Positions 1 through 64,000 of a stretch of DNA of 64,000 bases are shown one piece after another. The stretch covers positions 62,001-126,000 of the forward strand of contig CALXXN010000005.1 in assembly GCA_944392695.1 (NCBI GenBank). Direction: 5' to 3'. Position numbers and translations under genes: made by a program. Positions within the stretch are counted from its first letter, which is position 1, and every line of letters begins with the position of its first letter. The stretch comes from an uncultured Spirochaetales bacterium. GTDB taxonomy: Bacteria > Spirochaetota > Spirochaetia > Sphaerochaetales > Sphaerochaetaceae. The notes beneath the pieces were generated by a model that searched no databases, was not told the origin of the DNA, and was given only the letters and a program-made list of their open reading frames with translations.

Positions 1-245
1 GCACCTTCTTCGTCTTCATCATGCTGACGATCAACAGCTTCAAGAGCTTCGACCTGATCTACGCATTGACCCAGGGCGGACCTGGCACCAGTACGACGCT
101 GCTTGCCAACTACATCTACAACCAGACCTTCGTCTATTGGGATTACGGCAAGTCCGCAGCGGCTTCGATCATACTCTTCGTCATCGTCCTTGCTGTCACC
201 ATCGTGCAGTTCCGCGGTGAGAAGAAGTTCACCGATTACCTATAA
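1..245 (+). CDS. Sugar ABC transporter permease (MalF/UgpA type), C-terminal fragment
   Basis: The gene is cut by the left edge of the window; the reading frame is open from base 3, so no start can be given. The visible 80 or so residues contain the end of the inner-membrane permease domain, with the conserved segment FDLIYALTQGGP typical of the first permease of CUT1 sugar importers, followed by a last hydrophobic helix and a charged tail. It is followed after 11 bases by a MalG-type permease, which fits the usual two-permease arrangement. The cognate binding protein should lie just outside the window. It closely resembles the end of the permease at 15917-16885. Confidence 0.9.
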   Translation, partial: TFFVFIMLTINSFKSFDLIYALTQGGPGTSTTLLANYIYNQTFVYWDYGKSAAASIILFVIVLAVTIVQFRGEKKFTDYL

Positions 246-256
246 GGAGGCCCTGC

Positions 257-1090
257 ATGATGATTGAAAAACGCAGCCCAGTCAAAACTGTGCTCATCTA
301 TGTGATGCTGATCGTCCTGACCGTGGTCACCCTCCTCCCGCTTGTCTGGATGGTCTCATCCTCATTGAAGCTGTCCACCGAGGTCTTCACCTTCCCAATC
401 AAGTGGATCCCAGAGACCTTCCACTGGGAGAACTATGTGACAATCTGGGAGAAGATCAACCTGGCGACCTACACCTTCAACTCCTTCAAGCTGTCGATCA
501 TCATAACCTTGATCCAGCTGATTACGAGTTCCTTCGCCGCCTACGGCTTCTCAAAGTGCCAGTTCCCGGGCCGCAACGCCCTCTTCCTGGCATATATCGC
601 GACAATCGCCATCCCATGGCAGGTCTACATGCTTCCGCAGTACATCATGATGCAGAGGATGCATCTGATCGACACCCACCTGGCCATCATACTCCTGCAG
701 AGCTTCACGGCCTTTGGCGTCTTCCTGCTGAGGCAGTTCTACATCTCAATTCCTGATGAACTCCTTGAAGCCGCCAGGATTGACGGACTCTCGGAGTATG
801 GGACCTTCGCAAGGATCGTCATGCCATTGACAAAGCCCGCCATGGCCACCTTGGTCATCATGAGCTTCGTCACGGTCTGGAACGACTACATGGGACCGAT
901 GATCTACTTCACGAGTGATAGGAACAAGACGATCCAGCTTGGTGTCCAGCTCTTCGTCGGCCAGTACTCGGCAGAGTACGGCCTGATCATGGCCACCAGC
1001 GTCTTCGCCCTGATCCCTGTCCTCGTCGTATTCCTCGCCTTCCAGCGCTTCTTCGTTGAAGGCATCGCATCAAGTGGACTGAAAGGATGA
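257..1090 (+). CDS. Sugar ABC transporter permease (MalG type)
   Basis: An inner-membrane permease subunit of a CUT1-type carbohydrate importer, 277 residues, with about six hydrophobic segments. The EAA loop that contacts the ATPase is visible as EAARIDGLSEYGTFARIVMP near residue 175. The start is one of two adjacent ATG codons; AAGGAGG at 244-250 supports the first. It ends EGIASSGLKG, almost the same as the permease at 15069-15905 (EGVASSGLKG), so the two transporters are paralogues. No ATPase gene is present in the operon, so a shared MsmX-type ATPase elsewhere in the genome is likely. The substrate is unknown, but the next gene encodes a heparinase-like enzyme, suggesting an acidic oligosaccharide. 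Confidence 0.93.
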   Translation: MMIEKRSPVKTVLIYVMLIVLTVVTLLPLVWMVSSSLKLSTEVFTFPIKWIPETFHWENYVTIWEKINLATYTFNSFKLSIIITLIQLITSSFAAYGFSKCQFPGRNALFLAYIATIAIPWQVYMLPQYIMMQRMHLIDTHLAIILLQSFTAFGVFLLRQFYISIPDELLEAARIDGLSEYGTFARIVMPLTKPAMATLVIMSFVTVWNDYMGPMIYFTSDRNKTIQLGVQLFVGQYSAEYGLIMATSVFALIPVLVVFLAFQRFFVEGIASSGLKG

Positions 1091-1103
1091 TAGTATCAAA
1101 GGC

Positions 1104-3026
1104 ATGAAACGTTTCTACCTTGAAGATACACAGGCCTACATCCAGCACTGCCAGGAGGACCACTCTTGGCAGCTTCATATCCTGGACCTGGCAGACAAGG
1201 CCTGTGGGAACACATTCGTATTCACAGACAAGTATGAGATGGAGCGCTGTGTGACCCCGGTCACACTGACCACCCCGATTGACTGGGACCACATCCCCTT
1301 CGGTGACGAGGAGTGGTGCTTCGCCCTCTCCCGCCTTACCTTCCTTACCAACCTCGCCATGGCCTTCGCTGCCACTGGCAAGGAGGATTACAGGGAAGCC
1401 TGGATCAGGCTCTTCATGGACTTCCATGGGCGCAACAAGCGCAATGAGGTGAACAGCAAGCGTTCCTGGAGGAGCCTTGAGTGTGGCATAAGGGTCTCCA
1501 ACATCATCCGCAGTGTCGAATTCTTCGAAGACACAAAGCCACTGCCTGCAGATGTCATGTCCGCAATAGATGACTTCTTCGCAGAGCATGTGTCCTGGTT
1601 GATGGAATCGCACACCGCCTTCCACAGGCTCTCCAACTGGGGTGTGCTCCAAGACCATGGCCTCCTTGCAGCAGGATTATGGCTTGGCGACAGGAAGGCT
1701 GTCATGACAGCCCTCTCAAGACTTGAGGAGGAGATCCACTTCCAGACGATGGAAGATGGGGCGCACTGGGAGCAGAGCACGATGTACCATGCCGAAGTCC
1801 TTGACGCGGCCCTGGACAGCATCCTGATCGCAAGGCGCTTCGACATCCCACTCCCGCTTGGCCTTGTCACTGACACACACCGTCTCGCCAAGGGGCTTGC
1901 CGCCATGCTCAGGCCAGATGGGTACAGCCACCTGTTCGGAGACAGCGACCTCATCGACATGAGGGACCTGGTCGCCAAGGCAGCAGTGCTCTTCAATGAC
2001 GGCACGCTCACAGAGCTGGCAAAAGACGGCCTGGATCCATCCTTCTGGGCTTCCTTCCCCTTGGACACCAAGCTTCCAGCAGGAATCCCCCAGGACCGCT
2101 CCACAATCCTCACAGCCAGCGGCAACGCCATACTGTCCCTCAGCAAGGACGACGAGGTACGCTTCCATTGCGGCTTCTACGGCAGTGGCCATGGCCATTT
2201 CGACCAGCTCCACTTCGACCTCTGGCACAAGGGTGATGAAGTGATCAGCGACTGTGGCCGTGGGACCTATGTCGATGGACCTGACCGCCGTGCGCTGAAA
2301 GGGACCAAGGGCCACAACACGATCATGGTCGATGGCGAGGAAATGGCTGTGATGCTCGACAGCTGGGGTGTGAAGGACTACGCCGACCCATTCTACTGCA
2401 TCGGAGATGTCTCAGGACGCTTCAAGTGGATCGAAGGGGCTCACAAGGGTTATCTGAAGAAGGGAGTCCTGCCGACAAGGCTGGTCCTGACACTTGACGA
2501 CAAGTACCTCATCGTCTTCGATTACGTGAGTTCGACATCCCCCGTCAAGCTTGAAAGCTTCCTTCATATCGGGTCTGGATGGAGCGTGGAAAAAGACAGT
2601 GATGACATGCTGACGCTTTCGAAGGACGGCGATGAGATATCACTCGCCTACTTCGATGCGGATGGACAGACCTCGATCTCCACCTGGCCAATCTCAGAGC
2701 GCTACAACGAGTACACGGACTGTCCGATGGTCACCAGGACCACTACCTGTGATGGACGTGTGATCAACGCCGCCGTCTTCGCGCTCAAGGACACGAGCTT
2801 CGTCGTACGTCGTGCCGACGTGGTCAAGCTGCTCTCTGGCACAGTGCTTGATGAAGGGGAAGCCATGGGCCTTGTCATCGACGATGGTACTGACAGCTAC
2901 ACAGTGGCCTACGCGCCACATGAGATCCCGACAGGGGGCTTCCTGCTCTCATGCGAGGGGGCGGAGTGTTACGCCAAGCTCTTCGTGAAGCATGGTGACG
3001 GACCTGTCATCGCGCTAAAGCGCTGA
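1104..3026 (+). CDS. Heparinase II/III-family polysaccharide lyase, cytoplasmic
   Basis: A 640-residue protein with the two-part layout of heparinase II/III-type lyases: an N-terminal alpha/alpha toroid followed by a beta-sandwich. Likely catalytic residues are Asn178 in SNWG, Tyr228 in MYH and the His pair at about 363-365 in SGHGHFDQ. The family breaks uronic acid-containing glycans by beta-elimination, leaving a 4,5-unsaturated sugar. There is no signal peptide, so it should act on imported oligosaccharides. The gene follows the permease genes by 13 bases and is probably in the same operon. It is a full-length paralogue of the enzyme at 13058-14983 (shared SNWGVL, GDSD.IDMRDLV). The exact substrate (glycosaminoglycan, alginate or another polyuronate) cannot be told from sequence alone. 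Confidence 0.85.
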   Translation: MKRFYLEDTQAYIQHCQEDHSWQLHILDLADKACGNTFVFTDKYEMERCVTPVTLTTPIDWDHIPFGDEEWCFALSRLTFLTNLAMAFAATGKEDYREAWIRLFMDFHGRNKRNEVNSKRSWRSLECGIRVSNIIRSVEFFEDTKPLPADVMSAIDDFFAEHVSWLMESHTAFHRLSNWGVLQDHGLLAAGLWLGDRKAVMTALSRLEEEIHFQTMEDGAHWEQSTMYHAEVLDAALDSILIARRFDIPLPLGLVTDTHRLAKGLAAMLRPDGYSHLFGDSDLIDMRDLVAKAAVLFNDGTLTELAKDGLDPSFWASFPLDTKLPAGIPQDRSTILTASGNAILSLSKDDEVRFHCGFYGSGHGHFDQLHFDLWHKGDEVISDCGRGTYVDGPDRRALKGTKGHNTIMVDGEEMAVMLDSWGVKDYADPFYCIGDVSGRFKWIEGAHKGYLKKGVLPTRLVLTLDDKYLIVFDYVSSTSPVKLESFLHIGSGWSVEKDSDDMLTLSKDGDEISLAYFDADGQTSISTWPISERYNEYTDCPMVTRTTTCDGRVINAAVFALKDTSFVVRRADVVKLLSGTVLDEGEAMGLVIDDGTDSYTVAYAPHEIPTGGFLLSCEGAECYAKLFVKHGDGPVIALKR

Positions 3027-3031
3027 TCCCC

Positions 3032-4003
3032 TCAGCCTGTCTCCCTCAGTGCGAGGGAGCAGGCTATTGTCTTCACTTTCCTCACACCGCCATTCTCCAT
3101 CATCTCCTCAAGCAGCAGGGCACATTCATGGGAGAGCTGTTCAAGCTTCGTGTCTATAGAGCTGAGACGGGGGTCGAGTAATCTTGCAAGCGGTGAGTCA
3201 TCCGTACCAAGCACAGCGATGTCATCAGGGACACGAAGGCCCATCTTATGTATCACACGGAGGCCTCCTGCCGCTAGGAAGTCGACCGAATAGATGATTC
3301 CATCAAGTCCTGGATTGGCATCCAGGAGCTGGGCAGTCGCATCCTCCGCATCACTACAGGTCTGGACCAGCACCGGCTCCATGCCAAGCTCCTGACAGGC
3401 CTCAAGGTAACCCCCGACCTTCTTGTTGTTCGATGGTGTCAGGTTGTTGTTGATGTAGGCGACATGCCTCCTTCCTGACTGGTGGAGATGCATTGTGGCC
3501 TCCATCGTCCCTCCCCTGTCATCGCACAGCACGGCGGAGACATTCGGCAAGTCCAAGACCCCGTTCTGCATGACAACAGGGATGTCAGGGACGATTGCCT
3601 GCAATGCTGATGACACAGCCTCGTCTTGGAAGACGGAACCTATCAGGACAAGGCCATTCACGCGCCTGGAAGCAAGGGTGCGCAAAGGAGAGGCGATGGC
3701 TGAGACATCACCACCTGCGTTGATGATCAAGGAGACCTGCCCACGGGAGCGGAAATACTCCTCGATCAAGTAAGCCCCTGAGATATGATGCTGGTTGCGT
3801 ATGTCGCTGACCAGGATGCCTATCATGCGGGAACTCTGCTCGACAAGGCCACGTGCGGACTCGTTGACGGAGAAGCCTGTCTCGTCGAGGACACGCTTGA
3901 CACGCTCCCTTGTCCTCGCATTGATCCCGGGCTTGTCGTTCAAGACCCGGCTCACAGTGCTCGCCGACACCCCTGCCACCTTGGCGATGTCGTATATGGT
4001 CAT
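3032..4003 (-). CDS. LacI-family transcriptional regulator
   Basis: A 323-residue repressor or activator with an N-terminal LacI helix-turn-helix (MTIYDIAKVAGVSASTVSRV, residues 1-20) and hinge helix, followed by a periplasmic-binding-like effector domain. It is the last gene of an operon transcribed leftward: YhcH-like protein, cyclase-family protein, PanE-like reductase, then this gene. Its ATG overlaps the stop of the reductase (ATGA), implying translational coupling. The perfect palindrome at 6149-6168 upstream of the operon is the obvious candidate operator, so the operon is probably autoregulated. The inducer is unknown. It ends a few bases from the convergent heparinase-like gene. Confidence 0.93.
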   Translation of the reverse strand: MTIYDIAKVAGVSASTVSRVLNDKPGINARTRERVKRVLDETGFSVNESARGLVEQSSRMIGILVSDIRNQHHISGAYLIEEYFRSRGQVSLIINAGGDVSAIASPLRTLASRRVNGLVLIGSVFQDEAVSSALQAIVPDIPVVMQNGVLDLPNVSAVLCDDRGGTMEATMHLHQSGRRHVAYINNNLTPSNNKKVGGYLEACQELGMEPVLVQTCSDAEDATAQLLDANPGLDGIIYSVDFLAAGGLRVIHKMGLRVPDDIAVLGTDDSPLARLLDPRLSSIDTKLEQLSHECALLLEEMMENGGVRKVKTIACSLALRETG

Positions 4004-4911
4004 CCCCTGCCCTCCAAGGCATGGATCAGGGAAAGCGCCATCTCGAGATGGGGGACACAGAGGCCAAGCGAATGGGCCACGCGGACCACAGCCCCTGTTA
4101 TACTGTCCACTTCCGTCTTCCTGCCATTCTTGATATCCATCATGATTGAAGTACGTCCACCCCTGTCGTTGACGCTGAGTGAATGGACACGCTTCCTGAC
4201 CTCCTCCACGTCAAAGGACAGGCCTTCCCCACAGGCGGTCATCACGCATTCACCAATCATCGCACTGCACAACGACCAGGCATAAGAGTCAGATGCGATG
4301 TAGTGGATGTCACATTGCAGTATGGCAGTCAGGGCTGACAGCGTCGCATTGACCATGAGCTTGTCCCACACGAGCTGACGTATGTCCTCGTGGAAGACAG
4401 GTTTGAAGCCTGCCGCTTTGAACGAGGCCTCCAAACGGGAGCGCATGACATCATCGTGGCCCTTGCCAAGGCCTATGTTCGTGACGCCTGTGCCACCATG
4501 GTGCACATGGGCGGCCTCTACAACCCGGCCATTGTCCTCGGTCGTTCCGATGAGGACATGATCGAGGTCCACGTAATGTGAGAGCACTTCTTCATGCCCC
4601 ATGCCATTCTGCAAGGTGAGGATGTAAGTATCAGGGCCGAAGGCGGGGGAAGCCGCCTTGAGTGCGGCATCAGAGTAGAGTGACTTGGTGAAGAGTATGA
4701 CCAGGTCCATCTTGCCAAGCCCAGCGACGGAAACCGCGGCAGCTGGGTGGAAGACCTGCTCCACACCAGCTTCCTCAAGGATGACACCATCCTTGTTGAT
4801 TTTGTCGACAAGAGTGCTGTTGGTGTCGATCAGAGTAACTTCATCGTGGACCGACAACCTGGCGCCATAGATGGACCCCATGGCGCCAGCTCCTATGACC
4901 AGGATCCGCAT
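4000..4911 (-). CDS. Ketopantoate reductase-like (PanE/ApbA family) dehydrogenase
   Basis: A 303-residue NAD(P)-dependent 2-keto acid reductase-like protein. The N-terminal Rossmann fold has the glycine motif GAGAMGS at about residues 7-13, and the conserved family string LTLQNGMG is visible near residue 100. The chosen ATG at 4911 overlaps the stop of the preceding gene (TGATG); a GTG one codon earlier is possible. Classical PanE makes pantoate, but the operon context (cyclase family, YhcH-like sugar protein, LacI regulator) and absence of other pantothenate genes argue for a catabolic role, reducing a 2-keto acid or oxidising a 2-hydroxy acid from a sugar. That role is inference. Confidence 0.85.
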   Translation of the reverse strand: MRILVIGAGAMGSIYGARLSVHDEVTLIDTNSTLVDKINKDGVILEEAGVEQVFHPAAAVSVAGLGKMDLVILFTKSLYSDAALKAASPAFGPDTYILTLQNGMGHEEVLSHYVDLDHVLIGTTEDNGRVVEAAHVHHGGTGVTNIGLGKGHDDVMRSRLEASFKAAGFKPVFHEDIRQLVWDKLMVNATLSALTAILQCDIHYIASDSYAWSLCSAMIGECVMTACGEGLSFDVEEVRKRVHSLSVNDRGGRTSIMMDIKNGRKTEVDSITGAVVRVAHSLGLCVPHLEMALSLIHALEGRG

Positions 4912-5597
4912 CACTCGTCGAAGCCAGGCAGGCCTTCGATGGCATAAGCCCTGACGGGGCAGGAATCGAGACCGATGATCGGCAGTGGTGCGTAGGACAT
5001 GAAGAAGACGTCCTTCTGCAGGTGCTCAAGGTTCTTCAGGACCTCAAGGAAGACGATGTTCTCCGCCAGGAGTATGTCGTGGAAAGGCTTTACATCATCG
5101 TTGCTGCTCTCGATTGAGACACCATCACCAAAACCGATGCACTTAGCACCATGCTCCTTGAACCAGGTCGCTGTCTCAGCATTGACACGGAGCCTCTTGT
5201 CCTGATCCGTGTTCGTCAGCGGAGTGAAGGGTGGGATCTTGTAAGGGCTGTCGAGGATGACGATGGTGCCTTCCTTCATCTTTGGGCCGACATACTTGTC
5301 GAGAAGGTCTGCGGAAATATAGGCCCTCTCATCAGCAGGGATTGAGACGTAGAGCGCACGGCCCATGAACTGTGTCAGGGGGACCTCCGCGACGCTTGGC
5401 CAGTTGTCATCGTGGTGGTAGGGGCACTCGCAGTGCGTACCAAGATGGCTGGTCAGGTCCATGATCGTATGGAAATCTGGAATCGGACCACCTGTATTGA
5501 AGCGGTAGAGGTGGCAGCGCCTCGTCTCAGTGGCGGGGTCGAGGACCTTTGTGAGGTCGACTATGCGCAAAGCGCCCATGTTGTAGACAACATCCAT
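4911..5597 (-). CDS. Cyclase-family (kynurenine formamidase-like) metal hydrolase
   Basis: A 228-residue protein of the 'putative cyclase' family, which includes kynurenine formamidase and isatin hydrolase, metal-dependent enzymes that open amide or lactone bonds. The metal-binding signature HLGTHCECPYHH is present near residue 50, close to the family pattern HxGTHxDxPxH, although Asp is replaced by Glu. AAGGAGG lies about 8 bases before the ATG at 5597. No tryptophan catabolism genes are nearby; the neighbours are a YhcH-like protein, a PanE-like reductase and a LacI regulator. A lactonase or dehydratase acting on a sugar acid is a reasonable guess, but the substrate is unknown. Confidence 0.85.
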   Translation of the reverse strand: MDVVYNMGALRIVDLTKVLDPATETRRCHLYRFNTGGPIPDFHTIMDLTSHLGTHCECPYHHDDNWPSVAEVPLTQFMGRALYVSIPADERAYISADLLDKYVGPKMKEGTIVILDSPYKIPPFTPLTNTDQDKRLRVNAETATWFKEHGAKCIGFGDGVSIESSNDDVKPFHDILLAENIVFLEVLKNLEHLQKDVFFMSYAPLPIIGLDSCPVRAYAIEGLPGFDE

Positions 5598-5622
5598 GTT
5601 CTTAAGCCCTCCTTCAGGCTAT

Positions 5623-6084
5623 TCAGATCTTTGAGAAACGGACTTTCACCACGACCTTGCGGTAGGTCAGGCTCTTCGTGACAGCGATTCCAGGGCGGTG
5701 GATGTCCCAAGGGAAGAGGACAGCGTAGTCACCAGCCTTGCATGGGACCAGGATCTCTCCTTCTGGGCCATCCTTCAGGAGGAAGAGGTCGCCCTCCTCC
5801 TTGATCAGAGGATACTCAAGCCCTTCTTTTGGAGCCCAGCCAAGCAGTTCACCACCATCAATCCAGTACTGCACATCAACATATTCCTTGTGGTACTCGG
5901 GGTGGGTCTCATTGATGTTCTTGCTTGTGATTGTCGACACGGTCGCGAACACATCCCTGCCATCAAGTTCGTAGACACCATCAGCAACAGTGCTGAAGTC
6001 CGTCGTGGCCAGGTAGTCGAGCGCCATCCTGAGCGCTTCCGGGTATTTGGCCGCATCTGCAGATCCAATCTTGTTGAGGATCAT
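5623..6084 (-). CDS. YhcH/YjgK/YiaL family protein (DUF386, cupin-like)
   Basis: A 153-residue cytosolic protein of the YhcH/YjgK/YiaL (EbgC-like) family, small beta-barrel proteins associated with sialic acid and other sugar catabolic operons, for which a sugar anomerase or isomerase role has been suggested. Visible family features include HPEYHKEYVDVQYWIDG in the middle and FPWDIHRPG near the C-terminus, which carry conserved metal-site His and Glu residues. AGGAGG lies 8 bases before the ATG. It is the first gene of the LacI-controlled operon and lies directly downstream of the promoter and palindromic operator at 6114-6168. Confidence 0.88.
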   Translation of the reverse strand: MILNKIGSADAAKYPEALRMALDYLATTDFSTVADGVYELDGRDVFATVSTITSKNINETHPEYHKEYVDVQYWIDGGELLGWAPKEGLEYPLIKEEGDLFLLKDGPEGEILVPCKAGDYAVLFPWDIHRPGIAVTKSLTYRKVVVKVRFSKI

Positions 6085-6113
6085 GACAACTTCCTCCTAT
6101 TTCGTGCGACCCT

Positions 6114-6142
6114 AGGCTAACCCGGCTTCCAAGAGCTGTCAA
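6114..6142 (-). promoter_or_regulatory. Candidate promoter of the YhcH-cyclase-PanE-LacI operon
   Basis: Reading leftward, a perfect -35 box TTGACA (6137-6142) is followed after 17 bases by TAGCCT (6114-6119), a weak -10. It lies 30 bases before the YhcH start codon. The palindromic operator begins 6 bases upstream of the -35 box. Confidence 0.5.
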
Positions 6143-6148
6143 GGGAAA

Positions 6149-6168
6149 TTTTGCAATCGATTGCAAAA
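6149..6168. promoter_or_regulatory. Perfect 20-bp palindrome, likely LacI-family operator
   Basis: TTTTGCAATCGATTGCAAAA reads the same on both strands with no mismatch and a central CG, as in many LacI-family operators. It sits immediately upstream of the operon whose last gene is a LacI-family regulator. No second copy was noticed elsewhere in the window, so the regulator is probably local. Its place upstream of the proposed -35 leaves open whether it represses or activates. Confidence 0.75.
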
Positions 6169-6215
6169 ATCTTCTTGAAAGCCCTTAAAGCACAGGAAAA
6201 GAAGAAGTTATCCAA

Positions 6216-6986
6216 TCAACCTGCGAAGAAGACCTCGGCCTCCCTCCTAGCGGCGCATTTGGAAGCGAAAGCAGCCTCCGCCACCTCAAAGCCCTCCGCC
6301 CTATGGGCACGTGAGTGGACAGGACAAACCTCGATGCAGGCCCCACAGGAGATACACCAATCAGAAGTCCTGGTGGGGACTGCCGGATCGATCGCATGGA
6401 CAGGACAGGTCCTCACACATCTGAGGCAGTAGGTGCAGCCACCGTCCCCTGTTGGATGGAAGGGTGTGCCCTTGAAGGATGACGGGTCCTTGCCAGGACC
6501 CGGGGGCAGTACAAGCCCCCTTCCTTCCCAACGAGTCCTGTCCTCAATCAGCCAGGCGCACCTGGATGCGAAAGCGGAGGCCGCCTGCTTATCAACATCG
6601 TCAGGACGTCCCTTTGCCACGCTCGTGAAGATCGAGTGCCCTGCGACGAAGGCGGCTGCAGCGATCACGCAGAAACCCTGCCCCTCAAGAAGGTCCTTCA
6701 TCTGAGTGAGCGCATCATCGTAATGGCGGTTGCCATAGACAGCGATGATGATGGCGGCCGATCCATCACCCTTCAGGGCCTTGACCGGCCCCAGGCAAGG
6801 GGCTGGGATGAAACCACCATAGACAGGCATGGAAAGCACAAGGACATCATCCCTGCCAAGGGAGAGGGGCTTACGCGCCTCCTCTTTCAACCAAGCGTGA
6901 TCCTCATGGTTGCCAAGTACGTTTGCAAGCAGGTCAGCGTAACACTTCGTCGTACCGCGTGCGGAAAAATAAACATTGTGGATCAT
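6216..6986 (-). CDS. EFR1-type flavodoxin-ferredoxin fusion protein
   Basis: A 256-residue redox protein. The first half resembles a flavodoxin (an early FSARGTTKCYADLL segment for FMN phosphate and VLSMPVYGGFIP). The C-terminal third carries two [4Fe-4S] cluster motifs: CTYCLRCVRTCPVHAI and CISCGACIEVCPVHS. This layout matches the EFR1 family of ferredoxin-type proteins in anaerobes, whose partners are mostly unknown. The frame stays open much further upstream, but the ATG at 6986 has a strong AGGAGGAG ribosome site a few bases before it, and the sequence before this point does not look like protein. It appears monocistronic. Confidence 0.85.
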   Translation of the reverse strand: MIHNVYFSARGTTKCYADLLANVLGNHEDHAWLKEEARKPLSLGRDDVLVLSMPVYGGFIPAPCLGPVKALKGDGSAAIIIAVYGNRHYDDALTQMKDLLEGQGFCVIAAAAFVAGHSIFTSVAKGRPDDVDKQAASAFASRCAWLIEDRTRWEGRGLVLPPGPGKDPSSFKGTPFHPTGDGGCTYCLRCVRTCPVHAIDPAVPTRTSDWCISCGACIEVCPVHSRAHRAEGFEVAEAAFASKCAARREAEVFFAG

Positions 6987-7524
6987 ATCTCCTCCTAAGC
7001 AGTGAACCACCATCTCCCAGCTGGCGCTGGATGATGGAGCTTCTGGGCGCCTTCCCTTCCCAAGGCGTTTCACAGAATGTCCCGGACCTGAAACGAAGCC
7101 CCAGTGTCTGGCTTCCAATCTCCTCCGGAGTACCCGTGTATTACGCACGGGTGCTGGCCATAACATGTTTTCCTGCAAGATACAGTTTCTTCGCGGCCTG
7201 CAGCGTCCACATACTTGCCTGCCGGGAGTATAGCATTCTCCGCAGGTGCGGAAACACTCTTCAACCTCCTCTTGCGCTATGAATGTTTTTCCACAACCCA
7301 TAAGGCTGTGAAGACGGAAGCAATGCTGTCTGACGCTTATGCAGCCTGCGTGCAAGGTTTCAGGATCCCTGCAGAGGGCGCATCCGCGCTGTCTCTTGGA
7401 ATTTCATGGACATCACAGACAAAGCTTGCACTCTTGTTGTCGGGCAAGGCCCAATCAAATCCTGACAGACAACATGAGATTTGCAAGAAAGGCATCCGTC
7501 TCACTGTCATCATGCATCTCATTG
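6987..7524. other. Intergenic stretch without a convincing gene
   Basis: About 540 bases between the ferredoxin-type gene and the helicase gene, both transcribed leftward. Open frames on either strand have no recognisable family features or ribosome sites. An inverted repeat with 7-base arms (CGTTTCA at 7066-7072, TGAAACG at 7089-7095) is the only structure noticed. It could hold a decayed gene or an RNA, but nothing supports either. Confidence 0.4.
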
Positions 7525-9702
7525 TCAACGTGTCTTGAGAAAGTCATCAGGGTCGAGGTTGGCGACCTTGCTCATGAAGCGCTTCCCATCATGGAACACG
7601 ACACAGGGCTGGCTCGAGCCACCATGGACAGACTTCGCACTATGGAAAAGACCTTGGATGACGACAGGCCCGTCAACACCTGGCGTTTCAATCAAAGCGA
7701 ACGCGACAGGGCTGTTCGCCCGCCTCAGCTTGCGCACCAAGATGCCTGGATTCCCCGCCTTCCAAGCTTCCGTCAGCTTGAAAGCACCCTCCTGGTAGAC
7801 GACACAAAGCTGCCCAGGATGCTTGGCAGCCCACGTCATGAGCTCCTTTGGGAAAGCGCTCCACATCACATCGCTCTTGTTTCCACCTGACGACATGAAA
7901 TAAGTGATCCTGGCGTCATCAGATCCAATCAAGCCCTTCATCATGACATGGCGGAGCTTCCACGCTGTCATGGCAGAGCCATCAACCCTGCGATGGCGGC
8001 TGTCCGGCCCAGGATTCCCTATGAAGAGCTCACGCTTGCCCGCATTGGCATCAGCGATGATGCGTGAAAGCGTGCGTGGACGTTTCTTATGCCATGCCTC
8101 CGCTTCCTTGCATCGAGCGCTAAGCGCACCCATGACACCGTCCCTGAAGAGCGACAGGTCTCCTATGATCATGAATTTCCCCTTCGTCCTCGAAAGTGCG
8201 ACATTTGCAAGACGCATCTCATCAAGCCCTGGACGGTAGAGCACGCCTGGCCCACAAGGGTACGAGTCCGTCAGGTCAAGAATCACGACATCCTTCTCCT
8301 GGCCCTGGAAGCCGTGGACTGTGTCGACGAGCACGTCAGAGCGGCAGCCAAAGTAGCCAAAGAGCAAGTCTTTTATCAATTTGCATTGTGCTTTGTAAGG
8401 TGAGATGACGCCGACACTGACACCATCACCACAGGCTTCTGCCCAATCCAACGCGGTGAGCGCACTGAACAAGGCATTCACGAACGATGAATGTGAACCA
8501 TCAGGCCCGGTTGTAGTCGAGAGTGCGAACTCTGATGTGTCGAGGGCGTTCATCGCATCAGGAAAGAGCCTGTCCATGTGACACTCCGGCCAATTGACAC
8601 CGGCATCAAATGCCGTCTTCAGGCGTCCATTGTAGAATTGAGAACTTACGAACGAGGAGATGGCCTCAGGCATCCTGTGCTGTTCTTCGAGCACGGTCAG
8701 CAATCCGGCGTCCTCCAAAGCACCACCCTGTCCTATGACATCGAAGACATCATAGAAGCCAGTGCCACCGACAGCGCCAAGTTGCATTGGGTCGCCAGCT
8801 ATGATGAGCTTCTGTCTTGCATGGAGGGATGCGAGGAAAAGCTCGTCAAGTTCCACAGTGCCCGCTTCATCCACCACCACTGTGTCGAAAGCGCCTCGGA
8901 AGTCGATGAAATACCCTGGATGGGTGACCATCTGTGCAAACGTCGTCACGACGACGCGTGCCTGCCCGTCCATGATCATGGCTGTCTTGCAATCCACAGC
9001 GCCCCATCCATGACCTATCCGGATTACAGATTCATCAAGAGCCTTCGTTTTCATATAGAGCCCGTCGACTGAGGAGTTGGCCTTCGCAAGCATCAACACA
9101 GTGCCTTTGCATGAGGCTGCTTCCTTTGCGCACATCAGGCTCTTGCCTGTACCAGGAGGACCCCAGATGAGGTGTATGTTCTTTGAGATGTCTTCAGCAT
9201 TCCACTGGCCTGAGACGAGCCTCTTCAGGGCACGGTGGACAGGCCACCCGCTCCGCAGCTCCATGAGAGAGGGGAGCAGGCGTGCCAGAGCGTCCCCAAG
9301 ATGATCATGGATGCTTTCCAGCAAGCATGGGCCGCTTGCACGTGGCAGTCTCGTCCCGCCCAATGCGACGAAGCATGAGGCATCATCTCGGATAGAGGAT
9401 GTAAGACAGCGCACAGGGATGGCTGGGCCGTCATCCAAGTGCAAGTAACACAAGTCCTCTTCCATCAGGAAACACAGGCGCTTCTTGTCGTCGCTCCTGA
9501 TCCAGCCAGAACCAAGGTGGAACGCTTCGCAGGGTCCTTCTTTGTACACGACGACATGGTAGCACAAAGCAAAGCCGGGGAGAGCCTTTTCGAGGCATCC
9601 CCGGCCGGGCACGAAGCACATCCATTTCCCCTCAAGCGTCTCACGCACACCATCAAGGATGTGTATGATGCCCTGGATCCGCCAAGCATCGCTTGACGAC
9701 AT
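7525..9702 (-). CDS. SF1 superfamily helicase (UPF1/AAA_11-AAA_12 type)
   Basis: About 725 residues from the chosen start. The helicase core shows a Walker A GPPGTGKS, Walker B VVVDEAG, motif III GDPMQLGAVGG, then VDTVHGFQGQEKDVVI and LANVALSRTK in the C-terminal RecA domain. It is therefore a UPF1-like DNA or RNA helicase. A long tail of some 170 residues follows the core and has no domain I recognise. The start is uncertain: the frame is open back to 9825, but that extension crosses a 10-base homopolymer and encroaches on a terminator-like hairpin, so the Met at 9702 (MSSSDAWRI) is preferred; AGGAGG lies rather far (about 14 bases) upstream. It seems to be a single-gene unit. Confidence 0.85.
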   Translation of the reverse strand: MSSSDAWRIQGIIHILDGVRETLEGKWMCFVPGRGCLEKALPGFALCYHVVVYKEGPCEAFHLGSGWIRSDDKKRLCFLMEEDLCYLHLDDGPAIPVRCLTSSIRDDASCFVALGGTRLPRASGPCLLESIHDHLGDALARLLPSLMELRSGWPVHRALKRLVSGQWNAEDISKNIHLIWGPPGTGKSLMCAKEAASCKGTVLMLAKANSSVDGLYMKTKALDESVIRIGHGWGAVDCKTAMIMDGQARVVVTTFAQMVTHPGYFIDFRGAFDTVVVDEAGTVELDELFLASLHARQKLIIAGDPMQLGAVGGTGFYDVFDVIGQGGALEDAGLLTVLEEQHRMPEAISSFVSSQFYNGRLKTAFDAGVNWPECHMDRLFPDAMNALDTSEFALSTTTGPDGSHSSFVNALFSALTALDWAEACGDGVSVGVISPYKAQCKLIKDLLFGYFGCRSDVLVDTVHGFQGQEKDVVILDLTDSYPCGPGVLYRPGLDEMRLANVALSRTKGKFMIIGDLSLFRDGVMGALSARCKEAEAWHKKRPRTLSRIIADANAGKRELFIGNPGPDSRHRRVDGSAMTAWKLRHVMMKGLIGSDDARITYFMSSGGNKSDVMWSAFPKELMTWAAKHPGQLCVVYQEGAFKLTEAWKAGNPGILVRKLRRANSPVAFALIETPGVDGPVVIQGLFHSAKSVHGGSSQPCVVFHDGKRFMSKVANLDPDDFLKTR

Positions 9703-9768
9703 GGACAGTCTTGACGACCTCCTCTTCCTCAGGGACAAGACACTGAGAACTGAAGGCGTCGAAGACGC

Positions 9769-9797
9769 ATATTTTTTTTTTAAAGGATTTCTTGCAA
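9769..9797 (-). promoter_or_regulatory. Candidate helicase promoter with a 10-base A/T tract in the spacer
   Basis: Reading leftward, TTGCAA (9792-9797) is followed 17 bases on by AAATAT (9769-9774), a weak -10. A run of ten T on the plus strand (9772-9781) lies mostly within the spacer. Such tracts can slip during replication and change promoter spacing. Confidence 0.3.
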
Positions 9798-9841
9798 AAG
9801 TGATGATTAGAACATGGCACATCATGACTAATGCACAGCAG

Positions 9842-9877
9842 ACGGCAAGGGCCAGGGACTACCCCCTGGCCCGCCGT
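9842..9877 (-). terminator. Strong hairpin downstream of the UvrA-like gene
   Basis: A perfect 9-bp stem (GGGCCAGGG 9849-9857 with CCCTGGCCC 9864-9872) is extended by an outer ACGGC/GCCGT stem after a 2-base bulge. It lies 53 bases past the stop of the UvrA-like gene and before the helicase gene. No clear U tract follows, so its efficiency is uncertain. Confidence 0.5.
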
Positions 9878-9929
9878 ATCATTCATCTGCCGTGATGTAT
9901 TTCAGTTTGACGCTCCGTTACCGAGGGCC

Positions 9930-12392
9930 TCACACGTAACGCCCAGTCAGGCTCTCTTTGACCAGATGCAGGTCCTCAGGGCGGCAGGATGCGACTATCT
10001 GCCCACCCTCCTCTCCACCGCCGGGGCCCATGTCGATGACATGGTCAGCATTGCGGATCACCTCGGTGTCATGTTCGATAACGACAAGCGTCGCCCCCTT
10101 TTCAACCAGGCCCTGGAACACGGATAACAGTGTCCTGACATCGAGCGGATGGAGTCCAATCGTGGGCTCATCGAAGACGAAGAGCGTCCCATCCTGGGCC
10201 TTGCCCAGCTCACCTGCGAGTTTCAAACGCTGGGCCTCCCCTCCAGAAAGAGAGGGTGTCGCCTCTCCAAGGGTCAGGTAGCCAAGCCCAAGGTCGTGCA
10301 AGACCTGCAGGCGTCCCTTGATCGTCTTGTATTGAGCGAGGACTTCCAGAGCCGCATCCACACTCATTGCCATGAGGGAAGGCAGGCTGTGCCCACAGAC
10401 CTTCACCACATCAGCCTCTTTTGAATAGCGGGAACCACCGCAATCAGGACAGGGGATGTCGACATCAGGGAGGAATTGCACATCAAGGCTGACCTCTCCT
10501 GTCCCATCACAGCCCTTACAACGTAGCCGGCCTGTGTTGTAGGAGAAGTCGCCCGCTTTGTAAGCCTGTGCCTTGGCCTCATACTGACGTGCGAAGAGGC
10601 GGCGTAGGTCGTCATGGATGTCTGAATAGGTCGCCACTGTAGAGCGCACATTCACCCCGATAGGCGTCGCATCTATCAACTTGACCTGCTTGATTCCACC
10701 AAGGTCGATGCCTTCGACATGCCCAGGCAGGGCATGGCCTCCCAATGCGGCTTCGACCGCTGGGACCAAGGACTCAAGGACAAGGGTCGTCTTGCCGGAA
10801 CCAGAGACCCCTGTGACCACAGTCATACGCCCCTTGGGGATCCGTACATCGAGGGCCTTGACTGTATGTATTGGCCTTGTCTTCAAGCTTATCGTACCTG
10901 AGGAGAAGACCTCACCCGCATTGCACCTTTTCCTGACAAGTGGCTGTACCTCATCGCCCAGGAAGGGTCCGATCAGGGAGGAAGGATCCTTGCGCACATC
11001 CTCCAACGTGCCTTGGCAGATGATCCTGCCACCCTCATCGCCGGATCCAGGTCCTAGTTCCACAAACCAGCCAGCCTCCTTGAGGACCTGGCTGTCATGG
11101 TCGACGAGTATGACAGAGTTCCCATCAGCCACCAGCTGCCTCATCACCGCCTTCAGTCCCTCCAGGTTGGAGGGATGCAATCCTATAGAGGGTTCGTCCA
11201 GGACATAGAGGACGCCTGTTGTCCTGTTCCGTACCGCCCGGGCGAGTTGGACCCGTTGGCGTTCCCCTGTGGAAAGCGTGGCCCCCGCCCTGTCCAGTGT
11301 CAGGTAGCCAAGTCCCAGCTCCATGAGCCGCCTGGCATTGTCTGTGAATGACTCGATGATGTTTGCAGCCATGGGTCTCATCTCCTCAGGCAGGGATGAT
11401 GGCACCTTTGCAAGCCACACAAGCAACTGTGAGAGTGTCATCTGGCAGGCATCCGCCAATGAGATGCCCAGGATCCTCGGGGCCCTTGCGGCATCCGAGA
11501 GCCTGGTGCCGTGGCAATGAGGACAGGGCTCCTCCTTGAGGAACTTGGCGACACGCTTCAGCCCTGCTTCATCCTTCACTTTCGACAGGGCGTTCTCAAC
11601 GGTGTGTACAGCGTTGTAAAAGGTGAAATCCAGCGGGGTCACCTGGTCGCTGTTCTTTGCACGGTAGAGGATATGACGTTTTTCCGCAGGGCCATGGAAG
11701 ACAATCTCCTTCTCCTCATCACTGAGTTCCCGGAATGGCACATCCGTCCTTACGCCCATCGCACGGCAGACATCTGTCATCAGGGCCCACATCAGGCTGT
11801 TCCAAGGGGCGACCGCGCCCTCTTCTATGGTGAGGCTGTCATCTGGTACGAGTGTGGATTCATCGACGCTCCTGACCAGCCCAGTACCATCACAATGGGG
11901 ACAGGCTCCGGAACTGTTGAAAGCCAGGTCCTCAGCCCCTGGCCCCATGAAGTGGACACCACAGACGGGGCATATGAGATCCTTCTCAGCAGCTACATTC
12001 AAAGAAGGAGCCAGATAATGTCCATTCGGGCAACGATGGCTCGCAAGACGGGAGAACATCAGGCGCAGCGAGTTCAACAGCTCGCTCATGGTGCCAAAGG
12101 TACTGCGTATGCCTGGCACCGCAGGCCTCTGGCGCAATGCCAAGGCCGCGGGTATGTAGGAGACCTCATCGACAGAGGCCCTGCCCGCCTGTGTCATGCG
12201 GCGGCGAGTATAGGTGGAAAGTGATTCAAGATACCGCCTTGAGCCTTCGGCATAAAGCACACCAAGGGCGAGAGACGACTTGCCGGATCCCGACACACCG
12301 GCTATGGAGCATATCGTACCCAGTGGGATATCGACATCCACATCCTTAAGGTTGTGGACACGTGCACCTCTTACTTCAATCCTGTCTGGCAT
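9930..12392 (-). CDS. UvrA-like ABC ATPase (short UvrA paralogue)
   Basis: An 820-residue protein with two ABC ATPase halves: Walker A GVSGSGKSS near residue 35 and GVSGSGKTT near 530; signatures STGERQRVQLARA and SLSGGEAQRLKLAGEL; and zinc-binding CPxC clusters (CPHCDGTG, CPHCHGTR, CKGCDGTG, CPDCGG). This is the UvrA fold, but UvrA used in nucleotide excision repair is normally about 940 residues. The shorter length and sequence variants fit a class II/UvrA2-like protein, a group tied to DNA damage tolerance or drug resistance, such as DrrC-type proteins. Whether it can pair with UvrB is unknown. No uvrB is nearby. Confidence 0.87.
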   Translation of the reverse strand: MPDRIEVRGARVHNLKDVDVDIPLGTICSIAGVSGSGKSSLALGVLYAEGSRRYLESLSTYTRRRMTQAGRASVDEVSYIPAALALRQRPAVPGIRSTFGTMSELLNSLRLMFSRLASHRCPNGHYLAPSLNVAAEKDLICPVCGVHFMGPGAEDLAFNSSGACPHCDGTGLVRSVDESTLVPDDSLTIEEGAVAPWNSLMWALMTDVCRAMGVRTDVPFRELSDEEKEIVFHGPAEKRHILYRAKNSDQVTPLDFTFYNAVHTVENALSKVKDEAGLKRVAKFLKEEPCPHCHGTRLSDAARAPRILGISLADACQMTLSQLLVWLAKVPSSLPEEMRPMAANIIESFTDNARRLMELGLGYLTLDRAGATLSTGERQRVQLARAVRNRTTGVLYVLDEPSIGLHPSNLEGLKAVMRQLVADGNSVILVDHDSQVLKEAGWFVELGPGSGDEGGRIICQGTLEDVRKDPSSLIGPFLGDEVQPLVRKRCNAGEVFSSGTISLKTRPIHTVKALDVRIPKGRMTVVTGVSGSGKTTLVLESLVPAVEAALGGHALPGHVEGIDLGGIKQVKLIDATPIGVNVRSTVATYSDIHDDLRRLFARQYEAKAQAYKAGDFSYNTGRLRCKGCDGTGEVSLDVQFLPDVDIPCPDCGGSRYSKEADVVKVCGHSLPSLMAMSVDAALEVLAQYKTIKGRLQVLHDLGLGYLTLGEATPSLSGGEAQRLKLAGELGKAQDGTLFVFDEPTIGLHPLDVRTLLSVFQGLVEKGATLVVIEHDTEVIRNADHVIDMGPGGGEEGGQIVASCRPEDLHLVKESLTGRYV

Positions 12393-12435
12393 GACCAGAT
12401 TCTAAAATCAAGCCATGCCACATTCAAGCAGTCTT

Positions 12436-13017
12436 CTACAACGCCACAACGAAACGCTCCCCACAATGAGGACAGATGACGATGATGCTGCCCAGGCTGG
12501 AAGCTGGCTTGATGACAGGACGGCCATTGACGACATCCACAGCCTCCCCAGCGCCGATTTCATGGACCTCAAGGCCAAGGGCCGCGGCCCTTGTCGAATC
12601 CAGGGATGACAGTCTTGACGTCGTCACGATATCAGCACCAGAACAGGACCAGGCAAGGCTGTCAAGGTCACTGATACCACCACCTGCGAATATGATCGTG
12701 GAAGCCTTGCTGGCAGTACGCTCGACAAAGTCATCCACCGCCATGTTGGACACCATTGCAGGGGCATTCGTGAAAATGGCCACCATGACACCATCAGGGT
12801 CGGTCACCGTGTAGAGCCCATCACCGTAACCTTCCAGGAGATAACCGTTCCAGCGCTTGTAATAGATTCCATCATCAAGGCTAATCTGCCTGCCATCGTC
12901 ATTGATCATGACCACATGTTCCTGGCCTCGGCTTGGAGTCACAAGTGAATAAGATGATGCAACCAGTGACGGGATACAGCAAAGGGCCATGATGGACAGG
13001 AGAAGGAATTTCTTCAT
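12436..13017 (-). CDS. Secreted hypothetical protein with C-terminal CPHCGE motif
   Basis: A 193-residue protein beginning with a typical signal peptide (KKFLLLSIMALCCIPSLVAS), followed by a beta-rich stretch (MINDDGRQISLDDGIYYKR). The C-terminus ends with ICPHCGERFVVAL, one CxxC pair resembling half of a zinc ribbon or rubredoxin knuckle. The ATG at 13017 is preferred because AGGAGAGG precedes it by 8 bases. I do not recognise the family. It stands between the UvrA-like gene and the end of a transporter operon, and may be a separate transcript. An extracytoplasmic metal- or redox-related role is only a guess. Confidence 0.6.
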   Translation of the reverse strand: MKKFLLLSIMALCCIPSLVASSYSLVTPSRGQEHVVMINDDGRQISLDDGIYYKRWNGYLLEGYGDGLYTVTDPDGVMVAIFTNAPAMVSNMAVDDFVERTASKASTIIFAGGGISDLDSLAWSCSGADIVTTSRLSSLDSTRAAALGLEVHEIGAGEAVDVVNGRPVIKPASSLGSIIVICPHCGERFVVAL

Positions 13018-13057
13018 TTTACACACCTCTCCTGTCCATCATAGCACCTCAGGTACC

Positions 13058-14983
13058 TCAGCAGAAGAGGCGGCGTCCAATCGTGGTCTCACCAGCGCCC
13101 CTGTTGAAAAGTGTCAGCTGGCCAAAACCTGTACAACCACCCGCAAGGAAGGTATCCGTCGGGCTTGCGTACTCGCCATGGGCGCAGACAAGCACGTAGT
13201 CCCTGTCATCACCCTTGAGCTCGACGGCCTCGATCATCGTGGGAGGGAATACGATTCCTTTGAAATTGCTCCTGACCTCGAGGAGCCGGGGCTCGACTTT
13301 CTTCCTGCCGAAATCGAAGACAGTGATCAGGCTGACAGGACCATCCGCCTCGAAACATGTGGAAAGCGCCAGGTTGTCATCTGCCTGGTTGTAGTGGCGG
13401 CTTATCCTTGATGCCTTGATTGAAAGTGACAAGTCCGCAACTGAGAGCTGTGTGATCCTGCACACGCCTGCCTCGACAGTGTTCCCATTGACCTCGAGAG
13501 CGACATCTTCCGCAAAATGGAAGAGCTGCTCGTAGCTGTGGTGTCCATTTGCAATGGCCTCATCAATCACGACAAGCAGGGAGGCTTCCTTCATCCAGAC
13601 GACCTTGCGGTCCACGAAGACAGAACGGTCCATGCAGGCCAGGTGCCCACCCTCGAAAGCGATGTTCGAGCCCTTGAACGAAGCCCTCGTTCCAACTGCA
13701 CGTCCAAGCTTGGAGCATTCCCAGCTGTCCTTCTCAGGATAGCAGCAGACCCCATCGACGATCAATGTGTTGTGGGCATCCTGGTCCTTGAAGGCCTTGC
13801 GGGCATCACCAAAGACGTAGGAATGACGTCCTGCATCGACAAGGAAGTCCTTTCCCTCATGTACATAGCTGACATGGGTCTGGTCGGCATGACCATGCCC
13901 GGCCCCGAGGGTGCCGCAGTGGAAACGCAACCAGGAATCCCCTGCATCCCACCCGGTGCGGGCAACAGCGTTGCCACTGTCACCAAGGAAGTAATCAGTG
14001 ATGACCGGGGTGGCGGCTTCCAAGGCTTCGTAGGCTTCAACGCCTTCCATCCCTGTGATGAAGGCTGTCTCGAAATCGAGATGGGGATAACCCACCCTCT
14101 TCAGCCTGCCATCGCGGAAGACATAGGCCGCATAAGAAACCAGGTCCCTCATGTCTATGTCGTCGCTATCACCCATCATCGGCTCCGTCCCATTGGGTTT
14201 GATCCAGGCCAGGTCGACCTCCGCCATCTTGTGGACCTTGTTCACGAACCAGGACTCAAGCGTGTGGCCTTGGAGTGACGAGAAGAGCAGGACATCAAGG
14301 TAATCCCTGAGGACCTCGTTATGGTACATCGGGCTCTGTTCCCACTGTGTGCCATCTTCATAGACCTCGTTGATCAGCTCCAACGAGAGGCGGCGCAGTG
14401 CTTCCTTCCTCCAGTCTTCGCGGCCGAAGACACAGGATGCGACATAAAGGCCATGATTGGCGAGCACGCCCCAGTTGCTCATCAGGTGATAGCTGTTCCA
14501 GGCATTCTCCAGGATGAAGGAAGCATGGTCCTCGACAGAGGCCATGAGCTCGTCCTCGATGTCTTTCACAGCAGGACTGTCCTTCATCAACAACCAGCTC
14601 TTCGTCAACGTGTCCAAGCGGATTCCCGTCTCGATCGTCCGCCAGGCAGGAGCGGCGGCAGGGTCGTCCTTGCGCACTGTGCGGATCCACAGGCCACACT
14701 GTGAAGCGAAGGCCTGCGCATAGCGCTCATCGCCAGTGAGCACATAGGCCTGGCCTAGTGAGATGAAATGCTTGAGCCGGTTGAAGGCATAAACCCACTC
14801 AGGATCGTCACCTGGCTGGTGAAGGAAGTCGATCGTACCTTCGAAGACCTCTGGTACATATGTCCTCTCCATATCCCAGCGCTGGTTGAAGAGAAAGCGT
14901 TGGTTGATGGCATCATCAGCTGTGGACATGGCCTGGGCCACGTCCTCCGGCCAGGTCTGCTTCTGAAAGTCCTGGATTGTCAT
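13058..14983 (-). CDS. Heparinase II/III-family polysaccharide lyase, cytoplasmic
   Basis: A 641-residue paralogue of the enzyme at 1104-3026. Asn170 (SNWGVL), Tyr220 (QSPMYH) and the His-rich GAGHGHADQ element match the residues used by heparinase II/III-type lyases for beta-elimination at a uronic acid. It lacks a signal peptide. AAGGAG lies 6 bases before the ATG. It is the last gene of a leftward operon: binding protein, two permeases, then this enzyme. That order mirrors the cluster at the left window edge. The product, an oligosaccharide with an unsaturated end, would be a natural substrate for the GH88 enzyme encoded in the divergent operon. Confidence 0.85.
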   Translation of the reverse strand: MTIQDFQKQTWPEDVAQAMSTADDAINQRFLFNQRWDMERTYVPEVFEGTIDFLHQPGDDPEWVYAFNRLKHFISLGQAYVLTGDERYAQAFASQCGLWIRTVRKDDPAAAPAWRTIETGIRLDTLTKSWLLMKDSPAVKDIEDELMASVEDHASFILENAWNSYHLMSNWGVLANHGLYVASCVFGREDWRKEALRRLSLELINEVYEDGTQWEQSPMYHNEVLRDYLDVLLFSSLQGHTLESWFVNKVHKMAEVDLAWIKPNGTEPMMGDSDDIDMRDLVSYAAYVFRDGRLKRVGYPHLDFETAFITGMEGVEAYEALEAATPVITDYFLGDSGNAVARTGWDAGDSWLRFHCGTLGAGHGHADQTHVSYVHEGKDFLVDAGRHSYVFGDARKAFKDQDAHNTLIVDGVCCYPEKDSWECSKLGRAVGTRASFKGSNIAFEGGHLACMDRSVFVDRKVVWMKEASLLVVIDEAIANGHHSYEQLFHFAEDVALEVNGNTVEAGVCRITQLSVADLSLSIKASRISRHYNQADDNLALSTCFEADGPVSLITVFDFGRKKVEPRLLEVRSNFKGIVFPPTMIEAVELKGDDRDYVLVCAHGEYASPTDTFLAGGCTGFGQLTLFNRGAGETTIGRRLFC

Positions 14984-14998
14984 GATATCTCCTTAGAG

Positions 14999-15026
14999 GG
15001 AGAGGGCAGCTTCCACTGCCCTCTCC
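14999..15026 (-). terminator. Intra-operon stem-loop before the heparinase-like gene
   Basis: A perfect 11-bp stem (GGAGAGGGCAG 14999-15009 with CTGCCCTCTCC 15016-15026) and a 6-base loop lie between the MalG-type permease gene and the heparinase-like gene. No clear U tract follows. It may protect the upstream mRNA or reduce read-through. Confidence 0.55.
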
Positions 15027-15068
15027 TGTCTTGTGTTGTCTTGATCCTAATACGCTCCGACCTGTTTG

Positions 15069-15905
15069 TCAGCCCTTCAAGCCCGAGGATGCGACACCCT
15101 CGACGAAGTACTTCTGCAGTGAGAGGAAGACGACCAGGACCGGTATCATGGTGACTACGCTGCCTGCCATGATCAAGCCATACTCCGATGAGTACTGTCC
15201 GATGAAGCTCCTCAAGCCAAGCTGTATGGTCTTCAGCTCATCCCTTGTCAGGTAGATGTAGGGGCCGAGGAAGTCGTTCCAGGTGTTGACGAAGGTGAAG
15301 ATCGTCAACGTCGACAATGACGGCTTGGCCAGTGGCAGCATGATCTTCGCATAGATCCCATACTCAGTCATTCCATCGATACGTGCGGCCTCGCACAGTT
15401 CTGTCGGTATTCCTTCATAGAACTGTTTCATCATGAACACACCGAAAGCGCTGAAAGCCTGGAGTATGATGATCGCCAGATGCGTGTTGTTCAGCCCCAT
15501 GCCACGCAGCATCATGAACTGGGGGACCATGTAGGCCTGCCAAGGCACTGCGATGGTCGCGACGTAGCCAAGGAAGAGCGCGTTGCGGCCCTTGAAGCGC
15601 AGCTTTGCGAAAGCATAGGCGGCAAAGGACGAGGTGAACAGCTGCAGCAAGGTGACGATGATTGTCAACTTGACCGTGTTCAGGATATAGCGCAGCAGCG
15701 GGATCTGGGTCCAGATCCTTGAATAGTTCGCCCATTCCGGGTTGTCAGGGATCCAGTCGATTGGGAAGGTGAAGACATCCCTGTCCTGCTTCAGCGAGGC
15801 TGAGAGCATCCAGATGAAGGGCAGGAGCATGACCGCTGCCGTTATGATAAGGAAGACGTAGAGCAGGACCTTGAGTACTTTCTGTCCCGTGGATTCTATC
15901 ATCAT
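15069..15905 (-). CDS. Sugar ABC transporter permease (MalG type)
   Basis: A 278-residue inner-membrane permease of the CUT1 family with six or so hydrophobic segments and an EAA loop (EAARIDGMTEYGIYAKIMLP) near residue 178. AGGAGG is 7 bases before the first of two adjacent ATG codons. It is clearly paralogous to the permease at 257-1090 along its length. It follows the MalF-type permease gene by 11 bases. As in the other sugar transporter operons here, no ATPase is encoded locally. Confidence 0.93.
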   Translation of the reverse strand: MMIESTGQKVLKVLLYVFLIITAAVMLLPFIWMLSASLKQDRDVFTFPIDWIPDNPEWANYSRIWTQIPLLRYILNTVKLTIIVTLLQLFTSSFAAYAFAKLRFKGRNALFLGYVATIAVPWQAYMVPQFMMLRGMGLNNTHLAIIILQAFSAFGVFMMKQFYEGIPTELCEAARIDGMTEYGIYAKIMLPLAKPSLSTLTIFTFVNTWNDFLGPYIYLTRDELKTIQLGLRSFIGQYSSEYGLIMAGSVVTMIPVLVVFLSLQKYFVEGVASSGLKG

Positions 15906-15916
15906 GGCGTGGCCTC

Positions 15917-16885
15917 CTATTTATCCTTCTCCAGACGGAACTGGACGATGGTGATGGCAAGGACGATGGCGAAGAGGACGAGGGCCTCTGCGGATGCGAC
16001 ACCCAGCCTCCAATAACGGAAGGCGCTGTTGTAGATCTCGTATACCAGGACCGTCGTAGCCTCGGATAGGGCTCCCGATCCACCACCTGCGAGCATGTAG
16101 ACAATGTCGTAGACCTTGAAGCACTGGATTGTCAGCATGATCAGGATGAAGAAGGTCGTGTTCCTCAGCTGAGGCAGGGTGACATACCAGAACTTCTGCC
16201 AGGTGTTGACACCATCAATCGATGCGGCTTCATAAAGCTCGCTGTTGATGCCCTGCAATCCTGCCAGGTAGATGACCATGTAGTAACCCATGTACTTCCA
16301 GACAGAGAAGAGGATGATGGTGAACATGGCCCAGTTGTTGTCCGCTATCCAGCGTGGTGGATTGTCGACTCCAAGCATCCTCAGGATCTCATTGATGGGA
16401 CCCATGGATGGGTTGAAGAGCATGTTCCAGACCGCTGTGATGGCGACGAGCGAACCGACATAGGGGAAGAAGGAGACAGTCCTGAAGAAGTTGCGTCCAC
16501 GGATCTTCTGGTTGAGCACGATTGCGAGGAAGAGTGAAGCGACCAGTGTCAGGGGGACAGTTCCGACTGTGTAAACCACTGTGTTCCTGAGGGAGGCCAG
16601 GAACATCTCATTGGTGAAGATGTACTTGAAGTTGTCAAGACCGGCCCAGGTCATGTCCGTATTGCCGTTCCAGTTCATGAAGGCCAGGACGAACGCGAAC
16701 ACGATGGGGATCAATGTGAAGACCGCGAAGCCGATGAAGTTCGGAGCGATGAATGAATAGGCTACGAGGTTCCTGTTCAGCTCCGCCTTCTTGGCCGCCC
16801 GGCTCTTCTCGATCTTGATGCTTGGGTCTATGGGGAGTCCGTTAGCCGTCACGCTTGCGGCTCCCACTTCCTTTTTTCTAAGCAT
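15917..16885 (-). CDS. Sugar ABC transporter permease (MalF/UgpA type)
   Basis: A 322-residue permease with an N-terminal cytoplasmic extension of about 40 residues, then hydrophobic segments (for example FIAPNFIGFAVFTLIPIVFA) and an EAA-type loop EAASIDGVNTWQKFWYVTLP near residue 215. It pairs with the MalG-type permease encoded 11 bases downstream. A stem-loop separates it from the upstream binding-protein gene. The ribosome site is weak (GGGG), in line with lower expression than the binding protein. Its C-terminus resembles the truncated gene at 1-245. Confidence 0.92.
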   Translation of the reverse strand: MLRKKEVGAASVTANGLPIDPSIKIEKSRAAKKAELNRNLVAYSFIAPNFIGFAVFTLIPIVFAFVLAFMNWNGNTDMTWAGLDNFKYIFTNEMFLASLRNTVVYTVGTVPLTLVASLFLAIVLNQKIRGRNFFRTVSFFPYVGSLVAITAVWNMLFNPSMGPINEILRMLGVDNPPRWIADNNWAMFTIILFSVWKYMGYYMVIYLAGLQGINSELYEAASIDGVNTWQKFWYVTLPQLRNTTFFILIMLTIQCFKVYDIVYMLAGGGSGALSEATTVLVYEIYNSAFRYWRLGVASAEALVLFAIVLAITIVQFRLEKDK

Positions 16886-16904
16886 TTACTACCCCGTTAA
16901 ACAA

Positions 16905-16932
16905 ATCCAGCCGCTTTTAAGGGCGGCTGGAT
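16905..16932 (-). terminator. Stem-loop between binding-protein and permease genes
   Basis: A 10-bp perfect stem (ATCCAGCCGC 16905-16914 with GCGGCTGGAT 16923-16932) with an 8-base loop, followed on the transcribed strand by the T-rich TTGTTTAA. It is placed to end part of the transcripts after the binding-protein gene. Confidence 0.65.
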
Positions 16933-16948
16933 CCATAATCGAAAGCGA

Positions 16949-18232
16949 TTAGTTGGCGAGAACCTGGTCAACCCTCCTGCCCATCTCAGCAAGACCTTCG
17001 TCGACACTCATGTTGCCTGTCATGATCTGGTCATGATACTCGTTGAGGACGACCTCGATCTCAGCACTCTTGTCGTGGAGTGGCATCTCGAGATAGAGCT
17101 GGGCGACATTCAGGGCTTCCTTGGAGGCCTCATCCTGTGGGAAACCATCCATTGAAGCGATGATGTTGTTGATCTCTTCGTTGGTGACGGCAGGGAAGTT
17201 GCCAGTGGAAGCGAGGACCTCGGCGCCCTGCTCACCGCAGACGAACTTCACGAACTCCCAGGCGGCATCCTTCTCGTTGGTGCTGGAAGGAATGGCGAGG
17301 GCTGTGATCGTGCCAAGTGTCGTGCCAGGCTCGACGCCTTCGGCATGAGGATACTTGACGATGCCCCAGTTGTCAGCGTCGCTCTGTCCGGAGTTGTTGG
17401 CTGCGATCAGGGAGGCGATGAACCATGAGCCCATGTTCATCATGGCGACAGACTCGTTGTAGAAGACACCAGAATAGTGGATGTTGCTGGTCTTCAGTGT
17501 GGCGTAGTCCTGGACGACACCATCAGCCTGCTGGGACAGGGCCATCTCGTAGTAAGGAGCGAGGTAGCTGTAGTCACCACCATCTGTGATCTGGTGCTGG
17601 CCGTCAAGGATGCCGAAGAGCTGGATGGCGCTCCTCCATGTGTGATAGTGGGCACCATAAACCTTGCTGCTGCCGCTGCCGGATGTCATCTGGCGGGCAA
17701 GGGCATCATATTCTTCGAATGTCATGTCGTTGTCAGGATAGGGGACGCCAGCGGCATCGAAGAGGTCCTTGTTGTAGAAGAGGACCCAGAAATCGCTCCT
17801 GAAGGGCAGCTCGTAATAAGTACCGTCAACAGTGACCTGCTCGACGATGCCACCATACTTTGATGTGTCGATTCCGTCACGCTCGACATAGGGCTTGAGG
17901 TCAGTCAGCAGGCCGGCCTTGACGAGGTTGTTGTAGCCAGGGATGTCCTTGACTGCGACAACGTCGAACTCGCTACCACCACCGGAGAGCTGGATCTGGA
18001 GCGCTGTCTGGTAATCTGCGGAACCAAGGTCGATGACTTCGACATTGACACCTGGGTTCTGGGCCTCATAGGCCTCGATCAGCGCATCATAATAAGGAGT
18101 CGTGGCGTAATCCCAGACAGCCCATGTGAGTGTCGTGGTGCCATCGGAAGCAGCTGTCTCGCTAGAGCCATTGGCGAAGACGAAGCTGACAGCCATGAGT
18201 GCGGTCAGGAGGACCGCGATGGTCTTTTTCAT
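16949..18232 (-). CDS. Extracellular sugar-binding protein (family 1)
   Basis: A 427-residue solute-binding protein of a carbohydrate ABC importer. It starts with a cleavable signal peptide ending VFANGSSET, a form common in spirochaete binding proteins; there is no lipobox cysteine. The mature protein has the two-lobe pattern of family 1 binding proteins, with features such as TLTWAVWDYATTPYYDAL and the C-terminal EFVKFVCGEQGAEVLASTGNF region. GGAGG lies about 9 bases before the ATG. First gene of the operon, divergent from the YesM-type kinase, which is therefore the likely regulator. The ligand is presumably a uronic-acid-containing oligosaccharide (inference). Confidence 0.92.
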   Translation of the reverse strand: MKKTIAVLLTALMAVSFVFANGSSETAASDGTTTLTWAVWDYATTPYYDALIEAYEAQNPGVNVEVIDLGSADYQTALQIQLSGGGSEFDVVAVKDIPGYNNLVKAGLLTDLKPYVERDGIDTSKYGGIVEQVTVDGTYYELPFRSDFWVLFYNKDLFDAAGVPYPDNDMTFEEYDALARQMTSGSGSSKVYGAHYHTWRSAIQLFGILDGQHQITDGGDYSYLAPYYEMALSQQADGVVQDYATLKTSNIHYSGVFYNESVAMMNMGSWFIASLIAANNSGQSDADNWGIVKYPHAEGVEPGTTLGTITALAIPSSTNEKDAAWEFVKFVCGEQGAEVLASTGNFPAVTNEEINNIIASMDGFPQDEASKEALNVAQLYLEMPLHDKSAEIEVVLNEYHDQIMTGNMSVDEGLAEMGRRVDQVLAN

Positions 18233-18386
18233 TTCAACTTACCTCCAATTTGATAAGTGCTTCTTGCTTTTGACCCCATCCTCGAGCCATTTGGAGGAGT
18301 CCACCATGTGAAATCTTCGTGAACTCATTCAATATTTTCCCCAATCGATGGACTGACATGCACAATCTTCCACTCACATGAAAGAT

Positions 18387-18404
18387 TTTCACACAGATGT
18401 GAAA
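18387..18404. promoter_or_regulatory. Palindrome TTTCACA-N4-TGTGAAA in the divergent regulatory region
   Basis: Two perfect 7-bp arms separated by CAGA lie between the sugar-binding protein gene and the YesM-type kinase gene. Related half sites (TGTGAAATC near 18308, CACATGAAAG near 18375) are scattered nearby. It may bind the YesN-type regulator or a CRP-like protein; neither can be proven from sequence. Confidence 0.4.
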
Positions 18405-18431
18405 GCACACTTGCCGACAGGAAAAGCGCCT

Positions 18432-20201
18432 ATGATAATCATCAATATGAAGCTCATCCACTCGGTCCGGGGCCGCATCACACTGCTGTCAATCATCCTG
18501 ATCCTGCTCTTCCTGTGTGCTGTGTCGATGCTGATCTGGCAGATGGCCACGAGCTACGCCATCGTGGATACGAGCCAGAACCTTGCCTTCACGTTATCAA
18601 CACTCGCCAGGGAGGTCGGAGAAGACCTGGACAACATACAATCCCTGCTCATCAGGGTATCAATAGACAACGGCTTACGGGACCTGCTGTCCTCATTCAA
18701 CCAACAGGCATGGTATGACTTCTATGACGAGTTCAGCTCCATGGTCTCATCCAGCCCATCCTGGGACGTGATCGAACGCTTCATCGTCACTGACAGCACC
18801 TATACCCATATGATGCAGGCCGCCACGAATGCGACCTCGGTCGGACGCCCGCTCAGGCAGGACAGCCTGCTGGCTGAAGTGGCGCATGCAAGTGTCGAAG
18901 AGAGGATGAGCGAGGTCTACCGCTCCCCACTCTCCCATGATGCAGACCAGGTCATAGGTTTCATACGCCCCATACTCGACTACAATAGTGGACGCACACT
19001 TGGCTATGTCTTCGCATCTGTGAATGTGTCAGACCTTGTCCAGGAGCTCTCCGGCTTCAAGGAGATGGGAGGTGGACAGCTCTACATGGACCTGGGAGGA
19101 CGGACATATGGAATCGTCGATGGAGGACTGGAAGCAACCCAGCTGGGGCTCCCAGGCCCCGATGATGATCCTGTCTGGTCAGGTCCGACAGGCAACGCGG
19201 TCAAGGAAAGTGGTCCGTACTACTTGTTGAGCGTACCGGCACCAAACGAGGGGGCGTTCACCTTGTACTACCGCTTCGAACAGCCAGGCTTGCTGGAATC
19301 AGCCTTCCCCACCCCATCGCTCTTCATCGTCCTCTCCGTGCTCGCCGCCTTGCTTGTGATCACCTCTGTCATGGTCCTCTTCCTAGACAAGGAGATCCTT
19401 ACACCAGTGAGGAAGCTCTCACAGCGGATCCACCGCATCCAGGAGAGTGACTTCTCCCAAGATGAGAGCCTGAACACTGACGATGAGTTCGGCCTGATCG
19501 GACGTGGCATCAACGAGCTTGCCGGCGAGGTCACCAGCCTGATGGACAAGAGGGTTGAAGATGAGAGGAGGAAGATCGAACTTGAGTACAGGATGCTGCA
19601 GAACCAGATCAACCCCCACTTCCTATACAACACCTTCAATGCTATCCGTTGGATGGCGACACTGCAGGGTGCTGATGGGATCAGCGAGATGATCACGGCC
19701 TTGAGCCGCCTGATGAAGAACATATCCAAACGTGATGACAACATGGTGCCCCTGGCAGATGAGGTCAGCTTCATAGACGACTACATGCTGATCATGAAAT
19801 ACCGCTATGGGAACACGATCACTTATGTGAAGAACATTCCAGCCTCTTGTGAAGGCCTGATGCTGCCACGCTTCACGCTCCAGCCCCTTGTTGAGAACGC
19901 GATCTTCCATGGAATCGAACCCAAGGGGACAGGGGCGGTCGCGATCATGGCCGGCCAGGCCAATGACCATTGGACAGTCATGGTCGCAGACAATGGTGTC
20001 GGCTTCTGTGATGACGGACATAAGAAAGGAGATGGTGTCTTTCGGAACATCGGGCTTGACAACATACGCCAGCGCCTTGCCTATGCCTATGGGGACAGGG
20101 TCTCATTCGAAATCCATAGCTGGCCTGGTGCAGGTACACAGTGCCTTATCACATTGAGGAAAGAGGAGGATGGAGATGAGCTACAAGTGCATCATAGCTG
20201 A
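18432..20201 (+). CDS. Sensor histidine kinase, YesM family
   Basis: A membrane sensor kinase of about 590 residues. One transmembrane helix lies near the N-terminus (LLSIILILLFLCAVSMLIW), then an extracellular sensor region of about 250 residues, a second helix (LFIVLSVLAALLVITSVMVL), a HAMP linker, and the His_kinase domain with the phosphoacceptor His396 in QINPHFLYNTFNAIRWMA. The HATPase domain has LVENAIFHG (N box) and DNGVGF. The start at 18432 (ATG) follows AGGAAA; 18447 is also possible. The gene overlaps the response regulator gene. Kinases of this type usually sense extracellular sugars, often with a binding protein; the divergent transporter operon fits. Confidence 0.92.
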   Translation: MIIINMKLIHSVRGRITLLSIILILLFLCAVSMLIWQMATSYAIVDTSQNLAFTLSTLAREVGEDLDNIQSLLIRVSIDNGLRDLLSSFNQQAWYDFYDEFSSMVSSSPSWDVIERFIVTDSTYTHMMQAATNATSVGRPLRQDSLLAEVAHASVEERMSEVYRSPLSHDADQVIGFIRPILDYNSGRTLGYVFASVNVSDLVQELSGFKEMGGGQLYMDLGGRTYGIVDGGLEATQLGLPGPDDDPVWSGPTGNAVKESGPYYLLSVPAPNEGAFTLYYRFEQPGLLESAFPTPSLFIVLSVLAALLVITSVMVLFLDKEILTPVRKLSQRIHRIQESDFSQDESLNTDDEFGLIGRGINELAGEVTSLMDKRVEDERRKIELEYRMLQNQINPHFLYNTFNAIRWMATLQGADGISEMITALSRLMKNISKRDDNMVPLADEVSFIDDYMLIMKYRYGNTITYVKNIPASCEGLMLPRFTLQPLVENAIFHGIEPKGTGAVAIMAGQANDHWTVMVADNGVGFCDDGHKKGDGVFRNIGLDNIRQRLAYAYGDRVSFEIHSWPGAGTQCLITLRKEEDGDELQVHHS

Positions 20202-21777
20202 TGACGAGCCGCTGGTGCTGATTGGGCTGCAAGGCCTGATTGATTGGAACAGCACAGGCTTCGAAATCATTGGTCAGGCAAGGAACGGCAAGATGCTCAT
20301 GGACCAGGTCGAGGCCTTGCAACCAGACCTGGTGATCAGTGACATCAAGATGCCTGTGCGCAGCGGGCTCGAAGTCCTCGAGGAACTCAGGCGGCAAGGA
20401 CGCAAGCTGCCTGTGTTCATTTTCCTTACAAGCTTTGAGGAGTTCGACCTGATCAAACAGGCCCTCTCCTTGGAGGCGGTCGACTACATCGTCAAACTCG
20501 AACTGGACAAGGACCAGCTCATCCAGGCCTTGGGCAGGGCCGCCGCGAGGATAGATGCGGTCAAGGGGCCAGGGGGAGAATCCCCTGCCCTCAGCGAACG
20601 CCGCTTCCTGCAGGAGCGCTACCTGATGAGGCTCCTTTTTGCGATAGACACCCATGACATCAGCGCGGGGGATGTGGGAATCGACCTGGCCTATCCTTCG
20701 TTCGCTGTCGCATGCACCGCCATACCATCGCTGCTGTCGAATCCGGACAAGGATAAAAGCCTCTCGCTCTTCGCATCAGCGACAAGGCTGGTGAGGGAGA
20801 CCGTCATACGTTATGTGGACTGCTATGTGACCCAGCTGGACCTTGGACATATAGCGACAATCATGCCATTCAGGAAAGAGGCAGGACCTGGGTGGAGGAG
20901 CTACTGCTACTCCGCATTCAAGGCTGTCAGGGAAGGCTTGAAGGACTACTTCTCGTTGGAGTCCTACACGGCGATCGGCCCACTGGTCGACAGCCAGGAC
21001 CTGATAGCCGATTCCTTTGACAAGGCACGTCTATGCAGTGAAGCCGCCCGGCTCGCGCCAGACAGGACAAGTTTCTTCGACACTGATGGCGATGCCAGGC
21101 TTGGCCATGAGGATGTGAAGATGGACAGCGAGGCCTTCACCAGGGCCTTTGGGGAATTGAACGCAGATGAGGTGCGTAGCGCCTTTGACAAATTGATCGG
21201 ACAGATCCAGGACAAAGCCATGACGACAGTACATGCGATCGACCTGGCAGGAAGCGTCCTCTACCTCGCCATGAACATGATCCCGAACTGCCAGGAACTT
21301 GTGGAGGCGAAGTTCTCTGCTGATGGGAACATCCTCTCCTACAGGAGGCTCTACCAAGCACGCAACACCCAGGAAGTGGTCAGCTGGCTTGAGACATTAC
21401 GCGACGCGGTCGTCTCCCTGGCAGAGGAGACCAAGACTGATTACAGGCGTCAGACAGTCGCCAAGGTCCAGGCTTATATAAAGGAGAATGTATCAAAGAG
21501 GCTGACACTTGGTGAGGTGGCTTCCCTCTTCGGTTACAGCCAGGGCTACCTGTCAACGCTCTTCACCCGCTATGCGGGAATGAGCTTTATAGATTATGTG
21601 AACACTGCTAAGATTGAGAAGGCCAAGACGTTGCTCTCAGACCCGAACACGATGGTCTACGAGGTGGCTGTCAGCCTTGGCTTCGAGTCGCCCTTCTATT
21701 TCTCGAAGGTCTTCAAGAAGATCACAGGTGTCAGTCCTACGGCTTGGCAGGACAGCGTGAACCGCAAGGAAGGATAA
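20176..21777 (+). CDS. Response regulator, YesN type (REC plus AraC HTH)
   Basis: A 533-residue transcription regulator. The N-terminal receiver domain has Asp56 (LVISDIKMP) as phosphoacceptor and KLELDKDQL where the conserved Lys region falls. A middle region of about 250 residues has no clear domain, and the C-terminus is an AraC-type double helix-turn-helix (GEVASLFGYSQGYLSTLF and VYEVAVSLGFESPFYFSKVF). The ATG at 20176 is preferred over 20170 because AGGAGG lies 6 bases before it. It overlaps the kinase gene by 26 bases, so the two are co-translated partners. Likely targets are its own operon and the divergent transporter operon. Confidence 0.93.
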   Translation: MSYKCIIADDEPLVLIGLQGLIDWNSTGFEIIGQARNGKMLMDQVEALQPDLVISDIKMPVRSGLEVLEELRRQGRKLPVFIFLTSFEEFDLIKQALSLEAVDYIVKLELDKDQLIQALGRAAARIDAVKGPGGESPALSERRFLQERYLMRLLFAIDTHDISAGDVGIDLAYPSFAVACTAIPSLLSNPDKDKSLSLFASATRLVRETVIRYVDCYVTQLDLGHIATIMPFRKEAGPGWRSYCYSAFKAVREGLKDYFSLESYTAIGPLVDSQDLIADSFDKARLCSEAARLAPDRTSFFDTDGDARLGHEDVKMDSEAFTRAFGELNADEVRSAFDKLIGQIQDKAMTTVHAIDLAGSVLYLAMNMIPNCQELVEAKFSADGNILSYRRLYQARNTQEVVSWLETLRDAVVSLAEETKTDYRRQTVAKVQAYIKENVSKRLTLGEVASLFGYSQGYLSTLFTRYAGMSFIDYVNTAKIEKAKTLLSDPNTMVYEVAVSLGFESPFYFSKVFKKITGVSPTAWQDSVNRKEG

Positions 21778-21790
21778 AGGAGAGATTTGA

Positions 21791-22954
21791 ATGCATAAGG
21801 AACTCACCGAACAGGAAAGGCTGCAAGCAATTGACGACGCCCTTGCCATCATCAGGAGGGAACTTCCGAACTACACTTGGAAGTGTCAGGATGCCAACAG
21901 CGTGAACGGCATCTACCCCGCGATCGACAACATCGAGTGGACAACAGGCTTCTGGCCAGGTGAGCTCTGGTTGAGCTACCTGCTGACCGATGACGAGGTC
22001 TTCGCACATGCCGCCGGGATTTTCACAGAGAGTTTCCGGGACAGGATCAAGAAGCACATCGCGGTCGACCACCATGATATGGGCTTCCTCTACACACCAT
22101 CCTGTGTCGCAGCATGGCAGGTGAAGAAAGATGCACACGCACGCGAGGCAGCCTTGCTTGCCGCAGACAACCTCTTGAAGCGTTGGCAGGAGAAGGGCCA
22201 GTTCTTCCAGGCCTGGGGAGCCTTCGGTGCACGGGACAACTACCGCTACATCATCGACTGTCTCCTGAACCTGCCCCTCCTCTACTGGGCAAGTGATGAG
22301 ACTGGTGATCCTGAATACAGGGAGAAGGCCATCAAGCACACCAAGACCTGCTGTGCGAACTCCTTCCGCAGTGACTGGTCCAGCTTCCACACCTTCTTCA
22401 TGAATCCTGAGACAGGAGCTCCTGTACGTGGAGAGACCTGCCAGGGATACAAGGCGGACTCCTCCTGGGCCCGTGGACAGGCCTGGGGCGTCTATGGTCT
22501 CGCCCTCGCCTACCGCCACACAGGGGAGAGGGACTACCTCGGCATGTTCGAACATGTGAGCGCCTACTTCATGGACAAGCTCCCTGAGGACATGGTCCCC
22601 TATTGGGACCTCATCTTCACCAGTGGTGACGAACCCCGAGACTCCTCATCCTCCGCCATCGTGGCCTGCGGCTTCCTCGATGCGGCTGACAGCTATGAGA
22701 AGCTCGGCCTCTACGACAAGGCACGCCACTACCGTGGATTGGCAAAGCAGCTGTTGAAGGCGCTTTATGATACATGCCGTGTCGCGGCTGATGAGGAAGG
22801 TGTCAACGGACTGCTGAAGCATGGCACATACAGTAAGAAGAGCCCATACAACACCTGCACACCCGCCGGTGTCGACGAATGTGTCAGCTGGGGTGATTAT
22901 TACTGGCTCGAGGCCCTTGTCCGCCTTGGTGGCCAGTGGAGGAGCTGGTGGTGA
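21791..22954 (+). CDS. GH88 unsaturated glucuronyl hydrolase
   Basis: A 387-residue alpha/alpha-barrel enzyme of glycoside hydrolase family 88. It removes the 4,5-unsaturated uronic acid from oligosaccharides made by lyases, giving a keto-uronate. Asp96 in DHHDMGF and Asp156 in IIDCLLNLPLLYWA match the paired catalytic Asp residues of Bacillus UGL (88 and 149), and SSWARGQAWGVYGLALAYRHT is a family hallmark. There is no signal peptide. It starts 13 bases after the response regulator gene, with AAGGAGAG before the ATG, and its stop overlaps the next start. GH88 typically acts on glycosaminoglycan-type products, which favours a hyaluronan/chondroitin/heparan-like substrate here. Confidence 0.92.
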   Translation: MHKELTEQERLQAIDDALAIIRRELPNYTWKCQDANSVNGIYPAIDNIEWTTGFWPGELWLSYLLTDDEVFAHAAGIFTESFRDRIKKHIAVDHHDMGFLYTPSCVAAWQVKKDAHAREAALLAADNLLKRWQEKGQFFQAWGAFGARDNYRYIIDCLLNLPLLYWASDETGDPEYREKAIKHTKTCCANSFRSDWSSFHTFFMNPETGAPVRGETCQGYKADSSWARGQAWGVYGLALAYRHTGERDYLGMFEHVSAYFMDKLPEDMVPYWDLIFTSGDEPRDSSSSAIVACGFLDAADSYEKLGLYDKARHYRGLAKQLLKALYDTCRVAADEEGVNGLLKHGTYSKKSPYNTCTPAGVDECVSWGDYYWLEALVRLGGQWRSWW

Positions 22955-24747
22955 TGGACGGCATCGTTGAGTCAACACTCGCACGCATGATGAATGTGGG
23001 CACACTGTCCTTCGATGAGTGGTCGATCAACAACCGAGGCCTATGGGACAAGCTTCCAGGGGCACTCAAGCGCGATATCATCTGCCAGGCAGAGGAAGCC
23101 GAGGTGGGCCAGGTCGATTACATCAGGCTCGACCTGTTCCGCCTTTTCACCAAGACAGGGGACAGGCGGCAGCTTGAGGACATCTATTTCGCCAAACGAA
23201 GGAAACTTTCCACCTTGGTGCTCGCCGAGTGCATAGAGGATGGCGGACGCTTCCTGGAGAAGATCGACGAGGCCATCTGGGCCATACTCTCAGAACCGGC
23301 CTGGGTCATCCATGCCCACAACTCTTATATCAGGGATACGAAGGCCTTGGACACGCCACTGCTCGAGCGCCCAATCCTTGACCTCTTCGCCTGCGAGACA
23401 GGTGAGATCCTGGCACTGACCAGGATGGTCCTTGGAGACAGGCTGAACAGCACGCTCTCTGCTGATATCGCGTATGAGCTGCGCCGCCGCATCCTCATCC
23501 CCTACATCACAGACCACTTCTGGTGGATGGGAGGGGCAGGGCCTGTCAACAACTGGTCACCATGGTGCACGCAGAATGTCCTGCTTTCCACACTGTCCCT
23601 TCCAAGCCTCACGCAGAAGGAAAGGATGAAGGTCGTCCGCCAGGCGGCAGCCACGCTTGACACCTTCATAGCATCCTATGGTGATGATGGTGGCTGTGAT
23701 GAAGGTGCAGGCTACTACCACGCTGCCGCACTTGCCATGATGGGGGCCCTCATCACCCTTGAGAAGGTGGTGGGGATGGACTTCACCCAGATCTGGTCGG
23801 ACAGCAAGATCCGTGCGATGGCCCACTATATCGAGGATGTCCATATCGCTGACGACCTCTACTTGAACTTCGCGGACTGTTCTCCAAAGGCGGGACGTCT
23901 CTGTGCACGTGAATTCCTCTTCGGCAAGCTGACGGGACAGGAAGACCTGATGGCCCATGCCGCTTCCGATGTCGCCACTGCGGGCTGGGAGGAAGAGGAC
24001 AACAACTACAATCTCTTCTACAAGCTGATTGCGCTCTCCCTGCACAACGAGATCATGGAACTCGCAGCCAAGGGTGTGAAGACGGCAAAGCCCTGCTTCA
24101 AATCCTTTGAAAAGACGCAGATGGGCATCTGGCGCAAGACAGGGACCACATTCGCCCTCAAGGGTGGCAGCAATGGTGAGAGCCACAACCACAATGATGT
24201 CGGCTCAATCATCCTCTACCGCGGTTCAAAGCCACTCCTGATCGATATCGGTGTCGAGACCTACACCAAGGCGACCTTCTCCGATGAGCGCTATACGCTC
24301 AAGCCGATGAGGAGCCCTTGGCACAACCTGGTCAACTTCGGCCAGATCGAGCAGAAGGCAGGCGCCCGGTACCACGCTGATGTGATCAGCATGGATGAAT
24401 CCGGTGCCTCACTGGACCTTGCAAGGGCCTATGGCGATGACAGGGTCAAACGTTATGTACGGTCGGTCTCGTTCACGGACGGTGTCATAGCCATCACTGA
24501 TGACTTCGACTGCCCAGAACCTGCGGTACTCACCCTGATGAGCCAGGAAAGACCGCATGTAGAAGGGGACAAGCTTGTCTTTGACAGTTTCTCAGTCAGC
24601 TTTGACAAGGATGTAAGCATCACTACAGAGCCCTTCCCTGTCACAGACGCACGCCTGCGCCGTGCCTGGCCGGAAATGCTCTACAGGACACTCATCTCAC
24701 TTCCAAGCACGACGACTTGGACTGTGGCGATCAAGGAGGAATCGTAA
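22954..24747 (+). CDS. Heparinase II/III-family protein, cytoplasmic (third copy)
   Basis: About 597 residues, only distantly related to the other two lyases in the window. Likely catalytic positions are Asn200 (VNNWSPW), Tyr255 (EGAGYYH) and the His pair in GESHNHNDVGSI near residue 411, the same Asn/Tyr/His scheme. It resembles heparinase II-like proteins. No signal peptide is present. The ATG at 22954 overlaps the previous stop (TGATG); earlier GTG codons in frame are less likely. It sits between the GH88 gene and a discoidin-like gene whose start overlaps its stop. It may cleave imported heparan- or chondroitin-like oligosaccharides, or act on a different linkage than the other two. Confidence 0.85.
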   Translation: MDGIVESTLARMMNVGTLSFDEWSINNRGLWDKLPGALKRDIICQAEEAEVGQVDYIRLDLFRLFTKTGDRRQLEDIYFAKRRKLSTLVLAECIEDGGRFLEKIDEAIWAILSEPAWVIHAHNSYIRDTKALDTPLLERPILDLFACETGEILALTRMVLGDRLNSTLSADIAYELRRRILIPYITDHFWWMGGAGPVNNWSPWCTQNVLLSTLSLPSLTQKERMKVVRQAAATLDTFIASYGDDGGCDEGAGYYHAAALAMMGALITLEKVVGMDFTQIWSDSKIRAMAHYIEDVHIADDLYLNFADCSPKAGRLCAREFLFGKLTGQEDLMAHAASDVATAGWEEEDNNYNLFYKLIALSLHNEIMELAAKGVKTAKPCFKSFEKTQMGIWRKTGTTFALKGGSNGESHNHNDVGSIILYRGSKPLLIDIGVETYTKATFSDERYTLKPMRSPWHNLVNFGQIEQKAGARYHADVISMDESGASLDLARAYGDDRVKRYVRSVSFTDGVIAITDDFDCPEPAVLTLMSQERPHVEGDKLVFDSFSVSFDKDVSITTEPFPVTDARLRRAWPEMLYRTLISLPSTTTWTVAIKEES

Positions 24748-25526
24748 TGAAGATCGAGATAATCAGGAACAATGAGGCCATAGCCTCCAGCCAGGGTGAA
24801 GGCAGTTGCTACCTTGTCTTCCAGGAAGCCTACCAGGAGGGAGACAGGATTGTCTTCACTCCAGAGGGCGGAGGCTTCGTCACACTGCAGTTCGATGCGG
24901 TCCTTGGCCGCTCCACGCTCTACACGAAGGGAGACGCCTTCTCCATGGACATCCCCTTCGGCCAGAAGCACATGTGCTACCATGATGCGGTCTTCGCAGG
25001 TGCCATGCACTTCCTCTGGGCACGCACTGCTTACGAATGGGAATGGAAGGGGTACCGCAACCTTTCATTGAATCCCTACGACTGTCATGAGAACGCAGGG
25101 CTCTTCCCACACTCGAAGGCTAATATCGAGACCCGTGGGGAATCGGTCTTCGCAAGCCGCAACGCGATTGATGGCATCGTTGCATCCAACTGGCACGGCC
25201 TCTGGCCCTGGGCCAGCTGGGGGATCAACAGGGACCCTGAGGCGAAGCTCACTTTGGACTTCGGACGGCCCGTGACCAGCGACAGGATCATCTTCTACAC
25301 CAGGGCGGACTTCCCGCATGATGCCTGGTGGACACAGGGTACGCTCTCGTTCTCCGACGGAAGCGAGCTCGTGGTTCCGCTTGAAAAGAAGGATGGTCCC
25401 CAGGAGATCACATTCCCTGCCAAGACCTTCTCATCACTCTCACTCGACCGCCTGATCAAGGCAGACGATCCTTCCCCCTTCCCCGCCCTCATACAGCTTG
25501 AGGTCTACGGAAAGGAAGCTGAGTGA
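24747..25526 (+). CDS. Discoidin (F5/8 type C)-like protein, cytoplasmic
   Basis: A 259-residue protein. The second half resembles an F5/8 type C domain: it opens with FASRNAIDGIVASNWHGLWP and continues with LTLDFGRPVTSDRIIFYTR and a terminal LIQLEVYGKE strand. The first 120 residues form a beta-rich region I cannot assign. There is no signal peptide, unusual for a sugar-binding module. The start is well fixed: the ATG overlaps the previous stop (TAATG) and AAGGAGG lies 7 bases before it. Translational coupling to the heparinase-like enzyme suggests it works with that enzyme or its substrate. No enzyme function is evident. Confidence 0.7.
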   Translation: MKIEIIRNNEAIASSQGEGSCYLVFQEAYQEGDRIVFTPEGGGFVTLQFDAVLGRSTLYTKGDAFSMDIPFGQKHMCYHDAVFAGAMHFLWARTAYEWEWKGYRNLSLNPYDCHENAGLFPHSKANIETRGESVFASRNAIDGIVASNWHGLWPWASWGINRDPEAKLTLDFGRPVTSDRIIFYTRADFPHDAWWTQGTLSFSDGSELVVPLEKKDGPQEITFPAKTFSSLSLDRLIKADDPSPFPALIQLEVYGKEAE

Positions 25527-25535
25527 AGCAAACGC

Positions 25536-25564
25536 GGAGGCTGGATGCATCCCATCCGGCCTCT
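25536..25564 (+). terminator. Terminator after the two-component/GH88 operon
   Basis: GAGGCTGGATG (25537-25547) pairs with CATCCGGCCTC (25553-25563) through one G-U, with an outer G-U pair, a 5-base loop and a TTT after it. It lies 10 bases after the discoidin-like gene. Confidence 0.7.
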
Positions 25565-25584
25565 TTCCATCCTGAGGTGTGGGG

Positions 25585-25929
25585 ATGAAGATTGACAGAC
25601 AAGCAATTGGACTTGAAGACTTTGTCGACAACAAGGCCCTCCATGTGAGATTCCGGATCGAAGTGTCTTGTGACATCAAGGCCCTTACAATCTCATCGCG
25701 GCAGATCAAGGACAAGGAAGGCAGGGAGCTATGCTACAGCTTCCCGATTGATGACCAGTTGTTCATCAACCTCCTCAGCAGGCAGGGAGGAAGCCAGGCC
25801 ATACAAGTGCAAAGCGTGCAAAAAGGAACCATGGTGTCTGGCTACAGGGAGCTCACCGTGTCTGCTGATGGATCCACAGCGACCAAGGAGGGCTTGCTCA
25901 GCAGGCAGTATCATCGCTATGGGCTATGA
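25585..25929 (+). CDS. Small hypothetical protein
   Basis: A possible 114-residue protein starting MKIDRQAIGLEDFVDNKA. It has an alternating hydrophobic pattern that suggests beta strands (ALHVRFRIEVSCDIKALTI), no membrane segment and no signal peptide. GAGG lies about 8 bases before the ATG. I recognise no family. It follows a terminator and precedes a decayed region, so it could be a remnant of a larger gene; the 265 bases between it and the next gene hold nothing clear. Confidence 0.4.
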   Translation: MKIDRQAIGLEDFVDNKALHVRFRIEVSCDIKALTISSRQIKDKEGRELCYSFPIDDQLFINLLSRQGGSQAIQVQSVQKGTMVSGYRELTVSADGSTATKEGLLSRQYHRYGL

Positions 25930-26194
25930 CTTCCAAGGCGAGACCTCATAGTGCCGCAATTCATCAGCAGCATGGACACAATCAGGGAACCAAATTGAGG
26001 CGGCAGCCCTGCCTGCTCAATGATGGCATCTGGTAATACCCAGGCCTATTCAAAATCAACTTGCCACCTGTTATCACATGACCTATGCTATGAACAGGTA
26101 TTGAGGATGTAGGTGTGGGCATGTAGGGGAAACGGTTTTTGGTGGGAACTTAGAACAGGGCAAGTCAATGCCCCCAACGGAAATGGAGGATGCC

Positions 26195-26731
26195 ATGAAG
26201 AAAACCATCCTGTTGCTCGTAATTGTCTTATGCATGCTTCCACTCGCAGCAGCCACAGAGTACGTCTTGGACGGAGGGTATCGCATCACGCTCAATGACG
26301 ACGGCACCTATGATGTAATGGAAGAGGCGGGAGATACAAGCGTGCTTGTCGGCCGCTGCTACACAATCGACAAAGAAGAGATGGCAGTGAAGACCCTGCT
26401 TACCGAATTCTATGATTATGACTATGAACTGATGTCAATTGACAGCGCAAAAGTGGTGAAAGCGGCAAAGGACTCGGCAATGCTTGAACTGTTGATTGCA
26501 GAAATCCCTGATTTCACAATCCTATTCCCATCGTCAGAACATCTCATCATTGTGATTGGAGGCGAGGAGCCAATGGAATCCTCATACACGATGACCCCTG
26601 CAGGTGTCATCAATATCAGTGCGCTCTCAAGTGACGTGGCCACATACTTCAACAAGGACTTCTCCGAACTGAGCTTCGTATCACAGGATGATGAAACAGT
26701 CATGACACTGAAGCTTCAGGATCCTGAATGA
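26195..26731 (+). CDS. Secreted hypothetical protein (intact member of a tandem pair)
   Basis: A 178-residue protein with a signal peptide (KKTILLLVIVLCMLPLAAA) and then YRITLNDDGTYDVMEEAGDTSVLVGR. GGAGG lies 5 bases before the ATG. I do not know its function. A degenerate copy follows directly at 26745-27287 and shares the pattern RxxLNDDGTYxx...DTSVLxGR and a later E-IPDxxxxFxSS segment, so the pair arose by tandem duplication. Expected location is the periplasm or outside the cell. Confidence 0.6.
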   Translation: MKKTILLLVIVLCMLPLAAATEYVLDGGYRITLNDDGTYDVMEEAGDTSVLVGRCYTIDKEEMAVKTLLTEFYDYDYELMSIDSAKVVKAAKDSAMLELLIAEIPDFTILFPSSEHLIIVIGGEEPMESSYTMTPAGVINISALSSDVATYFNKDFSELSFVSQDDETVMTLKLQDPE

Positions 26732-26744
26732 AAAACATGTACTT

Positions 26745-27287
26745 ATGAAGAAAGCCCTTTTAGTGCTCATAGCATCATATGCCTATCGCCTCTTGGTGCG
26801 GTCACTGAATACTCAATTGGGGATGGACGCCGCGTCATACTCAATGATGATGGGACCTATGAGATCGTAACAGATACGATCGACACATCAGTCCTTGCAG
26901 GACGCAACTTCAAAATCGATTTCGATTCCTTGATCGATGCCGCCATGAATTACGCGATCATCGAGGAACCTGGGCTCATGCTGTTCGGCAAGGACACGCT
27001 GACTTCCATGCTCGAAGAACTTGGAATCATGGACCAGATACTGGCGGAAATCCCTGATGTGAATTTCATTTTCATCTCTTCTGACAGACAGAGTCCTCGT
27101 ATTACTGGAAGGAGAAGACCCTCTCGAGACATCATACGAAGTCAGCCCCTCCTATTCACTGAGGGTTCAGAATCTTGATGGGGAATGGACCTCAATGGGT
27201 ACCTTCAACGAAGAACTTACTGAAATCTCCATCAAGGAACCTTCTACAGGTATCACAGTGAAACTGGTGATGCAGGAGACAGTGTGA
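26745..27287 (+). pseudogene. Frameshifted tandem copy of the preceding secreted protein
   Basis: Begins MKKALLVLIAS at 26745, then needs a frameshift near 26775-26785 to continue as LGAVTEYSIGDGRRVILND and on through DTSVLAGRNFKIDF to IPDVNFIFISSD, and a second compensating shift near 27080 to continue as RVLVLLEGEDPLETSYEV and end VKLVMQETV at the TGA 27285-27287. Joined this way it aligns with the intact gene just upstream over its whole length. Two shifts in one short gene argue for decay rather than a single sequencing error. Confidence 0.75.
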
Positions 27288-27333
27288 ATGACAAGCCCAG
27301 GAGACCTCAGAATCCCCTGGGCTTGCTCTTAAA

Positions 27334-27639
27334 CGGCTCTTGTCAAACATCGCATACTTCTTAATGACTTCCCGGGAAAGCCCTGAATACAAGCGCTGGC
27401 CTTCTCGATATCCATGCCATCTGCCGACACTATTTCCGCCGTGAATGTGATCCTGCGGAAATCACCATGTCCTCATCACGCATTTCACGCTTATCGCAAA
27501 GACCACCAAGTACCATGCACATGATCCGCAACTCCACTTGGACTTCTTGAAGCAGCCCAGCCCAGATGGACACTGGTTGGTCATCACCCATAGCATCGAC
27601 AGTAATGACACAGGACAACAGACAGCCAGAAAATGACAA
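27334..27639 (-). pseudogene. Remnant B of an Rpn-type (PD-(D/E)XK) nuclease C-terminus
   Basis: Reading leftward, the segment EVQVELRIMCMVLGGLCDKREMRDE resembles the C-terminal region of remnant A (KKAKEGRRIMCKALSDLCDKREKRG). After a frameshift it continues as MDIEKASA and then YSGLSREVIKKYA, which matches the final helix-turn region of these proteins. No N-terminal nuclease domain is left. It is not expected to be functional. Confidence 0.55.
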
Positions 27640-27643
27640 AGCT

Positions 27644-27967
27644 TTAAAGCCTCACATAATCCATTACAACAGACTTTGGTAGGCCTAAGACAGCACTGAT
27701 GACATCAAAGTCCATGCCCATTGCAGCCATGGATTTCACTGTCCTGATTGCGAAGTTTTTCTCACCAGTCTCAATACCACGCTTCTCGCGCTTGTCACAA
27801 AGATCGCTAAGTGCCTTGCACATGATCCTGCGCCCCTCCTTGGCCTTCTTGAAATAGCCTAGTGCCCGTCTGATTGAACGCACCCTGATCTTGTCAGGAT
27901 CCGGTTCAAGCAGCGCAGCACAAAGGACAGGGTGCTGACTGTCAGTGATCCTATATCTAATCCTGCA
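27644..27967 (-). pseudogene. Remnant A of an Rpn-type (PD-(D/E)XK) nuclease/transposase-like protein
   Basis: The open frame from 27967 reads RYRITDSQHPVLCAALLEPD, then RRALGYFKKAKEGRRIMCKA, ending AVLGLPKSVVMDYVRL. This is the pattern of the C-terminal half of Rpn-family/PDDEXK putative transposases, where an E-rich linker is followed by a small helical end. A stop codon precedes the segment, and DKDGVAANTMMQD in another frame just upstream may be part of the lost N-terminal region. The catalytic domain is missing, so it is a broken gene. Confidence 0.55.
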
Positions 27968-28009
27968 TCATGGTATTGGCAGCAACCCCATCCTTGTCAC
28001 ATGACGTGG

Positions 28010-28531
28010 TCAGCGGACCTTGAGTATGACGTCATCACGCCTTCCCTTTGATGCTGGCACCTCTCCTTTGATATAACCAAGGGCAAGTGCTCCAACACCC
28101 ATCCAGGAATCATCGAGACCCCACTTGGCAAGCAGGTCCTTGCCCTCCTGGCTGTCGAAAATCTCCTTCTCCCGGTTGATCCAGCAGCTGCCAAGGCCGA
28201 TTGAATGGGCTGCGAGCATCATGTTGGAGAGGGCGAGTGTGGCATCCTCCCGACCTGTGGCCGCGCTCCTCTGGCAGAGGACGATGATGATGCAAGGTGC
28301 ACCATAGAACGGGTCGTTGCTGGAACCCATCACTGCAGCATTCAGACGGGAGACCGTGTCCCTGTATTCCTTGTTCGTGACAGCGATGATCTTCACAGGC
28401 TGCCTGTTCATCGCACTAGGGGCCCACCGGCCTGCATCAAGTACGGCATCAAGCTCAGCTTCACTGACCTGCCTTGCTTCATAACTCCTGATGCTCCGAC
28501 GCTCATGTATGGCTTTCAAGACTTCGTTCAT
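28010..28531 (-). CDS. Nitroreductase-family flavoprotein
   Basis: A 173-residue FMN-dependent oxidoreductase of the nitroreductase fold. The N-terminal IHERRSIRSYEARQVSEAEL and GRWAPSAMNRQPVKIIAV carry the phosphate- and FMN-binding Arg/Ser residues, and the late LGSCWINR segment is also typical. The start at 28531 is fixed by AAGGAGGA 7 bases before the ATG. The native substrate cannot be inferred; such proteins reduce quinones, nitro groups or flavins, or dehalogenate. It appears monocistronic, downstream of the nifJ terminator. Confidence 0.88.
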   Translation of the reverse strand: MNEVLKAIHERRSIRSYEARQVSEAELDAVLDAGRWAPSAMNRQPVKIIAVTNKEYRDTVSRLNAAVMGSSNDPFYGAPCIIIVLCQRSAATGREDATLALSNMMLAAHSIGLGSCWINREKEIFDSQEGKDLLAKWGLDDSWMGVGALALGYIKGEVPASKGRRDDVILKVR

Positions 28532-28571
28532 GACATTCCTCCTTCCCTGATGATAGCACAAGAAACAGAAA

Positions 28572-28598
28572 CCTCCCCAGGGAATGTCCCCGGGGAGG
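28572..28598 (-). terminator. Terminator downstream of nifJ
   Basis: A 12-bp stem with one mismatch (28572-28583 with 28587-28598; CCTCCCC against GGGGAGG at its base) followed leftward by the T-rich CTGTTTCTTG. It lies 28 bases past the nifJ stop. Confidence 0.65.
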
Positions 28599-28626
28599 CG
28601 TTGGATCGACCTGCTAAGCGCAGTGC

Positions 28627-32169
<3,543 letters not shown>

Positions 32170-32222
32170 CTTTTTCTCCATACGCGTTGGATTGGATTAA
32201 GCTGCCTAAACAGCCATTTCTA

Positions 32223-32251
32223 ATAATACCGAGAGACTTTTCCACTTGCAA
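32223..32251 (-). promoter_or_regulatory. nifJ promoter
   Basis: TTGCAA (32246-32251) and TATTAT (32223-32228) spaced by 17 bases on the transcribed strand, about 55 bases before the nifJ start codon. Good match to a housekeeping sigma promoter. Confidence 0.65.
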
Positions 32252-32265
32252 GATTCCAGGTGGCT

Positions 32266-32775
32266 CTAAAGCGTCTTGTCGTAAGCCGCCCTGTCCTCCC
32301 CTCTGAGGAAGACCGTGCCCCTGAACGAGTAGCCCTCACGTTCCAACACATGCCGCATACGTCCGTTCTGGAGTCCTGTCGTGAGCCGTATCGCATGGTG
32401 GCCATTTGAAAGACACCACTCATCAACAGAGGAGAAGAGGATCCTCGACAGCCCATGTCCAACATAAGTACGGGAGATGGCTATGCGGCGCAGCACGATG
32501 GCATCCTCCCCTGTCGACCAGGCTCCCTTGATCCCGGCATAGGCCGCCTCACCTCCTCCATCCAGGCAGACATAAGCAACAACTTCCCCATCATGGCAGA
32601 GCACATGCCCCTGCGACAGGGAGATGTCGGTGACAAGGTCGCTCTTTGGAGGATAGCCGTCCTCCCATTGCACGAAGCCCTGCTCCCTCTGGAAGGCCCG
32701 GCCTTCATTGAGGATCCTCCAGCAATCATCCATGTCGCCCTCATTGGCAAGTCGGAAATCGTATCCATCAGACAT
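32266..32775 (-). CDS. GNAT-family N-acetyltransferase
   Basis: A 169-residue protein of the GNAT fold. The acetyl-CoA-binding stretch is visible as LRRIAISRTYVGHGLSRILF near residue 105, preceded by a beta-strand segment VVAYVCLDGG. The frame is open further upstream, but the Met at 32775 (MSDGYDFRLA) fits the usual GNAT start; the ribosome site is weak. The substrate is unknown. It lies behind the nifJ promoter region and is divergent from a nitroreductase-type gene. Confidence 0.82.
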   Translation of the reverse strand: MSDGYDFRLANEGDMDDCWRILNEGRAFQREQGFVQWEDGYPPKSDLVTDISLSQGHVLCHDGEVVAYVCLDGGGEAAYAGIKGAWSTGEDAIVLRRIAISRTYVGHGLSRILFSSVDEWCLSNGHHAIRLTTGLQNGRMRHVLEREGYSFRGTVFLRGEDRAAYDKTL

Positions 32776-32862
32776 GACCTGACGATAGCACCAAGCGCCC
32801 CTTGCGGAAAAGCACACTTACGGCCGATGATTCAAACTGTGTGAGACCCAAGGAGGTATATG

Positions 32863-33630
32863 ATGCTTGATGAGACCATAATGAAACGCCGCAGCTACAG
32901 GCGCTTCGCTGACAGGGAGGTCGACAAGGAGACGGAGGACGAGCTCCTGGACATGACACTGCGTGCCCCTAGTGGTGGCAACATGCAACTCTGGTCGATG
33001 ATCCGCGTGCGCGACCCTGAGAAGAAGACAGCCCTCTCACATACCTGTGACGAGCAGCCCTTCATCGCCAAGGCCCCGCTTGTCTATGTCTTCCTTGCCG
33101 ACAAGTACAAGTGGCTTGAGTACTTCAGGCTGTCGAAGTCTGATGAGAAGTCAGGGATCCCGATGCGCAAACCAGGGATTGGCGACTTCCACCTGTGCAT
33201 GCAGGATGCCATGGCCGCAGCACAGACCTGTGTCCTGGCTGCGGAATCACTCGGTTTGCGTTCCTGTTATATCGGGGACATCATCGAGAACTGGGAACAG
33301 GTCAAGAAAATACTCTCACTCCCTGATTTCGCCGTCCCAGCATGCATGCTCGTCATCGGCTGGCCATTTGGGGAAATCAAGGCCCCTATGACGAAACGCC
33401 CTGACAGGGAAGACTTCTTCTTCACCGACAGCTATCCTGAGCTGACATATGACAGGCTGGCGGCGATGTACCACAACCAGGAGGAACAATCCCGGGAGAA
33501 CGGTGTCCTGCCCTATGACAACACAGGAACCTATGCCGATGCCTACTACAACAGGAAGTACACCAGCGCCTTCATGAAGGAGATGAACCGAAGCACGGCC
33601 CTATTCCTCAAGCCCTGGATCGAGGGCTAG
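32863..33630 (+). CDS. Nitroreductase-family flavoprotein (NfsA/FRP-like, with C-terminal extension)
   Basis: A 255-residue FMN-dependent oxidoreductase, longer than the one at 28010-28531. MKRRSYRRFADREVDKETED and RAPSGGNMQLWSMIRV mark the nitroreductase N-terminal FMN-binding region; LAAESLGLRSCYIGDI and ACMLVIGWPFG are typical of the NfsA-like branch. AAGGAGG is centred correctly for the second of two adjacent ATG codons (32863). The final 80 residues form an extension of unknown role. It is convergent with, and overlaps by 4 bases, the SDR gene. Substrate unknown. Confidence 0.87.
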   Translation: MLDETIMKRRSYRRFADREVDKETEDELLDMTLRAPSGGNMQLWSMIRVRDPEKKTALSHTCDEQPFIAKAPLVYVFLADKYKWLEYFRLSKSDEKSGIPMRKPGIGDFHLCMQDAMAAAQTCVLAAESLGLRSCYIGDIIENWEQVKKILSLPDFAVPACMLVIGWPFGEIKAPMTKRPDREDFFFTDSYPELTYDRLAAMYHNQEEQSRENGVLPYDNTGTYADAYYNRKYTSAFMKEMNRSTALFLKPWIEG

Positions 33631-34286
33631 CAGAGGGTGTAGCCGTTGTCGATTGTGACGCACTGTCCATAAATGCCACGCGAACTAGCAAGGAAGGAGA
33701 CCAGGGATGCGATCTCATCTGGATCCATCAACTCCTTCCTGACAGTGTGGCCACACCAATGCGCCTCCAGGGGAGAACCTTCCAAGGAAGGACGGTGGAT
33801 CAGCCCTGGCTGGACGGCATTGACCCTGAGCCCTGTCTCAGCGGCAAGGGAGCGCGTATATGCAGACACCGCGGCCTTGCTCGCATCATAGTGGGCTGTC
33901 TTTGAAAAGCCTGGGTGGATGGCATTCATCGAGGACACATTCACGACAGCCCCATCGGCCGCCCTCAATGCGGGCAGGAGCGCCTTGGTGAGCAGCATCA
34001 CGCCTTTCACGTTCAAGTCGAGCACAGTATCGATGTCAGCTTCATCCACATCCCAGGCGTGTGCCTCTGTGAATACACCTGCGTTGTTGACCAGGGCATC
34101 AAGCCTGTCAATACCATCGAAACAGGGTTCCCCATGGGCAAGGTCCAGGACGAACAGCCTGGTCATCCTGGGATCCTCCCTGTAGGTGCGGGCCGTCCCA
34201 TAGACAGTCCAGCCATCAGCATGGAAACGCTTCACAATGGCCTGTCCCAGATTGGAAAAGGCCGCACTAACCAACACGCTAGGCAC
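33627..34286 (-). CDS. Short-chain dehydrogenase/reductase (SDR family)
   Basis: A 219-residue Rossmann-fold oxidoreductase. The family markers are ALVNNAGVF (NNAG motif), NVSSMNA and the YDASKAA catalytic Tyr/Lys pair. The N-terminal dinucleotide motif is atypical (SAAFSNLGQAI instead of TGxxxGIG), so cofactor binding may be altered. The start is GTG at 34286 with AGGAGG about 8 bases before it, overlapping the end of the cupin gene by 8 bases. It is the last gene of the nucleoside uptake operon; whether it uses a nucleoside-derived sugar is not known. Confidence 0.85.
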   Translation of the reverse strand: MPSVLVSAAFSNLGQAIVKRFHADGWTVYGTARTYREDPRMTRLFVLDLAHGEPCFDGIDRLDALVNNAGVFTEAHAWDVDEADIDTVLDLNVKGVMLLTKALLPALRAADGAVVNVSSMNAIHPGFSKTAHYDASKAAVSAYTRSLAAETGLRVNAVQPGLIHRPSLEGSPLEAHWCGHTVRKELMDPDEIASLVSFLASSRGIYGQCVTIDNGYTLC

Positions 34287-34707
34287 CCAGCCACCTCCTG
34301 AGTTCCGGCCTCTTATGGAAGAGGCTGTCGTAGGGAGCTGTATACATCGAATCGTTGTAACGGGGCTTCATCATCGTCATGAAGAGCGACCAGGGACCGG
34401 TGCTCCTTGTAGCCTGCCAGAGGCCTGGTTGGACGAAAGAGCATTCATGGTCCCTGTCGAGCGTCGATGTCCGGACCTCGTCAGCGTCCTCATCATAAGT
34501 CAACTGCAAAGCAGGAGATCCTGCGATGAAGACCCAGGTCTCACCCACGCTGAGCTTATGAAGGGAGGAAAAGGAGTCCTCAGTGGCGAGGTAGAAGATC
34601 GAGCCAGCTCCAAGAGCGTCGAATTCGCAGATGAAGCGGAAGAAGCCTCCCTCTCCTTCAAGCGGGGCGAGGGCGTAGTCCTTGAGGATGTCGCTGGCGG
34701 TGATCAC
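34279..34707 (-). CDS. Cupin_5 (DUF985) family protein
   Basis: A 142-residue cupin of the DUF985 type. Recognisable elements are LEGEGGFFRF near the start, AGSIFYLATEDSFSSLHKLSVGETWVFIAGSP, and FVQPGLWQATRSTGPWSLF near the end, giving the beta-barrel with potential metal ligands. The start GTG at 34707 overlaps the stop of the phosphorylase gene (GTGA). Relatives are often annotated only as 'cupin'; a role in sugar or sugar-phosphate epimerisation has been suggested for the fold. Its position next to purine nucleoside phosphorylase suggests handling of the released (deoxy)ribose-1-phosphate, but this is inference. Confidence 0.82.
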   Translation of the reverse strand: MITASDILKDYALAPLEGEGGFFRFICEFDALGAGSIFYLATEDSFSSLHKLSVGETWVFIAGSPALQLTYDEDADEVRTSTLDRDHECSFVQPGLWQATRSTGPWSLFMTMMKPRYNDSMYTAPYDSLFHKRPELRRWLGA

Positions 34708-35528
34708 TCCCAAGCCCTCACAATCTCACGGACCAAGGCTGAGAAGGTCGTCTTGACGCGCTCTCCTGTCTCAAGGACCTCCTCATGGTCGAGCTTCCTG
34801 TCGAGTATGCCGGCGGCCATGTTCGTCAGGCAACTGATCCCCAGGACCGGCAGGCCCATGTGGGCTGCGGCAATAGCCTCAGGCACTGTGGACATGCCAA
34901 CGGCATCAGCGCCAAGGAGGCGTGCCATGCGGACTTCGGCAGGAGTCTCGAACTGAGGGCCTCCGAAGAGCATGTAGACACCCTCGCGGAGGGTGATGCC
35001 AAGCTTTTCATAGGCTTGGCGGGCGACACGCTGCGCACCCCTGTCCCAGACAGAGCCCATGTCGAAGAAACGTGGGCCGAGAGCTTCAGGGTTGGCCCCC
35101 CTGAGCGGACTGTCCCCCATCACCTTGATATGATCCGTGATCAACATCAGATCACCTGGCTTCCAATCCTTGTTCACACAGCCAGCCGCATTCGTCAGGA
35201 AGAGCTTGGAGACCCCAAGAACCTTGAAGACCTGGACAGGATAGACGACATCCTGGAGGCTCCAGCCCTCGTAGTAATGGAAACGACCCTGCATGCACAA
35301 CACCTGGCGTCCTTCGAGACGGCCTATGACAAGGCGTCCCTTGTGTCCTGGCACTGTCGAGACTGGGAAGTGAGGGATCTCCGAGTAGGGGATCACGACA
35401 GGATCGGCAAGTTCATCAGCGAGGTCGCCAAGACCTGATCCGAGTATGATCGCCACATGGGGTGTGACGACACCTATGCGCTGCCTGATGAAGGAAGCGC
35501 TTTCATTGAGCTTGTCCATCAATTCCAT
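34704..35528 (-). CDS. Purine-nucleoside phosphorylase (class I trimeric type)
   Basis: A 274-residue enzyme splitting inosine, guanosine or related nucleosides with phosphate to free base and (deoxy)ribose-1-phosphate. Family features: AIILGSGLG near the N-terminus, VPGHKGRLVIG, MQGRFHYYEG (the phosphate- and base-site His/Tyr), LTNAAGCVN, and GMSTVPEAIAA. AGGAG lies 8 bases before the ATG. It comes 52 bases after the second permease gene of a BMP-type nucleoside importer, so uptake and phosphorolysis are coupled in one operon. Length and motifs match human-type/PunA enzymes rather than hexameric DeoD. Confidence 0.95.
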   Translation of the reverse strand: MELMDKLNESASFIRQRIGVVTPHVAIILGSGLGDLADELADPVVIPYSEIPHFPVSTVPGHKGRLVIGRLEGRQVLCMQGRFHYYEGWSLQDVVYPVQVFKVLGVSKLFLTNAAGCVNKDWKPGDLMLITDHIKVMGDSPLRGANPEALGPRFFDMGSVWDRGAQRVARQAYEKLGITLREGVYMLFGGPQFETPAEVRMARLLGADAVGMSTVPEAIAAAHMGLPVLGISCLTNMAAGILDRKLDHEEVLETGERVKTTFSALVREIVRAWE

Positions 35529-35580
35529 AGCTAATCTCCTGGAAAAGGGGGGAAGGCCTCTGGCCCCTCCCCCATCGTTG

Positions 35581-36888
35581 TCAATAAGGCTGACCTGCTG
35601 CCAATGGGCCTGCGTTCCTCTTTGAAGTGAAGACCAGGACGATCAAGGTCGCCACATAAGGGAAGGCGGAAAGGAAGCCCGCAGGCACAATGGCCAGGGC
35701 CGGTACGATACGCGACATGTTGGCAATCGTATAGCAGAAGCCGAAGAAGAAAGTAGAACCAAGTATGCCAAGGACCTTCCACTGTCCGAAAATCAGTCCC
35801 GCGACTGCGAGGAAGCCAAGGCCGTTCATGCCGCTCGCGCTGTTGAACTCCCCACCGACGGTGATCAGGTAGACACCACCACCAAGGCCGGCGAGCGCAC
35901 CTGATGCGATGACTCCGATGTAACGCATCCTGTGTACGTTGATACCAGCGCTGGCGACAGCCGAGGGATGCTCACCGCAGGCCCGCAACCTCAAGCCGAA
36001 GCTGGTCTTGTACAGCAGGAAGTAGCTCACCAGCCAGATCGCGACTCCGACGATTGTCGTCCAGTAGACGCGCGTGAAAGCCATTGTGCGCAGGAAACTT
36101 CCCGCACCAGCCTGGCAGGCGAGACCTGCGACGAGGTTGATGGCGAGGGCCATGGCGAGGTTCAAGATAGACCTGTCATCACCGAACACCTTCTTGAGGG
36201 GGCCCTTCCAAAGCTCCTCCTTGGTGCGCAGGACGAAGAAGAGGGCCACGACCACGATATCGGCTACGACCACCGCGACAAGGGCAGAACTGATGAAGAA
36301 AGAGAGGACCAGTGACACCACAGCCGCACCAAGCAGCATCCATTTCATGCCTGCACGTCCCAGCAGGCCATCGAAAGCGGGGCCTTTATGGGCGAAGCGG
36401 AAACACTGGCGGACGACCATGTAGACAATGAAGACCAGGAGGTAGCACCACAGCAGGTAGTGGACAGCTGATGCGAGGAACTCGCTTATCGAGAATGGGA
36501 CGACAGAGTGGGCGATCGTGATGTTGCCACTTCCTGTGACGGTCTGTGCCAGGTAGACGGTCAATGCTGTAGAGAGCATGTTGATCGCCGTACCAGAGAT
36601 GACCTGGTCAGCCTTCAGGTTGATTGCCGCAATGGCATGGAGGATGGAGAAGATGGCTCCCGCCACCACCGCGACCAAAAGGCCAATGATGAAACAGGCG
36701 TTCATCGGCAACTTGCCTTGCAGGTTGACCATGGTCACGGCGCAACTGAAGCACCCCATGAGCATGAAGCCTTCGATACAAAGGTTGGTGACACCAGAGC
36801 GTTCACTGTAGAGGGCACCAAGGGCTCCAAGGAGGAGTGGTATGGTGTAAGCGACCGCTGATGGGAAGATGCTGTTCAACAATTCCAT
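35581..36888 (-). CDS. Nucleoside/simple-sugar ABC transporter permease (YufQ-like)
   Basis: A 435-residue inner-membrane permease of the BMP/ribose-like importer class (BPD_transp_2 fold) with many hydrophobic segments. The N-terminal part PLLLGALGALYSERSGVTNLCIEGFMLMG and the central LRACGEHPSAVASAGINV are family hallmarks. It is about 120 residues longer than typical YufQ; the extra sequence lies in the middle (SAVHYLLWCYLLVFIVYMVV to the charged KEELWKGPLKKVFGDD), including several additional hydrophobic stretches. GAGGAGG precedes the ATG. It follows the other permease gene by 12 bases. Confidence 0.9.
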   Translation of the reverse strand: MELLNSIFPSAVAYTIPLLLGALGALYSERSGVTNLCIEGFMLMGCFSCAVTMVNLQGKLPMNACFIIGLLVAVVAGAIFSILHAIAAINLKADQVISGTAINMLSTALTVYLAQTVTGSGNITIAHSVVPFSISEFLASAVHYLLWCYLLVFIVYMVVRQCFRFAHKGPAFDGLLGRAGMKWMLLGAAVVSLVLSFFISSALVAVVVADIVVVALFFVLRTKEELWKGPLKKVFGDDRSILNLAMALAINLVAGLACQAGAGSFLRTMAFTRVYWTTIVGVAIWLVSYFLLYKTSFGLRLRACGEHPSAVASAGINVHRMRYIGVIASGALAGLGGGVYLITVGGEFNSASGMNGLGFLAVAGLIFGQWKVLGILGSTFFFGFCYTIANMSRIVPALAIVPAGFLSAFPYVATLIVLVFTSKRNAGPLAAGQPY

Positions 36889-36900
36889 ATCCTTGCCTCC

Positions 36901-38031
36901 TCACCTTTCGACATCGGACGATGGCCCGGCTGCCTTTATGTTCATCTTTCCAAGCTTCTTCTCGTACATGCCATGGAAGAGCCTGTCCCAGAGACGGCGG
37001 AACAGGACGCTCGTCGCCGAGAAGTAGATGATGACAGCGATGATCGTATCTGCGATTTCCGGTGGTATGCCAGCACCAGCACCAAGCGAGCCCTTGCCAG
37101 CCTTCAGGATGGCGAAGAAAAGGGCTGCGAAGAAGACACCAACCGGGTTGCAGTTGCCAAGCAGGGCGACGGCAATGCCATCGAAACCCTCGTTAGGCAT
37201 CTGGTTGCGGTAGATCATGTTCGAATAGCCACAGTAATAAGTGACACCTGCGATGCCGGAGAGGGCGCCTGCGATCGTCATTGAGATGATGATGTTCCGG
37301 CTCACCTTGATACCAGCATACTCAGCGCAGAAGCGGTTGGCACCAACAGCCTTGAGCTGATAGCCGAGCGTGGTCTTGTTGAGTATGAAGGCGATCACGA
37401 AGACCATGGCTATGGCGATTATGATGCCCCAGTTGATGTAACTGCGTGGGAAGAACTGCGACAGGAGCGGAGTCCTGAGGCTCTGTGCCGCAGGGACCGA
37501 GGCGGAACGCGAAGCGACACTTGGGTCGACCATGAAAGCGGGGATGGTCTCATAGATGATCCAAAGGGCCGTCCAGTTCAACATGATGCAGCTGACGACC
37601 TCATGGACATTGAACTTCGCCTTGAGGAAACCAGAGATGAAACCCCACAGGCCTCCAGCGATGGCGCCACTGACAACAATGATCACCAGGTAAAGCGGAC
37701 GTGGGATCCCCTGGCCGTAATAAGCCCACAAGGAAGCGACACAGCCACCGACAAGCATCTGGCCACTGCCTCCGATGTTGATCAAGCCTGCCTTGTAGCC
37801 GAAGGCCACCGAAAGACCGATCAGTATCAACTGGGTGGCAACCGCGATCGTGTTTCCAATACGCCTCGGATCCGAGACAGAGCCATGGATTATCAAGCGC
37901 ATGGCTTCCATCGGGTTCCGTCCGAGGACAAGCAACAGTATGCATCCGGCAAGGATGCCAGCGACAACTGCTGTCAATGACACGAGCAGCGACCCGGCCT
38001 TGTGCTCCTTGAGAAGTCTCTCCTTGGCCAT
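36901..38031 (-). CDS. Nucleoside/simple-sugar ABC transporter permease (YufP-like)
   Basis: A 376-residue permease, BPD_transp_2 type, with features such as LSVAFGYKAGLINIGGSGQMLVGG and LKAVGANRFCAEYAGIKVSR, both standard in nucleoside permeases of BMP systems. About eight to ten transmembrane segments are expected. Its start overlaps the final base of the ATPase gene stop, giving a coupled order ATPase-permease-permease. It forms the transmembrane pore together with the protein encoded at 35581-36888. Confidence 0.93.
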   Translation of the reverse strand: MAKERLLKEHKAGSLLVSLTAVVAGILAGCILLLVLGRNPMEAMRLIIHGSVSDPRRIGNTIAVATQLILIGLSVAFGYKAGLINIGGSGQMLVGGCVASLWAYYGQGIPRPLYLVIIVVSGAIAGGLWGFISGFLKAKFNVHEVVSCIMLNWTALWIIYETIPAFMVDPSVASRSASVPAAQSLRTPLLSQFFPRSYINWGIIIAIAMVFVIAFILNKTTLGYQLKAVGANRFCAEYAGIKVSRNIIISMTIAGALSGIAGVTYYCGYSNMIYRNQMPNEGFDGIAVALLGNCNPVGVFFAALFFAILKAGKGSLGAGAGIPPEIADTIIAVIIYFSATSVLFRRLWDRLFHGMYEKKLGKMNIKAAGPSSDVER

Positions 38032-39551
38032 CAGCCCACCTCCTTGCCGCTCTTGATGCCAGCCATCATGAGGCCGACGGCATACTCATCAGTATCCTCG
38101 GTCTTGACGATGTCTATCAGGCGGCCTGCGTTGATGACCGCGATGCGGTCTGAAAGGTTGAAGATCTCATCCAGCTCGAAGCTGACCAGAAGGACGGCGT
38201 TTCCCTCATCACGGTGCTTGACCAGCTGGGCGTGTATGAACTCGATGGCACCCACATCAAGCCCCCTGGTAGGCTGTACGGCGATCAGCAGCTTCGGCTG
38301 GGCCGTGATCTCACGGCCGATGATGGCCTTCTGCTGGTTGCCTCCAGAGAGCTTGCCTGCAAGGGAGTTCACCCCCTCGCCTGAGCGCACATCGTATTTC
38401 TCGATGATCGCCTGCGAATACTCCTTGATCTGAGGCTTGTCCAGGAGTCCGTGGTGGCTGAAAGGCCTCTTCTCGAAATCCTTGATGATGAAGTTGTCAT
38501 AAAGCGGGAAGGAAAGCACCAGCCCCCGTTTCTGACGGTCCTCGGGGATGTGGCCAAGCCCAAGGTCGTTCCGCTCCTTGATCGACAGCTTCGTGATGTC
38601 CCTGCCAAGCAGGCTGACCGAGCCCGACTCTATAGGTCGGAGGCCTGTGATGGCCTCGACAAGCTCGCTTTGTCCATTGCCATCAACACCAGCGATGCCG
38701 ACTATCTCACCAGCATGGACGCTGAGGGAGAAGTCCTTGACACCCAGGACCTTCTTGTTGTTCAGGACATTCAGGTCCTTGACCTCAAGCACGGCCTCTC
38801 CTGGCTTGGCAGGTGCTTTCTGGACCTTGAAGTTGACCTGGCGGCCGACCATCATCGCTGCCATCTCGGCAGTGGATGTCGATGCGACATCGACGACGCC
38901 AATCAAGCGGCCACGCCTGATGACGGTGCAACGCTGGGCGACAGCCTTGATCTCATCAAGCTTGTGGGTGATGATTATGATCGACTTGCCTTCCTTGGCC
39001 AGGGCACGCATGATGTCCATCATCTCATCAATCTCCTGAGGCGTCAGGACGGCGGTCGGCTCGTCGAATATCAGGATGTCGGCATCACGGTAGAGCATTT
39101 TGAGGATCTCAACACGCTGCTGCATGCCGACGCTTATGTTCTCGATAACACTATCCGGGTCTATGTTGAGCCCATAACGTTCACTGAGTTCCTTGATCTT
39201 GCGCCGGCCCTGCCGGGTATCGAGGACGAAGCCACCCTCCTTTCCAAGTATGATGTTCTCAGTGACAGTGTAGTTGTGGATCAGCTGGAAGTGCTGGTGG
39301 ACCATTCCAATGCCAAGGTCGTTGGCATCGTTCGGGGAATTGATCTTCACTTCCTTGCCACGTACCTTGATCGTGCCACGGTCAGCATGGTAGAGGCCGA
39401 AGAGTATGCTCATCAGCGTGCTCTTACCTGCCCCGTTCTCTCCGAGGATCGCGTGGATCTCCCCCTCCTCCACCTGCAAGGTGATGTCATCGTTCGCGAC
39501 GATGCCGGGGAACTCCTTGCGTATGTTCAGCATTTCTATAACGTAAGACAT
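38031..39551 (-). CDS. Nucleoside/simple-sugar ABC transporter ATPase (YufO-like, double domain)
   Basis: A 506-residue protein with two fused ABC ATPase domains. The first has Walker A GENGAGKST near residue 40, signature ISVGMQQRVEILK and Walker B ILIFDEPTAVL; the second has a degenerate Walker A (GVDGNGQSE), as is normal in this family, LSGGNQQKAIIGRE and a degenerate Walker B (LLIAVQPTRGLD). This matches ribose- and nucleoside-type importers that use one double ATPase. It follows the bmpA-like gene after a stem-loop. Confidence 0.95.
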   Translation of the reverse strand: MSYVIEMLNIRKEFPGIVANDDITLQVEEGEIHAILGENGAGKSTLMSILFGLYHADRGTIKVRGKEVKINSPNDANDLGIGMVHQHFQLIHNYTVTENIILGKEGGFVLDTRQGRRKIKELSERYGLNIDPDSVIENISVGMQQRVEILKMLYRDADILIFDEPTAVLTPQEIDEMMDIMRALAKEGKSIIIITHKLDEIKAVAQRCTVIRRGRLIGVVDVASTSTAEMAAMMVGRQVNFKVQKAPAKPGEAVLEVKDLNVLNNKKVLGVKDFSLSVHAGEIVGIAGVDGNGQSELVEAITGLRPIESGSVSLLGRDITKLSIKERNDLGLGHIPEDRQKRGLVLSFPLYDNFIIKDFEKRPFSHHGLLDKPQIKEYSQAIIEKYDVRSGEGVNSLAGKLSGGNQQKAIIGREITAQPKLLIAVQPTRGLDVGAIEFIHAQLVKHRDEGNAVLLVSFELDEIFNLSDRIAVINAGRLIDIVKTEDTDEYAVGLMMAGIKSGKEVG

Positions 39552-39596
39552 CAGACCTCCTCCAGCCTGCTTTCTCGTTCCTGTGTGGATAGGAGA

Positions 39597-39633
39597 AGAA
39601 GGCCGCGCTCAATGATGCGGGGCGCGGCCTTCT
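39597..39633 (-). terminator. Intra-operon stem-loop after the bmpA-like gene
   Basis: A perfect 12-bp stem (AGAAGGCCGCGC 39597-39608 with GCGCGGCCTTCT 39622-39633) and a 13-base loop, just 23 bases after the binding-protein stop. It probably stabilises or partly ends the binding-protein message. Confidence 0.65.
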
Positions 39634-39656
39634 CTCAATCAATCAGACTATCCCGT

Positions 39657-40763
39657 TCAGGGAATCAGCCCCTCTGCGTTGTCCTGGACAGAGATCTCAC
39701 CATTGATGATCATCTGCTCGACCTGGGCGACGATTTCCATGGTCGCATCAGAGAGGTTCGGGTTCTCAGTTGGGATTCCGAGGTCCTCTGTGTCAGCACC
39801 GAGGAGCATGTTCGTCCCACCAGGGAACGTGCCGTTGTAAGCAGCGTAGACGAGGTCGTAAGCGGCCTTGTCGATATACTTCATGGCGCTGGTCAGGATG
39901 CAGCTCTCACCATTGCCCATGTCACCGACAGAGTACTGGTCGACGTCAACACCAACTGCCCAGACATCCTGTCCGGCGAGGCGGCGGCTCTTGGCTTCGT
40001 TGATGACGCCAACACCGGTACCACCAGCAGCGGCGAAGATGACATCGACACCACTGTCGTACATGGCTGTGGCGAGCTGTCCACCAAGTGCGAGGTCAGC
40101 GAAGGAACCAGAATAGACGAAATTGTTGGGATCCATCTCGATGGCCGTGCCGTAGTTGGCATTCGCATAAGCGACACCCTGCTGGAAGCCCCAGTTGAAC
40201 TTCTGGACAGCTGGGATCTCGATACCGCCGACAAAGCCGACAGAACCCTCAACAATATCAACTGCTGTGGCGACACCAGCGAGGAAGCCTGACTCCTGCT
40301 CCTTCCAGCTGACGGAGACAGTGTTGGGGCCGCAGTTCTCACCGAGGTTGCTGTCGAAGATGACCAGCATCAGGTCATCACAATCACCACTGGCCTGGAC
40401 TTCCTTGATGGCATCCTCGAAGAGGTAGCCCGGGCAGGCGATGAAGCGGTAGCCCTGGTCGTAGAGGTCGTAGATGGCGGTTGTGTAGTCACCAGTCGTC
40501 GTGCCATTCGGGCGGAGGTAGGTGGCTGTGAGGCCAAGCTCCTGGGCGGCACGGTTGACACCTTCCCAGGTGCCCTGGTTGAAGGACCTGTCATCGATTG
40601 TGCCAGAGTCTGTGACCATTCCGACCATGAGGCCATCACCAGTTGTGGCGACACCAGATGTGGCAGTGGTTCCAGCAGCGGCGGATGTCTCAGAAGCACC
40701 ATTGGCGAAGACAGATGTCATCGCAATCAGGGCAATGAGAAGCAATGCTAGGGTTTTCTTCAT
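39657..40763 (-). CDS. bmpA: BMP-family nucleoside-binding protein
   Basis: A 368-residue substrate-binding protein of the basic membrane protein/PnrA family. The leader (KKTLALLLIALIAMTSVFANG) is a signal peptide of the form seen in the other binding proteins here. Family features are VGMVTDSGTIDDRSFNQGTW after the leader, YRFIACPGYLF, SVGFVGGIEIPAVQKF and FAAAGGTGVGVINEAK. PnrA-type proteins bind purine nucleosides, and the purine-nucleoside phosphorylase gene in the same operon supports this. The start at 40763 has AAGGAGA 7 bases upstream; a strong promoter lies just ahead. Confidence 0.93.
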   Translation of the reverse strand: MKKTLALLLIALIAMTSVFANGASETSAAAGTTATSGVATTGDGLMVGMVTDSGTIDDRSFNQGTWEGVNRAAQELGLTATYLRPNGTTTGDYTTAIYDLYDQGYRFIACPGYLFEDAIKEVQASGDCDDLMLVIFDSNLGENCGPNTVSVSWKEQESGFLAGVATAVDIVEGSVGFVGGIEIPAVQKFNWGFQQGVAYANANYGTAIEMDPNNFVYSGSFADLALGGQLATAMYDSGVDVIFAAAGGTGVGVINEAKSRRLAGQDVWAVGVDVDQYSVGDMGNGESCILTSAMKYIDKAAYDLVYAAYNGTFPGGTNMLLGADTEDLGIPTENPNLSDATMEIVAQVEQMIINGEISVQDNAEGLIP

Positions 40764-40797
40764 GGAGATTCTCCTTTGTTCTCGTTCGATAAGCCCC

Positions 40798-40826
40798 ATT
40801 GTAAAGGCAAGTGCCTATGCTGTCAA
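40798..40826 (-). promoter_or_regulatory. Strong promoter of the nucleoside uptake operon
   Basis: TTGACA (40821-40826) and TACAAT (40798-40803) with a 17-base spacer, 35 bases before the bmpA start codon. Near-consensus housekeeping promoter. No riboswitch-like leader is visible in the short untranslated region. Confidence 0.75.
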
Positions 40827-40900
40827 ACAAAAGCGAAGGTCTGACACAATAAACATCTCTTTGTCTTACAAGGTATTAACCTCTTTGAAGACATTAAAAA

Positions 40901-40927
40901 AGGGCCATGCGGATGACGCACAGCCCT
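40901..40927 (-). terminator. Rho-independent terminator after the GH105 operon
   Basis: On the transcribed strand, AGGGCTGTGCG pairs with CGCATGGCCCT (two G-U pairs, 5-base loop) and is followed by six T. It lies 14 bases past the GH105 stop. The pairing only works well in the leftward transcript. Confidence 0.75.
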
Positions 40928-40940
40928 ACATGACAGCCCT

Positions 40941-42038
40941 TTACTGGGCCATCTCAGCCTCAAGGAGGGCGAGGATGAAGGGCCCCACCCCCTTGAAATC
41001 ATCACGTTTCTGGGGTTCCAGGAAGTAGTATTTCAATGAGCCATCGCGGTAGGGATTACCGCCCAATCCAGCAACAGAGCAGATGCCGTCAAGGTGGTAG
41101 ATGCCGTTTTCATCGCAGGTCAGGTAGACCCGCTTGATACCATCAATGGCCTTGCGTCCAACGTCCTTCCACCGAGGCTCGAGTATGCCAAGGCTGCTAC
41201 CCTTGAAATACATGTAGGCGAACATCGATGTGCCACTGGTCTCAAGGTAGTTGCCAACCGCGTCCGGATGGTCTGGCACCTGGTACCACATGCCACTCTC
41301 CATCTGGTAGGCGGCAATGGCAGGAGCCAGCTCCCGGATCATGTCCTCGAGGTCCTTGCGTCCCGGGTGGGATGCAGGCACCTGGTCGAGCACATCAAGC
41401 ACTGCCATGCAGAACCAGCCAATCGAACGGGACCAGAAGTGAGGCGAAAGCCCTGTCTCGATATCACTCCACCTCTGCCCCCTGGACTCATCGTACGCAT
41501 GATAGAGCAAGCCTGTCTTCTTATCACGGAGGATTGAATAAGTCGTCTTCAACTGGTTCACCACATCATCAATCGCGGCATCATCATCGTGTCGGCGGGC
41601 ATATTCGGCATTGAAGGGGCCTTGCATGTAAAGCCCATCCAACCAGATCTGCCAAGGGTAGATCTCCTTGTGCCAATAGACCCCGCATTTGCACCTGGGC
41701 TGGTGGACCAGCTGGCTGTGGAGCCTGTCGGCAGCCAGGTTGAACCTCTCCTCCCCGCTCTTGTCAGCAAGGGGGAAGAGGGCGCGCCCCGCATTGACCT
41801 GGTCAAGGTTGTACTCACCTTCCCTGTAAGTGTCGATCGTACCATCCGCTGCGATCAGCCGGTCGTACATCGAATAAACCCATGGATAGATGGAATCATC
41901 CTTATGATAACCTGCGCTGCGCAAGGCGGCATAAAGGACGAGGCCATGTTCGTAGTGCCAGAGCATCATACCTGGCTGGTAATAGCTCTCGACACTTTTG
42001 GCGATCGCCAATGACAGGGGAAGTGGGTTCTTCTTCAT
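40941..42038 (-). CDS. GH105 unsaturated rhamnogalacturonyl hydrolase (YteR/RhiN-like)
   Basis: A 365-residue alpha/alpha-barrel enzyme of glycoside hydrolase family 105. It releases 4-deoxy-unsaturated galacturonate (or glucuronate) from the ends of lyase products, typically of rhamnogalacturonan I. Asp79 (YNLDQVNAG) and Asp134 (WLDGLYMQGPF) are spaced exactly as Asp88 and Asp143 of Bacillus YteR. SRSIGWFCMAVLDVLD is another hallmark. No signal peptide, so it is cytosolic. Last gene of a leftward operon with two permeases and a binding protein, which likely import the unsaturated oligosaccharide. A GAGG site lies 12 bases before the ATG. Confidence 0.92.
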   Translation of the reverse strand: MKKNPLPLSLAIAKSVESYYQPGMMLWHYEHGLVLYAALRSAGYHKDDSIYPWVYSMYDRLIAADGTIDTYREGEYNLDQVNAGRALFPLADKSGEERFNLAADRLHSQLVHQPRCKCGVYWHKEIYPWQIWLDGLYMQGPFNAEYARRHDDDAAIDDVVNQLKTTYSILRDKKTGLLYHAYDESRGQRWSDIETGLSPHFWSRSIGWFCMAVLDVLDQVPASHPGRKDLEDMIRELAPAIAAYQMESGMWYQVPDHPDAVGNYLETSGTSMFAYMYFKGSSLGILEPRWKDVGRKAIDGIKRVYLTCDENGIYHLDGICSVAGLGGNPYRDGSLKYYFLEPQKRDDFKGVGPFILALLEAEMAQ

Positions 42039-42064
42039 ATCAGTAATAACCTCTTATCAAGATT

Positions 42065-42093
42065 GGAGGCCGGCGGGGCGCACGCCGACCTCC
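42065..42093 (-). terminator. Intra-operon stem-loop after the binding-protein gene
   Basis: GGAGG-C-CGGCG (42065-42075) pairs with CGCCG-A-CCTCC (42083-42093) with one mismatch. It lies between the binding-protein gene and the GH105 gene, as in the other importer operons. Confidence 0.55.
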
Positions 42094-42123
42094 TTGTGTC
42101 ATTCATACTAAACGCCAGATGCG

Positions 42124-43692
42124 TCAGCGGACAAGGCCGTTCTCCCTGGCGTATTCGATGCCCTGCTCGTTCCAGGCAGCGCCACCAATGGCGTTGAACT
42201 GGTCAAGGAAGGCCTGCCAATTCTCAGGAGTGAGTTCCCTCTGGCCGGAGAGGAACTCTGCAAGACCCTGCTCATAGAAGCGCTGGACGTCGGCATTCGG
42301 GGTCGGCATCTGGCCACTTCCGATGGCTGCGGTCCAATGCTTTGACTGCATCTCGCGCAGCGTGGTGAGTGCTGACATCGTCTTGCCGCTGGTAGCCGTC
42401 GTATAGGTCGGATAGCGGGAAGCGAGCTCAGTGTCGCTGTTGTAGAAGACCATGTTCCTCAGCTGGGTGTAGACCTGGCCGTCAGGACCGGAGAATGACA
42501 TGTCACCAAGGTCGCCAGTGACAGGGACTCCGTTCTCATCGAGGACGTAGTTGACGCCTTCGACGCCCCAACCGCAGAGGAAGTAACCTTCATCAGAGCT
42601 CATCCATTCCAGGAGTTCGCAGATCTTCTCAGCCTTGCCTGCGTCGACAGCGTCCTGGCTGATCGCATAAATCCTGTAGTTCTGGTCGTAGGCACCAACA
42701 GAAGCATCTCCGTAAGGTCCTACTGGAGGATCGATGACAATCCACTCGCCATCAGGGAAGTTCGCATCGAATGGTGCGTAGTTCGCTTCTGCGGCATAGG
42801 CGGCGTTCTGCTCCTTCATGATACCGAAACGGCCCTGCTTCCATGCGGCACGGAAGTCATCCTTCTTGTAGGTCAGCCAGTTCGGGTCCATGACACCCTC
42901 GGCAGCCATGTTGCGGATGAAGCCCATGGCTTCGTAGAACTCCGGCTTGTAGACATTGAGGCCGAGGTCCTCTTCTTCGAAGCACCAGAGGCCGTCAACA
43001 CCAAAGGCACCAAGGATTGGGAAGAGGCGCGCGCCGGGATAGCCCTTCAGCGTGGCATCGGACTCGATGTAGGCACCGTAGCCCCATGTGTCATTACGGC
43101 CATTGCCGTCAGGGTCGTTGAATGTGAAGGCCCTCATGACATCCATCAGCTCATCAAGGGTCGTGGGGACTTCGAGGCCGAGGTTGTCCAGCCAGTCCTT
43201 GCGGATCAGGAGGCCTTCGTTCATGGCGACGGAGCCAGGAGAAGCGAAGCCATAGCTGTGACCGTCGATCGTCGTCATGGCGATGGAATCAGCATCATAC
43301 TGCTGTGCCGTCCTGTTTGGCATCAAGGCATAGTAATCATCGACAGGAGCGACCAGGCCCTGGTCGACAAGACGTGTGAGGACAGGGCGTGAGACCATGA
43401 AGAGGTCTGGAAGGCTGTTGCCAGCAGCGGCAGCCTGGATCCTGACGTCCTGGTCGGACTCATTGGAAGGCAGGGTGCTCAGCTGGAGGTCGATGTTGTG
43501 TTCCTCGAGCAGGATGTCGTAACCAACCCAGTCATCTGGGATTGGACCGGCCTCTGTTATGGCGGCGCCGTACCAAAGAGTGATGGTGACAGGACCATCA
43601 GATGCGGCTGTCGTTGTCTCAGAGCCACCATTGGCGAAGACCATCGTCATCGCGACAAGGAGAGTGAGGAGTGTTGCTAGGATTCTTTTCAT
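42124..43692 (-). CDS. Extracellular oligosaccharide-binding protein (LipO/YtcQ-like)
   Basis: A 522-residue solute-binding protein, the larger type that partners LplB/LplC-class permeases. It begins with a signal peptide (KRILATLLTLLVAMTMVFANG) without a lipobox Cys. Family features: LPDLFMVSRPVLTRLVDQGL near residue 90, a calcium-like DPDGNGRNDTWGYGAY loop near 190, and C-terminal EWMSSDEGYFLCGWGVEGV. The start at 43692 has GGAGGT 5 bases before it. It is the third gene of the operon, after both permeases, with the GH105 gene next; this suggests rhamnogalacturonan-derived oligosaccharides as ligand (inference). Confidence 0.92.
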   Translation of the reverse strand: MKRILATLLTLLVAMTMVFANGGSETTTAASDGPVTITLWYGAAITEAGPIPDDWVGYDILLEEHNIDLQLSTLPSNESDQDVRIQAAAAGNSLPDLFMVSRPVLTRLVDQGLVAPVDDYYALMPNRTAQQYDADSIAMTTIDGHSYGFASPGSVAMNEGLLIRKDWLDNLGLEVPTTLDELMDVMRAFTFNDPDGNGRNDTWGYGAYIESDATLKGYPGARLFPILGAFGVDGLWCFEEEDLGLNVYKPEFYEAMGFIRNMAAEGVMDPNWLTYKKDDFRAAWKQGRFGIMKEQNAAYAAEANYAPFDANFPDGEWIVIDPPVGPYGDASVGAYDQNYRIYAISQDAVDAGKAEKICELLEWMSSDEGYFLCGWGVEGVNYVLDENGVPVTGDLGDMSFSGPDGQVYTQLRNMVFYNSDTELASRYPTYTTATSGKTMSALTTLREMQSKHWTAAIGSGQMPTPNADVQRFYEQGLAEFLSGQRELTPENWQAFLDQFNAIGGAAWNEQGIEYARENGLVR

Positions 43693-43721
43693 ATTACCTC
43701 CAAATTGTTTTTCCTTTTTCA

Positions 43722-44669
43722 TCAACCCTTGACGGAACCAGCCAACGTACCCTTCGTGAAGTACTTCTGTATGAAGGGATAGGCTATGACCATCGGGATT
43801 GCGCTCATGAATACCGATGCGGCCTTGATGGCCTCGATCGGAGCATTGCCAAAGGCACTGACCTCGACATACTCGTTCATGCCAGCAGCCATCAGGATGT
43901 TCCTCAACAGGATGGGCAGCGGGTTGAGGTTGCTGTCCTGGATATAGAGCATGGCGTTGAAGAAGTTGTTCCAGAAGGACACGCCGTAGTACAGGCCGAT
44001 TGTCATGATGATCGCCTTTGACAGTGGCATGATGATCCTTATCAGGATCTGGACCTCGCTGCAGCCATCAATGCGCGCACTCTCCTTCAGCTCACCAGGG
44101 ATGCCATCGAAGAACTGGCGCATGATGATGACGTTGTAGGTCGAGATCGCTCCTGGGAGGAAGACCGCTGCCAGATGATTCATCAATCCGATGTTCTGGA
44201 CCAACAGGTAGGCCGGGATCATGCCGACATCGAAGATGTAGGGGATCAGGACAAGGGTCGTCAGGATCTTGCGTCCTGGCAGGGTCTTGACTGACATGAC
44301 ATAGGCCAGGGGTATGGTCAGGATCAAGGCGGAAATGACACCGCCGACCAGGATCTTCAAGCTGTTCGAAAAGGCCATGAGGAAGCCATTGTTGCCCAAG
44401 AGGGCCTTGTAGGCATCAGGAGACCAATCCCACACCGGGAGGAACATGCCTTCGAGATAGCTTCCAATGTAGGTGTTCGGCCTGAACGAGAGCGTGACTG
44501 TGGACCAGATAGGCACCGCGATGACGATCAGGATCAGGACCATGAAGATATCGACTGTGACCTGGAAGGCCCTGTCAGCCCTTGTCGGACGCACTGCATT
44601 GTTGTGCATCTTTGGCTTGAGGTCGGTATGTACCTTTTTCTTCTTTTTTGTTGTAGCTGCCGCTTCCAT
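43722..44669 (-). CDS. Oligosaccharide ABC transporter permease (LplC/YtcP-like)
   Basis: A 315-residue inner-membrane permease of the LplC branch of CUT1 importers, with a Lys-rich cytosolic N-terminus (TTKKKKKVHTDLK), about six hydrophobic segments and the EAA-like loop ESARIDGCSEVQILIRIIMP. It ends KGTLAGSVKG, typical of this group. AAGGGGG precedes the ATG, and the gene lies 10 bases after the LplB-type permease gene. It forms the pore together with that protein. Confidence 0.93.
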   Translation of the reverse strand: MEAAATTKKKKKVHTDLKPKMHNNAVRPTRADRAFQVTVDIFMVLILIVIAVPIWSTVTLSFRPNTYIGSYLEGMFLPVWDWSPDAYKALLGNNGFLMAFSNSLKILVGGVISALILTIPLAYVMSVKTLPGRKILTTLVLIPYIFDVGMIPAYLLVQNIGLMNHLAAVFLPGAISTYNVIIMRQFFDGIPGELKESARIDGCSEVQILIRIIMPLSKAIIMTIGLYYGVSFWNNFFNAMLYIQDSNLNPLPILLRNILMAAGMNEYVEVSAFGNAPIEAIKAASVFMSAIPMVIAYPFIQKYFTKGTLAGSVKG

Positions 44670-44679
44670 ACCTACCCCC

Positions 44680-45705
44680 TTAGAACAGTGACGATCCTTC
44701 GCTTACGCGTTGGACAAGCTTGTTGGACACAAGGACCAGGATCATTCCAATCGCACCCTTGAAAAGACCAACCGCTGTGGCGAGCGAGAACTCGAACTGC
44801 AGGAGGCCCTGCCTGTAGACCCAGGTGTCGATGATGTCTGCGACCGAGTAGACCTGCGGAGAGTACAACATGTACATCTGATTGAAACCAGCATCGAGGA
44901 TCGTGCCCAGCTTCAGAAGGAGGACTGTGACGATGACAGGCTTGATTGAAGGAAGCGTGATGTAACGCACACGCTGCCAGCTGTTGGCTCCTTCGACCAT
45001 GGCCGCCTCGAAGAGCGAGACATCGATGCCCATCAAGGCTGCGATGAAGATGATTGCCGACCAGCCCATCTCCTTCCATGCGTCAGACAGCAGGACAACC
45101 CAGGGGAAGGCCTTGACTGATGAGAGGAAGTCCACAGGCGTACCCCCGAAGAGCTTGATGATATCGTTGATGATACCACTCGAAGGAGACAGGAGGGCGA
45201 AAAGGACACCGTACATGATGACCCATGAAAGGAAGTGTGGCAGATATGCCAAGGTCTGGACGACCTTGCGCAACACCCGGTGGGTGCACTCGTAAATCGC
45301 GATGGCCAGGATGATGGACAGTGGCAGGCTGATCACGATCTTGCCAATCGAGTAGAAGACGGTGTTCCTCAAGAGTTCCCAGAAATAGAAGCTGTTGAAG
45401 AAATCTATGAAATTCTGGAAGCCGACCCACTGGGAGCCGAGGACACCATCACGGGCCCTGAAATTCTTGAACGCGATCTGCGCGTTGAAAATGGGCACGT
45501 ACTTGAAGATGAAGTAGAAGACGATCGGGATGAGGAGAAGAAGATAGACATCTTTGTGCCGGAGGATCTCACGGCCCAGGGATGGCTTGATCATGAGCAG
45601 CTCTTCCCCACTCGCATTCTTCACCACCTTCACACGGGAAGGACTCACGTTGTGCCTGCGTGAGAACTCCGCGATCTCAGGCGACTTGGAAACAGTTTTA
45701 CTCAT
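44680..45705 (-). CDS. Oligosaccharide ABC transporter permease (LplB/YteP-like)
   Basis: A 341-residue permease of the LplB class. Notable features are LLLIPIVFYFIFKYVPIFNAQIAF in the first membrane segment, AFKNFRARDGVLGSQWVGFQNF, and the coupling loop EAAMVEGANSWQRVRYITLP. It is the first gene of the operon. The upstream region of about 115 bases, shared with the end of the large regulator gene, holds TTTCC/GGAAA repeats that may be operator sites. No ATPase gene is present. Confidence 0.93.
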   Translation of the reverse strand: MSKTVSKSPEIAEFSRRHNVSPSRVKVVKNASGEELLMIKPSLGREILRHKDVYLLLLIPIVFYFIFKYVPIFNAQIAFKNFRARDGVLGSQWVGFQNFIDFFNSFYFWELLRNTVFYSIGKIVISLPLSIILAIAIYECTHRVLRKVVQTLAYLPHFLSWVIMYGVLFALLSPSSGIINDIIKLFGGTPVDFLSSVKAFPWVVLLSDAWKEMGWSAIIFIAALMGIDVSLFEAAMVEGANSWQRVRYITLPSIKPVIVTVLLLKLGTILDAGFNQMYMLYSPQVYSVADIIDTWVYRQGLLQFEFSLATAVGLFKGAIGMILVLVSNKLVQRVSEGSSLF

Positions 45706-45764
45706 TCACCACCTCGTTGTGTTTTGAGCAAAGTATGGGGCTGCTTTCCAATCTTATGCTTACA

Positions 45765-45781
45765 GGAAATTGGAATTTTCC
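45765..45781. promoter_or_regulatory. GGAAA-N7-TTTCC inverted repeat upstream of the LplB-type operon
   Basis: An inverted repeat with 5-bp arms, flanked by further TTTCC copies near 45744 and 45784, lies about 60 bases before the permease start. It is a candidate binding region for the adjacent AraC-fused regulator. The arms are short, so chance cannot be excluded. Confidence 0.3.
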
Positions 45782-45821
45782 GACTTTCCGTGGTATTTGC
45801 AGGACACTTGAACCGTATTCA

Positions 45822-48800
45822 TCACATCCTGAGCTTTCCAGGCGCTACGCCCATGATCCGCTTGAAGACCCTGCAGAAGTAAGCCTGGTCCTGGAACCCG
45901 GACTCGTGTGCGACCTCGTTGACCGAACAGCCCGACCCCCTGAGGAGTGAACAGGCGATCTGGACACGGTAGCGGTTCAGATAGTCCCAGGGGGAGATAC
46001 CAAGCTCACGTTTGAATATGCGTGTCATGTAATCTTCTGAGATGTTGACACTGTCCGCGACCTGCCAACGGATCACCCTGCCCCGCGCCTTCCTGTTTAT
46101 ATAAAGGCAGACCTTCTTCACAAGCGCACCTGTGAGCGGAGCCAGGACCTGGCCTCCTCCGAAGATGCCGACCAGCCGGCTGAAGAACTCGTCGCTCCGG
46201 CAGATGCAGGTGTTGACCAGGAGTATGCCTGGCCAATCGGCTATCCTGTCGACGATGTCACTGGTGATCTCATCACGCACCAGCACGACCGGCACCCTGC
46301 TGCCGGCCTTGAGCGCCCTGATGCCCTCGACCATCTCCGCATCTCCTTCACGCAGGATCACCAAGGCAGGAGCTGGTTCGATGGCGGCAAAGAGCCCACT
46401 TGGTGAATCAAAGGTCTCTATACGTCCAAAAGATGACAACCTACCAAGACCATCTGGCAGGCCACCTAGCACCAGGATCCTGGCACTTGAACGCCCATAG
46501 AGCGCATTATGGGCGGAAAGCGCACTCCAGAAATCAGTCCCCAGGCTGTCAAGACCTAGGCAGATGAATGCCAGGTCCTTGGTTGATTCGTGGTTCCTCA
46601 AGAGGTTCAGGACGACATTACCGACAGCCCCCCTGTGTGGTTCAGAAGCATCGTAGGCCAGCTGGGTGAGGCCTTCCGGCAGGTTGAACGAGGATGCCAG
46701 GTCACTGTCATAAGCCATGACAAGCTGGGGGCAACCTGCAAGACAGGCAGGGACAGGAACGTCCTGTGAATGCCTGATGAACAGTGTCGGACCATAGGAC
46801 GTGGTCGGGGCCATCCCTCCAGACAACGTCGGCCAGGGCAGCATGACCTGGATGCTGTGCTCCTTGAAGTGGAATGTGCCTGAAAGGAGCATGACTATGC
46901 GTTCCGCCAGCTGCAGGGAGGGGTTCTTGCTGAGCATGGCCGGATGCCAGGTGTCAAGACTGAGACCCAACCCCAGCCCGTTTGGATAGAAACAAGCGGA
47001 AAGACGTGGCCCGTCCCCATCCTCGCGTGCCAGCTGCACCAGTATCGCCAAGGCCTGGGAAAGCCGCCAGGGATCCGTCAGGACCACAGGCAGGCCATCG
47101 GGAATGGCTGCATCGTCAAGCCCCTGTTCCTTGGCGAAGGCCCTGAGGAATGAAGATGGGTCCGTGATACCGTATGCGACCTCAAGCTCGCCACGCTCGG
47201 AGAGGATCAGGTCCAGCAGGTGCTCCGCTTTGGACACATTGTTGTATATATCGCCTTTGACCTCGGATGGCAGCCCGGAAAGAGCCTGGCGCATCGCGCT
47301 CAAAGGCTCACGCAGGTCTTCAGAGACATTGGCGTAGAACTCCTTGGCCTCACGTTCCGCCTCCTCCGCCTTGTCTTTCGCACTGTTGGCCTCCTCGAGC
47401 AGGGTCATGCCTTTCAAGGCCGATGATACGGAAGCCATGACATCTTCTATCGTGGCCTCCTTGTGCATCGGTGTGACCTCGATGACAAGATAGCCTACAG
47501 CCTCCCTGTCACGGATCACTGGTTCGACGACGAAGGCTCCATGTGAGACGAAACCCCTGTAGCGTTCCGGCAGCATGTAAGGTGCGCTGAAATCCTCCTT
47601 GCCTACTTCACCAAGCCCAGGATCGTAACCTGCGACCAGCGTGCGCCCCTCATCCCCGTTGAAGAGTACGAGATAGGCCTGGCGGAAGCCAAGTCCCGGC
47701 AAGTGCTCCTTCATGACAGCCCCAAGATAATCCATGCCCTTGGTCGACAACAGGGCCATCTTGAAGCTGTTCATGCCTTGGAGCTCACTGAGGAAGCGGT
47801 ATTCAGCCTCCCCGCTCGCAAGCACGCTCGAGCGGAGGATCACACGGTCCAGGTTCTTCAGGCAGAAATCACGCATCCCATCACCAAGTGGTAGGAGGAG
47901 GGAGAACCAGTGCGCAATCTCGACCAGGTCTTCGCTCTCCCCCTCCTGCTGTATGAACGAGCGGCAGAGTACGGCGAACCGGGACAGGAAGGTCTCCTGT
48001 TCCCTAGGCCCTGGATCGGGGTTGCGCAGCGCATAGCCGACAAGGTAATCGAGATCCACCTCCCTAAGGCGTCCACCTGAATATTCGACCGCCCAGCGGG
48101 TGAAGCTTGATTCGTCCTTGATCACAGCCCTGGCGGCCGCCTCCCCTCCAAAGGAGTCATGACAGCCACAGGAACGGCGCACGACAAGCGAGGCATCGAG
48201 CACCGTGTCGTCCGCAACAGCCCTGCCTTCCATCAAGTCCTTCAACCGGGACATCGCACAGGCCATCATGGCACCTGCAGGCATACGTACCGTCGTAGGG
48301 GGTGTGGCCAGGAGCTTGTTGGTCTCGCTATCGTTGAAACCACAGACGGCAAGGGAACCAGGTATGTTGACACCCAGCTCCTCCAGGCGCCTCACTGCTG
48401 CGTACATCATCATATCAGAAGCACACACGAGGGCATCGAAATCAAGGGATGGGACAAGCCCCCTTGCCGACATTATCTCATCCAAGGCCTCCCTGCCCCG
48501 TCCCCAGGGGTGTGGGGATGAGACCAGGTCAGGGTCGAAGGGGATGCCACAGGAGGCAAGTGCATCCAGGTAGGCTTGGTAGCGGCGTTGGGACGAAGCA
48601 TGGTATTCAGGTCCACGCAACATGCAGATCCTTTTCTTACCATGCACCTTGACCAAGTGGGTGACAAGGGAGAAGAAGCCTTGATAGGCATCGAAATCCA
48701 CAAGGGGGACATCGGGGCCTGTCTTCAGTCCGATCGTGACAATGGGCAGCCCATCGAAACGTCGCATGAAGGAGCACACATCCTCCGTACTCGCATCACC

Positions 48801-49028
48801 TGCCAATGTCGACGCCCATGCGACAAGACCATCAATGTTCTCAGGACAGATCAAGGAGTAAATCGAGTTGCGGAGATACTCATCAGCTCCCTTGAAATCC
48901 AGCCTTCCGCCAGGGAAGGCGATCAATGCGTCCTTGGTCAAGTCGACACAGGACAGCGCACGGTGCCACAGGCGGACGCTCATCCCCTCGTGGATCGACG
49001 CAAGCATGAAAGCGGTTCTTCTACCCAT
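45822..49028 (-). CDS. Giant fused regulator: LacI-like sensor, vestigial histidine kinase, receiver-like domain, AraC HTH
   Basis: About 1070 residues with no membrane segment or signal peptide. Numbering from an upstream Met at 49097: residues 24-315 form a LacI/XylR-like effector-binding domain without an N-terminal HTH (SDMMMYAAVRRLEELGVNIP, VCGFNDSE); 430-560 look like a GAF or similar sensor module; 565-590 a short coiled coil; 590-760 align with a histidine kinase, but the phosphoacceptor His is Glu593 in NVSEDLREPLS, and the N-box (DPWRLSQALAILVQLA) lacks its Asn residues. Residues 870-975 resemble a receiver whose phosphoacceptor Asp is lost (PALVILREGD). Residues 985-1091 form an AraC double HTH ending AYFCRVFKRIMGVAPGKLRM. 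The start is uncertain; Met24 (49028) fits the domain edge. Likely controls the flanking transporter or uxa operon. Confidence 0.85.
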   Translation of the reverse strand: MGRRTAFMLASIHEGMSVRLWHRALSCVDLTKDALIAFPGGRLDFKGADEYLRNSIYSLICPENIDGLVAWASTLAGDASTEDVCSFMRRFDGLPIVTIGLKTGPDVPLVDFDAYQGFFSLVTHLVKVHGKKRICMLRGPEYHASSQRRYQAYLDALASCGIPFDPDLVSSPHPWGRGREALDEIMSARGLVPSLDFDALVCASDMMMYAAVRRLEELGVNIPGSLAVCGFNDSETNKLLATPPTTVRMPAGAMMACAMSRLKDLMEGRAVADDTVLDASLVVRRSCGCHDSFGGEAAARAVIKDESSFTRWAVEYSGGRLREVDLDYLVGYALRNPDPGPREQETFLSRFAVLCRSFIQQEGESEDLVEIAHWFSLLLPLGDGMRDFCLKNLDRVILRSSVLASGEAEYRFLSELQGMNSFKMALLSTKGMDYLGAVMKEHLPGLGFRQAYLVLFNGDEGRTLVAGYDPGLGEVGKEDFSAPYMLPERYRGFVSHGAFVVEPVIRDREAVGYLVIEVTPMHKEATIEDVMASVSSALKGMTLLEEANSAKDKAEEAEREAKEFYANVSEDLREPLSAMRQALSGLPSEVKGDIYNNVSKAEHLLDLILSERGELEVAYGITDPSSFLRAFAKEQGLDDAAIPDGLPVVLTDPWRLSQALAILVQLAREDGDGPRLSACFYPNGLGLGLSLDTWHPAMLSKNPSLQLAERIVMLLSGTFHFKEHSIQVMLPWPTLSGGMAPTTSYGPTLFIRHSQDVPVPACLAGCPQLVMAYDSDLASSFNLPEGLTQLAYDASEPHRGAVGNVVLNLLRNHESTKDLAFICLGLDSLGTDFWSALSAHNALYGRSSARILVLGGLPDGLGRLSSFGRIETFDSPSGLFAAIEPAPALVILREGDAEMVEGIRALKAGSRVPVVLVRDEITSDIVDRIADWPGILLVNTCICRSDEFFSRLVGIFGGGQVLAPLTGALVKKVCLYINRKARGRVIRWQVADSVNISEDYMTRIFKRELGISPWDYLNRYRVQIACSLLRGSGCSVNEVAHESGFQDQAYFCRVFKRIMGVAPGKLRM

Positions 49029-49134
49029 GTATCCATGATAAGCCAGCCACCAGGAGCTTGCAAACAAATTCAGGACTGTTTTGTACAAACCAGCCATTGG
49101 ACGATTCAGGACAAGCCCGAACGGCCATTTTTCG

Positions 49135-49164
49135 TTGACAAGTCATGAATGGCCGGTTTAGAGT
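49135..49164 (+). promoter_or_regulatory. Candidate uxaBAC promoter
   Basis: A perfect TTGACA (49135-49140) with TAGAGT (49159-49164) 18 bases on. The predicted start of transcription would fall in or just after the KdgR-like box, leaving a leader of about 150 bases before uxaB. Confidence 0.45.
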
Positions 49165-49180
49165 GGAATCATGTTTCATT
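49164..49180. promoter_or_regulatory. Imperfect KdgR/IclR-type operator upstream of uxaB
   Basis: The right half ATGTTTCATT (49171-49180) is identical over 10 bases to the right half of the palindrome between kdgK and kdgA. The left half (TGGAATC) matches the consensus arm TGAAACA at 4 of 7 positions. It overlaps the edge of the proposed -10 box, as expected for a repressor. The IclR-family gene at the end of this operon is the likely binder. Confidence 0.5.
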
Positions 49181-49322
49181 CCGGGAAGAACGATTCAAAG
49201 GGCTGTCATGCGTCCAAGGCCCATCATGGGCCAACCTTCCCTTTCTTTTCCCTTTCAACCAAGCACAGCATTGTCCGGCATGAAGACCGGATGCATATAG
49301 ACACCTGCGAAGGAGGAGTCAA

Positions 49323-50801
49323 ATGAAGAGCATTGTTGAGTGCGTGAATACGGTGGAGCGCCCTATCAAGGTCCTCCAGTTCGGTGAGGGCAACTTCCTG
49401 AGGGCCTTTGTCGACTGGATCATCGACAACCTGAACGAGAAGACAGCGTTCAATGGCAATGTGATGATGGTCCAGCCGCTCGAGCGCGGAATGGGTGACA
49501 TGATCAACGCCCAGAAGGGCCTCTACAACACCTGCCTCAGGGGCATCCAGGGGGGTAAGGAGGTCACGGAGCTGAGGACGATCACTTCTGTCGCAGGCTG
49601 CATCAACCCTTATCATGACCATGAGGCCTACATGGCACAGGCTTCCAATGCCGACCTCCGCTTCGTGATCAGCAACACGACAGAAGCTGGTATCGCATAC
49701 AGCGAGGGCGACAAGCTTGACGACAAGCCACAAAAGAGCTTCCCTGGCAAGCTGTGCGCCTTCCTCTACAAGCGCTATCAGGTCTTCGGCGGCGACAAGT
49801 CAAAAGGCCTGATAATGATCCCCTGCGAGCTGATTGACAAGAATGGAGACAACCTCAGGAGGATCGTCCTCCAGTACGCAGATGAGTGGGGTCTCGAAGA
49901 CGGCTTCAAGGCCTGGCTCAACGAGGCCTGCGACTTCTGCAACAGCCTTGTGGACCGCATCGTCCCGGGTTATCCACGTGCCGAGGCCGAGGCCCTGTGC
50001 GGGAAGCTGGGCTACCAGGACAACCTGATCGATACCGCCGAGATCTTCCACCTCTGGGTCATAGAGTGTCACAAGGCAATGCATGATGACGAACTGCCGA
50101 CCAAGGAAGCCGGGCTCAATGTCGTTTGGACTGACGACATGACCTTCTACCGCACACGCAAGGTACGCATCCTCAACGGAACCCACACCATGATGGTCCT
50201 TGCCAGCTACCTCAGCGGCCTGGACACGGTCGAGGAATCAGTGAAGAGCCCTCTGATCGGACCCTATATGCGTGATGGGCTCTTCAATGAGATCATCCCG
50301 TCGATGGATGGGGATCTTGAGGAATTGAAGGGTTACGCCGCAGACGTCCTCGAGCGCTTCCAGAATCCCTATATCGAGCACCTCCTACTGTCGATCTCCC
50401 TCAACAGCGTCTCGAAATTCAAGACACGCGACCTGCCATCACTCAATGGCTACATCGCAAAGACCGGCAAGCTCCCACGCCACCTGGCACTCTCCCTTGC
50501 GGCCCTCATGGCCTTCTACCAGGGTACTGAGTTCGAAGGTGACGCTCTTGTAGGCAACAGGAACGGCGTGAAATACCTGATCAAGGACACCAAGGAGTAT
50601 CTCGATGTCTTCGCCTCGCTGACTGCAGCCACTTACAAGTGCAACGGATGCAAGGCCAAGGCCTTCACCGAGACCATCCTCTCCAAGACAGAGTGGTGGG
50701 GTCAGGACCTGACACAGGTCCCCGGCCTGAAGGATGAGGTCGAGTCCCTGCTCAAGACCATCCTCGATGAGGGTATCGAGGCCGCAATCAGGAGCCTTTG
50801 A
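49323..50801 (+). CDS. uxaB: Altronate oxidoreductase (tagaturonate reductase)
   Basis: A 492-residue NAD-dependent dehydrogenase of the mannitol dehydrogenase superfamily that reduces D-tagaturonate to D-altronate in galacturonate catabolism. The N-terminal IKVLQFGEGNFLRAFVDWII motif is the family's nucleotide-binding region, and the catalytic Lys-centred segment lies in RKVRILNGTHTMM. Length matches E. coli UxaB. GAAGGAGG precedes the ATG by 6 bases. First gene of an operon uxaB-uxaA-uxaC-regulator. Fructuronate reductase UxuB is a relative, but pairing with UxaA and UxaC supports the galacturonate branch. Confidence 0.95.
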   Translation: MKSIVECVNTVERPIKVLQFGEGNFLRAFVDWIIDNLNEKTAFNGNVMMVQPLERGMGDMINAQKGLYNTCLRGIQGGKEVTELRTITSVAGCINPYHDHEAYMAQASNADLRFVISNTTEAGIAYSEGDKLDDKPQKSFPGKLCAFLYKRYQVFGGDKSKGLIMIPCELIDKNGDNLRRIVLQYADEWGLEDGFKAWLNEACDFCNSLVDRIVPGYPRAEAEALCGKLGYQDNLIDTAEIFHLWVIECHKAMHDDELPTKEAGLNVVWTDDMTFYRTRKVRILNGTHTMMVLASYLSGLDTVEESVKSPLIGPYMRDGLFNEIIPSMDGDLEELKGYAADVLERFQNPYIEHLLLSISLNSVSKFKTRDLPSLNGYIAKTGKLPRHLALSLAALMAFYQGTEFEGDALVGNRNGVKYLIKDTKEYLDVFASLTAATYKCNGCKAKAFTETILSKTEWWGQDLTQVPGLKDEVESLLKTILDEGIEAAIRSL

Positions 50802-50802
50802 C

Positions 50803-52314
50803 GTGGAGAAACTGATCAGGATAACCCCCCTCGACAACGTCGCCGTTGCCGTAGGGCCCTTCTTCAAAGGCGACATTGTCAGCTTCGATGGTGTGACCTA
50901 CACCCTGCTCAGCGACCTTCCTGCGGGCCACAAGATGGCCCTCAGTGACATCAAGGCTGGTGAGAAGGTCATCAAATATGGCTATCCGATAGGAGAAGCC
51001 ACCGTGGACATCCACGCAGGGAGCCATGTCCACTCCTTCAACATCCGCACCCTCCTTTCCGAGGAGGCAGGTTACTCATATGACGAGGCGAAGGCCGCTG
51101 AGTACATCATGGAAGCGAAGGAGAGGGAGCAGCGCTGGCAGGGCAAAGTGCCGACGATCATGGCCTATGAAAGGGCCAATGGTGACATCGGCATACGCAA
51201 CGAGCTCTGGATAGTACCTACGGTTGGTTGTGTCAACCGCATCGGGGAGCGCCTATGCACATGGGCCAGGGAGAACCTGGGCATGAAAGATGGAGTCCAT
51301 GTCTGGACCCACCCCTTCGGATGCTCCCAGCTCGGTGACGACCATGAGAACACCAGGAAGATCCTCGCAGGTCTTGTACACCATCCAAACGCAGGTGGTG
51401 TCCTCGTGCTCTCGCTTGGTTGCGAGAACAACACCCCTGAATCGTTCAGGGAGCTCCTCGGCCAGGTCGATGAGGAGCGTGTGCGCTTCCTGACCTGCCA
51501 GAAGGTCGAAGACGAGTTCGAGGAAGGCTGCCGCCTCCTCTCCCAGATCGCAGATGTGATGAAGCACGATGTCAGGACCAGCGTCTCGATGTCCCACCTG
51601 CGTGTCGGTTTCAAATGTGGTGGCTCCGACGGTTTCTCCGGCATCACGGCGAACCCGCTTGTCGGCCGTTTCTGCGATGAGCTCACAGCCATGGGTGGCA
51701 CGGCGGTGCTGACCGAGGTGCCTGAGATGTTCGGCGCAGAGCAGGTCCTGATGGACCGCGCTGCCGACCGCAAGGTGTTCGAGGAGATTGTCGCCATGGT
51801 CAATGGCTTCAAACACTACTTCACATCCCATGGACAAGTCGTCTACGAGAACCCCTCCCCTGGCAACAAGGCTGGTGGCATCTCCACACTCGAGGACAAG
51901 AGCCTCGGCTGTGTGCAGAAAGGTGGCCGGAGTGTGGTCACAGCGGTCGCTGGCTATGGTGACAAGATCGACAAGCCAGGACTCACCCTGCTGACCGGAC
52001 CTGGCAACGACATCGTCTCAACTACAGTCCAGAGCGCCAGTGGCGTACACCTGATCCTCTTCACCACAGGACGAGGCACACCACTCGGAGCCCCAGTGCC
52101 GACTGTGAAGATTGCGACCAACAGCGCGCTTGCCAAGAACAAGTCAGGCTGGATCGACTTCGATGCAGGCCGTCTCCTTGACGGGGATGCCGCCTCGCTG
52201 ACGAACGACCTGCTGCAGTACATTGTGAAACTCGCCTCCGGAGAAGTGAGGACCAAGAACGAGGTCAACGGCTATGCGGAGATCTCGATATTCAAGGACG
52301 GTGTTGTGCTATGA
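50803..52314 (+). CDS. uxaA: Altronate dehydratase
   Basis: A 503-residue iron-dependent dehydratase that turns D-altronate into 2-keto-3-deoxygluconate. An N-terminal SAF domain (about 1-90; PLDNVAVAVGPFFKGD, KVIKYGYPIGEA) is followed by the large UxaA catalytic domain with GIRNELWIVPTVGCVN, HPFGCSQLGDDHENT and a Cys-containing GGSDGFSGITANPLVG segment. The GTG at 50803 starts one base after the uxaB stop and has GGAG 8 bases upstream; the frame is open further back inside uxaB, but that part is not homologous. Its stop overlaps the uxaC start (ATGA). Confidence 0.95.
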   Translation: MEKLIRITPLDNVAVAVGPFFKGDIVSFDGVTYTLLSDLPAGHKMALSDIKAGEKVIKYGYPIGEATVDIHAGSHVHSFNIRTLLSEEAGYSYDEAKAAEYIMEAKEREQRWQGKVPTIMAYERANGDIGIRNELWIVPTVGCVNRIGERLCTWARENLGMKDGVHVWTHPFGCSQLGDDHENTRKILAGLVHHPNAGGVLVLSLGCENNTPESFRELLGQVDEERVRFLTCQKVEDEFEEGCRLLSQIADVMKHDVRTSVSMSHLRVGFKCGGSDGFSGITANPLVGRFCDELTAMGGTAVLTEVPEMFGAEQVLMDRAADRKVFEEIVAMVNGFKHYFTSHGQVVYENPSPGNKAGGISTLEDKSLGCVQKGGRSVVTAVAGYGDKIDKPGLTLLTGPGNDIVSTTVQSASGVHLILFTTGRGTPLGAPVPTVKIATNSALAKNKSGWIDFDAGRLLDGDAASLTNDLLQYIVKLASGEVRTKNEVNGYAEISIFKDGVVL

Positions 52315-53714
52315 GGAAATTCATGGACGAGGACTTCCTGCTCAAGAACGATGCAGCGAAGGAGCTTTACTTCAAGCATGCCAAGGACATGCCAATCTTC
52401 GACTACCATTGCCATCTGATCCCATCCCAGATCGCTGAGGACAAGAGGTTCACGACGATCACCGAAGCCTGGCTGGGCGGCGACCACTACAAGTGGAGGG
52501 CAATGAGGTCCAACGGTGTCAAGGAAGAGCTGGTGACGGGTAATGCAGATCCCTTCGACAAGTTCATGGCATGGGCCGGAACGATGGAGAACCTGATTGG
52601 AAACCCCCTCTACCACTGGACCCATCTTGAGCTCCAGCGCTACTTCGGCATCTATGATGTCCTGAACAGGAAGAATGCCAAGAAGATTTATGATGAGGCC
52701 AATGAGAAGTTCGCCTCTGATCCCGAGCTCTCCGTCTTCGGCATCATGAAGAAGTTCAAGGTCTACGCTGTCGGAACAACTGACGATCCCGCTGACGACC
52801 TTGCCATGCATGCCAAGATCCGTGAAGAAGGCAAGTGCCCTGCCAAGGTCATCCCATCCTTCCGCCCGGACAAGGCGATCCATATCGAGAAACCTGACTT
52901 CGCAGACTACATCACCAAGCTCTCCGCTGCAGCTGATGTCGAGATCAAGACCGTCGATGATGTCGTCGAGGCCCTCACCCGCCGCCTGGAGTTCTTCGCC
53001 TCACTCGGATGCAAGGCTTCCGACCACGCCCTCGAGCAGTGCCCACACACCTTCAAGAGCACGGCAGAGGTCAACAAGATCCTCCAGAAGAAGCTCTATG
53101 GCGACACTTTGACGGAGGAAGAGGTCGATGCCTACATGACCTATGTGCTGGCAGCCCTCGCCCGCCAGTACAAGAGACTCGGCATCGCCATGCAGCTCCA
53201 CTTCGCGGCGATCAGGGACAACAACCCACGCATGTTCCGCCTGCTCGGACCTGACACCGGTTATGACGCATCCTACGACAAGGACCTCGCCCAGGGTGTC
53301 TCGATCTTCTTCGCCCACCTCAGCGATGAGGACAGTGTTCCCAAGACAATCTTCTACTCGCTCAACCCCAAGGACTACTATTCGCTCGGCACACTGATGG
53401 GCTGTTACCAGGGTGACGGCATCCCCGGCAAGATCCAGCTCGGATCAGGCTGGTGGTTCTGTGACCACAAGGACGGCATGGAAGAGCAGATGAAGACCCT
53501 GGCCAACCTCGGCCTCCTCTCACGCTTCGTCGGCATGCTGACAGACTCCAGGAGCTTCCTGTCCTACTCAAGGCACGAGTACTTCCGCAGGATACTGTGC
53601 AACCTGGTCGGCACCTGGGCAGAGGACGGAGAGATCGCCTACGACGAGGAGTCCACAGGACGCATCATCGAGGACATCTGCTTCAATAACGCAAAGAACT
53701 ACTTCGAGGGCTGA
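52311..53714 (+). CDS. uxaC: Uronate isomerase
   Basis: A 467-residue TIM-barrel enzyme of the amidohydrolase superfamily that interconverts D-galacturonate and D-tagaturonate (and glucuronate with fructuronate). The metal-binding FDYHCHLIP is near residue 30. AWLGGDHYKWRAMRSNGV near residue 50, GCKASDHALEQ and the late SRSFLSYSRHEYFRRILCNL are conserved family strings. The ATG overlaps the uxaA stop. With UxaB and UxaA it gives the full galacturonate-to-KDG route. Confidence 0.96.
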   Translation: MRKFMDEDFLLKNDAAKELYFKHAKDMPIFDYHCHLIPSQIAEDKRFTTITEAWLGGDHYKWRAMRSNGVKEELVTGNADPFDKFMAWAGTMENLIGNPLYHWTHLELQRYFGIYDVLNRKNAKKIYDEANEKFASDPELSVFGIMKKFKVYAVGTTDDPADDLAMHAKIREEGKCPAKVIPSFRPDKAIHIEKPDFADYITKLSAAADVEIKTVDDVVEALTRRLEFFASLGCKASDHALEQCPHTFKSTAEVNKILQKKLYGDTLTEEEVDAYMTYVLAALARQYKRLGIAMQLHFAAIRDNNPRMFRLLGPDTGYDASYDKDLAQGVSIFFAHLSDEDSVPKTIFYSLNPKDYYSLGTLMGCYQGDGIPGKIQLGSGWWFCDHKDGMEEQMKTLANLGLLSRFVGMLTDSRSFLSYSRHEYFRRILCNLVGTWAEDGEIAYDEESTGRIIEDICFNNAKNYFEG

Positions 53715-53718
53715 TCAG

Positions 53719-54495
53719 GTGAAGGAAGCTGAAGAAAAAAGCAGGATGAGTGGTGTCGTACGCACCATCAGCATACTTGAGGTGCTTGCAAAGAGCGGGA
53801 ACATCAACCTTGAGAACCTCTCCAAGGCGACCGACCTGCCGAAGGCCACCCTCCTGCGCTTCCTCAGCACACTGCAGTCCCTGGGTTATGTGCACAGGGA
53901 CGATGCGGACCAGTACTCACTGACACTGAAGCTCTTCTCACTTGGTTCAAGGGCCCTGGCCCACAATGACCTGATCAGCAAGGCCAGGCCCTTCGCCAAG
54001 CACCTCTGTCAAAGTCTCGGAGAGACCGTCCACATGGGCATACTTGAAGGTTACAACGCCGTCTATGTGCTGAAGGAGGAATCCAGCTACACACTGCGCA
54101 TGTATTCCCGTGTGGGCAAGGTCATCCCACTTTACTGCACGGCCATAGGCAAGATCTTCCTCTCCGAGATGGACGAGCAGGTCCTCTCTGGTTATCTTGG
54201 TGCGACCGCATTGAAACCCTTCACCAGCAGGACGCTCTGCTCGCCAGAGGCGCTAAGGGAGCAATTGGAACTGACCCGGCGCCGGGGCTGGGCCATCGAC
54301 GACCAGGAACATGAGGACAATGTCATGTGCATCGCAAGCCCGATAAGGGATTACACAGGTACTGTCGTCGCCGCGATGTCAGTCTCCTGGCCTGTCTTCC
54401 GCTTCAACCAGGCAGACTTCGAGAAGATTGTCAGCGAAATCAAGGCCGTGACAGATGAGCTTTCAGCCATCATGGGCTACGAGGAAGCAGACTGA
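53719..54495 (+). CDS. IclR-family transcriptional regulator (KdgR-like)
   Basis: A 258-residue regulator with an N-terminal winged helix (SILEVLAKSGNINLENLSKA, PKATLLRFLSTLQSLGYV) and a C-terminal IclR effector domain (GETVHMGILEGYNAVYVLKE, CTAIGKIFLSEM). It follows uxaC by 4 bases in the same operon. KdgR proteins of this family bind 2-keto-3-deoxygluconate and regulate pectin and uronate genes; the box at 61119-61133 and its weaker copy at uxaB resemble the KdgR site. The start is taken as GTG at 53719 (GAGGG 8 bases before); the ATG at 53746 is an alternative. Confidence 0.93.
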   Translation: MKEAEEKSRMSGVVRTISILEVLAKSGNINLENLSKATDLPKATLLRFLSTLQSLGYVHRDDADQYSLTLKLFSLGSRALAHNDLISKARPFAKHLCQSLGETVHMGILEGYNAVYVLKEESSYTLRMYSRVGKVIPLYCTAIGKIFLSEMDEQVLSGYLGATALKPFTSRTLCSPEALREQLELTRRRGWAIDDQEHEDNVMCIASPIRDYTGTVVAAMSVSWPVFRFNQADFEKIVSEIKAVTDELSAIMGYEEAD

Positions 54496-54519
54496 ACGGA
54501 AAAGAAAAACAGGAATCCA

Positions 54520-54548
54520 GAAGGCCATGGCACTTTGCCCTGGCCTTC
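54520..54548. terminator. Bidirectional terminator between the uxa operon and the AAA protein gene
   Basis: GAAGGCCA (54520-54527) pairs with TGGCCTTC (54541-54548), with partial inner pairing. It lies between convergent genes. Confidence 0.65.
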
Positions 54549-54560
54549 CACTTTCCAACC

Positions 54561-55898
54561 CTACAACAAGCCTGCCATGTAAAGAGGCAGGTGCATGATG
54601 CCATCCTTCACCAGCACATCCTTGGTGTAGAGGATGTAGGCATCGCCTGTCACAGAGGAGAAATGCTTCCTGAACTTATCCAAGGACGCATGCGAGCGGT
54701 AATTTCCTGACTTGACCTCGACAGGAACGACCTTCTTGCCTTTTGTGATCAGGAAGTCGATCGCCATGTTGTTCTCGCGCTTGAGGTTGTCAGAGCGTGA
54801 ATAGAAGTAGAGCCTTGGACGCTTCAGACGCAACACCTGCGCAGTCACATTCTCCATCAACATGCCTTCGTTGATATTGAGCTTGTCGAATAGCACTGCC
54901 CTGTAGAGCTCGTTGTCAGTGAACCTGCCATCCTGGAAGGTCTGGGTCACAAGCAAGCCTGTATCAGCCATATAGCACTTCTGAGTGGCTGGATCCGCGC
55001 TCAAGGCAAGCCCTACATGTGGGTCAGTGGAGTTGAAGCAGGCGTTCGCAATCATCGCCTCGTTCAACCAGACGAAGGAGTCCTCGTAGTTCCTGAATCG
55101 GGCATTCTTGCCAAGGGATGTGATGCTGTATTTCTTCTCCTTCTTCGAAAGCTGGCCTGGGATGCCGTCGAACACGGCATAGACCTTGTCCTCATAGCCC
55201 TCTGCGAACTTGGCGATATCATCATGATAGAGCTTCAGGATCCTGCGCTTAGCCACATCTGAGGCCTTGAAGTCCTTCCCATCGATGTAAGCGAGGACTG
55301 ACTGGGGCATGCCTCCTACGAGGATGTATTGACGGAAGTCGTTCATGACCTTCCTGTGCAATGCAGCGCCAAGTGGCCTGCCTGTTTCAAAACAGTGTCG
55401 GATCAATGGATAGGTGACCTCATCCCCCATCGCCCAGAGAAACTCCTCGAAATCCAAGGGGAACATCTCGACATGGTCTTCTTCAGAGGGGATTATGATG
55501 TCTTGGACATTCTTCTTCAGTCGGATCAATGAACCCGTCTCCACGTAATCATAACGGCCATCGGCGACGAGGTATTTGATGAGCTGTCGCGCCCTGGGGA
55601 ACTGTTGCACTTCATCGAAGACAATCAGGGACTCACGCCTGTAGAGGGGTGTGGAATAGTAGGCTGAAAGCTTCGCGAAGAAGAGGTCGAGGTCAGCACT
55701 GTCGTTGATGAATATATCTGTCACATCCTTTGGGGCGGATCCGAAGTCTATTGTGATATGGCTCCTGTACTCAGCTTCGGCGAATACGGAGACGATGAAA
55801 GTCTTGCCTACGCGACGGGCGCCATCAACCATCAAGGCTGTCGAACCTTGGCTTGTACGCTTCCAAGCAAGCATCTCGTCATAGATTTTCCTTTTCAA
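54561..55898 (-). CDS. AAA ATPase with DUF4143 C-terminal domain
   Basis: A 445-residue protein of the AAA_14/DUF4143 type. The N-terminal ATPase has a Walker A-like GARRVGKT near residue 30 and Walker B LIVFDEVQQFPRARQLIKYL. The C-terminal DUF4143 part contains FLITKGKKVVPVEVKSGNYR, which looks like a PD-(D/E)XK-type core (D, ExK). Such proteins are widespread in anaerobes, often as isolated accessory genes, and their function is unproven; roles in mobile-element or toxin-antitoxin-like behaviour have been proposed. The Met at 55898 is preferred over the GTG at 55916 because AGGTGG precedes it. It appears to be an accessory gene. Confidence 0.88.
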   Translation of the reverse strand: MKRKIYDEMLAWKRTSQGSTALMVDGARRVGKTFIVSVFAEAEYRSHITIDFGSAPKDVTDIFINDSADLDLFFAKLSAYYSTPLYRRESLIVFDEVQQFPRARQLIKYLVADGRYDYVETGSLIRLKKNVQDIIIPSEEDHVEMFPLDFEEFLWAMGDEVTYPLIRHCFETGRPLGAALHRKVMNDFRQYILVGGMPQSVLAYIDGKDFKASDVAKRRILKLYHDDIAKFAEGYEDKVYAVFDGIPGQLSKKEKKYSITSLGKNARFRNYEDSFVWLNEAMIANACFNSTDPHVGLALSADPATQKCYMADTGLLVTQTFQDGRFTDNELYRAVLFDKLNINEGMLMENVTAQVLRLKRPRLYFYSRSDNLKRENNMAIDFLITKGKKVVPVEVKSGNYRSHASLDKFRKHFSSVTGDAYILYTKDVLVKDGIMHLPLYMAGLL

Positions 55899-56006
55899 CA
55901 TCAGGACTTCATCCACCTGCGTTCTTGGTATCCCACATCTTCATGTTCACATGTAAATCACGAAAAAGCAAGTTCAAAACTTTCGATTAAGCACCAAAAA
56001 GCAACC

Positions 56007-56368
56007 TCAAACACTGCTGTTTTTGCACGAAAAAGCAAGTAAATCCATACTTGCTTGTAGCAGATGGTCCAAAACCCCAATTTGCTCCAACAGGAACTTT
56101 GGCCTGAAAGCCACTAGCGAGAACTGAATATCATTCGCCAATGACATGTCCACAGGAAAGAACATGATCCACTTGCCATCATGATAAGTCCTGGCCGCAT
56201 CGTAGCAAGCCAGGGTTCCCAAGGAGAAGGAAGCCCTGCTTCCACTGTTCCAGACAGGGGCATGTCATACAAAGAGGAGATCAGGGCCTGCAATTGGAGC
56301 CAGGTATTAAAGAGGTCTTCCCCAACAAGAGTCTTCAGTTCTTCAGTGCTTGGTGTCTTAGCAAGCAT
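56007..56368 (-). pseudogene. Broken DUF3788-family gene
   Basis: The N-terminal piece MLAKTPSTEELKTLVGEDLF, then NTWLQLQALISSLYDM, matches the start of DUF3788 proteins and has GGAGG 6 bases before the ATG at 56368. The frame then goes astray. In another frame the C-terminal family signature appears as ARTYHDGKWIMFFPVDMSLA followed by AFRPK. The middle section that should carry the KWxYExKxRRxGKTLC region is missing, so this is a deletion with a frameshift rather than a single base error. Confidence 0.6.
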
Positions 56369-56431
56369 TGAGTCCTCCATGCAACAACGTGTTTCTTTTC
56401 CTTATTATCCTAACAGGGGATAATCCTCCAC

Positions 56432-56893
56432 ATGGATACAAGCAACGCAATACTCGAACTCAGGAAATGGAAGGGACTCTCACAAGAGGATTTCGCCCAG
56501 CGCCTATCAGTGACAAGGCAGGCGGTATCACGCTGGGAGACTGGCGAGACCGTGCCTACGACAGACAACCTCAAACTCATCGCAGAAACCTTCGATGTCA
56601 CCGTCGACTACCTCCTTGGCCTGCCATCAGCCTTCTGCCAGAGCTGTGGCATGATACTCTCCAAAAACACCGACAGGGGAAGCGAGGCTGATGGAAGCCC
56701 ATCCCAGGACTACTGTTGCTATTGCTACCAGCATGGCGCCTTCACAGAAGACCTCAGCGTCGATGAGATGATTGAACACAACCTCAGGAACCTTGATGAA
56801 TACAACAGCCAGACAGGACAGGAATTCTCTCCAGATGATGCAAGACAGGCCTTGGCGGAATATCTTCCAAATCTCAAGCGTTGGAAGCGCTGA
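56432..56893 (+). CDS. XRE-family regulator with C-terminal zinc-ribbon domain
   Basis: A 153-residue protein. Residues 1-65 form a Cro/C1-type helix-turn-helix (LRKWKGLSQEDFAQRLSVTR, QAVSRWETGETVPTTDNL). Residues 68-150 match the 'putative zinc ribbon' domain: FCQSCGMIL, DGSPSQDYCCYCYQHGAF, supplying at least four Cys for metal binding. Such fusions are common in Firmicutes and related anaerobes; targets are unknown. It may sense zinc or redox state. It is divergent from the broken DUF3788 gene. Confidence 0.88.
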   Translation: MDTSNAILELRKWKGLSQEDFAQRLSVTRQAVSRWETGETVPTTDNLKLIAETFDVTVDYLLGLPSAFCQSCGMILSKNTDRGSEADGSPSQDYCCYCYQHGAFTEDLSVDEMIEHNLRNLDEYNSQTGQEFSPDDARQALAEYLPNLKRWKR

Positions 56894-56900
56894 TAAGATG

Positions 56901-56934
56901 ACAGAGGCCGCAACATCTCTGCTGTGGCCTCTGT
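56901..56934. terminator. Stem-loop between XRE gene and tRNA-Val
   Basis: ACAGAGGCC (56901-56909) pairs perfectly with GGCCTCTGT (56926-56934). It lies after the stops of two convergent transcripts and may serve both. Confidence 0.6.
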
Positions 56935-56936
56935 GT

Positions 56937-57008
56937 TGGGCGCGATTGGGATTGAACCAACGACCCCTACCGTGTGAAGGTAATGCTCTCCCGCTGAGCT
57001 ACGCGCCC
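56937..57008 (-). tRNA. tRNA-Val (anticodon CAC)
   Basis: A complete cloverleaf on the minus strand: acceptor GGGCGCG/CGCGCCC with discriminator A, D arm GCTCAGCGGGAGAGC, anticodon stem TTACC/GGTAG (one G-U) with loop TTCACAC, which puts CAC at positions 34-36, variable loop GGGTC, and T arm GTTGGTTCAATCCCAAT. The T loop reads TTCAATC. The 3' CCA is not encoded. 72 bases. Confidence 0.95.
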
Positions 57009-57080
57009 TTGAATAAGCATGCCTGCTATCAGGCATGGGCTGGATTATCGCTCGAATCAGGACAAAAGTAAATACCCGCC

Positions 57081-57737
57081 TCAGCGCATGAAGGGAAGAC
57101 CCGCCTCTTTCAATGCGGCAGCCATCAGGCTTGCAATCCACTTGGCACCTTCTGGTCGGAGGTGGGTGTTGTCCTCCCTCCCCTCTGGAACCGTGTCATA
57201 AAGACCTGCAGGGAAGTTCATGAACCACTTCTTGGAGTCCTCATCACCTGTCTCCTCAAGTATTGTGAGTGTACGCTTCGTCATCTCAATGAAGGGTACT
57301 CCCAAGATTTCCGCAGCTTCCTTTATGGCAGCAGGGTAGCCGTCATGCGTGTCGAGAGCATGACCATCCTTGAAACGGCGGCGGCTGATCGGGCTTGCGA
57401 GGACGATACCGGCTCCCTTCTTCATCAGGTTGGATGCCATGTAGACCAGGTTGTCCCTTGTCTCGCCAGGGGTGCTGAAGCGCCAGGCCTCCGGCTTGTC
57501 CTCGTTATGGCCGAACTGGAAGAGGACGTAGTCCCCCTCCTCTACCTTCCAGAAACAGTCGTAATAGACGCCTTCCAGCATGATGCCACGACTCGAACGG
57601 CCATTGATGGCCATGTTGCAAAGATTCCAGCCATCTGCGAGGTAAATGGGGAATTCCTCGCCCCAACCTGTCTCAGGACGCGCTTCAGGGCGCTTGATGG
57701 CGCAGGTTGAATCGCCAAGGAGGTAAAGCGTGCTCAT
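57081..57737 (-). CDS. SGNH/GDSL esterase, rhamnogalacturonan acetylesterase-like (CE12)
   Basis: A 218-residue SGNH hydrolase. The catalytic Ser10 sits in LLGDSTCA, the oxyanion Gly in NMAINGRSSRG, Asn78 in FQFGHNEDK, and Asp189/His192 in DNTHLRPEGA. These blocks match carbohydrate esterase family 12, which removes acetyl groups from rhamnogalacturonan or related pectins. There is no signal peptide, so it would de-acetylate imported oligosaccharides. The frame is open to 57896, but the Met at 57737 starts the conserved fold; there is no clear ribosome site. Monocistronic and divergent from hppA. Confidence 0.87.
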   Translation of the reverse strand: MSTLYLLGDSTCAIKRPEARPETGWGEEFPIYLADGWNLCNMAINGRSSRGIMLEGVYYDCFWKVEEGDYVLFQFGHNEDKPEAWRFSTPGETRDNLVYMASNLMKKGAGIVLASPISRRRFKDGHALDTHDGYPAAIKEAAEILGVPFIEMTKRTLTILEETGDEDSKKWFMNFPAGLYDTVPEGREDNTHLRPEGAKWIASLMAAALKEAGLPFMR

Positions 57738-57874
57738 GCGGGCAATCATAGCGCTGGGCGAAAAGCTTTGCCAGCCTTCCAAAGCCATGTTAGGCTGGAA
57801 ACAAGAGGCCTGGATGGAGTCCATCCCGGCTCCGGACTCCGACCTGGCCCACCACATGATGGGAGGCGGAGCAT

Positions 57875-59944
57875 ATGCCAGCAGCAATCCATGCATTCTC
57901 GTTCCTCACAGCGGCCATCGCGTTCCTCTTCGCCCTCTACTTGTACTTATGGGTGAAGAAGAGGAAGGTCGCCAATCCTGAGATCATCCGCGTATCAAAG
58001 CTGATCAAGGAGGGTGCCGAGACATTCATGGCACGAGAGTACAAGCTGCTTGCCATATTCGCAGGAGTGGTGGCCATCATCGTGCTCATACTCCTGCCCC
58101 ATCCAATCTGGACCGGCAGTCCCGTTGACAACATCATGATGGCTCTGGCCTACATCGCAGGAACCATACTCTCTGCCATCGCAGGCAAGATAGGCATCAT
58201 GGTCGCCACACTCTCGAATGGACGTACTGCGGAAGCAGCTGCGCAAAGCCTTGATGGCGCCTTCCTCACCGGCTTCAGGGGTGGAGCCGTCATGGGCCTC
58301 CTTGTAGTCGGTTGCTCACTGCTTGGAGTATCAGCAGTCCTCCTGATTGCAGGAGATGCGACAATCCTGCTTGGCTTCTCCTTTGGTGCGAGCTCGCTCG
58401 CCCTCTTCGCCAAGGCAGGAGGAGGGATCTTCACCAAGACCGCTGATGTCGCCGCAGACCTGACAGGCAAGGTGGAACTCGGCCTTGCAGAGGACGATCC
58501 ACGCAACCCTGCCGTCATAGCGGACAACGTGGGGGACAACGTTGGTGATGTCGCAGGCATGGGTGCGGACCTCTTCGATTCAAATGTCGCAGCCATGACA
58601 AGCGCCCTGGTCATCGCAGCCTCCCTCACAGGCACAGGCTGGGCTGTCACGGAGATGGTCTTCGCATACGCCATACTAGGCCTGCTGGCCTCGCTCATAG
58701 GCATAGCCACGGCCCGTGTCGGCAAGGATGGCAACCCGACAAGGGCATTGAACTCATCGACCTATGTCACGACCGCCCTCTTCCTGGTCATGACAGCCCT
58801 GGCGACAGCCTTCATCGATGGCTTCTCCTGGAGGATCTGGGGAAGCTCTGCCACAGGCCTCCTGGTTGGTATCATCATTGGTATCACAACAGACTACTTC
58901 ACTGATGACCGGCGTCCGATAGTCAAACGCGTGGCCAAGGCATCAGCCTCAGGCCCTGCCTTCACCATACTCTCAGGAACCTCCTACGGCTTCATGTCCG
59001 CCCTGCCTGCCATGGTCGGAATCGCGGTATCAGCACTGGTGTCGTACAAGCTATGCGAACCAATGGGTGACGGCTTCGCCCTTTATGGAATCGCGATGTC
59101 GGCCGTGGGCATGCTCTCCATTGTCGGCATGATCATCTCAAACGATGCCTATGGCCCTGTCGTCGACAATGCAAGGGGGCTTGCTGAGATGGGAGGCCTT
59201 GGCGAGGATGCGATCCGGACAGCGGACGAGCTCGACAGCGCAGGCAACACGGTCAAGGCCGTCACAAAGGGTTTCTCAATAGGTGCGGCAGGACTTACAG
59301 TCATCTCACTTCTTGGCGCCTTCATGGCGGAAGTCAACGAAGCACTAGCACAGACGGGACGCCCCCTCATCACAGGTTTCGACATCATGGAACCGACAGT
59401 CTTCTTCGGCATACTCATAGGAGCAGGCATCCCCGCCCTTTTCTCCGCTATGCTGATACTCGGAGTCGACCGCAATGCCGAGCGCATGGTCGCTGAAGTC
59501 CATCGCCAGTTCAACACAATCGCAGGCCTGAAGGAAGGCCTTGCCACCCCAGAGTATGCAAAATGCATCGACATAGCCACGCGCGGGGCTTTGAAGGAAC
59601 TCGTACCCGCAGGTCTGACAGCAATCATCGCCACCCTCCTTGTCGGCTTCATCGGAGGTCCTGAGGCTGTCGGAGGCTTCCTGCTGGGCAACATCACAAG
59701 CGGCCTCCTGCTTGCACTTTTCATGTCCAACTCCGGCGGACTGTGGGACAACTCCAAGAAGTACGTTGAAAGCGGTCACGAAGGTGGCAAGGGATCGGCA
59801 GCCCACAAGGCCGCCGTCATAGGAGACACTGTAGGCGATCCTTACAAGGACACGGCAGGACCTTCAATCAACACCCAGATCACTGTCGTCTCATTGACAG
59901 CCTCACTCTTCAGCGCCATCTTCGCAGCCTTCTCGATCTTCTAA
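57875..59944 (+). CDS. hppA: Membrane pyrophosphatase, K+-independent type by signature
   Basis: A 689-residue integral membrane enzyme with about 16 helices that couples pyrophosphate hydrolysis to ion pumping. The active-site motif DNVGDNVGDVAGMGADLFDS lies near residue 215, and the C-terminal DTVGDPYKDTAGPSINTQI near 650. The residue pair that decides potassium dependence in this family (Ala/Gly versus Lys/Thr, positions 460/463 in Carboxydothermus) reads Lys461 and Thr464 here (GNTVKAVTKGF), so it should be a K+-independent, most likely H+-pumping enzyme. GGAGG precedes the ATG. It lets the cell conserve energy from biosynthetic PPi. Confidence 0.95.
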   Translation: MPAAIHAFSFLTAAIAFLFALYLYLWVKKRKVANPEIIRVSKLIKEGAETFMAREYKLLAIFAGVVAIIVLILLPHPIWTGSPVDNIMMALAYIAGTILSAIAGKIGIMVATLSNGRTAEAAAQSLDGAFLTGFRGGAVMGLLVVGCSLLGVSAVLLIAGDATILLGFSFGASSLALFAKAGGGIFTKTADVAADLTGKVELGLAEDDPRNPAVIADNVGDNVGDVAGMGADLFDSNVAAMTSALVIAASLTGTGWAVTEMVFAYAILGLLASLIGIATARVGKDGNPTRALNSSTYVTTALFLVMTALATAFIDGFSWRIWGSSATGLLVGIIIGITTDYFTDDRRPIVKRVAKASASGPAFTILSGTSYGFMSALPAMVGIAVSALVSYKLCEPMGDGFALYGIAMSAVGMLSIVGMIISNDAYGPVVDNARGLAEMGGLGEDAIRTADELDSAGNTVKAVTKGFSIGAAGLTVISLLGAFMAEVNEALAQTGRPLITGFDIMEPTVFFGILIGAGIPALFSAMLILGVDRNAERMVAEVHRQFNTIAGLKEGLATPEYAKCIDIATRGALKELVPAGLTAIIATLLVGFIGGPEAVGGFLLGNITSGLLLALFMSNSGGLWDNSKKYVESGHEGGKGSAAHKAAVIGDTVGDPYKDTAGPSINTQITVVSLTASLFSAIFAAFSIF

Positions 59945-59961
59945 CCACCAAAGGGTATGCA

Positions 59962-59994
59962 AAAGCCCCAGGTACACCGGGTACTTGGGGCTTT
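59962..59994. terminator. Bidirectional terminator between hppA and kdgK
   Basis: A 14-bp stem with one G-U pair (AAAGCCCCAGGTAC with GTACTTGGGGCTTT, 5-base loop), followed on the plus strand by TGTATTT. It separates convergent genes. Confidence 0.85.
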
Positions 59995-60015
59995 GTATTT
60001 GGATTCCAATAAGAC

Positions 60016-61050
60016 TCAGCGCTGGACGCGTCCGGAACCGTCACCCTTGCAAAGGGCCTCGACCTCAGAGAGCCTTGAAAGGTTGAAATCTCCATCAATC
60101 GAGTGCTTCAGACAGCTGGCGGCAACAGCGAAGTTGATCGCGTACTGCTCATCATCGTAGTGGCTGAGGGCGTAGATGATGCCAGCGGCGAAGGAGTCAC
60201 CACCACCGACACGGTCGATGATGTCCGTGATCTCATAGTGCCTTGAGATGTAGAAGCCTGTCTTGCCAGAGAGGGCGGCGGACCAGCCATTGCGGTCAGC
60301 GCTCTTGCTCTCGCGCAGGGTGATGGCGACAACAGAGATGTTGGGGAACTGCTTCTTGACTTCAGCGGCCAGGTCCTCATAGACCTTGGTGTCAAGCTCA
60401 CCGCTGGTGACATCACTGTCAGCCTCGATGCCAAGGCACTTCTGGATGTCCTCCTCGTTGGCGATGATGACATCGGCGTACTTGGCCAGCTCCCTCATGA
60501 CCTCAGGAGCCTTCTTGCCGTAATTCCACAGCTTCTTGCGGTAGTTCAGGTCGATGGAGACAGTTGCTCCAGCAGCCTTGGCCTGCTTCATGGCCTCGAG
60601 GGCGCAGTCAGCAGCTTCCTGGCTGACAGCTGGTGTGATACCGGTCGTATGGAACCAGGTAGCACCCTTCATGATGGAAGCGAAATCGAAATCCTTGACC
60701 GTGGCATTGGCGATCGCACTGCCAGCCCTGTCGTAGACGACGAGCGATGGGCGCTGGTTGGCACCGGTCTCAAGGTAATAGATACCAAGCCTGCCACCCT
60801 TGACCTTGTTGATGCAGGATGTGTCGACACCGTACTTCATAAGCTCGCGGACACAGGCCTCGCCGACAGCGTTGTCAGGAACAGCTGTGACAAACCTCGC
60901 ATCCTCGCCGAAGATGGAGAGGGAGACGGCGACGTTGGCCTCACCACCACCAAAGGTGGCCTCGAGGGACGGGCTCTGGAAAAGGCGCTGGCGCTCCGGG
61001 CTCTTGAGGCGGAGCATGATCTCACCGAATGTCACGTATTTGTTGGACAT
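60016..61050 (-). CDS. kdgK: 2-dehydro-3-deoxygluconokinase
   Basis: A 344-residue PfkB-type sugar kinase that phosphorylates 2-keto-3-deoxygluconate to KDPG. The N-terminal FGGGEANVAVSLSIFG is the sugar-binding PfkB signature 1, and IDRVGGGDSFAAGIIYAL holds the ATP/anion-hole motif with the catalytic Asp. DLNYRKKLW is typical of KDG kinases. It receives the product of UxaA. It is divergent from kdgA, and the shared region holds a KdgR-like palindrome and a good promoter for this gene. Confidence 0.94.
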   Translation of the reverse strand: MSNKYVTFGEIMLRLKSPERQRLFQSPSLEATFGGGEANVAVSLSIFGEDARFVTAVPDNAVGEACVRELMKYGVDTSCINKVKGGRLGIYYLETGANQRPSLVVYDRAGSAIANATVKDFDFASIMKGATWFHTTGITPAVSQEAADCALEAMKQAKAAGATVSIDLNYRKKLWNYGKKAPEVMRELAKYADVIIANEEDIQKCLGIEADSDVTSGELDTKVYEDLAAEVKKQFPNISVVAITLRESKSADRNGWSAALSGKTGFYISRHYEITDIIDRVGGGDSFAAGIIYALSHYDDEQYAINFAVAASCLKHSIDGDFNLSRLSEVEALCKGDGSGRVQR

Positions 61051-61080
61051 GGTTTCCTCCGATTTTTTATTCTTGTAAAG

Positions 61081-61109
61081 ATTCTACCCCAGCCCGGGTC
61101 ATCCGTCAA
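61081..61109 (-). promoter_or_regulatory. kdgK promoter
   Basis: TTGACG (61104-61109) and TAGAAT (61081-61086) with a 17-base spacer, 30 bases before the kdgK start codon. Confidence 0.7.
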
Positions 61110-61118
61110 CAAAAGTTT

Positions 61119-61133
61119 TGAAACAATGTTTCA
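61119..61133. promoter_or_regulatory. KdgR/IclR-type operator between kdgK and kdgA
   Basis: TGAAACA-A-TGTTTCA is a perfect 7-1-7 palindrome and closely follows the KdgR box pattern of enterobacteria (TGAAAC...GTTTCA with A/T flanks). It lies between the two divergent promoters. The IclR-family regulator at 53719-54495 is the natural candidate. Confidence 0.7.
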
Positions 61134-61150
61134 TTTTCCATCACTTTTTT

Positions 61151-61180
61151 CTTACACAATACTTTGAAGCTGTGTTATCA
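61151..61180 (+). promoter_or_regulatory. Candidate kdgA promoter
   Basis: CTTACA (61151-61156) and TTATCA (61175-61180) with an 18-base spacer, about 38 bases before the kdgA start codon. Moderate match to the housekeeping consensus. Confidence 0.45.
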
Positions 61181-61217
61181 TGTGGCAAGACCCCCAGAAA
61201 AAGGAGCTTTGAGCTTT

Positions 61218-62180
61218 ATGAAGAAAGACGAATTGCTGAAATTCTTCCATGACATCGGAATCGTGCCTGTCGTCAAGATCGACGACGCAGCCAAGGCCGT
61301 ACCACTGGCCAAGGCCATGATCAAGGGCGGCATCCCAGTGGCTGAGATCACATTCCGCACCGCTGCGGCTGAAGAGGCCATCAAGCGTGTCACAGCCGAG
61401 TGTCCTGAGATGGTTGTCGGTGCCGGCACCGTCATCAACCCTGAAATCGCCAAGAAGGCTGTCGCCGCTGGCGCACAGTTCATCGTCTCAGCCGGCCTGA
61501 ACCCGGAGACCGTGAAGTGGTGCAACGAGAACGACATCCCCTGTGTCCCTGGTGTCTGCACACCCTCTGAGATTGAGCAGGGCCTGGCCCTTGGCCTCAC
61601 CACACTCAAGTTCTTCCCTGCCGAAGCATCTGGTGGCGTCAGCATGCTCAAGAACTTCGCAGGCCCCTTCCCACAGGTCAGCTTCATGACCACCGGTGGA
61701 ATCAACCCATCCAACGTCTGCGACTACGCACGCTGCTCCAACGTCGTCACGATCGGAGGCAGCTGGATGGTCAAGGACAACCTGATCGCCAACGAGCAGT
61801 GGGATGAGATCACCAGGCTCTGCCAGGAAGCCATTGCCACAGTGCAGGGACTCGAATTCGTCCATGTCGGCATCAACAGCGCTGACGAGGCCGAGGCTCA
61901 GAAGACCGCAGAGTCATTCAGCGCCTTCAACATGGCCATCAACCCAGGCAACTCCTCAATCTTCATGGACAAGGCGATTGAAGTCATGAAGAGCCCGTTC
62001 TATGGCAGCAAGGGGCATCTCGCCTTCCGTTGCATCGACCTCGAGAGGACTGTCTACTACCTTGGCAAGAAGGGATTCACCGTCAAGGAGGAGAGCGTCA
62101 AGTACGACGCCAAGGGCAAGATGAAGGTCTGCTACTTCAACGAGGAAGTCGGTGGTTTCGCCATCCACCTTGTGAAGTAA
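61218..62180 (+). CDS. kdgA: KDPG aldolase fused to a VOC/glyoxalase-like domain
   Basis: A 320-residue protein. Residues 1-210 form the KHG/KDPG aldolase, which splits KDPG into pyruvate and glyceraldehyde-3-phosphate: the Schiff-base Lys131 is in LKFFPAEASGG and Glu43 in VAEITFRT, matching E. coli Eda 133 and 45. Residues 211-320 form an additional domain with VOC/glyoxalase-like pattern (FVHVGINS, GHLAFRCIDLERTVYYLGKK, GGFAIHLVK). Normal Eda stops near 213 residues. AAGGAG lies 11 bases before the ATG at 61218; the frame upstream is not homologous. It finishes the uronate pathway encoded by uxaBAC and kdgK. Confidence 0.93.
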   Translation: MKKDELLKFFHDIGIVPVVKIDDAAKAVPLAKAMIKGGIPVAEITFRTAAAEEAIKRVTAECPEMVVGAGTVINPEIAKKAVAAGAQFIVSAGLNPETVKWCNENDIPCVPGVCTPSEIEQGLALGLTTLKFFPAEASGGVSMLKNFAGPFPQVSFMTTGGINPSNVCDYARCSNVVTIGGSWMVKDNLIANEQWDEITRLCQEAIATVQGLEFVHVGINSADEAEAQKTAESFSAFNMAINPGNSSIFMDKAIEVMKSPFYGSKGHLAFRCIDLERTVYYLGKKGFTVKEESVKYDAKGKMKVCYFNEEVGGFAIHLVK

Positions 62181-62203
62181 GCAAGCACATATACTGGTGC
62201 ATC

Positions 62204-62229
62204 AGGGGCGGTCTTGATTGGCCGCCCCT
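62204..62229 (+). terminator. Terminator after kdgA
   Basis: AGGGGCGG (62204-62211) pairs with CCGCCCCT (62222-62229), with two more inner pairs, and is followed by CTGTTTT. Confidence 0.8.
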
Positions 62230-62319
62230 CTGTTTTACTGCCCAGGTCGCATCCCAAAAGAATCGCACCGCCACCATCTGGCTGGTTGAAAACAGGCGGG
62301 ACGGATTTGAAAAAAAAAT

Positions 62320-62343
62320 GGGGGACGGCAATCACCGTCCCCC
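62320..62343 (-). terminator. Rho-independent terminator after the GH28 gene
   Basis: A perfect 9-bp stem GGGGGACGG/CCGTCCCCC with a 6-base loop. On the transcribed strand it is followed, after one A, by a run of nine T. It is 23 bases past the GH28 stop. Confidence 0.9.
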
Positions 62344-62366
62344 TTGTTTCCCAGGAATGAGGAAAC

Positions 62367-63689
62367 TCAGTCCTCAAGGACCACAGCCCTGCTTGCACCA
62401 TCGACTGTGACATCCTCAAGCTCCAGGCCATCGACATAGCGTATGCGTATGCCACGCTCCTCGATCTCAGGAAGTCCAAGGAACATGTCACTCTCGCGGA
62501 CAGGGCGCAGGCCCTCTGTGGCTACTGAGAAATGACAGCGCTTTATTTTGACAGACTCCACCTTGCGCTCGGGAAGTCCGACGATCATCGCAGCAGAAGC
62601 ACGTGCACCTGTACCCTGGCAGTCCTCGACAACAAGACCCTTGAGTCCCGGTGTCTCATCTGTGACAGGCTGTGGGTCCAGTGAGAAGCAGGACATGTCA
62701 TTGCAACCACAGCGGTAGTACATGTTGACGACGAGTGGGCAGAGGTTGTCCTTCATCACCAGGCGCTTGAACACAAGGTCATGAAGCATTCCACCACGTC
62801 CCCTGCGGCTTTTTATCCTGATTCCCCGGTCAGTACCATCGAACAAGCAATCTGAAACCTCGACATCACCAATGCCAGCGGCGGTCTCCGAGCCTATTAC
62901 AGCACCACCATGGGCGGCCTTGACCGTACAGCGGCGGATGATGACATGCTCTGTCGGTGCGGCGTCCTTGATGCCATCAGGGCCGGACCCGCTCTTCAAT
63001 GCGATGCCATCATCACCAACATGGACGAGGCAGTCCTCCACCAGGACATTGGTCGAACTTTCGATGTCTATGCCATCGGTGTTAGGAGCATCAGCAGGAT
63101 TCTCTATGGTAAGTCCACGCAAAGTGACATGGTCAGAGAAGAGAGGGTGGACCGTCCAGAAGGGGCTGTCCTTGATCTTCACCCCCTCGATTGTGATGTT
63201 CTTTGAACTGAGGATCTGTACCAGTGGAGGCCTTAGGAACTGGATCTGGCGGCCTCCGCCACCACCTGGCTGGTCCTCATAGCCAGGATTCAAGGCAGCA
63301 AAACGCTTCTCGATGTCAGTCTCCGGACCTTTCCCTGAATTGCGGCGTTCTATCGAATAATCCCACCAGGCACGGCCCGAACCATCAATCACACCAGCGC
63401 CCTTGATCACCACATCCTCGGCTTCGTTTATGAAGAGGCAAGGGTGCATGCACCAGCACTTCACACCTTCCCAGCGGCTCCAGACAGGGCGATAGGCACC
63501 AAAATCCGGGATGAACTTCAATACAGCCCCCTCCTGGAGCTCAAGGACAGTACCAGATGGCACTGTCAGGGGACCTGTCATGTAGACCCCTTTGGGGATG
63601 ACGACATGGCCTCCCTTGTCAAGGCGGTCCTGCAGGGCCTTGCTGTTGTCTGTCTGTCCGTCTGGGACGAGCTTGGTCATATTATTCAT
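62367..63689 (-). CDS. GH28 family glycoside hydrolase (polygalacturonase-like), cytoplasmic
   Basis: A 440-residue right-handed beta-helix enzyme of glycoside hydrolase family 28, which hydrolyses galacturonosyl or rhamnogalacturonan bonds. Catalytic and binding residues are all visible: Asp205 in NTDGID, Asp226/Asp227 in GDD, His260 in AHGG, and Arg291/Lys293 in RIK. There is no signal peptide, so it is likely an exo-acting enzyme on imported oligogalacturonides. GAGGAG is about 5 bases before the ATG. Adjacent kdgA and kdgK fit a pectin role. It is divergent from a sugar isomerase-like gene. Confidence 0.93.
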   Translation of the reverse strand: MNNMTKLVPDGQTDNSKALQDRLDKGGHVVIPKGVYMTGPLTVPSGTVLELQEGAVLKFIPDFGAYRPVWSRWEGVKCWCMHPCLFINEAEDVVIKGAGVIDGSGRAWWDYSIERRNSGKGPETDIEKRFAALNPGYEDQPGGGGGRQIQFLRPPLVQILSSKNITIEGVKIKDSPFWTVHPLFSDHVTLRGLTIENPADAPNTDGIDIESSTNVLVEDCLVHVGDDGIALKSGSGPDGIKDAAPTEHVIIRRCTVKAAHGGAVIGSETAAGIGDVEVSDCLFDGTDRGIRIKSRRGRGGMLHDLVFKRLVMKDNLCPLVVNMYYRCGCNDMSCFSLDPQPVTDETPGLKGLVVEDCQGTGARASAAMIVGLPERKVESVKIKRCHFSVATEGLRPVRESDMFLGLPEIEERGIRIRYVDGLELEDVTVDGASRAVVLED

Positions 63690-63719
63690 ATCTACTCCTC
63701 TACTCCACTCCTTGCTTGG

Positions 63720-63738
63720 ACAAGCGCTTTACAAGCGC
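63720..63738. promoter_or_regulatory. Direct repeat ACAAGCGC, 11-bp period, in a divergent promoter region
   Basis: ACAAGCGC occurs at 63720-63727 and 63731-63738, one helical turn apart, between the GH28 gene and the divergent isomerase-like gene. The first copy also forms the palindromic core AAGCGCTT (63722-63729). Direct repeats at this spacing suit AraC-type regulators; the palindromic core would suit a LacI-type protein. Confidence 0.35.
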
Positions 63739-63763
63739 AAGGCCATGAAATAGGCTTTCCCAC

Positions 63764-64000
63764 ATGGAGAACATTGGATTCAGGGCTCATGATTTCGGCT
63801 CCTTCGGGAGCGCTGACGAGCTTGGTGCCACCATCGAGCGCATCAAGTCACCTTCGTTCATCCAGCTGGCCATCGGCAAGGTCCTGAAACCTTCCCGTCC
63901 ATGGACGGAATGGGATGAGGACTATGTCTCGCAGATCCGGGATGCCCTGGCAGGCCATGGTGTCAGCACTGCCGTGGTCGGCTGCTACATCAACCCAGTA
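63764..64000 (+). CDS. Sugar phosphate isomerase/epimerase-like protein, N-terminal part
   Basis: The gene runs off the right edge; 79 residues are visible, starting MENIGFRAHDFGSFGSADEL. The pattern, with an early strand followed by a helix and later STAVVGCYINP, fits the TIM-barrel AP-endonuclease 2/xylose-isomerase-like family often found in sugar catabolic loci. There is no convincing ribosome site, so the start is tentative. It is divergent from the GH28 gene, with which it shares the upstream region. Confidence 0.65.
   Translation, partial: MENIGFRAHDFGSFGSADELGATIERIKSPSFIQLAIGKVLKPSRPWTEWDEDYVSQIRDALAGHGVSTAVVGCYINPV

Follow-up and report, generated by a model that had tools for sequence, protein, structure and literature searches.

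The window, by which we mean the whole 64,000-nucleotide stretch of gut spirochaete DNA analysed here, contains an open 1091-codon reading frame on the minus strand (45822-49097) that encodes a large regulator. Its true start may be Met24 (codon beginning at 49028), because in three homologues (L025, L045 and L117) the frame is interrupted by a stop codon immediately ahead of the residue aligned with query residues 23-24 and because the structural model of the regulator is poor ahead of residue 22. Downstream on the same strand lies a presumed target operon composed of the ABC permease genes permA (44680-45705; Pfam BPD_transp_1 and synteny) and permB (43722-44669; Pfam), an importer solute-binding protein gene (SBP_bac_1, 42124-43725; Pfam) and a gene for a Glyco_hydro_88 family hydrolase of the GH88/GH105 type (40941-42038; Pfam). 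This address is conserved, with permA at most 2.5 kb downstream of the regulator in 43 of 63 loci and uxaB divergent from it in 33 of 56 (the window is excluded from both counts). The regulator thus probably controls the importer/GH105 operon, and the importer is apparently one for pectin fragments.

The regulator reads, from its N-terminus, as a LacI-type sensor, a helical part, a GAF-like domain, a DHp and ATPase (CA) kinase core, one or two receiver-like domains and an AraC helix-turn-helix domain (all minus strand). The periplasmic-binding-protein-like sensor (residues 26-312, 48162-49022) is defined by Pfam PF13377 (Peripla_BP_3 at residues 152-310, E 3.3e-19) and by conservation, carries no LacI HTH and ends in a conserved R-SCGC motif. 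The AraC double HTH (residues 986-1091, 45825-46142; PF12833, HTH_18 at residues 1014-1090, E 5.5e-23) is the best-conserved part of the protein. Both ends are therefore as an earlier note on this DNA had described them. That note missed three parts that are seen in the model only: the helical part (residues 313-452, 47742-48161), the GAF-like domain (residues 453-545, 47463-47741), recognized by its order of strands and helices, and a first receiver-like domain, REC1 (residues 763-867, 46497-46811), which we assign tentatively from model topology. The regulator is predicted to be soluble, as had been claimed, with no clear membrane segment. Its highest 19-residue Kyte-Doolittle mean is 1.63 (residues 975-993), against a customary limit of about 1.6 for membrane segments, and is counted as no such segment because in the model it comprises the receiver end and the linker to the AraC domain; none of the six highest-scoring segments falls in the region that separates the kinase from the LacI-type domain.

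A Pfam scan at E values up to 1 returned no HATPase_c, Response_reg or LacI HTH match, and HisKA appeared at residues 585-625 with a sub-threshold score of 15.3 bits (cut-off 26.9, E 0.021). The model of the middle of the protein (pLDDT 89.6) has the DHp and CA kinase fold that the earlier note had anticipated, with VIA matches to EnvZ (4cti_B; Z 16.3, rmsd 5.3, 159 residues aligned), to 4zki_B (Z 15.8, rmsd 1.9, 120 aligned) and to DivL (Z 15.6, rmsd 4.4, 182 aligned). Among the matches listed only ShkA (6qrj; Z 14.1, rmsd 18.2, 255 aligned) extends into the receivers, and this match may be carried by the CA domain alone. The DHp domain (residues 546-640, 47178-47462) is a long signalling helix and hairpin, and the CA domain (residues 641-762, 46812-47177), assigned by profile, VIA and residues, matches live CA domains with a profile probability of 94.9% (E 4.2e-8). 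The second receiver, REC2 (residues 868-985, 46143-46496), assigned by profile and residues, has five beta-alpha units in the model and matches intact receivers at 84.6% (E 6.9e-6), while crossed controls gave 0.1-0.2%. REC1 has four beta-alpha units and scores 9.7% against REC2 and 1.3%, which is not significant, against receivers.

All eight catalytic positions that we checked are lost. In agreement with the earlier note, Glu593 (47319-47321, minus strand, within DHp) of the sequence NVSEDLREPLS stands where a kinase would have its phosphoacceptor His, the N-box Asn is replaced by Leu, and the receiver block that lacks its acceptor Asp is REC2, where Arg occupies the site. The G1 Asp and G2 glycines of the CA domain are also gone, and Asp675 is retained. 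The kinase core thus has the fold of a pseudo-histidine kinase from which the catalytic residues are missing, for which a signalling role is predicted, and REC2 likewise appears to be a pseudo-receiver.

Of 139 family genomes, 106 contain a match to the regulator (E <= 1e-40), which forms a single near-full-length piece in 72 of them and is split or cut in the others. Whether the losses noted in the query are conserved among these homologues had been left for checking, and the answer has two sides. On one side, 102 of 104 aligned rows keep only 0-2 of the eight catalytic sites. On the other, two distant relatives, L156 and L157, both from another family (f4), are intact at His, Asn and Asp, a case that the earlier note had listed as one that would refute its reading, and among the aligned rows they alone retain all eight sites. 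A His occupies the phosphoacceptor position in 5 of 104 rows, three of which (L124, L125 and L129) lack the N-box Asn, so that His and Asn co-occur in L156 and L157 only. Similarly, an acceptor Asp is found in 19 of 104 rows, and its combination with the Lys and acidic residue of REC2 is restricted to the same two proteins. The H-box frame itself (F587, L595, P598 and L599) is strongly conserved. Dead domains are under purifying selection, with dN/dS pooled over 8 pairs of 0.093 for DHp, 0.137 for CA, 0.130 for REC1 and 0.115 for REC2, as compared to 0.076 for the LacI-type sensor and 0.029 for the AraC domain. Constraint is weaker in the L124/L125 pair, where dN/dS reaches up to 0.42. With His, Asn and Asp lost family-wide, the suggestion that direct coupling through a vestigial kinase has replaced phosphotransfer is very probably correct.

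A second suggestion, that the regulator merges the plans of XylR and of the Bacteroides HTCS proteins, fared less well. In a tree of the sensor half, the regulator groups with spirochaetal proteins that share its LacI-helical-GAF half and differ in their outputs. These LacI-SCGC sensor proteins (L160-L164, L171, L212-L218, L223 and L224) carry kinases with His, GGDEF or MCP parts and no AraC domain, their outputs having been read by eye with Pfam applied to L213 only. Within the AraC-type group, L156 and L157 are intact LacI-kinase-receiver-AraC hybrids that lie directly before homologous ABC-importer genes (permA-permB-SBP). L172 and L220, both of the Sphaerochaeta group and located before an SBP gene, have lost the kinase and retain the last receiver-like part and the AraC domain. 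The tree and the intact hybrids indicate that the regulator is probably not such a merge; given these hybrids, a loss of kinase function in place is the likelier course. When L158 is included in the tree, a single dead clade is rejected (p-AU 2e-49, 3 changes). The sensor of L158 falls within the dead clade and its C-terminal half reads by eye as a live kinase-receiver-Hpt, for which an exchange is the simplest explanation. Once L158 is left out, the tree requires two changes and does not reject a single loss (p-AU 0.34). Since L158 drives the rejection, we do not argue for repeated independent loss of the kinase and limit the claim to at least one loss. A plasmid search outside Spirochaetota gave one partial match, to the LacI part of a Deinococcus EAL protein.

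The gap between the regulator and permA contains a candidate operator, GTCGGAAAATTCCAAT (45769-45784, minus strand), upstream of the importer operon. This conserved 16-bp element, GTCKGAAWWKTMCAAW, has its sole exact copy in the 2.31 Mb genome here. The 139 family genomes hold 49 exact copies, compared to 8 of a reversed-pattern control, and 36 of the 49 flank the regulator gene, all on the regulator strand (29 just 3' of it and 7 just before it), a closeness that is partly built in because the pattern was derived from regulator-permA gaps. Seven further copies lie within 10 kb of the regulator and 6 of the 49 elsewhere. At four loci that were not used in deriving the element (L076, L078, L079 and L165), the regulator stands elsewhere and the element is still found before permA. 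Two of the 33 genomes that lack the regulator have the element, 65 of 106 genomes with the regulator have no exact copy, and seeded EM placed the element in about half of 34 gaps (gamma 0.53), with several gaps lacking any. In the window it lies upstream of a plausible -10 sequence identified by eye (CATACT, 45732-45737), a placement that would plausibly suit an activator. Judged purely by position, we infer that GTCKGAAWWKTMCAAW is bound by the AraC domain of the regulator.

The uxa operon, named in the earlier note as the other potential target, appears to be under different control. The gap between uxaB and the regulator has no match to the element with up to 2 mismatches. It does contain a near-invariant 26-bp stretch, a palindromic box (49155-49180, no strand assigned) that overlaps a uxaB promoter and whose variants read GAAAC-N-GTTTC, which we take to resemble a KdgR box. 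Within the genus its score is 21-26 of 26 and in some other Sphaerochaetaceae 16-19, the latter range representing the upper tail of shuffles (17 of 720 scored 17 or more); in Treponema gaps it is absent, with scores of 13-16. We first took this stretch for an operator of the regulator and dropped it, as it is KdgR-like and has no counterpart in Treponema gaps. Because of the KdgR-like pattern, the promoter overlap and the fact that the flanks of Treponema loci show no gene homologous to the IclR gene at 53719-54495, the box probably serves a second regulator, the KdgR-like product of this IclR gene. The uxa operon is thus more likely to be under the control of that regulator, and of the two proposed targets the importer/GH105 operon, with its conserved element, is the better supported. 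EM on 85 upstream gaps at a width of 18 did find strong words, with a log-likelihood of 272.6 versus 59-61 for shuffled gaps, a contrast somewhat flattered by shuffles that kept single-base content only and had 8 restarts against 25 for the real runs; a second site may lie in these gaps.

Taken together, these features lead us to favor, with fair but not strong confidence, a cytoplasmic one-component activator of the importer/GH105 operon that is driven by ligand, dispenses with phosphotransfer and derives from a dismantled hybrid two-component protein. In the presumably dimeric regulator, the LacI-type domain would bind an imported oligosaccharide that contains uronate, most likely an unsaturated di- or oligosaccharide derived from pectin. 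The resulting change would pass through the GAF-like domain and signalling helix to the dead DHp/CA core, which would relay it to the dead receiver by contact. The receiver would then release its hold on the AraC domain, which would be free to bind GTCKGAAWWKTMCAAW before permA and turn on permA-permB-SBP-GH105.

The protein could be as described and yet have another target or sign, acting as a repressor or mainly regulating itself or uxa. The 7 copies of the element just before the regulator gene, the divergent uxaB and the strong EM words upstream would fit such roles, which we nonetheless consider unlikely given the 29 copies 3' of the regulator, the four loci where a copy precedes permA far from the regulator, the activator-like position relative to the -10 and a uxa gap with no copy at up to 2 mismatches. 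A further alternative is that the dead core detects whether a separate response regulator is phosphorylated, thereby joining sugar and two-component inputs. The kinase DivL, which has Tyr in place of the His, is described as working in this manner (PMC4211667), and both its presence among the VIA matches and the conserved H-box frame agree with this. However, the regulator already has its own fused receiver-like domain and there is no response regulator among the neighbouring window genes scanned, which makes this alternative rather improbable.

More improbable still is that phosphorylation continues to matter, with a separate kinase acting on Asp816 of REC1 or on another residue. An Asp does occupy this REC1 beta-3 position in 41 of 102 rows, including the query, but in 46 of 102 rows it is Asn, Glu or Arg, REC1 is weakly supported as a receiver and the REC2 acceptor triad is confined to L156 and L157. 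Finally, the missing catalytic residues, and the loss of the whole kinase in L172 and L220, could be those of a decaying gene on its way out. We regard this as scarcely credible, as it is contradicted by selection in every domain (pooled dN/dS 0.03-0.14) and sits poorly with matches in 106 of 139 family genomes and a conserved address and element.

The activator that we favor resembles several known systems without coinciding with any of them. XylR of E. coli (PDB 4fe7) is a soluble, phosphate-free fusion in which LacI and AraC domains are joined directly. The regulator shares with it a LacI-type ligand domain without a LacI HTH and a C-terminal AraC domain, and differs in having approximately 670 residues (313-985) of helical, GAF-like, dead kinase and dead receiver parts between them. 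Like the Bacteroides HTCS, as described in PMC11253607, it unites a sensor, a kinase fold, a receiver and an AraC domain in a single chain and is associated with glycan-use genes, although here the kinase and receiver are degenerate and the target is a predicted one. Unlike HTCS, it has no clear membrane segment, its LacI-type sensor should be cytoplasmic, and Glu and Arg replace the phosphoacceptor His and receiver Asp, with loss of all eight sites family-wide. The same source reports that an HTCS receiver restrains the AraC domain and that a phosphorylation-independent mechanism is suspected for BT4236, which has Gln for His (PMC11253607). The regulator resembles DivL and other described pseudo-histidine kinases in retaining, here presumably for signalling, a kinase fold without the phosphoacceptor His (PMC4211667, PMC12632262). 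DivL is said to retain its N, G1, F and G2 boxes (PMC4211667), whereas the regulator has lost N, G1 and G2 and has a DNA-binding domain fused on. ShkA has the same DHp-CA-REC1-REC2 order with REC1 a pseudo-receiver, an assignment that is tentative here, but it is a live kinase under c-di-GMP control with no DNA-binding domain in the architecture shown (PMC7010744). In the literature, judged by titles and abstract openings, we found no published protein with the architecture of the regulator.

A 2025 review states that 0.9% of HisKA domains lack the His and describes how pseudo-receivers are switched on and off as an open question, which it extends to pseudo-histidine kinases (PMC12632262). The regulator fuses a pseudo-kinase and pseudo-receiver to a recognizable sensor and DNA-binding output for which a target can be named. 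We give roughly even credence to a broader reading in which a complete hybrid phosphorelay was converted in place, its target operon retained, into a ligand-to-DNA switch that is purely mechanical and whose dead DHp-CA-receiver core serves as a transmission selected for motion and not chemistry. The series of live, dead and deleted kinases beside homologous importer genes would then indicate that phosphotransfer is an optional layer on an allosteric machine, and suggests a route from two-component to one-component regulators. Because live and kinase-less relatives stand beside homologous target genes, the contribution of the core should be measurable by domain swaps. For gut ecology, the regulator represents a candidate switch for uptake of pectin fragments in Sphaerochaetaceae and Treponema.

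The regulator is encoded by an open frame of 1091 codons at 45822-49097(-), and it may start at Met24, since in three homologous loci (L025, L045 and L117) a stop shuts the frame just ahead of the residue aligned to query 23-24. Its full-length copy is unique in its own genome (2.31 Mb in 39 contigs), where the 23 other matches cover LacI or AraC parts only. Bullifex porci falls in the genus group of this genome, and the match values of loci L034 (genome G001) and L061 are identical. The LacI-type binding domain scores well over its Pfam cut-off, as does the AraC HTH; HisKA matches under its cut-off, and the regulator has no Pfam match to HATPase_c or Response_reg. AlphaFold models built from family alignments reached pLDDT 89.6 for residues 312-1000 (80 sequences) and pLDDT 90.1 with pTM 0.62 for the whole protein (79 sequences), in which the placement of the domains is less sure than the domains themselves. 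Foldseek comparison of the middle region with the PDB returned histidine kinases and phytochromes at the top (E from 1.1e-9), including RetS and DivL. By VIA, residues 579-758 align with EnvZ (Z 16.3, rmsd 5.3, 159 aligned), ZraS (Z 16.0, rmsd 4.5, 185 aligned) and DivL (Z 15.6, rmsd 4.4, 182 aligned), and the CA part alone aligns with YycG at 1.9 A (Z 15.8, 120 aligned). Profile-profile comparison matched the CA part to the live CA domains collected in this analysis (94.9%, E 4.2e-8) and residues 868-985 to live receivers (84.6%, E 6.9e-6), with crossed controls at 0.1-0.2%. Residues 763-867 are receiver-like in the model, with a profile match of 1.3% that is not significant; PMC7010744 describes the RcsC pseudo-receiver as recognisable by structure alone.

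Eight sites were scored in 104 aligned homologues: the phosphoacceptor His, N-box Asn, G1 Asp, two acidic receiver residues (D or E), acceptor Asp, Thr/Ser and Lys. The regulator keeps 0/8, having in that order Glu, Leu, Leu, Gly, Gly, Arg, Arg and Thr, and together with Pfam, the model and the profiles this bears out the earlier note's description of a LacI sensor joined to a dead kinase, a dead receiver and an AraC domain. Apart from L156 and L157, 54 of the 102 rows keep none of the sites, 38 keep one and 10 keep two. The His place is occupied by Glu (44), Ser (24), Asn (12), Asp (9), Ala (3), His (3), Val (1) or Gly (1), with a gap in 3; L124, L125 and L129 have His there, yet their N-box Asn is gone. 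The frame of the H-box is nonetheless retained (Phe587 in 86/89 rows, Leu595 in 87/89, Pro598 in 86/89), as is Asp675 (100/102). Pooled dN/dS over eight close pairs is 0.093-0.137 for the dead domains, 0.076 for LacI and 0.029 for AraC, values which indicate that the dead domains are under constraint; constraint is weaker in one pair, L124/L125, with values reaching 0.42 in REC2. At least 90% of 79 AraC-type rows retain an SCGC motif where the LacI part ends.

Matches to the regulator (E <= 1e-40) occur in 106 of 139 family genomes, as a near-full-length single piece in 72 of them (manual count). Across the phylum, 59 of 392 genomes have one, and many of the distant matches are partial. The live state is known from two proteins closely related to each other, L156 and L157 (genomes G455 and G441), in which all eight sites are present and are followed by AraC; Pfam matches in L156 are HisKA 3.9e-11, HATPase_c 9.6e-30 and Response_reg 6.7e-11. 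L211, cut by a contig end, is intermediate, with Glu at the His place, a HATPase_c match of 2.7e-9 and the acceptor Asp retained. The H-box part of DHp is missing from L210. L172 (765 aa) and L220 (761 aa), from a genus group (g16) containing records named Sphaerochaeta, have lost the entire kinase but retain the last receiver-like part together with AraC. In a tree of the sensor half, with L158 left out, all 43 AraC-type rows lie on one side of a branch with support 99. The outputs of the other 15 rows are His-bearing kinases (by eye), GGDEF or MCP, which suggests that the live kinase is likely the older state. This history differs from the merge of XylR and HTCS plans envisaged by the earlier note, and a single kinase loss suffices for the data (p-AU 0.34, L158 left out). 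L158 itself (3957-7703(+)) joins a sensor half of the dead-kinase clade to what reads like a live kinase-receiver-Hpt half; it seems to have regained a kinase by exchange. The spirochaetal LacI-helical-GAF sensor (L156-L172, L209-L224) is joined to many outputs, mostly read by eye: HisKA, HisKA_3, PAS-kinases, PP2C, HD, Hpt, GGDEF, MCP and AraC.

The genomic address of the regulator is conserved. In 43/63 loci the importer gene permA (at least 50% identity) starts no more than 2.5 kb downstream, in the same orientation as the regulator; a divergent uxaB (at least 45% identity) lies upstream within the same distance in 33/56; and both hold in 27/48. Directly 3' of the live L156 and L157 are permA (54-55% identity), permB and SBP, and an SBP with 55% identity lies 3' of the kinase-less L172 and L220.

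Expectation maximization (EM) on 34 regulator-to-permA gaps at width 18 gave attTTgtaattTTCagAc (reverse complement gTctGAAaattacAAaat), with a log-likelihood of 129.8 versus 57-58 in three shuffles. The pattern read from these sites, GTCKGAAWWKTMCAAW, has one exact copy in the regulator's own genome, at 45769-45784(-), and one further copy with one mismatch. Across the 139 family genomes there are 49 exact copies in 43 genomes and 8 copies of the reversed pattern. Twenty-nine of the 49 lie just 3' and seven just 5' of the regulator, all on the same strand, a closeness that is partly built in because the pattern was derived from regulator-to-permA gaps; seven more lie within 10 kb on the same contig and six elsewhere. 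Genomes that contributed no gap (for example G020, G033, G076, G093, G122 and G123) also carry the element in the corresponding position, and by manual count it occurs in 41/106 genomes with the regulator versus 2/33 without. A scan of 129 loci (1.59 Mb) finds the exact pattern 30 times, with 22 of these sites behind the regulator or ahead of permA; the reversed pattern is absent. Where the regulator is located elsewhere (L076, L078, L079, L165), a copy still precedes permA. L156 and L157 have a common GTCGGTAAAATCCTAT (13/16) immediately after the regulator, only a hint of a counterpart because scores of 13 or better also arise in 38/400 random 400-bp stretches.

On the other side of the regulator, 49135-49180 contains a promoter-like TTGACA-N18-TAGAGT for uxaB that is overlapped by a palindrome, AATGAAACATGATTCC. 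The palindrome is near-invariant in the genus and GAAAC-N-GTTTC-like in some other Sphaerochaetaceae; it is likely the site of a KdgR/IclR-like gene at 53719-54495 (NCBIfam KdgR 214 bits, under the cut-off of 275). In the gaps upstream of the regulator at 85 loci, EM found strong words beyond this KdgR-type box, one of them TTGTACAA-like.

Small molecules, often sugars, are the ligands of LacI-type domains. Since this sensor accompanies an importer operon with a GH88/GH105-type hydrolase and neighbouring uronate genes, among which tagaturonate reductase and glucuronate isomerase match over their cut-offs, a pectin fragment is the probable ligand. In HTCS proteins, as PMC11253607 shows, the AraC domain is held back by the receiver and interface changes release it without phosphate; in the regulator the same release is proposed to be driven by ligand, which, acting via the dead core, would free AraC from the receiver's hold. 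Of this scheme, the ligand, the direction and the contact are inferences. It seems reasonably likely that the regulator is a ligand-driven, phosphotransfer-free activator of the importer/GH105 operon, a confidence slightly lowered by the partly built-in closeness of the element and by the strong upstream words. Address and candidate element make the importer operon the likely target, narrowing an earlier choice between the importer operon, the uxa operon or both. Pseudo-kinases, pseudo-receivers, XylR and HTCS are already known; this case adds to them, as a variation, a whole family with all chemistry dead, live and kinase-less relatives adjoining homologous importer genes, and a conserved candidate operator.

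Elsewhere in the window, a purine-nucleoside phosphorylase gene adjoins a BMP-type ABC importer (two permeases, ATPase and Bmp protein) at 34704-40799, homologues of which come after the pectin importer operon in several loci (for example L057, L058, L063, L072 and L121), and 57875-59944 holds an H+-translocating pyrophosphatase gene (Pfam H_PPase 3.5e-221).
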